Part shown: in pieces, positions 1 through 32,154 of the stretch
Layout of the letters: each line of letters starts with the position of its first letter
How positions within the stretch are numbered: position 1 is the stretch's first letter
Assembly: GCA_016789655.1 (NCBI GenBank)
Contig: JAEUQV010000100.1
Coordinates: 1-32,154 of the forward strand
Direction: 5' to 3'
DNA: 32,154 nt
From: Candidatus Saccharimonadota bacterium
Lineage (GTDB): Bacteria; Patescibacteriota; Saccharimonadia; Saccharimonadales; UBA4665
The notes under the pieces: model-generated
What the model was told of the DNA's origin: nothing
The model's input: only the letters and a program-made list of their open reading frames with translations
Databases searched by the model: none
Position numbers and translations under genes: made by a program

Positions 1-873
1 CCTGCAGCAAATCCTGTCATTCAGTCCTTCACGGCTAACCCATCATCACTCACCGCAGGTGGCACGACAACTTTGTCTTGGTCTGCCGAAAACGTACAGC
101 AAGGTAGCTGTGTCATTTCCCCTTCTTCGTTGAATAGTGCAGGCCCTGTGGGTGAATGGAAGACACCGAGCCTATCGAGTTCGATGACGTACACCTTAGG
201 CTGTGTCAATAGCGATAACGTCCTGGTAACGAAATCGGTTAGTGTCGTGGTCAATGCAGCTCCTGCGCCGGCACCAGTAGCAGTCACTCCGCCTAGCCAG
301 AGTGTGGCTAGAGCTAACCAAGCTGCTAACCTCACGGCAAGTGATGGTGGACGTGTCGCAAATGCTCCAGTAAATGCAGAAGTTTCTGGCAATGCTGTGC
401 TTGAGCCAACAAACATTACAGATACCGAGAAAGAGAATTTCATTGTTAAGGTTGAATACTATGATGGTGATACGTTGCTACAGACTGACGACACCCCTCC
501 ATTCGTCTTAGACACTACAAAGCTTAAGGATGGAAGCTATACGATAAGTGAGCGCACCTATTTTGATGACGGTAGCGAAAGCGAAATTACCCGAACAATA
601 GAAGTTGAAAATGTTAGCCAAAAGACGGCAACAGATGGGAATGGTGGTAGTTCTGCACTTTGGCTGCTTTTGCCACTCGTCGTACTTGGCTTAGGTGTTG
701 CAGCGTTCTTCATAATTCGATCTAGGGCTAATGGCAGCAGTGACGAGATGTATGTACAGCCAGTTACCTATTCTCCGCCAGACTATTCATCTGGCACTCC
801 AGACTGGCAGCGTGGAATCGCACCGCCATCAACTGGGGACGTCATTAACCCCACAGAGAAAAGAGATGCATAA
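1..873 (+). CDS. Ig-like surface protein with C-terminal membrane anchor (5' partial)
   Basis: The frame is open from base 1, so the N-terminus lies outside the window and 290 residues are visible. The first ~85 residues form an Ig-like module of the type SFTANPSSLTAGGTTTLSWS, with two cysteines spaced as for a disulfide. A Pro/Ala-rich linker follows, then a second Ig-like beta domain (VEYYDGDTLLQTDDTPPF to TRTIEVEN). A hydrophobic span at about residues 219-239 (ALWLLLPLVVLGLGVAAFFI) ends in RSR, and a ~50-residue Tyr/Pro-rich tail would be cytoplasmic. This layout fits a type I surface protein held by its C-terminal helix. Ligand and role are unknown. The gene ends 28 bp before the next + gene, a surface glycosidase, so the two may be co-transcribed. 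Confidence 0.75.
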   Translation, partial: PAANPVIQSFTANPSSLTAGGTTTLSWSAENVQQGSCVISPSSLNSAGPVGEWKTPSLSSSMTYTLGCVNSDNVLVTKSVSVVVNAAPAPAPVAVTPPSQSVARANQAANLTASDGGRVANAPVNAEVSGNAVLEPTNITDTEKENFIVKVEYYDGDTLLQTDDTPPFVLDTTKLKDGSYTISERTYFDDGSESEITRTIEVENVSQKTATDGNGGSSALWLLLPLVVLGLGVAAFFIIRSRANGSSDEMYVQPVTYSPPDYSSGTPDWQRGIAPPSTGDVINPTEKRDA

Positions 874-901
874 AGCAGGGCCCACACTTATAGTGCGCTT
901 T

Positions 902-2416
902 ATGAATAGTGAACGGCACAAAAAAATGTCTAATTTCTTCCGAAAAAACGCTAAGCCAGCACTGATCATACTCTCGTTTGCTTTCATAGCAACTGTAGCG
1001 CTAATCTATGCTCAGGCAAAAGATGGCGATGTGGTTTTAGAGGCTGAAGTGGCTACTACAACCGGCAATGCGCTTAAGGTCGATGACCCTAATGCATCGG
1101 GTAGTAAATCGATACGTTTTAAGGTACAAGGTAGCGGTGGCGGTTCGGGTTCGTACGTCTGGCCGCTTAAAATAAGTAGTAATAACCGCTACTTGGTAGA
1201 CCAAAACGGCAGGCCGTTCTTCTACGCTGCGGATACTTCATGGACAATGCTTGGCTATTTGAGCGTAGATGATGCAAAAAAACTTATAGACATTCGCAAA
1301 TCGCAGGGTTTTAGTGCCATACAAACAATCCTGGTGCCATGGGGCGCTGGCCGCAGCAGTAGCGCAAGAGGTGCTGCATTTACAAATAACGACCTGACAA
1401 AGCCAAATGAAGCGTACTTTTCTGCCGTAGACCAGATTATGGACTATGCTGAAACAAAGGGGATGGTTTTGTATATCCCACCGCTTTGGATGGCGAATAA
1501 CGGCGGTTGGGCTTACAGTGAGTATGGAGAGGGCGACCCCACTCCATCACAAGCGGCATTTACTTCGTTTATGACGTGGGTTGGCAACCGCTATAAAAAT
1601 CAGGGAAATATTATCTGGGTTATGGGTGGTGATGATGAGATAGGTACGAGTACGAGTCTTAAGATTGCTGGCGCTAATGCACTTCGCGCAGCTGACCCTA
1701 ATCACCTAATGACATACCACCCGCGCTGGGCAGAGTATGGGCTAAAAGATCAGCCTTGGTTTGACTTCTACGCATTTCAAAAAAATGACATCACGGCACC
1801 GTATCCGTATCAACAAGTTCGTGAGGCATTAGGCATTTCGCCCACTAAGCCTGTCTTGGATGCAGAGCCCCCTTATGAGCCATCGACTGCAATGCAATCG
1901 GGAAATGTCACGACAGCTCTTATGAATAGACGTTTTGGTTGGTGGGCTGCACTTTCTGGAGCGATGGGCGTGGTGTATGGTGGCCCGCAGGGTTCGTGGG
2001 CCGTCGGCTACAAGTCGAGTCCAAACTGGTCATCAGATATTGAGCGTACGCAGGCTAAACATACAGGTAATATTAACAAGATACTCTCACCACTTGGTTG
2101 GCAAAAGCTTTCGCCCGATTGGGACAGTGCGACAGTTATTTCTGGGCGAGGTAGTTATGGCGGCACCGACTACGTTACTGCAGGTCGTGCCGACGATGGA
2201 TCGCTCATTGTTGCCTATGTGCCATCAGCTCGAAGCGTATCGCTAGATATGAGTAAAATGAGTGGCGCGGCTACTGTACAGTGGTTCGATCCAGCTTCAG
2301 GCGAATCTGCTGGTACCTCACAGACAGTAGCCAATAGCGGGTCACAATCATTTGCTACACCAGGCAACAATTCAGAAGGAGACAGTGACTGGGTATTAGT
2401 GGTGCGAAAGAATTAA
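902..2416 (+). CDS. Membrane-anchored GH140/DUF4038-like glycoside hydrolase
   Basis: The 504-aa product has a basic N-terminus, one membrane span (about residues 19-37) and then AKDGDVVLEAE, a carbohydrate-binding-like stretch shared with the next gene. From about residue 92 it matches the apiosidase-like TIM barrel (DUF4038, GH140): YLVDQNGRPFFYAADTSW, then IIWVMGGDDE (242-246) and PVLDAEPPYE (Glu 322). The last two sit where this family keeps its acid/base and nucleophile. The last ~90 residues resemble the beta-sandwich that follows DUF4038 (collagen-bind-2 type). It probably acts outside the cell on plant or microbial glycans; the substrate is not deducible. The start is uncertain: ATGs at 866, 902 and 926 are in frame and none has a good SD. 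926 gives an N-terminus most like the neighbour's, and 902 is chosen provisionally. Confidence 0.8.
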   Translation: MNSERHKKMSNFFRKNAKPALIILSFAFIATVALIYAQAKDGDVVLEAEVATTTGNALKVDDPNASGSKSIRFKVQGSGGGSGSYVWPLKISSNNRYLVDQNGRPFFYAADTSWTMLGYLSVDDAKKLIDIRKSQGFSAIQTILVPWGAGRSSSARGAAFTNNDLTKPNEAYFSAVDQIMDYAETKGMVLYIPPLWMANNGGWAYSEYGEGDPTPSQAAFTSFMTWVGNRYKNQGNIIWVMGGDDEIGTSTSLKIAGANALRAADPNHLMTYHPRWAEYGLKDQPWFDFYAFQKNDITAPYPYQQVREALGISPTKPVLDAEPPYEPSTAMQSGNVTTALMNRRFGWWAALSGAMGVVYGGPQGSWAVGYKSSPNWSSDIERTQAKHTGNINKILSPLGWQKLSPDWDSATVISGRGSYGGTDYVTAGRADDGSLIVAYVPSARSVSLDMSKMSGAATVQWFDPASGESAGTSQTVANSGSQSFATPGNNSEGDSDWVLVVRKN

Positions 2417-2427
2417 TGTCGAGCTAT

Positions 2428-2442
2428 GACCTCTCAGAGGTC
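2428..2442. repeat. Short perfect inverted repeat between the two glycosidase genes
   Basis: GACCTCT and AGAGGTC flank one central C, so RNA could form a 6-bp hairpin with a 3-nt loop just after the GH140-like stop codon. No T-run follows, so it is a poor terminator. A TATAGT box at 2456-2461 lies downstream and could start a separate transcript for the GH26 gene. Both readings are weak. Confidence 0.3.
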
Positions 2443-2504
2443 TAGTGAGTAGGGCTATAGTCTTACTCTTGACATAACAGAAAAGTTAACATGCAGAGCA
2501 GAAG

Positions 2505-3683
2505 ATGAAATTAAGCAAAAACTACAAGAACATTATACGGCAATTTCTTGCTAAAAAATATGCGAAGCCAGTTTTGCTCATAACTGTATTTGCGCTTGTT
2601 TCCACTGCAGCACTCCTAATAACTCAGGCGAAAGACGGAGATGTCTCGCTTGAGGCAGAAACTACTTCAAGAAGTGGCAATGCATCATTCGTAGATGACG
2701 ACAAAGCATCTGGAGGTAAGTCGTTGCATTTTGGTGTAGTAGAAGGGTCGGGGGGTAATAATTCGGCCTACAAACCCCTTTCAAATCCGAACGCCTCCCA
2801 GCAAGCCAAAAACGTTTACAATTTCTTGCAATCCAAAGAAGGTAGCGCCATTCTGGCCGGTCAGCATGAAGCAGATCAATGCACCAAATGTGAAAGTGAC
2901 CGCATGCAGAGCATTACCGGCAAAGCCCCTGCGGTGCACGGTCATGACGTTGCGGGTTATGCTATCGACCCTATAAACGAGGCGATTAATGATTTCAACG
3001 TCCGGCATCAAATCCCTGAGTTCAGCTGGCACGTGAGCGCGCCTGGTACGTCGGAAGATTGGACCAATGTCCAGATAGATGCCAATGTCGCCCGAGCACT
3101 ACAGTCTGGTACGAGCGAGAATACTTCGCTCGTGGCCAAGCTGAACACGATGGCATCACGCCTACAGACTCTAGAAGATGCCAATGTGCCTGTCTTATGG
3201 CGCCCCTGGCATGAAATGAACGGCGGCTGGTTCTGGTGGAGCAAGAGCGGACCAGACACATACAAACAGCTCTGGATATATACTTATAACTACTTTACGA
3301 CTACCAAGGGGCTCAATAACCTTATTTGGGTTTGGTCAGCTGCTGAAAACGAACTTCCAAATGCCGCCTGGTACCCCGGCGATCAATACGTCGATATTAC
3401 AGGTACCGATACCTACACCAGCAATAGCAACATTTCCAACTGGCTCAATAACTATAATCGCCATAAATCCATCGCGCCAACCAAACCGGTCGCCCTTACC
3501 GAGACCGATTACGTCCCCGACCCAGCTCAGCTGCAATCCAGCGGTAATAAGATGCTATGGTTTCTGCCGTGGCACAGTATATACGTAGATCGCAATAGTC
3601 AAAGCACCCTGACCCAGGTCTACAACAGCCCCTATGTTATCACGGCAGATGAGATGCCTGATTTGCGGGGGACTTTCCAATAA
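2505..3683 (+). CDS. Membrane-anchored GH26 endo-mannanase-like glycoside hydrolase
   Basis: The 392-aa product has a basic N-terminus and one membrane span (about 20-41), then AKDGDVSLEAE and a short CBM-like segment, then a GH26 catalytic barrel from about residue 97. GH26 hallmarks are GQHEADQ, VLWRPWHEMNGGWFWW with the predicted acid/base Glu 237, LIWVWSAAENE, and VALTETD with the predicted nucleophile Glu 333. GH26 enzymes mostly cleave beta-1,4-mannans, with some lichenases and xylanases, so mannanase is the best guess. The anchor plus extracellular domain suggests hydrolysis at the cell surface. The N-terminal ~75 residues parallel the upstream GH140-like protein, so the pair shares an export and anchor module. 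The SD is weak (GCAGAAG). The gene is followed by a long non-coding gap, which probably ends this transcription unit. Confidence 0.88.
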   Translation: MKLSKNYKNIIRQFLAKKYAKPVLLITVFALVSTAALLITQAKDGDVSLEAETTSRSGNASFVDDDKASGGKSLHFGVVEGSGGNNSAYKPLSNPNASQQAKNVYNFLQSKEGSAILAGQHEADQCTKCESDRMQSITGKAPAVHGHDVAGYAIDPINEAINDFNVRHQIPEFSWHVSAPGTSEDWTNVQIDANVARALQSGTSENTSLVAKLNTMASRLQTLEDANVPVLWRPWHEMNGGWFWWSKSGPDTYKQLWIYTYNYFTTTKGLNNLIWVWSAAENELPNAAWYPGDQYVDITGTDTYTSNSNISNWLNNYNRHKSIAPTKPVALTETDYVPDPAQLQSSGNKMLWFLPWHSIYVDRNSQSTLTQVYNSPYVITADEMPDLRGTFQ

Positions 3684-3868
3684 GGCTAGTACTCCTCCCC
3701 GCCTACTCCGACGATTCCTACCTATCATAAGCAGCACAGGAACACATGCTCACACCACCACTCCTGAGGGCGACGGTTACGTCAAATCAGGGTACTAGCG
3801 TAAGATGATTCATCGTCATTCATATAATAATTCACTAAACGTAGCAGTTGGTTATCACGCCTACGGAT

Positions 3869-4027
3869 TATAGTGCTTGTGTTTTATATCACAATATGAT
3901 AGTCTAGAACTCAGTCTTACTGAAAGACACAACTGATAAAACAAAAACATATCTGCCGCCCTTGCGAGCAATACGTCTAACGTGTTGGGGCCTTATGTGA
4001 CAAAAGAACCTCTTCGGAGGTTCTTTT
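3869..4027 (+). ncRNA. Candidate small RNA bounded by promoter-like box and terminator
   Basis: TATAGT (3869-3874), with a weak TTGGTT 15 bp upstream, is followed about 130 bases later by a textbook terminator hairpin, with no credible ORF between. A terminator this strong over 300 bases past the GH26 stop needs a transcript to stop; that could be the GH26 mRNA itself or a separate RNA of about 145 nt. No known RNA family was recognised. Confidence 0.2.
4002..4027. terminator. Intrinsic terminator with UUCG tetraloop
   Basis: Perfect 11-bp stem (AAAAGAACCTC with GAGGTTCTTTT) closed by a TTCG tetraloop. The A-run on one side and T-run on the other make it potentially bidirectional. It lies between the GH26 gene and trmD and is the clearest terminator in the window. 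Confidence 0.85.
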
Positions 4028-4114
4028 GGTTACAAGTTGCTAAGGCACTGTTACATAATATTCAAGCTCATTAGTCATACGCACTGCAGTACATCTCATG
4101 GTTTACATCTCCAA

Positions 4115-4192
4115 TCGCTCGGTCTGCGTACATTACATAACCCCAGCTCGATAATAATTGTCGAACTGGGGTTATGTAGACTTCGCTCGGTC
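4115..4192. repeat. Hairpin inside 10-bp direct repeats (possible miniature element)
   Basis: TCGCTCGGTC occurs at 4115-4124 and again at 4183-4192. Between them lies an inverted repeat with 12-bp perfect arms (4135-4146 and 4165-4176), extended inward by TCGA/TCGA after one mismatch, with a 9-nt loop. A hairpin bounded by short direct repeats resembles a small inserted element with a target-site duplication, but the arms do not reach the direct repeats. It could equally be a structured RNA. Confidence 0.35.
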
Positions 4193-4279
4193 GCTCCGGG
4201 TGTGTATTTTATAAGCGGCACAGTGTGCAGACACGGTTGACTTGGTTGTTTTGGGACGGCGCCTAAGCATCATCAACAT

Positions 4280-4319
4280 TATGCAACTTTCTCACGCCAT
4301 GGCGTGAGAAAGTTGCATA
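4280..4319. repeat. 40-base perfect palindrome upstream of trmD
   Basis: Twenty base pairs match around a CATG centre (TGCAACTTTCTCACGCCA and its complement, plus flanks), with no mismatch. It ends about 80 bases before the trmD -10 box. No T-run follows, so it is not a standard intrinsic terminator; a regulator site or an RNA hairpin are alternatives. Confidence 0.6.
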
Positions 4320-4399
4320 TTTGAGGGAATAAGGGGGTTGTTTAACTGTGCGCAAGAAGAAGTTAAGAGCGGTGATGTCGTGAGCTGAGTATGTTGAGG

Positions 4400-4405
4400 T
4401 ATACT
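4400..4405 (+). promoter_or_regulatory. -10 box of trmD, leaderless type
   Basis: TATACT ends 6 nt before the ATG at 4412, so transcription would begin at or next to the start codon. No clear -35 is visible 17 bp upstream. Confidence 0.55.
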
Positions 4406-4411
4406 TACCAT

Positions 4412-5077
4412 ATGAGGCTACAAATTATTACACTTTTCCCCGAGATGTTTACGGGGGTACTTGGCACGAGTATGTTGTGGAAGGCGGCCGATAAGGGCAT
4501 AGCCGAGTATGAGTTTATAAATCTGCGCGATTTTGGCTTGGGGCCGCGTAAGCAGGTTGATGACACACCCTATGGCGGGGGAGATGGGATGTTACTGAAG
4601 CCGGAGCCGTTGGTAGCGGCGATAGAGTTCGCAAAGAATAGAGTTATGAGTCAAGAGTCAAGAGTCAAGATTCTGCTGCCGACGCCGCGGGGCAAGCTGT
4701 ATAAGCAGTCCGATGCCAAGCGGCTAGCGGCGGATTGTGACGAGCTTATACTCGTGTGTCCGCGCTACGAAGGCTACGATGAGCGGGTTACCAAATGGGT
4801 AGACGAACAGTTTTGTATGGGAAACTATATACTGACAGGCGGCGAGCTGCCAGCCATGACCATTATAGATAGCGTGGTAAGGTTATTGCCGGGAGTTTTG
4901 GGTGGTGAAACCAGCGCCGATATAGAATCTTTCCAAGACGACGATAAAAGCATAGAGTACCCCCAGTACACCCGCCCCGAAGTGTTTCGCGGCCTAAGTG
5001 TCCCCCCCGTATTACTCAGCGGCAACCACGCCGAAATCGCCACATGGCGGAACCATCAAAATAATAAGGGAGAATAA
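4412..5077 (+). CDS. trmD: tRNA (guanine-37-N1)-methyltransferase
   Basis: TrmD transfers a methyl group from S-adenosylmethionine to G37 next to the anticodon of several tRNAs, which prevents +1 frameshifting. The 221-aa protein shows the SPOUT trefoil-knot motifs LPTPRGKLYKQ, CPRYEGYDERV and GNYILTGGELPAM, then the conserved IDSVVRLLPGVLG. It is near usual length, slightly short at the C-terminus. The ATG at 4412 gives the usual MRLQIITLFPEMF start and follows a -10 box by 6 nt; an in-frame ATG at 4391 lies upstream of that box and is rejected. Odd point: around residues 77-86 the protein carries an insert (RVMSQESRV) encoded by a heptanucleotide repeat (4641-4668). The next gene starts 1 nt after the stop, so the two are co-transcribed. 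Confidence 0.95.
   Translation: MRLQIITLFPEMFTGVLGTSMLWKAADKGIAEYEFINLRDFGLGPRKQVDDTPYGGGDGMLLKPEPLVAAIEFAKNRVMSQESRVKILLPTPRGKLYKQSDAKRLAADCDELILVCPRYEGYDERVTKWVDEQFCMGNYILTGGELPAMTIIDSVVRLLPGVLGGETSADIESFQDDDKSIEYPQYTRPEVFRGLSVPPVLLSGNHAEIATWRNHQNNKGE
4641..4668 (+). repeat. GAGTCAA heptanucleotide repeat inside trmD
   Basis: GAGTTAT is followed by three exact GAGTCAA copies. The total of 28 bases lies in a variable loop of TrmD, where the reading frame is kept. A sister tract lies at 6080-6107. Confidence 0.75.
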
Positions 5078-5078
5078 A

Positions 5079-5588
5079 ATGAGCGAAATGACGCCATCTC
5101 ATAAACCAGAAAATGCTTATTTTGAAGCCTTGGCTAGCGGGCAAAGCGCAACTCATATAGCGTCCATGGCCTCGGAAATAAATGGGAATTTAGATAAAAT
5201 TGGTTTTGACACTGAAGAGCAAGGTATGTTTGGCTCGGCTTTTCAGGTGGCTGGATACAAGCTGTTTGTGTTTGAAACAATGTCGGAAGGAAAATTGACA
5301 CGTTTAGTCAGAACACACGGGCCTGAAAATAATGTCGAGGGCATACCCAGCGAGTATACTGATGTGCAGATTGATATGAATTTTATCTATGATGAGGAAG
5401 GTGGCTGGTGCCCTACCGGGGGTAATTGCAGTCGGCCGGGGGGAGAATATTTTTTTATCCAGCCTGAAGGCGAGGGGTTTAAGCTCGAAGATCCGGAGGG
5501 CAATCCTGGCGGTGCTGAAGCGTCAAGCTTTTACGGGCACTTTATGGATTCATACGGCGCTGCTTTTGCTAGCATTACTGAAAGTTGA
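5079..5588 (+). CDS. Unknown 169-aa acidic protein, trmD operon
   Basis: I do not recognise this protein. It has no signal peptide or membrane span, so it is probably cytoplasmic. It is acidic and Gly-rich, with alternating beta-type segments (GSAFQVAGYKLFVFETM, VQIDMNFIYDEEGGW) and a central GGWCPTGGNCSRPGG loop whose two cysteines are five residues apart. The start is the ATG at 5079, preceded by a good SD (AAGGGAGA) inside the trmD tail. The stop of trmD ends only 1 nt before it, so expression is likely coupled to tRNA modification; whether the functions are linked is unknown. Confidence 0.75.
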   Translation: MSEMTPSHKPENAYFEALASGQSATHIASMASEINGNLDKIGFDTEEQGMFGSAFQVAGYKLFVFETMSEGKLTRLVRTHGPENNVEGIPSEYTDVQIDMNFIYDEEGGWCPTGGNCSRPGGEYFFIQPEGEGFKLEDPEGNPGGAEASSFYGHFMDSYGAAFASITES

Positions 5589-5668
5589 CCTTGATCGGAA
5601 ACGTACCTAGAAATGGTCTGTAAAACTATGACCGAGGAGCTTAGGTAGGTATTGTATGCAGAGCGCGC

Positions 5669-5674
5669 TATACT
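5669..5674 (+). promoter_or_regulatory. -10 box upstream of the nickel SOD gene
   Basis: TATACT lies 24 nt before the preferred ATG, leaving a short leader that contains a strong SD (AAGGAGGG, 5684-5691). No good -35 is seen at 16-18 bp. Confidence 0.4.
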
Positions 5675-5698
5675 AATAAGTAGAAGGAGGGTATGACT

Positions 5699-6079
5699 AT
5701 GAAGCTATTTCGAATTAAGCCGGTGTATGCGCACTGTGATTTGCCGTGCGGGGTGTATGACCCGGCTCAGGCGCGGATTGAGGCGCTGAGCATAAAGGCC
5801 ATCATGGAAAAATATGATGGGCTCGACGAGCACGGCAAACTGCGGGCGGTTATGATAATTGAACAGCGGGCAGAGCTGGTAAAGCATCATTTGTGGGTGC
5901 TCTGGACAGATTATTTCAAGCCTCCACATCTCGAACAATACCCGGATTTGCACCAAAAGTTTTGGCTTGCCACCAAGCAGGCCGGTGCATGCAAACACCA
6001 TCTCGATACAGCAGAAGCCGACAAGCTGCTGGCGATGATAGACGATATAGCCAAGATTTTCTGGGAGACCAAAAAATAA
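5699..6079 (+). CDS. sodN: Nickel-containing superoxide dismutase
   Basis: NiSOD converts superoxide to hydrogen peroxide and oxygen at a Ni centre held by the mature N-terminus. The protein contains the full Ni-hook HCDLPCGVY, in which His 1, Cys 2 and Cys 6 of the mature chain are the ligands. Cleavage must occur just before that His, removing an 11-residue leader (MKLFRIKPVYA) and leaving 115 residues, close to the 117 of Streptomyces NiSOD. The rest is the expected four-helix-bundle sequence (KAIMEKYDGLDEHGKLRA, HHLWVLWTDYFKP). Two in-frame ATGs exist, 5693 and 5699. The strong SD ends at about 5690, giving 2 or 8 nt spacing, so 5699 is preferred. The gene 12 bp downstream encodes the matching protease. 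Enzymes of this type form hexamers. Confidence 0.94.
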   Translation: MKLFRIKPVYAHCDLPCGVYDPAQARIEALSIKAIMEKYDGLDEHGKLRAVMIIEQRAELVKHHLWVLWTDYFKPPHLEQYPDLHQKFWLATKQAGACKHHLDTAEADKLLAMIDDIAKIFWETKK

Positions 6080-6107
6080 GAGTCAAGAGGTATGAGTCAA
6101 GAGGCAA
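6080..6107 (+). repeat. GAGTCAA-type heptanucleotide repeat across the sodN-sodX junction
   Basis: Four units, GAGTCAA, GAGGTAT, GAGTCAA and GAGGCAA, fill the gap after sodN and the first codons of sodX. The AAGAGG before the ATG at 6092 probably serves as its SD, so the repeat supplies both ribosome site and start codon. Confidence 0.7.
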
Positions 6108-6406
6108 GAAAAAAGCGCCATTATAAAATCATGCTCGTGCGGCGGGTTGTAGGCAGAAGCATGACGCCAATACTCGACCCTGGCCAAGTCGTGGTGGCCA
6201 TACCGTGGCGGCGCTATCAGGCCGAGGATGTGGTGCTGCTTAGCCACCAGGGCAAAGAAAAAATCAAGCGCATCCGCATGATCGATTCCAAAAGCGGCAA
6301 GTACGATGTACGCGGCGATAACCCCTCGCAAAGCACCGATAGCCGCCATTTCGGGCTCATAGAGCACGCCGATATAGTGGGCAAAGTCATTTGGCCCTGG
6401 GTGTAA
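6092..6406 (+). CDS. sodX: Nickel SOD maturation protease (S26-like)
   Basis: The 104-aa protein is a minimal signal-peptidase-fold protease. The serine motif VVGRSMTPILDPGQVVV supplies the predicted nucleophile Ser. KIKRIRMID supplies the Lys general base, and the RGDNPSQSTDSRHFG box is typical of S26/S24 enzymes. It has no membrane span, unlike LepB, which fits the small NiSOD-maturation branch (TIGR02754 type). Its position 12 bp after sodN makes removal of the NiSOD leader the obvious job. The N-terminal residues MSQEARKK are encoded by a heptamer repeat and are probably not functional. Confidence 0.88.
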   Translation: MSQEARKKRHYKIMLVRRVVGRSMTPILDPGQVVVAIPWRRYQAEDVVLLSHQGKEKIKRIRMIDSKSGKYDVRGDNPSQSTDSRHFGLIEHADIVGKVIWPWV

Positions 6407-6443
6407 CCCGCCGCGGAACTAAACGGTACATAGAAGACTCAGA

Positions 6444-6473
6444 TTGACAAGATGCTACCATATGTAGCATAAT
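6444..6473 (+). promoter_or_regulatory. Promoter of the 355-aa unknown gene
   Basis: TTGACA (6444-6449), an 18-bp spacer and CATAAT (6468-6473) lie 8 nt before the ATG at 6482. This is a consensus -35 with a leaderless arrangement. Confidence 0.6.
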
Positions 6474-6481
6474 AGTTAAAT

Positions 6482-7549
6482 ATGATTGAGTTTGGTTCAG
6501 ACATCCCGCTTGCGTTTGACGGCGACTTTTACGGTTCTGGCAGTACCTATGCCCCAACCCTAGTTGCAGCTCGGGGTACTGTAAGGTTTGGCCGGACTAA
6601 GCTTGAGTCACCTGACAGCAACGATACGGTTATTGGTGAAAGTATACGGCAGCTGAGTGCGCCGCAACATCTTCCCGAAGAAGATGGCTACACCCTTGAA
6701 CTGCTCGAAGGCATGCCAAACGGAGCAGATCAAACCAACCAAGAACTGTTTGTTACAACTTCAAACGGCGGTATACATGTAAACCTTTTTGAAGTAGCGG
6801 TGCGGGCCGCTATAGCCGCGGGCCAAGGCAGACAGCTACGCTATTTTGCACCGCAGGGTAACAGCGGCACGCATGGTATTGGTCTAGACGAGTGGCGTGC
6901 CTATGCACAAACCGGCTCCTGGCTGCGGGGAAGCGGCGATACGCTTTGGCCGTCGGGTTTTATCCAGGCAGTGGCCAAAACTGTCGGCCAACCCGCAGTA
7001 CTCAGTGCAACCGGCCATGGCGGGATTGTTACTACTGCGCTTGCAGCTACCTTGCCAAGAGGTAGCGTCAAGCAAATTATACAAATGGATCGGCTAGGTT
7101 TAGTGCCAACGCCTCTTACTGGGCAGTTGCGCGACCAAGGCCAAAAAACCGAGGGGGTATCGTACGAAACGAATGATCCGCGTGACTACGCATCCGCTCA
7201 CAGCCGCTGGCTTCTCGTTGAAAACCGAACAGACAATTTCCGGAGATTACCACTGCCGTTCAATTCACTAACTGCGGTTATGGCGAACCCACTTGCAACC
7301 AGGCATGCAGGTAGCACTATAGAGCGTGATTTTAGGCAAGCATTGGTGCGGCAGCCCGAAGCAGCGGTAACGTTTGTGGTGCCCGGTGCTGACTTTCATC
7401 CAGATATATCCGTACGGCTAGGGGCTTTGTCTAGAATGACCGAGGCGGCTGTGCGAGCTATAGTACTTCCAGGCGAATCGCGGAACTCACTAACGCACAA
7501 ACCGCTTTTGGCCATGGCGGCAATGTATGCGGCGCAAAGTGAAGGCTGA
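6482..7549 (+). CDS. Unknown 355-aa protein, possible alpha/beta-hydrolase-like fold
   Basis: No family is recognised with confidence. No signal peptide or membrane span is visible, so it is probably cytoplasmic. The middle (RQLRYFAPQGNSGTHGIGLDEWRAY, then AVLSATGHGGIVTTALAATLP) resembles the strand-elbow-helix of alpha/beta hydrolases. However, the elbow reads GHGGI, with no Ser, Cys or Asp where the nucleophile would sit. A later VVPGADFHPD could carry an acid and a His. If the fold guess holds, the protein is a non-catalytic or divergent member. It has its own promoter (TTGACA/CATAAT) with the start codon 8 nt after the -10, and no SD. It stands alone between sodX and the KGG gene. Confidence 0.65.
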   Translation: MIEFGSDIPLAFDGDFYGSGSTYAPTLVAARGTVRFGRTKLESPDSNDTVIGESIRQLSAPQHLPEEDGYTLELLEGMPNGADQTNQELFVTTSNGGIHVNLFEVAVRAAIAAGQGRQLRYFAPQGNSGTHGIGLDEWRAYAQTGSWLRGSGDTLWPSGFIQAVAKTVGQPAVLSATGHGGIVTTALAATLPRGSVKQIIQMDRLGLVPTPLTGQLRDQGQKTEGVSYETNDPRDYASAHSRWLLVENRTDNFRRLPLPFNSLTAVMANPLATRHAGSTIERDFRQALVRQPEAAVTFVVPGADFHPDISVRLGALSRMTEAAVRAIVLPGESRNSLTHKPLLAMAAMYAAQSEG

Positions 7550-7667
7550 GCTTACAAAGGGGTTCTAGGCGGGTATAGTCCATAATAAATGTTAGATTTC
7601 TCATAGTACTCTCAGTGCTGCTACGGTATGCTTAGAACTGAATATTACCAAGGAGATTGAGCATACT

Positions 7668-7883
7668 ATGGCAGAAGAAAAGAAAGGCAAGGGGTGGCAC
7701 GGAGATCCGGCGGGGCATGCCGCAGCTGGCAGCAAAGGTGGCAAGCTGAGTTCGGGTAACTTCAAAAATGACCCTAAGCGAGCTGCAGAAGCCGGCAAAA
7801 AAGGCGGTAGTGTGAGCCCTGGAAACTTTAAAAACAATCCAGAACGTGCGCGTGCGGCTGGTCGTAAGGGTGGCAGTAAGTAG
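7668..7883 (+). CDS. KGG-repeat stress protein
   Basis: The 71-aa hydrophilic protein has three tandem copies of the KGG motif (AAGSKGGKLSSGNFKNDP, AEAGKKGGSVSPGNFKNNP, ARAAGRKGG). This is the repeat of plant LEA-like and bacterial general-stress proteins (GsiB, YciG). It lacks hydrophobic segments and is probably disordered. Related proteins accumulate under desiccation, heat or starvation and are thought to protect macromolecules. The start ATG at 7668 has AAGGAG 12 nt upstream, a slightly long spacing. The protein is very basic and could bind nucleic acid. Confidence 0.88.
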   Translation: MAEEKKGKGWHGDPAGHAAAGSKGGKLSSGNFKNDPKRAAEAGKKGGSVSPGNFKNNPERARAAGRKGGSK

Positions 7884-7886
7884 GGG

Positions 7887-7975
7887 GTTAGGAACTAGCA
7901 ACTAGCAACTAGGGGTTAGGAATTTGGCAACTGCAGTTAGAATGGTAGCTGGTTGCTATTTGCTTGTTCCTAATT
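7887..7975. repeat. Heptanucleotide repeats in inverted arrangement
   Basis: From 7887 the sequence reads in 7-base steps: GTTAGGA, ACTAGCA, ACTAGCA, ACTAGGG, GTTAGGA, then degenerate units. The bottom strand at about 7940-7975 reads ACTAGGA, ATTAGGA, ACAAGCA, AATAGCA, so two tracts face each other and could fold back in RNA. The tract follows the KGG gene directly and may act as its transcript end. Confidence 0.65.
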
Positions 7976-8064
7976 CCTAGTAGCTACCCCCAAATTCCCA
8001 ACCGTGTGCGAATAGTCACAGCGTATCTGTGAACTACCTTACTGTGTTAATTACAAACGTAACG

Positions 8065-8070
8065 TATAGT
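8065..8070 (+). promoter_or_regulatory. -10 box upstream of the 44-aa gene
   Basis: TATAGT lies 27 nt before the preferred ATG at 8098, leaving room for the SD GGGAGG (8085-8090). Confidence 0.4.
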
Positions 8071-8097
8071 TACAGATGTCATGCGGGAGGAATGCGT

Positions 8098-8232
8098 ATG
8101 AAAGATACATCGGGGGTATTCGATCTACACACACGGAGCAGCCAAGAACTGCGAGCGGTCGTGCAGCGCTTCGAAGCTAAATGGGAGTTACGGCGTCGCA
8201 GAGCACACAAGCTGATGGGTATTAGTTTGTGA
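8098..8232 (+). CDS. Small basic 44-aa protein of unknown function
   Basis: I do not recognise this short protein. It begins MKDTSGVFDLHTRSSQEL and ends in an Arg-rich helix (KWELRRRRAHKLMG), so nucleic-acid or membrane-surface binding is possible. Support for its being real: a -10 box (TATAGT), a strong SD (GGGAGG, ending 7 nt before this ATG) and a strong terminator 48 bp after the stop. The ATG at 8092 is only 1 nt from the SD and is less likely. Confidence 0.55.
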   Translation: MKDTSGVFDLHTRSSQELRAVVQRFEAKWELRRRRAHKLMGISL

Positions 8233-8280
8233 GGCATCTCAGTCATAGCTCAGGGAGAAAGTCTATGCTGTCGCTAGCAT

Positions 8281-8310
8281 AAAGAGCCTACTTGCGAGAA
8301 GGCTCTTTTT
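8281..8310. terminator. Bidirectional intrinsic terminator
   Basis: Nine-base-pair stem (AAAGAGCCT with AGGCTCTTT), 10-nt loop and T-run. On the minus strand the same hairpin is also followed by T-rich sequence. It serves the 44-aa gene (+) and pyrD (-), which converge here. Confidence 0.8.
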
Positions 8311-8332
8311 AGTTAGCTTTATAAAAAACATA

Positions 8333-9451
8333 TTATTTCGGATTCATTTTTCGTAAGTTTGATCCGATGGCTTGACTGATGTTCGTGAAGCCATCTTGCT
8401 CAAGGAGTTTAACGAGGTCGCGGTTGATTTGACCTATAAGTTGCGGGCCTTCAAAAATCATTCCGGTTATAAGCGATACCAAGTCAGCCCCTAAGCATAT
8501 TTTGGTATAGGCGTCTTCGGCCGAAAACACTCCACCGACCCCAATTATCACAAAGCGGTCACCGAATGTCTGACGCGTTTTTTTAATGAGTTCGTTGCTC
8601 GTAGTCCATGTCGGCTTACCGCTCAGATTACCCTTTATCTCTGGTGTAAGCTTGTCGTCGGGGTGTACTAAAGAACGATCTTTGACTAGATTGCTAATGA
8701 TGACGCCAGCAATCGAGTGATCGGCAGCCGTCTCGAGCAGCGGTTTAAACTGCTTCCACGAAAGGTCGGCCGGCATTTTAAGAAATAGAGGTTGCCGAGC
8801 GCCAATGGCATCGATGGCGTCTAGCAGTCGGGCAAGCGATGACTTAGTAGTAAACGGCTCGCCATTGCAGGTGTTGGGGCACGAAATATTTAGCGTAATA
8901 ATATCTCCGACACCTGTGGCCTTAAGCACCTCTACGCTGCCCGCATAATCGTCTATTGCTTTTTGCTCGTCACAGACATGTGCGGCATTAGTCATCGCCA
9001 CAGAAATATTGCAGGGGAAATCGGCAAACATTTTTGAGGGGTAGCGCCCTATGCGCTCTGCAACACGCTCGGTGCCCTCGTTGGCCAGGCCTTTATGTAC
9101 TACAAGCGATTTGCTGTGTGGCAGCCGGTAAAACCACGGGTGGGCATTGCCCGGGCATGGTTCGTATGTCACTGAGCCACCTTCCATATGGCCAAACCCA
9201 ACCGCCCTCAGCAGCGGTGGAAGCTCAAAGTTCGTATCGAAGCCTGCCGACAAACCAATCGGGTTTCTAAACCGCACACCAGCAAGCATCTGCGCAAGAT
9301 ACGCCTCATTTTGGTACGACCACAGAGCCCCCAGAGTACCCCGTACTGGCTGCAGCTGCCCAGCGAGTTTACCAGATTTTAGCAAGTGCTCATGCACAGT
9401 GTCTGGATGTATCTTGAACAGCACTTTCTTGATAACAGATCGATACAACAT
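8333..9451 (-). CDS. pyrD: Dihydroorotate dehydrogenase, class 2-like with active-site Cys
   Basis: This flavoenzyme oxidises dihydroorotate to orotate in pyrimidine synthesis. The preferred start (9451) gives 372 aa beginning MLYRSVIKKVLFKIHPDTVHEH, which aligns with the N-terminal helix of class 2 enzymes such as E. coli PyrD ([20 protein letters not shown]). A -10-like TATAGC ends 7 nt upstream. In-frame ATGs at 9481 and 9520 would add residues the family lacks. FRNPIGLSAGFD, NISCPNT, GVIISNL and IIGVGGVFSAEDA mark the FMN barrel. Oddities: the base position is Cys (NISCPNT), as in class 1, where class 2 has Ser. GFDTNFE has Thr where E. coli has the substrate-contacting Lys (GLDKDGE). The electron acceptor is therefore uncertain. 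Confidence 0.9.
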   Translation of the reverse strand: MLYRSVIKKVLFKIHPDTVHEHLLKSGKLAGQLQPVRGTLGALWSYQNEAYLAQMLAGVRFRNPIGLSAGFDTNFELPPLLRAVGFGHMEGGSVTYEPCPGNAHPWFYRLPHSKSLVVHKGLANEGTERVAERIGRYPSKMFADFPCNISVAMTNAAHVCDEQKAIDDYAGSVEVLKATGVGDIITLNISCPNTCNGEPFTTKSSLARLLDAIDAIGARQPLFLKMPADLSWKQFKPLLETAADHSIAGVIISNLVKDRSLVHPDDKLTPEIKGNLSGKPTWTTSNELIKKTRQTFGDRFVIIGVGGVFSAEDAYTKICLGADLVSLITGMIFEGPQLIGQINRDLVKLLEQDGFTNISQAIGSNLRKMNPK

Positions 9452-9552
9452 TCCGCTCGCTATACTTACGCTATATATCATCGTATCAAGCACCTTATCA
9501 CCATACTCACCTTGCGTCAAACAGTCTGACGTATGGGTTGTGTGTAAGGGGG

Positions 9553-9558
9553 TATACT
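9553..9558 (+). promoter_or_regulatory. -10 box upstream of the YegP-like gene
   Basis: TATACT in GGGGGTATACTACG lies 75 nt before the ATG at 9634, in the divergent region shared with pyrD. No clear -35 is visible. The transcript would have a leader of roughly 70 nt. Confidence 0.4.
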
Positions 9559-9633
9559 ACGCCTATCTTGTATCTTGCACTTTTTGTGTGAAGCGTGCAT
9601 GATAAAAGGGCAAAACCAAAGGAGGAGTTATCT

Positions 9634-9810
9634 ATGGCAAAATTTGAAGTGTATCCAAGCAAGAATGGGTACCGCTGGCGCCTTAAGGCTGGCAATGGTG
9701 AAGTAGTTGCCACCGGTGAAGAGTATTCATCAAAAGATGGTGCCAAGAAAGGCTGCGAAGCAGTCGCTCGTGCCGCAGCTGATGCAGATGTGGTCGAAGT
9801 CGACAAGTAA
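9634..9810 (+). CDS. YegP/DUF1508 family protein
   Basis: The 58-aa protein is a single DUF1508 repeat: FEVYPSKNGYRWRLKAGNG, EVVATGEEYSSKDGAKKGCEAV and a short acidic end. E. coli YegP has two such repeats. The family is a small alpha/beta domain of unknown biochemical role, often linked to stress. The ATG at 9634 has a strong SD (AAAGGAGGAG) at good spacing; the in-frame ATG at 9595 lacks one. It is monocistronic, with its own promoter and terminator. Confidence 0.9.
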   Translation: MAKFEVYPSKNGYRWRLKAGNGEVVATGEEYSSKDGAKKGCEAVARAAADADVVEVDK

Positions 9811-9833
9811 ACTCTTGCGAGCAGTTTTACCAA

Positions 9834-9866
9834 AAATGCCTCGGCCTGACTGGGGCATTTGTTTTT
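9834..9866 (+). terminator. Intrinsic terminator after the YegP-like gene
   Basis: AAATGCC pairs with GGCATTT, extended by one G-T and one C-G pair, with a 9-nt loop followed by GTTTTT. Confidence 0.75.
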
Positions 9867-9886
9867 GCGGATGGCGCACTTGGCTT

Positions 9887-9892
9887 TAAACT
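9887..9892 (+). promoter_or_regulatory. -10 box of the 5-formyl-THF cyclo-ligase gene, leaderless type
   Basis: TAAACT ends 6 nt before the ATG at 9899. A weak TTGCGG-like -35 lies about 16 bp upstream, within the end of the preceding terminator region. Confidence 0.45.
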
Positions 9893-9898
9893 GATCTT

Positions 9899-10387
9899 AT
9901 GGACTTAAAAAATACACTGCGGCAGCGGCTTTTGCAGCAGCAGGCAAATCTACCAACCGAGACTGTTCGGCAGGTTAGTTCGCAGGTGGCAGCGCATGTC
10001 ATGGAGTATCTTGACCCTGCAGGACTACGCAGCGCGCACCTCTATACGGCGGTTACCTCCCGCTGCGAAATAGACACAAACGTTCTGGCAGAGGCCATGC
10101 GGAACACTTGGCCAGAGATGCACATGGAGTTTGGTATAGCTCGGTCCGATGCACCGTTTCCTACGCAGACATTCGACATCATTTTCATCCCGATGCTCGG
10201 TTTTGACAGATACGGCTTTCGCTTGGGAATGGGCGGCGGCTGGTATGACCGCTGGCTGGCGGCGCAGCCCCATGCTCTCAAAATCGGTCTCGCCTATGCT
10301 TCGGCCGAAATAGACCATCTCCCTCACGACCATTATGATATCCCTATGGATATCATAGTCACCGAAACCGGCGTCCGAGAATTTTAG
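9899..10387 (+). CDS. 5-formyltetrahydrofolate cyclo-ligase
   Basis: The enzyme converts 5-formyl-THF plus ATP to 5,10-methenyl-THF, returning stored folate to the one-carbon pool. The 162-aa protein carries the family signature IIFIPMLGFDRYGFRLGMGGGWYDRWL, in which the Gly-rich loop and basic residues bind ATP and folate. The N-terminal LRQRLLQQQANLP helix is also typical. The length is slightly under the 180-200 usual in bacteria. No SD is present; a -10 box lies 6 nt upstream. The stop codon overlaps the stop of the convergent ABC-transporter gene by 4 bp. Confidence 0.92.
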   Translation: MDLKNTLRQRLLQQQANLPTETVRQVSSQVAAHVMEYLDPAGLRSAHLYTAVTSRCEIDTNVLAEAMRNTWPEMHMEFGIARSDAPFPTQTFDIIFIPMLGFDRYGFRLGMGGGWYDRWLAAQPHALKIGLAYASAEIDHLPHDHYDIPMDIIVTETGVREF

Positions 10388-12186
10388 CCATTTATTTGCG
10401 ATTCGAACATCGTGAAAAAATGCCCCTGTTTGGCAAGTAATTCATCGTGCGTGCCTGATTCTACGAGTTTGCCTTCTTTCAGTACGTAAATGGTATCAGC
10501 CTTTTTGATGGTTGAAAGGCGGTGGCTTACGGTTATAATTGTGCGGTCGCGGCTACTAAAAAGCCGCTTAAAAATGCGCGCTTCGGCAAGGGCGTCGATT
10601 GCAGAAGTGGGTTCATCCAGAATGATTATGGGCGCGTTACGGTAGAAGTTTCTAGCAAGAGCCAGTCGCTGCCATTGACCGCCAGAAAGGTCGGCTCCCT
10701 TCGTGCCGTCATCACTCTCCATCCAGTTGTTGACGTATGAGTCGATGCCTTTTTCGAGTTTATGGACAAAACTGGCCGCCTCGGCATGCGTGAGCGCTTG
10801 TTCGAAGTTTGTATGATCGTATGGCGCCTCGACATCGCCGTATACCACATTATCACGCGCCGTAGCGAACCCATAGCGTATAAAGTCTTGGCCGAGCACG
10901 CCTAAGTGCTTATGCCACGTTTCGATCTGGACCGTGCTGAGATCTTGGCCGTCAAGCAAGAGTACACCCTCTGTTGGTCTATAGAGTCCCGTCAGCAGTT
11001 TGACGAGAGTCGTTTTGCCGGCTCCATTTTCGCCGACAATAGCAACGTGCTGGTGTTTGCGTATGGTTAGGGTGATACCATCGAGAACCGGTGACTGTTT
11101 GCCGGGATAGGTAAAACTAACTTGCTGCAAGTGAATTTCTTGTGGTGCTTTGGATAGCTTGGTGCCTGTAGGATGACTGCGCGGTAGCTGCATAAAGCGT
11201 TGATAGTCGAACAGATTCGCGACATCCTCATCGATGCTGCTAATGGTTGTAACAAGCGAGCTAGCGCTGCCTATAGCCCGCGATACAATCTGTTGCACAT
11301 ACACGAACTGTCCGAGTGGTTGCTGACGGGCGATAATCTGTAGGGACACCCATATAAGAGCTCCAAGCTCGGCAGCGGCTTCGAATGTGTTAGCAAGCAG
11401 TCCGACTGGCAGCGCCTTTCCTTCTATGCTGATCCGTTCGCGTTCTGCTTTATCATGGAGATGTATGCGCAGCTGCAGCAGATGCTTAACCATACCGTAT
11501 ATCCGCAGCTCGCTTATGAGATCGGGCTGCATCATTTGCCACTCAATGATGTTGAGTGCGCGGCGAGTATCGACATTGTTGTTCCAGTTTTCTACCTGGC
11601 GTCTCGCTAACCAAAATTGCACGCCTACGCCGGGTAGCAGCCCAATGAAAATAAAACCAGCTAGCCACCGGCTTACTGCTGCCAATGCGATGACGGCCGT
11701 AAGTAAGGCAATGACCTGTGAAATAACCTGCGCAACTCTATCGAATACCCAGGCAAAAAACTGCGAGAACTTCTGAGCCTTATCATACAAATCGGCAGTG
11801 TCTTTATCGTCATAGCGCCAAAAGTCCAGCGACAAAAATTGCTCGAACATCTGGTTGCTTACTTTTGTTTGCACAATATGCCGCATCTTGGCCTGTATGT
11901 AATTATCGAAGCTATTCCACACGGTCAAAATGAGACCAAGGAGGGCGGTAATAATGACGTATGTTAGGACTTGGTTTTTAGCATTTACATCTCCGCCATA
12001 GGCAGCTGCAAGTGCGGTAGTGGTTTGGGCTGCATAATAGGTAGTGACGAGTGGCAAAACAGCAGTAATAATAGCGCCAAACAGTTTGAACAGTACAGCG
12101 CCGGGTGCTGTTTTAAAGGTTAACTTAGCTACCCCGAAGATGGCGTGTATCTGCTCGCGTAGGCTCATTTTTGCTGGTTTGCTCAT
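10384..12186 (-). CDS. ABC exporter half-transporter (fused membrane and ATPase domains)
   Basis: The 600-aa protein has an exporter-type membrane domain (about 25-310) with several hydrophobic spans, then a full ATPase domain. The ATPase shows Walker A GENGAGKTT (385-393), signature LSGGQ (500-504), Walker B IIILDE (520-525) and switch His 555 in SHRLS. One polypeptide carries one of each domain, so it would work as a dimer. Transported substrate is not deducible; lipid, peptide or drug are all possible for this class. It starts 11 bp after the pgi stop on the same strand, so the two are probably co-transcribed although no functional link is evident. No SD is obvious at the ATG. Confidence 0.9.
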   Translation of the reverse strand: MSKPAKMSLREQIHAIFGVAKLTFKTAPGAVLFKLFGAIITAVLPLVTTYYAAQTTTALAAAYGGDVNAKNQVLTYVIITALLGLILTVWNSFDNYIQAKMRHIVQTKVSNQMFEQFLSLDFWRYDDKDTADLYDKAQKFSQFFAWVFDRVAQVISQVIALLTAVIALAAVSRWLAGFIFIGLLPGVGVQFWLARRQVENWNNNVDTRRALNIIEWQMMQPDLISELRIYGMVKHLLQLRIHLHDKAERERISIEGKALPVGLLANTFEAAAELGALIWVSLQIIARQQPLGQFVYVQQIVSRAIGSASSLVTTISSIDEDVANLFDYQRFMQLPRSHPTGTKLSKAPQEIHLQQVSFTYPGKQSPVLDGITLTIRKHQHVAIVGENGAGKTTLVKLLTGLYRPTEGVLLLDGQDLSTVQIETWHKHLGVLGQDFIRYGFATARDNVVYGDVEAPYDHTNFEQALTHAEAASFVHKLEKGIDSYVNNWMESDDGTKGADLSGGQWQRLALARNFYRNAPIIILDEPTSAIDALAEARIFKRLFSSRDRTIITVSHRLSTIKKADTIYVLKEGKLVESGTHDELLAKQGHFFTMFESQING

Positions 12187-12197
12187 GCACGATAATG

Positions 12198-13826
12198 TTA
12201 CTGTAGCTGCTGCAATGTGCGCAACAGCGTATTTGTCGATGAGTCGTATTGAACTGCTTCAGGGCTACTAAGGTGTTCATAAATATCCCGGGCGAGGACT
12301 TTGCCGAGTTCGACGCCCCATTGGTCGAAACTATTTATACCCCATATAGCGCCTTGCACAAATATCTTATGTTCATACAGCGCAATTAATTCGCCAAGTG
12401 TAAACGGCGTGAGTTTGGGCAAAAGAATCGTATTGCTGGGGCGGTTACCGGGAAACGTTTTGTGGGCTACCAGCGCTTCCGGAACCCCTTCGGCACGGAC
12501 CTCTTCGGCAGTTTTGCCGAAGGCAAGGGCACGGCTTTGGGCTAGTAAATTGGCAGTGAGCTTGCGGTGGTGTGTGCCGCGGCCATCTGGGTCATTGAGC
12601 GACTGTGCAAAACCTATAAAGTCGCAAGGTATAAGACGCGTACCCTGGTGTATGAGCTGATAAAAGGCATGTTGTCCATTTGTGCCAGGTTCCCCCCATA
12701 CGATAGAGCCTGTTTGGTAGCCGATGGGCGAACCATCTTTTCGGACAGATTTACCGTTACTTTCCATATTGCCTTGTTGGAAATACGCGGCAAACCGATG
12801 CAGATATTGGTCATAGGGTAAAATCGCTTCAGTTTCTGCACCTAGGAAATTGCTGTTCCAAATCCCAAGTAGCGCCAGTAATACGGGCATATTTTGTTCT
12901 ACTGGCGCAGTGAGAAAATGCTCGTCCATACTGCTGAACCCACGAAGCAACTCATCGAAATTATCTGGTCCAATAGCTAGCATGATGCTCAAGCCGATAG
13001 CACTCGTCAGGCTGTAGCGCCCACCAACCCAATCCCAAAAGCCAAATGCATTGGCGGGGTCGATACCAAAAGCTGCAACCGCATCGGTGTTGGTGCTGAG
13101 CGCCACAAAGTGTTTGGCGACCGCTGCTTCGTCGTGTAATGCTGCTAAGAGCCATTGTTTCGCAGTGGCAGCATTTGTCATCGTTTCATCTGTCGTGAAC
13201 GTTTTGCTGGCGATAATGAAGAGCGTTTCGGCGGGGTCACAAACACGCAGGGTTTCGCTCATATGGGTGCCGTCTATATTAGAAACAAAATGCACCTCGA
13301 GATCACGCTGGCTATACCATTTGAGTGCTTCTGTCACCATGACGGGACCCAGATCTGACCCGCCGATCCCAATATTGACTATGTGCCGGATAGTTTTGCC
13401 CGTATAGCCACGCCACTCGCCGCTACGAACTTGGTTACTAAACTCGCGCATATGTTTTAGTACGGCATGGACCTCGGGCATAACATCTTGCCCATCGACA
13501 TATACCGGCTGATCGGATTGATGGCGCAGGGCAGTGTGAAGCACCGCCCGATCTTCGGTTACGTTGATCTTTTCACCGGCAAACATGGCGTCGCGCTGTG
13601 CTTCGACATTACATTGGCGAGCTAAATCAAAAAGGGTCGCCAGTATCTGTGCGTCTAGACGATTTTTGGAGTAATCAAGATATATATCACCAGCTTGTAG
13701 CGCAAAACGATTGCCACGTTCAGCGTCAGCGGCAAATAATTCTCTGAATGTTTGCGTAAAGGCATGTTTCTGAGTAGCGAGTTGCTGCCAAGCGTCTGTT
13801 TGTGTAGGATCGAGTGAGTTCGTCAT
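12198..13826 (-). CDS. pgi: Glucose-6-phosphate isomerase
   Basis: Pgi interconverts glucose-6-phosphate and fructose-6-phosphate. The 542-aa protein is of normal length for the large bacterial form and shows [41 protein letters not shown], the catalytic-Glu region [23 protein letters not shown] and the C-terminal signature [13 protein letters not shown] with its active-site Lys. The ATG at 13826 yields [13 protein letters not shown] and follows a TATAGT box by 6 nt. A longer in-frame start at 13910 would lie upstream of that promoter. The following gene on the strand is an ABC exporter 11 bp away. Confidence 0.96.
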
Positions 13827-13832
13827 GGTTAC

Positions 13833-13838
13833 ACTATA
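13833..13838 (-). promoter_or_regulatory. -10 box of pgi, leaderless type
   Basis: On the minus strand TATAGT ends 6 nt before the ATG at 13826. No good -35 match is seen. The flanking 13860-13990 is AT-rich and holds no gene. Confidence 0.5.
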
Positions 13839-14001
13839 CACCACATAAAGGTGTGGGTTTGATTGTATGCACATTTCACACACCAATAAATAATGTTGCT
13901 CATTTACCAATTTTTAATTTTCAATTATTTTTCATTAATCATTTATTATGATGCAGTAATAATGCTGCTATTGGCACGTGAATATTAAAAAGTATTATCG
14001 T

Positions 14002-15651
14002 TTATGGCTTGAGCGGAAGCAGCGCTGTTCTATTGCGTTCGATCAAGCGGAGTAAGACGCGCTGGTGAAAGCTAAACCGCTGTATATGCGAAGTTTCCAT
14101 CGGCTCACTGCTAGCGAGTCGTTCGCGTGCTGCATAAAAGCCGTTCCACAAACCTTGCTGTTGCCTTTCGTTCAGACTAGCGTAGTAATGTTCCCAGGCA
14201 GTCCCCCACGCCGCCGGGGTGTGGGAGGTGTAGTCAATAGAGCGCATGAGATAGTCGTACCGAGAATCGAAGACTATTCGGTAGCGCAAAGCAGCGTTGA
14301 TGGTTGTGCGCCAGTGCCGTTTTCTAGGCTGCAATGTGACTTCTACCGACTTTCGTGTGCCCCAGCTCCCACGAAAGCATGTGATTGCTGCATATAGTCT
14401 AATCGGACGAAGAACAAGGTATGACCATAATACGGCTAGAGGTGTTAGTGCATACGTGAGCAGTTGCGACCAGAGCGGTTCGTCGCTGCGGTGGACGGCA
14501 AAATAGCGTAACGCCTGGGCGTAGCCAACCAGTATGGGGATGGCTATAAGCGGCAAAAGTGGCACGTGGGGCATCGAAGGCCGTGATATTAGCATAAGCG
14601 TAAGCAGCGTAGTGGTGACGACAAACTGTAACCAGCCGACAGCTTGACGTATGAAGCCTGGTGACCAAGGTGGTAAATATTTGAGCCGCCACCATGATCG
14701 TATAAATGATCCGCGCATCCAACGTATCTGTTGTCGTACATGATGGCTCAACCTATCTGGCATCATTGTGAACACAAACGCTGTTGGCTGCTGGATAGTC
14801 TTGCCGCTACCTAGGGCATAGAGTGTCAACATGGAGTCATCCGAAAATTCCACCGGATGACCAAAAAATTCTTCGTGTAAATACGATTGTATATTCCGGC
14901 GGACTACATCTGCGCGATACGCAGCTAGCCCACCAGAATTTACAAGTACGGAGCCCAAACTGGACATCATAGAACGGTCTGTCAATTGTCCGGTCACAAA
15001 CAACAGGTCAGTAATGCGTGCCAAGAGATTGGTTCGATTGTTGCGGGCGAGAACCAGGCCGGCCACGGACTGCACGTCTGGGTCGGCAAAAGGTTTCAGA
15101 AGCTCGGCGATGGCATGCCTATCGAGCACAGAATCAGAGTCTACAGTAATAAATATCGTGGCTTGATCGGCTTTTGCGATGGCATGTGCCTGAGCATGCC
15201 GCTTGCCGGAATTGTCTTGCCGTAGCCATTTGATAGCAGAGCCATGTTTTCCGGCTTGCGTTCCCGCCCATTGCGCTACTGTACTGTATTCGACTCGCGA
15301 CCCATCATCTACCACATATATTTCTTGCGGCGGACGCGTTTGGGCGAACAGCGAGCGAATACACTCTTGGAGAGCGGCCGGATCTTCATTATAGGCGGGG
15401 ATGATCGCCGCTACATGAGCATCGGAACCTGTCGGTGCGGCACTCGTCTTTGGACGTTCCCGGTAGGAAAGACCAATCGTAATAACCAGCACCAAAAAAG
15501 AAACGATGAGAATCCAATATGAATATAGGTAGTCGATCAAGGATCCTATATGTACGGCCGTTATAAGGTGGCGCGCCGTCCATAATGCCATAGCAACCAG
15601 CGCGAACGCTGCAGCTAGCCGCACACGGCTTTTTGATAGATAGGCTTGCAT
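14002..15651 (-). CDS. Processive family-2 glycosyltransferase, hyaluronan-synthase-like
   Basis: The 549-aa membrane enzyme has two N-terminal spans (about 10-60), a GT2 catalytic domain, further hydrophobic spans (about 330-430) and a basic C-terminal extension. Catalytic motifs are IPAYNED (84-90), VVDDGS (113-118), DSDS (171-174), SDD (270-272) and the acceptor-channel motif QQIRW (307-311). QxxRW marks processive beta-glycan synthases such as HasA, NodC and BcsA. It probably polymerises a UDP-sugar and extrudes the chain, for a capsule or exopolysaccharide. The polymer is not predictable. The ~110-residue tail after the last span is unusual for HasA. The gene starts 1 nt after the stop of a small membrane-protein gene, suggesting coupled translation. 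Confidence 0.87.
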   Translation of the reverse strand: MQAYLSKSRVRLAAAFALVAMALWTARHLITAVHIGSLIDYLYSYWILIVSFLVLVITIGLSYRERPKTSAAPTGSDAHVAAIIPAYNEDPAALQECIRSLFAQTRPPQEIYVVDDGSRVEYSTVAQWAGTQAGKHGSAIKWLRQDNSGKRHAQAHAIAKADQATIFITVDSDSVLDRHAIAELLKPFADPDVQSVAGLVLARNNRTNLLARITDLLFVTGQLTDRSMMSSLGSVLVNSGGLAAYRADVVRRNIQSYLHEEFFGHPVEFSDDSMLTLYALGSGKTIQQPTAFVFTMMPDRLSHHVRQQIRWMRGSFIRSWWRLKYLPPWSPGFIRQAVGWLQFVVTTTLLTLMLISRPSMPHVPLLPLIAIPILVGYAQALRYFAVHRSDEPLWSQLLTYALTPLAVLWSYLVLRPIRLYAAITCFRGSWGTRKSVEVTLQPRKRHWRTTINAALRYRIVFDSRYDYLMRSIDYTSHTPAAWGTAWEHYYASLNERQQQGLWNGFYAARERLASSEPMETSHIQRFSFHQRVLLRLIERNRTALLPLKP

Positions 15652-15652
15652 A

Positions 15653-15826
15653 TTATTGCCTATCGATGTCTAAAGGCTTGTGGCGGCGAAAAAAGAGACG
15701 TATGCCACTAATACCGATTATTGTTATGATAAGGCTAACCGATATTATCCAGCCATACCCTATCATGTGGCCAAAGAAGGCGACACCACCTGCCGTGGCC
15801 ACCCCAAAAGGTTTCCCGTACTCCAT
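15653..15826 (-). CDS. Small membrane protein upstream of the glycosyltransferase
   Basis: The 57-aa product begins MEYGKPFGVATAGGVAFFG and has one long hydrophobic segment (GYGWIISVSLIITIIGISGI) before a basic RLFFRRHK end, so it spans the membrane once, C-terminus inside. The start at 15826 has an SD (GAAAGGA, 6 nt spacing). A GTG at 15841 is less likely because it includes that SD. It ends 1 nt before the glycosyltransferase start. The tight coupling suggests an accessory subunit of the polysaccharide synthase, but no family is recognised. Confidence 0.7.
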   Translation of the reverse strand: MEYGKPFGVATAGGVAFFGHMIGYGWIISVSLIITIIGISGIRLFFRRHKPLDIDRQ

Positions 15827-16116
15827 AAGATATCCTTTCACTTTTTGTTATTTCCGCTTTTTTGCGGCTTGTATGGGCAATTAATTGTTTCTGTGGAGCC
15901 CGATCCCGCAAGAGATAGGTGGCTACCCGGTTTCGCTACTAGCTCCGCTCCCTTCAAGCGACCAGATACAAAGGAAGTTTCATAGCCTATAACCAACTAA
16001 TTGTGAGTATATGTTAACACAAATTACACATAAACGCAATACTTTTGCATAATCAATAATCAGCGATATAGAAAAGGGCAATTTATAACTCACACTAATT
16101 TAATGCGCAAGGTGAG

Positions 16117-16368
16117 TTATTTGAGTCGGCTGAAGAGCCACTTCAAAAGTTCAAGAGGACTCTCGTGAGACTCCGCCTCTTGGAGTTGATCCGTGCTGAA
16201 GGCAGCAAAAAATGCCAGCCATGTCGTGAGACCGCAGATACCGATAAGCAAGATAGGCAAGGAAGCAAGATACCCCCGGAATGGCAAAAAACCAAAGGAG
16301 ATGATGACTATAAGCATAAGGGCAAATGCCCCCGATCCAATAGCAACGAGTTTTTGACGTGCCGTCAT
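16117..16368 (-). CDS. Small two-helix membrane protein, unknown function
   Basis: The 83-aa product has two hydrophobic spans (about 9-31 and 35-57) and a charged C-terminal helix (QLQEAESHESPLELLKWLF). I do not recognise a family. It has a promoter-like TATACT ending 6 nt before its ATG, and lies 27 bp downstream of the riboflavin kinase gene on the same strand. It may therefore be both the last gene of the lysC operon and separately transcribed. A 9-bp inverted repeat (16085-16093 with 16112-16120) straddles its stop codon. Confidence 0.65.
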   Translation of the reverse strand: MTARQKLVAIGSGAFALMLIVIISFGFLPFRGYLASLPILLIGICGLTTWLAFFAAFSTDQLQEAESHESPLELLKWLFSRLK

Positions 16369-16374
16369 ACAGTA

Positions 16375-16380
16375 AGTATA
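16375..16380 (-). promoter_or_regulatory. -10 box of the 83-aa membrane protein gene, leaderless type
   Basis: On the minus strand TATACT ends 6 nt before the ATG at 16368, between this gene and the end of the riboflavin kinase gene. Confidence 0.55.
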
Positions 16381-16395
16381 ACCTAAATGTAACGA

Positions 16396-16773
16396 TTATG
16401 CAGCTGCACGGACTGCAGCTACATCGGCTTGCAGCCTATCCATCAATTCTTGCTGGCCAGGGAAATTACTTGGTTGCCGGATGAATTTTCCGAGCTTAAA
16501 TTGCAGGGTAGCCTCGTATATGTCGCCATTAAAATCTAGCAGGTGAATTTCTAATACACGTTTCGTTTCGCCAAGCGTTATGCGGGGTCCCAGATAAAGT
16601 GCACCTCTGTAATTTCGTGATCCCAGACGAACCTTGGCTGCATAGACTCCTTCTTTTTCGATGTGAGCCAGCAGTGTAGGGTCAAGATTGGCCGTCGGAA
16701 AGTTGAGTGTGCGTCCGACCTGATCTCCACGGATGACGGTGCCAGTGAACCAAGTGACGTCTAATGTGCCCAT
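16396..16773 (-). CDS. Stand-alone riboflavin kinase
   Basis: Riboflavin kinase phosphorylates riboflavin to FMN. Most bacteria carry it as the C-terminal half of bifunctional RibF. Here the 125-aa protein is only the kinase beta-barrel: VIRGDQVGRTLNFPTANL (phosphate and Mg loop), EGVYAAKV, YRGALYLGPR and the LEIHLLDFNGDIY motif containing the catalytic Glu. No FAD synthetase domain is present or encoded nearby. The start lies 1 nt after the asd stop on the same strand, so it belongs to the lysC-hom-asd operon, an unexpected partner. Confidence 0.88.
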   Translation of the reverse strand: MGTLDVTWFTGTVIRGDQVGRTLNFPTANLDPTLLAHIEKEGVYAAKVRLGSRNYRGALYLGPRITLGETKRVLEIHLLDFNGDIYEATLQFKLGKFIRQPSNFPGQQELMDRLQADVAAVRAAA

Positions 16774-16774
16774 A

Positions 16775-17866
16775 CTAAACCCGATTTGCGATATAGCCTT
16801 TGGCTGCCAGAAGCTCTGCCATCAGCACGGCTCCACCAGCAGCCCCGCGCACGGTGTTGTGAGCTAGCGCCACGAATTGCCACTCGTGGTCATCGATCTG
16901 CCGTAAACGACCCACAGAAATACCCATGCCATTCTCGTAGTCTCGATCGAGGCGAGTTTGTGGTCGATTGTCCTCTTCAAAATATTGGATGAGCTGTTTG
17001 GGGGCGGAGGGCAGGTTGAGCCCGGCTAGGGGGTTTTGGAAATCGTTGACGGCTGACACAATCGCATCTTTGGTCGGCGCTTCGGCGAATTGCACCCACA
17101 CCGAGGCCATATGCCCATCAGTGACGGGCACCCGTATGCAGGTAGCATGGATGACCGGCGTCATGGCTAGGCCTATACCATTTTTGTCTAACTTGCCCCA
17201 AATCTTCATGGGTTCACGCTCGGATTTTTCCTCTTCGCCGCCTATGTACGGGATGACATTATCGACCATTTCGGGCCAGGTTTCGAAGGTTTTACCGGCA
17301 CCGGAAATGGCTTGCAGGCTGGTGACGCTTACATCGTGCGGCTTGAACGCTCGTAGAGCAGTCAAAACCGAAACGTACGACTGAATAGAACAGTTGGGCT
17401 TGACGGCTATTAGCCCGGTGCTCCAGCCGCGATTTTTGCGCTGCACGTCGATGAGCGCGGCGTGCTCGGGGTTGACCTCGGGCATAATCATGGGCACGTC
17501 TTCGGTCCAGCGATGGGCCGAGTTGTTCGATATCACGGCCACCCCAGCGGCAGCGTAGGCTTCCTCTATACGGCGGATATCAGCTTTATCCATGTCAAGC
17601 GCACAAAACACCACATCGACAGCCGCGGCAATGCTTGCAAGGTCATCTTCGACGGAAAGTACCGTAAGCTCTGCAATATCTTCCGGTATAGCTGTCTGCA
17701 TAGCCCACCGGTCTGCCACTGCGGTGCGGTACGATTTGCCGGCTGAACGCGGTGAAGCGGCCAGAGTGGTGACCTGGAACCAAGGGTGAGCATCGAGTAA
17801 GCTTATAAAACGCTGGCCAACCATACCAGTTGCGCCCAGCACGGCTGTCTTATAGGTCTGCGTCAT
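16775..17866 (-). CDS. asd: Aspartate-semialdehyde dehydrogenase (archaeal/fungal type)
   Basis: Asd reduces aspartyl phosphate to aspartate semialdehyde with NADPH, the second step toward Lys, Thr and Met. The 363-aa protein has the nucleotide loop VLGATGMVGQRF (9-20), catalytic Cys 159 in KPNCSIQSYV, the catalytic His 252 in RVPVTDGH, and HNTVRGAAGGAVLMAELL near the end. The NCSI motif and the length match the archaeal/fungal branch rather than the E. coli type (GNCTVS). The ATG overlaps the hom stop (ATGA, 4 bp), with AAGGAG about 10 nt upstream. Confidence 0.95.
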   Translation of the reverse strand: MTQTYKTAVLGATGMVGQRFISLLDAHPWFQVTTLAASPRSAGKSYRTAVADRWAMQTAIPEDIAELTVLSVEDDLASIAAAVDVVFCALDMDKADIRRIEEAYAAAGVAVISNNSAHRWTEDVPMIMPEVNPEHAALIDVQRKNRGWSTGLIAVKPNCSIQSYVSVLTALRAFKPHDVSVTSLQAISGAGKTFETWPEMVDNVIPYIGGEEEKSEREPMKIWGKLDKNGIGLAMTPVIHATCIRVPVTDGHMASVWVQFAEAPTKDAIVSAVNDFQNPLAGLNLPSAPKQLIQYFEEDNRPQTRLDRDYENGMGISVGRLRQIDDHEWQFVALAHNTVRGAAGGAVLMAELLAAKGYIANRV

Positions 17867-18897
17867 AGGGCATGTTCTCCTTTTAACACCAGCTCGGCTG
17901 CCAGACAGTCGGCAAATACGCCTGCCGCGGTTACCGGTACGCCTGCGCCGGGGCCTTTTACGATAAGCGGGTTATCTAGGTACCGCTTGGTTTTGATGAC
18001 AATGATATTGTCAGGACCATGCAACCCACCGATGTCAGATGTAGCTGGAACTGCCATAAGCCTTACGCTGTGCTCAGTTGGGCTCACGGTGGCGACGTAG
18101 CGAAGAACATTACCAGCCTGTTTAGCATCGGTCGCTTTTTGGGCATACTCGGAATCGAGCGTGGAAACTTGCTTTATGAAGTCTTCGGGCGCAAGATCGG
18201 CAAGGGCATCGCTGTATAACTTCTCGACTGCGACATCATTGATTTCGAGCTTTTTACCCAGTACACGAGATAAAATAAGCACTTTACGGGCTACATCCAT
18301 ACCTGAAAGATCATCGCGCGGATCTGGTTCTGTGAAGCCAAGTGCTTTCGCTTGGGTAACTGCGGCTGAAAAACTAGTGCCGGTTTCGAGCTCTGAAAAA
18401 ATATAACCAAGCGTCCCGCTAAAACAACCCTGGATTTCGACGATTTCGTCGCCGGTTGCCAGTAGTGATTTAAGTGTAGAAATGACCGGTAACCCAGCCC
18501 CAACACTAGTTTCGTAAAATAGCCGGTTGCCACCAAGAGCATGTAGCTCGTCCCAGTCGGCTTGCGAGCCAGTAAGGGGTTTTTTGTTTGACATGGTGAC
18601 AGCTCCGCCACGTTGTAGCGCAGCCTTCATGACGGGCAAAGTAAGATTGATCGCAGTCGTATCTACAAGGATAAATGGATCCGTCATTTGATCTACGCAG
18701 TCGAGAGCTGCTACAGCCTTGTCGGCATTTTCGGGAAAGGCATGAAGTTGACTGCTAGTAAGGCCATCGGCCGCGAATAAACCACCTGCAACGTCGAATA
18801 AGCCATGATATACCAGGTCTGACCCATAGGTTGTTACTTGTTCTAAAAGTTCACGGCCGACATTTCCAATGCCAATATGGAGCACAGCAGTTTTCAT
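17863..18897 (-). CDS. hom: Homoserine dehydrogenase (no regulatory ACT domain)
   Basis: Hom reduces aspartate semialdehyde to homoserine. The 344-aa protein has a Rossmann loop HIGIGNVGREL, MSNKKPLTG (Lys near 105) and the family signature GFTEPDPRDDLSGMDVARK, ending in catalytic Lys 205. The C-terminus stops after the catalytic fold (KGPGAGVPVTAAGVFADCLAAELV). It thus lacks the ACT domain through which many bacterial enzymes are inhibited by threonine, as in the yeast and ThrA-domain forms. The ATG overlaps the lysC stop by 4 bp, with AAAGGGATC as SD. Confidence 0.94.
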   Translation of the reverse strand: MKTAVLHIGIGNVGRELLEQVTTYGSDLVYHGLFDVAGGLFAADGLTSSQLHAFPENADKAVAALDCVDQMTDPFILVDTTAINLTLPVMKAALQRGGAVTMSNKKPLTGSQADWDELHALGGNRLFYETSVGAGLPVISTLKSLLATGDEIVEIQGCFSGTLGYIFSELETGTSFSAAVTQAKALGFTEPDPRDDLSGMDVARKVLILSRVLGKKLEINDVAVEKLYSDALADLAPEDFIKQVSTLDSEYAQKATDAKQAGNVLRYVATVSPTEHSVRLMAVPATSDIGGLHGPDNIIVIKTKRYLDNPLIVKGPGAGVPVTAAGVFADCLAAELVLKGEHAL

Positions 18898-20315
18898 GCT
18901 TTGGGATCCCTTTCTAACTTAAACGCATCGTGGATATGCCGTACGGCTGCGGGAACGTCCGTCTCGTCTATGACGAGGGAAATATTGCGTTCCGAAGAGC
19001 CCTGGGCAATCGCTACGATATTAATATTTGACTCGCCTAAACTACTGAGTGTCTTACCGGCTACGCCCGGGTGCCCATGCATACCTTCGCCAACCACAGC
19101 GATGATTGCTAAATTTTCTCGGAGCTTGACCATCTCGATACTGTGACGCGAGAGGTCACGACGGAATTCCTCATGGAGTGCATCGGTAGCGTGTTTGCCG
19201 TCAGCGCGCTTCACCACCAGGGATATGTTGTATTGCGAAGAAGCCTGAGAAATAAACAGTACACTTACTTTAGCCACAGCCAATGCCCCAAATACTCTTG
19301 CAGCGAACCCTGGCACACCGGTCATGCCCTTACCCTGTACGGTTATAAGCGAGAGCTGCTTCATGCTGGTGATGGCTTTGACTTCATGTGAATCTGGTGT
19401 TGCGAGCTCAGTGATGTGGGTGCCGACCGCTTGCGGCTCGAGAGTATTCTTGATAACTATAGGGGTTTGCTTCAGGGCAGCTGGCAGCATAGTGAAAGGA
19501 TGCAATACTTTGGCGCCAAAATACGACAACTCAGCAGCTTCATCGTATGAAAGATGATCGATGGTGCGTGCTTTGGGAATGATACGTGGGTCAGCAGTCA
19601 TCACCCCAGTCACGTCCGTCCAGATCCAGACTTCGTGTGCATCGAGACAGTAGCCGAGTATGGTGGCAGAATAGTCCGATCCGCCTCGACCTAGTGTAGT
19701 GACGATGCCTTTGGTGGTTGCACCCATAAAGCCGGTTACCACAGGCGTCACCAATTCAGCCAAGAGCGGACTGAGCGTGCGCTTGGTTTTTTTGGCCGAA
19801 GCTTTTAAGTCAGGTTGAGTGTCGCCAAACTTATCGTCGGTTACTATGCAGCGGTTGGCAGTGACCGGTTCAGCCGCCACGCCATGCTGTACCAGCGATG
19901 CCGCTACAAGTTGTACGCTTAATCTTTCCCCGAATGAGGTTATAAGGTCGCGGGCGCGTGGGGTGAGTTCGCGTAACATATACACACCCTCTAGCCAGCC
20001 GCTGAGTTCGTCGAGGTCTTTCGTTACGTTGGCGCGCAAGCTAGTAGCTGTATCGGCGTCGAGTTTAAGGGATTCAATTGCAGCTATGTGTTTGTGACGA
20101 ATTGTATCTACGATATCGCGAAATGATTTTTGGGCACGTTGCTCGGCGTGCTCAGCCGCTTGTACGAGCAAATCTGTAACGCCGCTCATAGCCGAAACTA
20201 CAACGACGACTTGGTATGTTTTTGAAGCATCTCGTACGATAGTCGCGACATCTCTTATGCGCTCTGCGCTACCAACTGAAGTCCCGCCAAATTTCATTAC
20301 TACCACTTTTTTCAT
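18894..20315 (-). CDS. lysC: Aspartate kinase with two C-terminal ACT domains
   Basis: LysC phosphorylates aspartate, the committed step of the aspartate family. The 473-aa protein opens with MKKVVVMKFGGTSVGSAER, the amino-acid-kinase phosphate loop. It continues with the Asp-binding RELTPRARDLITSFGERLS and LGRGGSDYSATI, and ends with tandem ACT domains (FISQASSQYNISLVV, IAQGSSERNISLVID) that usually bind Lys or Thr for feedback. It is of normal length. The ATG at 20315 is chosen because a TTGGCT-17 bp-TACACT promoter ends 6 nt before it; a start at 20333 would lie in the promoter. It is first in a run lysC-hom-asd-riboflavin kinase with 4-bp overlaps or 1-nt gaps. Confidence 0.95.
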   Translation of the reverse strand: MKKVVVMKFGGTSVGSAERIRDVATIVRDASKTYQVVVVVSAMSGVTDLLVQAAEHAEQRAQKSFRDIVDTIRHKHIAAIESLKLDADTATSLRANVTKDLDELSGWLEGVYMLRELTPRARDLITSFGERLSVQLVAASLVQHGVAAEPVTANRCIVTDDKFGDTQPDLKASAKKTKRTLSPLLAELVTPVVTGFMGATTKGIVTTLGRGGSDYSATILGYCLDAHEVWIWTDVTGVMTADPRIIPKARTIDHLSYDEAAELSYFGAKVLHPFTMLPAALKQTPIVIKNTLEPQAVGTHITELATPDSHEVKAITSMKQLSLITVQGKGMTGVPGFAARVFGALAVAKVSVLFISQASSQYNISLVVKRADGKHATDALHEEFRRDLSRHSIEMVKLRENLAIIAVVGEGMHGHPGVAGKTLSSLGESNINIVAIAQGSSERNISLVIDETDVPAAVRHIHDAFKLERDPKA

Positions 20316-20321
20316 GGTTAA

Positions 20322-20350
20322 AGTGTAGCGCACGTCGATGTGCGAGCCAA
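20322..20350 (-). promoter_or_regulatory. Promoter of the lysC operon, leaderless type
   Basis: On the minus strand, TTGGCT (20345-20350), a 17-bp spacer and TACACT (20322-20327) end 6 nt before the lysC ATG. There is no room for a lysine riboswitch or T-box leader, so control by such a leader is excluded if this promoter is the one used. Confidence 0.65.
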
Positions 20351-20519
20351 GTATGAATTTGCAGGTTGGGCGTGGTTAGTACGAAAAGAACTTACGAAAA
20401 GATGTCTCATAGCTTATGGGTTGAAGTTTCGGGGAGCTACAAGCGGCGCATTGTCTTAATGTGAGCCGTTTCGTACGCTTTCAACCAACTTTGCTGTAGT
20501 AAATGCAAAACGATTGTAC

Positions 20520-20525
20520 TACAAT
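20520..20525 (+). promoter_or_regulatory. -10 box of the response-regulator gene, leaderless type
   Basis: TACAAT ends 6 nt before the ATG at 20532. No clear -35 at the right spacing. The 20316-20531 gap holds only the two divergent promoters. Confidence 0.5.
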
Positions 20526-20531
20526 CAGGTC

Positions 20532-21020
20532 ATGGATCCACAGCAGAACTCTAAAAAAATCATCATAGTAGAGGATAACGCAAGCCTCGCCGAAATATAT
20601 AAAACCCGTCTTGAGTTGCTCGGCTACACCTGTTTCGTAGCCTACAATGGCATAACCGGGCTGTATTTTATCCAGAAAGAAATACCGGACTTAGTATTGC
20701 TTGATCTAATGATTCCAGATATTTCCGGCGGCCAAGTGCTCGCTACTATGCGTGGCAGCGATTGGGGCAAAACTATCCCTGTGTACGTCATCTCTAACCT
20801 TAATGAAACCGAAGCCCCGAAAGATTTACGTGATCTTGGTATATCTGGCTATTCTGTTAAGGCGATGATGACAGAAGACACTGTCGATAAAATCGTAAAC
20901 AGTATTTTACGCCCCGATGTACAACCAGCCCCTCCCGAAATGGGTGTTATCCCAACCGGCCAGCCAACTTTGGCCGATATACCCGTACATGAAGCCCCCC
21001 CCGAGACTCCTGCGGCATAA
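20532..21020 (+). CDS. Stand-alone response regulator receiver domain
   Basis: The 162-aa protein is a CheY-like receiver with all key residues: Glu 14/Asp 15 (IIIVEDN), phospho-acceptor Asp 58 (LVLLDLMIPD), Ser 88 (VISNL) and Lys 110 (GYSVKA). After about residue 125 comes a Pro-rich tail (PAPPEMGVIPTGQPT) with no DNA-binding or enzymatic domain. Output must be by protein contact, as for CheY- or PilG-type regulators. No kinase is encoded nearby. It precedes the giant adhesin gene in the same direction, so it could control surface or pilus behaviour, but nothing shows this directly. Confidence 0.88.
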   Translation: MDPQQNSKKIIIVEDNASLAEIYKTRLELLGYTCFVAYNGITGLYFIQKEIPDLVLLDLMIPDISGGQVLATMRGSDWGKTIPVYVISNLNETEAPKDLRDLGISGYSVKAMMTEDTVDKIVNSILRPDVQPAPPEMGVIPTGQPTLADIPVHEAPPETPAA

Positions 21021-21152
21021 CTTAATTAATCTAATAGCGTACCTCGTGCTGTATTTGCTACAGCTGAGTAGCGAAAAAACAGTATGGCGCTTTGTGCACA
21101 ATTAGGATTATATGATGTGGAAAACGCAGCAATAAACGAGCCATAATGGCTA

Positions 21153-21181
21153 TTGCCCCCGTTCGCTATATTGCTTATACT
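21153..21181 (+). promoter_or_regulatory. Promoter of the giant adhesin gene
   Basis: TTGCCC (21153-21158), a 17-bp spacer and TATACT (21176-21181), then a ~30-nt leader with SD AAAGGG 6 nt before the ATG at 21216. The intact expression signals suggest the gene is, or recently was, transcribed. Confidence 0.6.
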
Positions 21182-21215
21182 TCAACGTAAGAATACTTGT
21201 GCGAAAGGGTATGCC

Positions 21216-22022
21216 ATGTCGTTGGTAAGAGCAAAAACATTACTGTTGGTGGTTGTATTGACCGCTGGCACATTTATTGGGTATCATCAATTTTTCGATA
21301 AAACGGTTACGGACACAAGCTCCAATAAAATACTCCAGGGTATTGCACAAGACCCGGAGTTTTTAAAATACTTCGGGTAAAGCCTGCAATCCATAACAAC
21401 CCTCGATACAGATAATGACGGCACCCCAGACGTCAAAGACTCAGATATCGACAACGATGGAACCCCGAACGCTCAAGATTCAGACGTCGATGACGATGGT
21501 ACCCCGAAAAGTAGCGACCCCTCTAGCACACTTGTTAGCCTAGTCGCGTCAAATGGCCTGACCGACCCAGCAAAGGGCGATAAGGGCGATAAAGGCGATA
21601 CTGGTGCAAACGGCTCAAGCGGTGGCGGTGGCAGCGCTGGCCAGAACGGCGATAGTGGCACGAGCGGTCTTAATGGCTCCGAAGGCATAAGCGGAATAAA
21701 TGGCGGCTCCGGTTCGAATGGAGCGAACGGCATCTCTGGCACAACGGGCATCCCAGGCGAAAAAAGCGATAAAGGCGATAAGGGTGATACCGGCGCAACC
21801 GGCGCCAAGGGCGATAAGGGCACCGTAGGCGTCGTGACCAATGACGGTGTCATCAAAACGACATTGACTGGCTCAGATCTTGACATACAGCTGCTCGTCG
21901 CTGCTAACTCAGGTCTAGAGAAAACAGCCTCAGGCCTAACCTCAAGACTACCTGCGCAGCCAACGAGCTGCTTAAATGGACCGGTTCAGCCTGGGATTGC
22001 GCCAGCGATGATGGCGGCATAA
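21216..22022 (+). pseudogene. Disrupted 5' part of the giant adhesin gene (in-frame stop, then frameshift)
   Basis: From the ATG at 21216 a signal-peptide or anchor-like N-terminus (MSLVRAKTLLLVVVLTAGTF) runs 54 codons to a TAA at 21378-21380. The same frame then continues for over 200 codons of clearly protein-like sequence. It has calcium-type DTDNDGTPD repeats (21402-21510), collagen-like Gly-X-Y repeats (GDKGDKGDTG, 21573-21830) and an ordinary beta-type segment. Near 21941 the sense frame jumps: in this frame the end is nonsense, while the frame of the giant ORF reads TTCAANELLKWTGSAWDC onward. One missing C in the ACCTCAAG context (21939-21946) would join them as SGLTLKTTCAAN. So 21216-29884 appears to be one ~2,890-codon gene with a nonsense codon and a single-base deletion. 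Sequence error, pseudogene and recoding are not distinguished. Confidence 0.75.
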
Positions 22023-22060
22023 CATACAGCGGGGGAACAGGCATACAGGTTTCAGCCGGA

Positions 22061-25000
22061 GTGATTACTGCTGTACTCGGTACTTCAATAGAAACCGGCG
22101 AATTAACCGATGGCGCTGTGACGACTTCCAAACTAGCTGACGGTTCAGTTACAGCGGCAAAGATTGTCGATGGTGATGTAGTGACTGCAAAGCTTGGTGA
22201 CGGCAGTGTTACTACCGTAAAAATCGTCGATAGCGCGATTACGTTCGCCAAGATTCAAGACCTTGCTGCCAATAGTTTATTAGGTAATCCTAACGGCAGT
22301 GCGGCGGCTGGTACCAATATTGGGATCGGAAGCGGGTTAGGATTCAGCGCAGGTGATCTATATAACTCCGGACTCTTAACACTGAGTGTCAATGGACCGC
22401 TGCAAACTACAGGCGGTCAGTCACCAACACTCTCTATCGCGCAAGCAAACGGTACAACCGATGGCTACTTGAGTGCTGCAGACTTTGCCACGTTCAATGC
22501 CAAGCAAGCAGCACTGACCCTAGGTAATCTTAGTAGTAGCACCTCGGGTATAACTGTGACTGGCGGTACGGGTGCGGTCGTAGGCGGCGGCGTCTCCATA
22601 ACAATCGCCACTGCATCTGGCGCCCAAAACGGCCTCTTAAGCTCTATAGATTGGACGACATTCAGCGCCAAAGAAAATGCATTGACGTTTAGCGGGAATG
22701 GCTTGCTTGTCCGAAGTGGAGACGCGGTATCTGTGGCAACCTGTACCGCTAATCAGGTTCTGAAGTGGAATGGTAGCGCTTGGGCTTGTGCTGTAGATGT
22801 CGATACCAATACCACGTACAGCGCGGGTATCGGTTTAAATCTCGTTGGAACAACTTTAAGCAATAGTGGTGTTTTGAATATTGACGTCGATGGCCCCTTA
22901 GGCAATACTGGCGGCCAAAACCCGGTTCTTTCTATACAGCAATCGGATGGCATTCATGATGGCTACCTGAGCGCCGCCGACTTTGCGGCGTTTAGTGCCA
23001 AACAAGCCGCACTGCCGACCGGTGGTAGTACTAACCAGTACCTCCGCGGTGACCTCACTCTGGGCACACTCGATACCGATGCCGTCGCCGAAGCTGGCAA
23101 CCTATACTACACCGACGTACGTGCCGATGCGCGCATTACCCTACAAAAAGGCGTTGCCAATGGTTTGGCTACGCTCGATGGAAGCGGCAAGATCGTATCG
23201 TCGCAACTCCCAGCTATAGCGGTAACTAACACGTACGTCGTCGGCAGCGAAGCAGCCATGCTCTCACTTGGTGCCAACAAGGGCGATGTGGCCGTACGCA
23301 CCGATGAAAACAAGAGCTATATAGCAGTCGATGTCCCAACTGATCAGGTAGCTAACTGGCAAGAACTCCTGACTCCTGGCTCACCCGTACAATCAGTCAA
23401 CGGTCAAACTGGTACCGTAACACTTACTTCGTCAAACCTGGCAGAGGGCGTCAATTTGTACTACACCGATGCGCGTGCCCGCAGTGCCCTTGGCGTAAGT
23501 GGCCCGCTCAGCTACAACCCAACAACAGGGGTGTTTGGGATAGGCCTAGCCAGCGGCAGTGCCAGCGGCTACCTGAGCAGCGGAGACTGGAATACGTTTA
23601 ATAGCAAACAATCCGCGTTACCAGCGGGCACTTCTAGCCAGTACTTACGCGGCGACCAAACACTTGGGACACTCGATACTTCAGCCGTGGCTGAAAACGG
23701 CAATCTGTACTACACGCAAGGCAGGTTCGATAGTGCACTTGCCGCCAAGACGACAGATATTCTTATAGAGGGCTTAACGAATAAATATTTTACCGATGGC
23801 CGCGCTGATGCCCGGATCACCCTACAAAAGGGTGCGGTCAATGGCCTCGCTACCCTCGATGGCAGTGGAAAGGTACCGACTTCACAGCTTCCAGCCATGG
23901 TCATGAATAGCACCTATGTGGTGGCTGATCAAGCCTGCATGTTGGCACTTAGTGCCGTCAAGGGTGATGTAGCAGTCCGCACCGACACCAGTGAAAGCTT
24001 CATACTTTCTGCCACGCCTGCTAGCACGCTGGGCAACTGGCAAAAGCTGCTTACGCCAACTGCACCTGTACTTTCTGTAAATGGTCAAACCGGTGCTGTA
24101 ACCTTGAATACGGGTCAGATCGGTGAGGGTGGTGGTAACTTATACTACACAGACACTCGAGCGAGGGGAGCGTTGAGCGTTTCCGCGCCGCTGACCTATA
24201 ACAGCACGACCGGTGCGCTCGGCCTAACCATGGCCAGTGGCTCGACCAATGGCTACCTGACCTCAGCCGACTGGACGACCTTCAACGGCAAGCAGGCTGT
24301 CTTAAGTGCAGGCACGGGTATAACTATTGCTAGCAACACTGTCAGTCTGACTAACCAAGGCCTCACTTTCGCCTTGGGTACGTCTGGAACAGATGTGAAT
24401 TTCAGCTCGACCACCGTTAACCTGGGTGGCACAACGACCCTGAATATTCCGAATGCGAGCGCAACTGCACGCGGCCTTGTCACTGCCGGTGCCCAGACCA
24501 TCGCGGGGGATAAAACCTTCTCTGGCTCGGTAGCCGTAGCAAAGGGCAGTGACTATAGCACGGTCGGCACAAGCAACGATGCCAACCTCGGCAGCGGCTC
24601 GCTCATCCGCCTCACTGGCGCAAGCGCACAAACACTTACCGGTATAGCTGGCGGCACCGACGGCCGATTGCTAACCATCATTAATGCGGGTGTATACACC
24701 GCTACTCTATCAAATGACGCCTCCGGCTCCACGGCTGCGAACAGGATCAAAACTGGCACGGGCACCGATCTTTCATTGGCTGCCGATGCATCGCTCAGTC
24801 TTGTCTATGACTCTGGAGCTTCTCGTTGGCGCGTCGTTGGTGGCACCGGCAGCGGTGGTAGCTACACTAGCACCGACATTTCCAATAAAGCGACCGGTGG
24901 AAGCTTGGGCTCTGCGAGCAGTACTGTCGACACGTACTCTAACTTCAATGTCAATCAGACGACAGCTGGGCAAACTTTGAGCATCCCGAACCCCACTAGT

Positions 25001-28000
25001 GTAACTACGACTAAAGGTAAAATTATTACTATTAGCAACATTGGTACGGCAAACTTTACGCTAGGTGGCGTGACAGTTATTGCCGGCGGGGCTGCGAATA
25101 GCTTTGTTTGGGATGGTGATAGTTGGAATGCGGTAAACGCAGCAAGCAATGTCGCTGCCAGCTATTTGAATGCGACATTATCAGCAAATCAAACGACCAA
25201 TATAAGCACAGGTGACCACATTAAGTTTAATAGTGTTGGTGCGTCTACTAGCGATGACATCTCGCTTGACTTGACTTCGGGCTATACAAACACTGCCAAT
25301 ACAGCATCGCTTGGGCGCTTCAGCCTCAAGGCTGGTAAAACATACCGCCTGACTGCGAACCTTAGCGGTATCTCCGGACCTGCGGCAGTTGATTTTGATT
25401 GGACATGGCGCGATGCAAATACGGGGACCAACATCGGTAACTATGTGTATGGAGACTCAGTCTCACATACTCAAAACGAGATTGGTGGCAGCACTGCTGA
25501 AGCCGTGTACACACCAGCCTCAGACACAAGAGTAGAGATCTACATTAGTACCAACACAAATGCTACGACTGTTTTTGCGGCAAATTCTTCTGCAACCATT
25601 CAGGTGATTGGCGGCAATACACCTATTAATCTTGTCAACGGCGTCAGTAGGCGAGTCGGAGAAATGGTCTACGCAGAAAGCGGCAGAACTGTAGGCACCG
25701 GATATTTAGCCGTAAGCCCCGGGACAATCACGAATGGAGCGATAACGTATCCCGCCTGGGCGGCTAAGCACCCAGAGTTCGTGAGTGGTAACAACATTGT
25801 CTTCCCCGCTGATGTAGCTGGCATGTTCCTTCGTAACACAGGTGGTAATGCAGCAGCTATCGGTACTTTCCAGGCCGATGCAACCGCAGTCAATGGCTTA
25901 GGCGGCACCACGTCCGTAAACGGCGCTCATTCCCATACTGTATATGGCTACACTAATAAGGACGACATGAACTTTACCGGGAACGGCGGTAGAATGCAGG
26001 GTTCTGATGCGACAACCCCTTACGACCAGTCGACGTCAGCCGACGGCAATCACTCGCATTCGCTTAATATCACCTCTAGCGACGTCGAAACCCGCCCCGA
26101 CAACCGTGCCTACCAGCTCTATACACTCGTAGACACCTATACTGACGTAGCAGCCATAGGTAGCATTTCTATGAGTGCTATTTCGGCAGCAGTTTCTAGC
26201 AGTGCGCTCGACAATAGCAGTTACACCCAGACCTGGAACTGGACTACCCTAACAAATGGTTCTGGCCTTGTTAGTAATGCGAATGCACTGACGTCTGGCG
26301 TATTACACCAGCTCGCTACGAGCTCGACGGCGTTTACAGGTTCGCTTTTGAATCTGATTAGCGCAGGAAATAGCGCGAGCGTAACCGGTTCACTGGCTAA
26401 GCTTGACATCGTGGGTGGAACATCGGCCGCTAAAGGCTTGACTATCAACAATGCCGGTACGGGTGACAGCCTGCAGGTCAACGCTACCGGAAGTGGCCTT
26501 GCCGCTAACTTCGGTGGCGCCATTGCTACCAAAGCGGGTACTACCTACACCACGCCAGGCTCGGCTAACGACGTGGCGTTTGGTAACGCGTCATTCATAC
26601 GGCTCGATACCTCCGGCGCAGCCCAGACTATCACAGGAATTGCAGGCGGGGCAGACGGTAAGCACCTCACGCTTTCGAACGCCGATGCATCTCTGGCGGT
26701 CACCCTAAGCAATCAAAGTACCGGCTCCGCAGTAGCAAACCGCATCATCACAGGTACTGGTTCAGATGTGAGTATTGCTGCCGGAGCATCAATAGAACTG
26801 ATCTATGATGCGACCGACACTCGCTGGCGCGTAGTAGGTGGCACCGGTGGTGGTGGAAATACGACCCTGCAGACGATATCTAGCAACAGTTCGGTCAGCA
26901 ACTGGAATTACTCGGTGAAAGGCGATGCCAGCAGCACGGCGGTGACAGTTACATTGCCAACAGCAGCAGGAAACAGCGGTAAACTCATAGAAGTAACTCG
27001 AGTAGATAGCTCTACCAACTCTCTCTGTGTCAAAGCTTTTGGTAGTGAAACGCTCAATAGTTCAACAAATACAGTCTGCCTTTACAACCAGTATGATTCC
27101 ATCGTCGTACGCTCAGATGGGACGAATGTGATCATGGTGGCAGACAATCGGAGTAGTGCGGGCGCTCCAAGTGAATATGGCGAAGCTACAGATACTTCAT
27201 TTCGAAGTACTAGTAGCACCTCATTCGTAGATGCGACAGGCTTGAGCGTCACACTGCCAAGCGCTGGTACCTATGAAATTCTGTACCACATCGATCAAAA
27301 CGCTCCTGACCCAGGGGAAGGCATAGAGTTTGTCGTAACCGACGCGAGCAACAATCAGGTAGCCGGCAGTCTCTCACGTGTAGAGATGAGTGGATCAGGT
27401 GCGTATGCTCAGCAAGACGCCAACCAGATTGTGCGGGTGACAGTCACCTCAGCTACGACATACAAATTGCGCTGGCGTTCAGCTACAGGCGCGCAAGTTG
27501 ATTACAACTGGGGTGCTGAAGGTGGAGTATCTAAGATTACTTACAAGAAAATAAGCTCACCTAGTATGGTCACTAGCACCGTCGACTATGTTCGTGCAAC
27601 ACAGGCAACCAACCAGAACCCCGCAGTTGGAAGTGCGATTGACTATACGGCCAACATCCAAGGAAACATTGCACATGTTGGGTCCGGAAGGTATCGCCTA
27701 GTAGCAGGCAAGACATACAAGCTAAGCGCAGCATGGGCACCACCAAATAATGGCGGAGCCAATGCAGACTACCAATGGTATAACGTAACAGCCGGAGCAT
27801 ATATAGGTACCGAAGGTTCGGGTGGTGATCCAGCAGGTGCAGAATATCTGCACGGATTGGCTACGGCAATCATTACGCCTACAGCAGATACAGATGTTGA
27901 GGTTCGCTATACCTTTGACAATGCAGGTACTTCTGGCTTTGCCAAAAACTGGATGGAAATAACACAAATTGGGACTACCGGTACCACCATGGGAACTATT

Positions 28001-29884
28001 AGCACGACCGACTATGCGTATGCGGTCAAAACTGCCAATCAGGCTATTGGGAGCGGTGGCGGTGACGTAGCGTTCGAGAGCAAGACAGGCAGTCTAAGTA
28101 TGCCCACTACGAGCACCTTCCAGCTGATAGCAGGTAAAACCTACAAGTTGGATACGGGTCTGTGGGCAACCGACGGCAATGGACAGCAGTTTGAATATGC
28201 TTGGGTCGACGCCGGTACCAATACACAGCTGAGTGGAACGAATACGGGTGTCATCAACGAGGTTGGCTCAGTTACAAATGGCTCAAGTACATCGCTCACT
28301 GCGGGTGGTATATACACACCAGTCGCAGACCAGACGGTAAAGGTACGGCTTACCGCTTACTCTGGCAGCAATGTGTCGATCAAAGCGTCAACTGCCAATT
28401 ATGAAGGCCAAAGTTACGCATCGGTCGTTCAGCTGGGCTCAACGGTCAGCACCGGCGTGGCGATGAGCTACATCACCAATGCGCTTTCAAGCGGTTCGCT
28501 CGACAATGGTAACTATTCTCAAACATGGAACTGGAGTACGCTGACCACTACCACTGGACTTTCGTTGACGTACAACGCGCTTACGTCAGGTACAGGCATG
28601 AACATCAGTACATCAAGCAATTCACTCAACTCAAGTACGGGTCTGCTGTATATAAATAACTCAGGCAGCAGCACGAGCGGCAATGTTGTCCGTATAGACG
28701 CAAGCAGCACGAAGCAGAATGCACTCGTGGTAGCCGCCAATGGTAATGTAGGAATTGGCGCCACTGGCCCTGGCAGCACTTTGACCGTCGGCGGGACATC
28801 TAATGTCACGGGCGTCGCAAGTTTTGGGTTCAGCGGAAGCAGTGCAATTGACTTGTCGGTCGGAGATAGCGACACTGGGCTAGAACAAACCTCAGATGGC
28901 CAGTTAGAAATCCGTACCAATGGCGGTGCGAGGTTCAAGTTCAATACCGGCAACGGTACCAGCTTCGCTAGCTACGATGGTGACGGCAATATAGACTTTG
29001 GGTCCGATGCACGCTTGAAGCACGACGTCGAAGACTCTGGAGCCGTACTCGATAAAGTTCTGGCGCTTAAAGTGAAGAACTTCTACTACAATGGCAAAGA
29101 TGCCAGCAACCAGCAGTACAAAGATATCGGCCTCATAGCTCAAGAGGTGCAGCCACTCTTTCCAGAACTCGTCGGTTCCTCGTACAGTGATGCGCTTGGC
29201 GACAATGCGTTGACCGTGGCCTATACCGACCTGGGAACTATTGGCATTAAGGCAATCCAAGAACTCAATATGAAAGTAGATCAGAATAAGGTCGAGATAG
29301 ACGGCAAGACTGTAGGCGGTCTGAGCAACTTACAGACCCAAGTCAACAGCCTCACGGCTGGGCTAAGTGTCGTGCAGGGTAAGGTTACTGACTTTAGCGA
29401 CGCCCTAGCCAATGTCGACCTGCGCATTGCAGATCTCGACACCCGCTTGAAAGTCATGGAGTCTGCCTCAGCTAAGTCGGCAGTCTCAACTACGACTCAG
29501 CCTTCAGCCACAACTGTCAATAATACTACCCAGCAGATCGTGGAAAGTACATCGCAGTATGGCGTGGCTAAAGTACTTAAGGGTAATGTTGATGTGAAAG
29601 TGACCTTCAAGAAGGCTTACCAGATGGTGCCAGCGGTATTTGTAACACCTATCAACAATGGTGCAATATATGAAGTGAGTGAGGTAACGACGGCTGGCTT
29701 TACTATGAAGCTCAGCGACTCCGCCAAAGCGGATAGCCGCTTCAACTGGATGGCTGCCGACTTGAAAGATGCAGGAGATGATGATGGCACACAGATTACT
29801 GCGCCGACACCAACGCTACCTCCAGCAACTGTACCGAGCAACACTGAGTCGAGCGAGTCAAACGGTTCACAAAACACGCAATAG
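22061..29884 (+). CDS. Giant surface adhesin: phage tail-fibre-like with S74 self-cleaving chaperone
   Basis: This open frame encodes about 2,607 aa; the listed GTG start is only nominal, since the natural N-terminus lies at 21216 (see the disrupted 5' part). Order: DGSVTTSKLADGS-type decad repeats (22094-22260); GYLSSADWTTFNSKQ and NLYYTDARARGAL fibre repeats with a ~220-residue tandem duplication (23022-24303); a second duplicated module (24528-24860 and 26515-26858); beta-sandwich modules with AGKTYRL or AGKTYKL (near 25150, 27565, 28000); and a tail-fibre tip-like domain (25650-26140) with HSH motifs at residues 1290-1292 and 1331-1333. Near the end, SDARLK (Ser 2315, Lys 2320) opens an S74 chaperone with GLIAQEVQPLFPELV, then a coiled coil and a beta domain (AVFVTPI). 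S74 domains trimerise fibres and cut themselves off just before that Ser. It is likely secreted and trimeric; the role is inferred to be attachment. Confidence 0.85.
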   Translation: MITAVLGTSIETGELTDGAVTTSKLADGSVTAAKIVDGDVVTAKLGDGSVTTVKIVDSAITFAKIQDLAANSLLGNPNGSAAAGTNIGIGSGLGFSAGDLYNSGLLTLSVNGPLQTTGGQSPTLSIAQANGTTDGYLSAADFATFNAKQAALTLGNLSSSTSGITVTGGTGAVVGGGVSITIATASGAQNGLLSSIDWTTFSAKENALTFSGNGLLVRSGDAVSVATCTANQVLKWNGSAWACAVDVDTNTTYSAGIGLNLVGTTLSNSGVLNIDVDGPLGNTGGQNPVLSIQQSDGIHDGYLSAADFAAFSAKQAALPTGGSTNQYLRGDLTLGTLDTDAVAEAGNLYYTDVRADARITLQKGVANGLATLDGSGKIVSSQLPAIAVTNTYVVGSEAAMLSLGANKGDVAVRTDENKSYIAVDVPTDQVANWQELLTPGSPVQSVNGQTGTVTLTSSNLAEGVNLYYTDARARSALGVSGPLSYNPTTGVFGIGLASGSASGYLSSGDWNTFNSKQSALPAGTSSQYLRGDQTLGTLDTSAVAENGNLYYTQGRFDSALAAKTTDILIEGLTNKYFTDGRADARITLQKGAVNGLATLDGSGKVPTSQLPAMVMNSTYVVADQACMLALSAVKGDVAVRTDTSESFILSATPASTLGNWQKLLTPTAPVLSVNGQTGAVTLNTGQIGEGGGNLYYTDTRARGALSVSAPLTYNSTTGALGLTMASGSTNGYLTSADWTTFNGKQAVLSAGTGITIASNTVSLTNQGLTFALGTSGTDVNFSSTTVNLGGTTTLNIPNASATARGLVTAGAQTIAGDKTFSGSVAVAKGSDYSTVGTSNDANLGSGSLIRLTGASAQTLTGIAGGTDGRLLTIINAGVYTATLSNDASGSTAANRIKTGTGTDLSLAADASLSLVYDSGASRWRVVGGTGSGGSYTSTDISNKATGGSLGSASSTVDTYSNFNVNQTTAGQTLSIPNPTSVTTTKGKIITISNIGTANFTLGGVTVIAGGAANSFVWDGDSWNAVNAASNVAASYLNATLSANQTTNISTGDHIKFNSVGASTSDDISLDLTSGYTNTANTASLGRFSLKAGKTYRLTANLSGISGPAAVDFDWTWRDANTGTNIGNYVYGDSVSHTQNEIGGSTAEAVYTPASDTRVEIYISTNTNATTVFAANSSATIQVIGGNTPINLVNGVSRRVGEMVYAESGRTVGTGYLAVSPGTITNGAITYPAWAAKHPEFVSGNNIVFPADVAGMFLRNTGGNAAAIGTFQADATAVNGLGGTTSVNGAHSHTVYGYTNKDDMNFTGNGGRMQGSDATTPYDQSTSADGNHSHSLNITSSDVETRPDNRAYQLYTLVDTYTDVAAIGSISMSAISAAVSSSALDNSSYTQTWNWTTLTNGSGLVSNANALTSGVLHQLATSSTAFTGSLLNLISAGNSASVTGSLAKLDIVGGTSAAKGLTINNAGTGDSLQVNATGSGLAANFGGAIATKAGTTYTTPGSANDVAFGNASFIRLDTSGAAQTITGIAGGADGKHLTLSNADASLAVTLSNQSTGSAVANRIITGTGSDVSIAAGASIELIYDATDTRWRVVGGTGGGGNTTLQTISSNSSVSNWNYSVKGDASSTAVTVTLPTAAGNSGKLIEVTRVDSSTNSLCVKAFGSETLNSSTNTVCLYNQYDSIVVRSDGTNVIMVADNRSSAGAPSEYGEATDTSFRSTSSTSFVDATGLSVTLPSAGTYEILYHIDQNAPDPGEGIEFVVTDASNNQVAGSLSRVEMSGSGAYAQQDANQIVRVTVTSATTYKLRWRSATGAQVDYNWGAEGGVSKITYKKISSPSMVTSTVDYVRATQATNQNPAVGSAIDYTANIQGNIAHVGSGRYRLVAGKTYKLSAAWAPPNNGGANADYQWYNVTAGAYIGTEGSGGDPAGAEYLHGLATAIITPTADTDVEVRYTFDNAGTSGFAKNWMEITQIGTTGTTMGTISTTDYAYAVKTANQAIGSGGGDVAFESKTGSLSMPTTSTFQLIAGKTYKLDTGLWATDGNGQQFEYAWVDAGTNTQLSGTNTGVINEVGSVTNGSSTSLTAGGIYTPVADQTVKVRLTAYSGSNVSIKASTANYEGQSYASVVQLGSTVSTGVAMSYITNALSSGSLDNGNYSQTWNWSTLTTTTGLSLTYNALTSGTGMNISTSSNSLNSSTGLLYINNSGSSTSGNVVRIDASSTKQNALVVAANGNVGIGATGPGSTLTVGGTSNVTGVASFGFSGSSAIDLSVGDSDTGLEQTSDGQLEIRTNGGARFKFNTGNGTSFASYDGDGNIDFGSDARLKHDVEDSGAVLDKVLALKVKNFYYNGKDASNQQYKDIGLIAQEVQPLFPELVGSSYSDALGDNALTVAYTDLGTIGIKAIQELNMKVDQNKVEIDGKTVGGLSNLQTQVNSLTAGLSVVQGKVTDFSDALANVDLRIADLDTRLKVMESASAKSAVSTTTQPSATTVNNTTQQIVESTSQYGVAKVLKGNVDVKVTFKKAYQMVPAVFVTPINNGAIYEVSEVTTAGFTMKLSDSAKADSRFNWMAADLKDAGDDDGTQITAPTPTLPPATVPSNTESSESNGSQNTQ
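23022..24303 (+). repeat. Tandem duplication of a ~220-residue fibre module
   Basis: Units at about 23022-23624 and 23625-24303 share QYLRGD.TLGTLDT, ADARITLQKG, NGLATLDGSGK, a GDVAVRTD segment, SVNGQTG.VTL, NLYYTD.RAR.AL and a final GYL.S.DW.TFN.KQ. The DNA still matches in blocks of 20-30 bases, so the duplication is fairly recent or homogenised, and could drive length variation by recombination. Confidence 0.7.
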
Positions 29885-29889
29885 TGCGC

Positions 29890-29895
29890 TATACT
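29890..29895 (+). promoter_or_regulatory. -10 box upstream of the anchored companion gene
   Basis: TATACT lies 33 nt before the ATG at 29929, right after the adhesin stop codon; GAGGG (29921-29925) could serve as SD. Confidence 0.4.
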
Positions 29896-29928
29896 TAAGG
29901 AAACGTAACGTAAGAGGGCAGAGGGTAT

Positions 29929-30371
29929 ATGTCAGATACTACTGATACTGTGGTTGAAACCAAAATTCGAAAAAGCGAAAAAACCGATTCAGCACAAAAA
30001 ATTTGATAGTCGCGGCGGTCTGCATCCTAGCATTGGGAACAATCGGCTATCTAGCCTGGCAAAACCACGACCTCAAGCAAAACCCCAACAAAATCGTACA
30101 AGCCGACCAAAAGAAGTTACTCGATAAAGTCGGCGGACTCATGACCCTGCCAACTGGTGAACAGCCCTCAATAGCTACCGTTAGCGATAAAAACAAACTG
30201 AAAGACCAAGCATTCTTTAAGAACGCCCAAAATGGCGACACATTGCTCATCTACACCAATGCCCGCAAAGCCATCCTCTACCGCGAATCGACCAACAAAA
30301 TCATAGAAGTCGCCCCTATCGCCATCGACACTGCTGCGGGCACTACGACCGTCAATCCTGATAAAAAGTAA
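29929..30371 (+). pseudogene. Small membrane-anchored protein, frameshifted in an A6 run
   Basis: The ATG at 29929 opens 25 codons (MSDTTDTVVETKIRKSEKT...) ending at a TGA (30004-30006). The next frame, open from 30003, supplies the rest: a membrane span (IVAAVCILALGTIGYLAW), then a ~90-residue extracytoplasmic domain with KLKDQAFFKNAQNGD, LLIYTNARKAILYRES and NKIIEVAPI. One extra A in the run at 29996-30001 would fuse both into a ~148-aa protein reading AQKNLIVAAV. The domain looks conserved and intact, so error or slippage seems likelier than decay. I recognise it as the kind of small anchored protein common in Patescibacteria, but know no function. If translation starts only at the TTG at 30003, a 122-aa product would result. 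Confidence 0.7.
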
Positions 30372-30445
30372 TTTACCCAACAAAACCAATATGCCACCTG
30401 TCGGTTTTGGGTTAAGTACCTTACAGAAAATCTTGGCATAACCGC

Positions 30446-30451
30446 TACACT
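30446..30451 (+). promoter_or_regulatory. -10 box of the SGNH-hydrolase gene, leaderless type
   Basis: TACACT ends 7 nt before the ATG at 30459. No convincing -35. An imperfect inverted repeat (30375-30387 with 30403-30413) lies just upstream and may end the previous transcript. Confidence 0.5.
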
Positions 30452-30458
30452 AGATAGC

Positions 30459-31490
30459 ATGAAACAGTTACGTCGGTTACTAATGGTGGTACTTTCGGTT
30501 GGCTTCGCCAGTCTTGGCGCAGCGCCTATGGTAGAAGCGTACGGCTCGTACAAGCAAACTACAGTCGCGGCCAATACAAACGCTTGTACCGACCCAATCA
30601 AAACAGGGTTAGAGCAGGGGTCAGACTTGCAGTTTAATTTCGATTACGTAGACCAATGCACACGCAGTCACGATAGCGTAACTTCTAATGTAAACCCTTC
30701 TACAACGCAACAAACACAGCCTAGTGGCGGACAAGGGGCGAATGGTAACACCGTAAATTTGTATGCCGCGCTCGGTGACTCTGTGGCAGCTGGGCTCGGT
30801 CTGCCTCAGTCATCAGATAGTGATCCCGCTTGCGGCGTGTCTGCACAGGCGTACCCTGACTATATCGCGGGTTCGCTTGGGCTTTCGTATATGAAACTGG
30901 CGTGCAGCGGTGCAACTGCGGGCGATTTAGTAACCGAACAGCATCTGAGTGGTACGAGCCGTGATCTTGAACCGCAGCTCGATAGAGCGTTTGCATATGG
31001 AACACCACAGGTCATAACTATCACAGCTGGCGCAAATGACCTGTACTGGCAAACGTATGCTCGTAAATGTTATGTGAGCACATGTGGAACTGATACAGAC
31101 CAAGCTGTAGTAGACAGTTTACGGTCTGTACTTGCACTTAAGCTAGCATATGCCCTACAAACCATACAAAATCGCAGTGCAGGCTCGCCTCCTCGAGTAG
31201 TTCTTACGGGGTACTATCAGCCATTTTCGATGGAGTGTGCAGCACAGCAAACCAGTGTTACTTCAACTGAGGTCAACTGGTTGAATACGCAACTGCGTGC
31301 ACTGAACCAGACTATTGCCAATGAAGTAAGTGCATACGCCTTTGCACACTACGCACCGGTAGATTTTAGCGGGCATGAGCTATGTACTGTACAGTCTTGG
31401 GTGCAGGGTTTGGATGACCCAGCGCCTCTGCATCCGACAGCAGATGGCCAGTGGGCTATTGCAAACGCAATACTTCCGTATATTCGATAG
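30459..31490 (+). CDS. Secreted SGNH/GDSL esterase-like hydrolase
   Basis: The 343-aa protein starts with a signal peptide (MKQLRRLLMVVLSVGFASLGAAPMVEA), a ~75-residue Thr/Gln/Asn-rich spacer, and an SGNH domain from about residue 101. All blocks are visible: block I LGDSVAAG with the nucleophile Ser, block II Gly in CSGATAGD, block III TAGANDLYW with Gly and Asn, and block V DPAPLHPTADGQ with catalytic Asp and His. Several Cys suggest disulfides, fitting export. Members act as esterases, lipases or polysaccharide deacetylases; the closest style is the secreted SGNH lipase group of Gram-positive bacteria. The substrate could be a host lipid or an acetylated glycan. It has its own leaderless promoter and converges with the LPXTG gene. 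Confidence 0.88.
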   Translation: MKQLRRLLMVVLSVGFASLGAAPMVEAYGSYKQTTVAANTNACTDPIKTGLEQGSDLQFNFDYVDQCTRSHDSVTSNVNPSTTQQTQPSGGQGANGNTVNLYAALGDSVAAGLGLPQSSDSDPACGVSAQAYPDYIAGSLGLSYMKLACSGATAGDLVTEQHLSGTSRDLEPQLDRAFAYGTPQVITITAGANDLYWQTYARKCYVSTCGTDTDQAVVDSLRSVLALKLAYALQTIQNRSAGSPPRVVLTGYYQPFSMECAAQQTSVTSTEVNWLNTQLRALNQTIANEVSAYAFAHYAPVDFSGHELCTVQSWVQGLDDPAPLHPTADGQWAIANAILPYIR

Positions 31491-31520
31491 AGTGTAGGGT
31501 TTAAGTTCTTTGCAACAGGG

Positions 31521-32063
31521 CTATAAACAAGGATTAGTCCATATTGCAGCATTCCTGCGCGCTGCGCTAGACAATAAAGTGTAGCTATACGTAGCAACGC
31601 CAAGGGCTATGAAACTTAAGCCGATTGTAATAATGCCTGACGCCCCTCCAGTGTATGGTAGGGTGGCAACATTTTGCACTGTGCTGGTTCCCAAGACAGT
31701 GCCGGTGCTACCGTTACTGCCATTCGAGGGTTGCTCAGTAGTTGTCGATGGGTTGCAGGCTTCATCGTTGCTAATATCGACATCTACATTAGTGTCGTTA
31801 TCGTTTGTCGCATCACCGCTTTGGCTGTCTCCAGAAGTAGTATTATCTTCTGAACTAGCGTCACCACTACCGGCACTCTGATCGTTCGAATTATCTATAT
31901 CGACATCATTGGTATTGTCGGTTGTACACGTAGTGTTTTCGGTGGTTGTTACGCTATTTTCAGAGCCTGGCCCCGTATCGGTAATGCTACTTGTTTCTGC
32001 TAGGGCAGTTGCGGGTATAAGCAAAAAGCTCGACAGCAACAGACTAGCCAATATTTTTTTCAT
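31521..32063 (-). CDS. LPXTG-anchored Asn/Asp-rich wall protein
   Basis: The 180-aa product has a signal peptide (cleavage probably after ALA, residue 22) and a low-complexity ectodomain rich in Asn, Asp, Thr, Ser and Gly (DVDIDNSNDQSAGSGDASS, NVDVDISND). It ends with a sortase sorting signal: LPYTG at 135-139, a hydrophobic span (about 142-163) and basic ARR. Sortase would cut between Thr and Gly and link it to the wall. The ectodomain has two similar DVDI.NSND blocks, each followed by a Cys-free acidic stretch that may bind cations. An unusual ~12-residue tail (NAAIWTNPCL) follows the basic residues. SD GAGGAGGAG is strong. No sortase gene is in the window. Confidence 0.88.
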   Translation of the reverse strand: MKKILASLLLSSFLLIPATALAETSSITDTGPGSENSVTTTENTTCTTDNTNDVDIDNSNDQSAGSGDASSEDNTTSGDSQSGDATNDNDTNVDVDISNDEACNPSTTTEQPSNGSNGSTGTVLGTSTVQNVATLPYTGGASGIITIGLSFIALGVATYSYTLLSSAARRNAAIWTNPCL

Positions 32064-32084
32064 AGTGCTACTCCTCCTCTAATA

Positions 32085-32114
32085 CTGTTATGTAGGTACA
32101 TATTTACATAACAG
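32085..32114. promoter_or_regulatory. 10-bp inverted repeat upstream of the LPXTG gene
   Basis: CTGTTATGTA and TACATAACAG lie 20 bp apart centre to centre, about 20-50 bases before the start codon. The perfect arms and their position, next to AT-rich promoter-like DNA (32130-32145), suggest an operator for a dimeric regulator. Confidence 0.45.
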
Positions 32115-32154
32115 TTACTAAACTGCAACTATATAATATAGCATAAACACTTTG

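Follow-up and report, generated by a model that had tools for sequence, protein, structure and literature searches.

The DNA analyzed here, hereafter the window, is a stretch of 32,154 nucleotides, contig C95 of a MAG assigned to Candidatus Saccharimonadota (1,349,103 bases in 118 contigs, 93.35% complete). It carries the full saccharimonadial set of trmD, a KPVYA-type leader, sodN, and sodX, all in one direction. The features of the locus are as follows:

4391..5077, + strand: trmD, the usual upstream neighbor of sodN whichever of the two enzyme types a saccharimonadial locus carries
5686..5690, + strand: ribosome-binding-like GGAGG, 8 bases before the ATG at 5699 (read from the sequence)
5699..5731, + strand: leader MKLFRIKPVYA, 11 codons, of the saccharibacterial KPVYA type (sequence and leader comparison)
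5732..6079, + strand: coding part of the mature nickel superoxide dismutase (NiSOD) including the stop, actinobacterial-type (clade A), with the hook HCDLPCGVY (profile scores, solved-chain alignment, and trees)
6092..6406, + strand: sodX-like soluble S26 protease of patescibacterial lineage (profiles, tree, and motifs)

As an open reading frame, sodN spans 5699–6079 on the + strand and encodes a product of 126 amino acids. The protein scores 155.9 bits against TIGR02753 (sodN, cut-off 90) and 154.6 against PF09055 (cut-off 25), exceeding both thresholds, and is the single PF09055 match in its genome by profile search. Residues 12–126 align to solved NiSOD chains, best to 1t6i_A (E 3.3e-40); these chains (1t6i, 1t6q, and 1q0d) we take to be actinobacterial NiSOD of the Streptomyces type. 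The HC...C nickel hook stands at the mature N-terminus, reading HCDLPCGVY from 5732, and the identical nine letters occur in 131 of 184 loci. Hooks with Pro5 replaced (HCDLMCG, HCDLACG, and HCDLFCG) were seen in L021, L169, L178, L179, L158, L011, and L180, and some Actinobacteria have HCDLMCG and HCDLYCG. Owing to the GGAGG at 5686–5690, the ATG at 5699, 8 bases 3' of it and opening a leader of 11 residues, is preferred to the alternative in-frame ATG at 5693, which follows the GGAGG by only 2 bases and would give a leader of 13 residues.

The protease frame begins 12 bases past the sodN stop and contains a further in-frame ATG at 6131. A direct repeat, GAGTCAAGAGG, occurs twice (6080–6090 and 6094–6104) and covers both the sodN–sodX gap and the first sodX start, so the true start may be 6131. 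The product exceeds the Pfam cut-offs of Peptidase_S26 (PF10502; 37.0, cut-off 22.9) and Peptidase_S24 (28.6, cut-off 23.3). It scores 52.3 against the NiSOD-protease profile TIGR02754, below the NCBIfam cut-off of 63.25, and is therefore named only SodX-like, of the S26 family. Numbered from 6092, it has the serine motif GRSMTP (Ser 23) and the lysine motif IKRI (Lys 59), and no membrane helix is evident, the top 19-residue Kyte-Doolittle mean being 1.08. In the phylum sample, which includes the window, sodN is adjoined by an S26-like frame at 29 of 30 NiSOD loci, and the remaining one, L030, stops at a contig edge; with 29 of 30 loci sharing it, the adjacency is not a matter of chance. The sodX-like frames of L009 and L019 extend into long C-terminal parts, that of L019 looking membrane-spanning by eye. 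The frame, hook, and neighbor are thus as the original prediction described them, namely a complete HCDLPCGVY hook, an 11-residue leader, and a soluble S26 protease 12 bp downstream, and their setting is indeed a reduced patescibacterial genome (a 1.35-Mb MAG).

In NiSOD, removal of the leader exposes His1 and allows nickel to be bound by the N-terminal hook. The locus would accordingly make a NiSOD precursor, the neighboring S26 protease would cut the leader after Ala11 and free His1 of HCDLPCGVY, and the freed N-terminal hook would then bind Ni. The search for other SODs proposed with the prediction detected no match to Fe/Mn SOD (PF02777) or CuZn SOD (PF00080) in the window's genome. The exposure to oxygen that had been proposed fits the presence of COX1. 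As to the suggested nickel uptake, of the two nickel carrier families searched, neither NicO (PF03824) nor CbiM (PF01891) was matched in this 93% complete MAG, and two CorA were found.

Elsewhere in the window, GH26 and Apiosidase-like glycoside hydrolases (Pfam) lie at 731–3683, in what is a reduced genome. One run on the - strand at 16775–20333 comprises an aspartokinase-type kinase, homoserine dehydrogenase, and semialdehyde dehydrogenase; these are genes for making amino acids, present in a lineage presumed to be host-dependent. An open frame of 2607 amino acids occupies 22061–29884, and its first 1033 residues match no Pfam family above cut-off.

PF09055 was matched in 30 of the 379 genomes sampled from the phylum, in 82 of the 392 sampled from the class, and in 76 of 246 genomes of Actinobacteria, sampled as the phylum to which a Planotetraspora genome belongs. 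The first two samples overlap and both include the window's genome; 81 of the class matches are over cut-off and are counted below, the weak match of G411 being left out. NiSOD has been published for Saccharibacteria before: it was reported in the rhizosphere saccharibacterium T. rhizospherense (PMC6031116), and nickel SOD is among the families enriched in sludge Saccharimonadia (PMC10031880). Carriage by phage was rejected, viral contigs and phage records holding no relative, as was carriage by plasmid, the plasmid collection giving two records, one of which is an 11.85-Mb Nonomuraea replicon listed as a plasmid.

The counts of enzyme type, leader, and trmD refer to 247 of 271 loci. L185–L196 and eight duplicates recognized by their titles were omitted, as were four rows from unplaced MAGs: L037, L039, L099, and L033, which is the closest relative (88%). 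The 143 actinobacterial loci among them, made up of a best-hit set of 67, an even sample of 75, and L031, are not fully independent. The IQ-TREE SodN and SodX trees contain 91 of the 271 loci after identity thinning; left out were L182, L184, L020, and L164 for their long branches, the incomplete loci L030 and L183, rows in which sodX or its serine motif could not be read (e.g., L039, L067, L199, and L175), and L185–L196. L067 and L199 have identical protease frames. Both alignments are short (127 columns for SodN and 95 for SodX), and the groups were named after a first tree.

The mature SodN of the 81 saccharimonadial loci falls into two types, type A in 63, including the window, and type B in 18. 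In FastTree, clade A (support 99) unites all 143 Actinobacteria with the 63 type-A Saccharimonadia and one Levyibacteriota row, while 18 Saccharimonadia, 21 other Patescibacteria, and Novosphingobium lie outside; the same split is recovered by IQ-TREE with 100/99 on a branch of 0.93 (91 rows). The mature SodN of the window hence lies in the actinobacterial clade, and no second NiSOD type was found in the Actinobacteria examined (0/143 outside clade A). Among the best 80 matches listed for a window-centered profile against a collection of 84,980 species genomes, a list that holds the nearest kin only, 67 are Actinomycetota, eight are titled Saccharibacteria or Patescibacteria, one is Levyibacteriota, and four are unplaced MAGs. 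The window SodN is 64–76% identical to these 67 Actinomycetota over the best segment, and 69.5% to Nonomuraea in the plasmid collection, compared with 41–45% to three type-B SodN from its own order and 34–43% to 11 other Patescibacteria. AU tests rejected the Saccharimonadia as a single SodN clade (p-AU 0.040) and all Patescibacteria as a single SodN clade (p-AU 0.027), but not one type-A clade (p-AU 0.268); these are modest p-values. Type A also occurs in f9, f10, and f173, beyond the window's order. In IQ-TREE, the type-A rows L021, L169, L178, L180, L011, and L158 stand among Actinobacteria, away from the window's group; in FastTree, only L011, L158, L169, and L179 do. The SodN trees rooted on Novosphingobium place the Actinobacteria inside a saccharimonadial grade, but the root is weak, since the joining branch is very long and the outgroups are few.

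The protease tree groups the same loci in another way. On one side of a branch with 99/99 support, apart from the Actinobacteria, stand 62 SodX rows, namely 28 of type A, the window, 11 of type B, 19 other Patescibacteria, the Levyibacteriota row, and two unplaced MAGs. Within this patescibacterial side, types A and B are intermixed in a group of 33 rows (98/85), and proteases from the window's order pair across types, L169 (A) joining its congener L157 (B) (96/78) and L021 (A) joining L176 (B) (100/93). A SodX clade of type-A Saccharimonadia plus Actinobacteria was rejected by the AU test (p 0.007), and the window SodX falls outside the actinobacterial portion of the SodX tree.

The order of the genes, the leader, and the locus side with the protease. 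In 79 of 81 Saccharimonadia (62/63 of type A and 17/18 of type B), sodX follows sodN in the same direction, the two exceptions being L183, which stops at a contig edge, and L152, which has no sodX match within 1,564 bases. The same order is found in 20 of 21 other Patescibacteria (L030 reaching a contig edge) and in Novosphingobium. In Actinobacteria, unlike in the window, sodX is divergent in 136 of 143 loci (64/67, 71/75, and 1/1 in the three sets); the remaining seven include five without a sodX match and two with sodX upstream on the same strand. Leaders ending in KPVYA are present in 40/63 type-A and 10/18 type-B loci, but in none of the 143 Actinobacteria or the 21 other Patescibacteria, and an aromatic residue at leader position -2 occurs in 57/63, 12/18, 3/143, and 18/21 of these groups, respectively. 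Within the flank covered, mostly ~1–1.5 kb and ~4 kb for most named loci, trmD lies upstream on the same strand as sodN in 56/63 type-A and 14/18 type-B loci and in no Actinobacteria (0/143) or other Patescibacteria (0/21); two of the eleven saccharimonadial misses had less than 170 bases of upstream sequence. The window leader DNA (33 bases) has on average 16.8 matches to type B, 15.3 to other Patescibacteria, and 10.5 to 75 Actinobacteria, whereas the first 90 mature bases have 45.6, 46.8, and 57.9, respectively. The likeness switches at the leader/mature junction.

The neighborhood of trmD also accommodates other SODs. Across the 392 class genomes, Fe/Mn-SOD (PF02777) was found in 134 and NiSOD in 81, the two together in none (27.7 expected), a contrast whose hypergeometric value is descriptive only, as related genomes are not independent. 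The window's family of 58 genomes includes 41 with Ni, 14 with Fe/Mn, and three with neither. Among 16 Fe/Mn-SOD loci examined (of the 134), some covered over less than 3 kb on a side, trmD was within ~3.3 kb in seven (L282, L283, L286, L288, L291, L293, and L295), on the opposite strand in four, and Fe/Mn-SOD lies downstream of trmD on the same strand in three families. This flank of trmD could be a slot for SOD genes in general.

The proposed exchange is seen most clearly in one pair of genomes. G406 (type A) and G702 (type B) belong to the same genus, g344, and have different enzyme types in one slot. Their six upstream genes are collinear, with proteins 63–84% identical (TrmD 84%), against 41% for SodN, 65% for SodX, and 62% for the next gene. 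The 33 leader bases of G406 have 22–28 matches to five type-B leaders of its family, where two type-B leader pairs have 25 and 26 matches among themselves, versus a mean of 8.9 and a maximum of 14 to 75 actinobacterial leaders. In a TrmD tree built from 57 of the 70 trmD-bearing saccharimonadial loci, G406 and G702 are nearest neighbors, and the A/B label requires four changes, only one of which is forced by starred branches. G710, another type-A genome of g344's family, shows the same pattern as G406. No remnant of a type-B sodN was detected in the six type-A sodN–sodX gaps longer than 75 bases (best E 0.028). A comparable mismatch occurs in Levyibacteriota, where L074 combines a type-A SodN, whose place inside clade A is not settled by IQ-TREE, with a SodX that branches among Patescibacteria other than Saccharimonadia (98/83), whose leader style it also shares. 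Contamination is conceivable for this single MAG contig, yet the SodN/SodX mismatch sits inside one gene pair.

Judged from sequence comparison, the window locus is probably a natural chimera, in which the leader, the protease, and the trmD-side slot are native to Saccharimonadia and a clade-A mature enzyme replaced another mature NiSOD in place. The sequences themselves show the incongruent trees, the shared leader, the shared locus, and the non-actinobacterial gene order. The mature coding part would have been exchanged in the slot, with a boundary near the leader/mature junction, while the leader, protease, and locus were kept. Recombination is the presumed process, and the leader and protease were presumably retained because the two must match. 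Actinobacteria appear to be the donors on the simplest reading, because the Actinobacteria examined are without a second NiSOD type while the Saccharimonadia have two, and because Actinobacteria are the hosts of the cultured Saccharibacteria (PMC6031116, PMC8406219); the outgroup-rooted trees do not support this direction. Some observations stand against the chimera. The window leader DNA is almost as near to other Patescibacteria (15.3/33) as to type B (16.8/33), no remnant of a type-B gene was detected between sodN and sodX, the protease is under the TIGR02754 cut-off, and some of the resemblance between leaders may be convergent, as an adaptation to the protease.

Among the alternatives, the one that survives best is that type A is ancestral in Saccharimonadia through an old transfer at the stem of the class, type B having been swapped in later from other Patescibacteria. 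The occurrence of type A in f9, f10, and f173 outside the window's order and the non-rejection of a single type-A SodN clade (p-AU 0.268) favor it, but six type-A rows stand among Actinobacteria in IQ-TREE and four in FastTree. It would still need an in-place exchange of the mature part, which makes it a variant of the chimera, and we regard it as possible though unlikely. A transfer in reverse, by which Actinobacteria obtained the mature NiSOD from Saccharimonadia and it spread beside an unrelated divergent sodX, would agree with the outgroup-rooted SodN trees that put Actinobacteria among Saccharimonadia. However, the outgroup branch is 0.93 long, which weakens the root, the Actinobacteria examined show no second type that would mark a native enzyme since replaced (0/143 outside clade A), and the other Patescibacteria have the leader style, SodX, and gene order of Saccharimonadia but not the enzyme; this direction seems improbable.

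Transfer of the whole sodN–sodX pair from an actinobacterial host, which the original prediction had favored in proposing that the pair was gained as a unit, is highly improbable. Outside Patescibacteria the mature SodN is indeed nearest to Actinobacteria (67 of the best 80 listed; Nonomuraea 69.5%), so the proposed actinobacterial tie holds for the mature enzyme, but the protease is patescibacterial (99/99; AU p 0.007), and the gene order, leader, and trmD locus are native. An actinobacterial origin of the leader or protease is rejected on the SodX tree, the AU test, and the leader and locus comparison. Deep vertical inheritance within Patescibacteria, named with the prediction as the pattern that would speak against it, was found for the leader, protease, and locus and not for the mature enzyme. 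An ordinary vertical NiSOD with unequal rates, its actinobacterial likeness being convergence, would suit the vertical leader, SodX, and locus but is hardly credible with SodN 64–76% identical to Actinomycetota (best 80 listed) and 41–45% to three type-B sequences from the same order as the window.

If the chimera is accepted, the leader and its cognate protease might form a fixed patescibacterial maturation chassis, in which mature metalloenzymes have been swapped repeatedly, several times from actinobacterial hosts (in the window's lineage, family f7, and the Levyibacteriota MAG), with the crossover at the cleavage point; this extension is offered tentatively and may well prove too broad. 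A long-diverged exchange of part of a gene within an operon would escape scans. The locus would represent a natural experiment on metalloenzyme maturation, suggesting that what must match is the leader with the protease and not the leader with the enzyme.

The two published accounts of NiSOD in Saccharibacteria (PMC6031116, PMC10031880) share the presence of the enzyme with our findings, and the passages considered here take up neither its origin nor its leader or protease. NiSOD transfers among phyla have been described in PMC8346466, the main text of which does not mention Patescibacteria or CPR. Within the partial coverage of our literature search, no description of a native leader and protease combined with an actinobacterial-type mature NiSOD was found. 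Compared with actinobacterial NiSOD (PF09055/TIGR02753), the window is alike in the mature chain, the hook HCDLPCGVY, and the YDPAQARIEA motif, but differs in the leader, in the co-directional downstream sodX, and in a SodX of patescibacterial lineage. Other patescibacterial and type-B NiSODs, in contrast, have hooks such as HCD.PCGIYETD and HCD[IV]PCGIYDP and a mature enzyme of another clade than the window's, while they resemble the window in the mostly aromatic residue at leader position -2, the co-directional sodX, and the protease lineage, and the type-B saccharimonadial NiSODs share the trmD locus as well.
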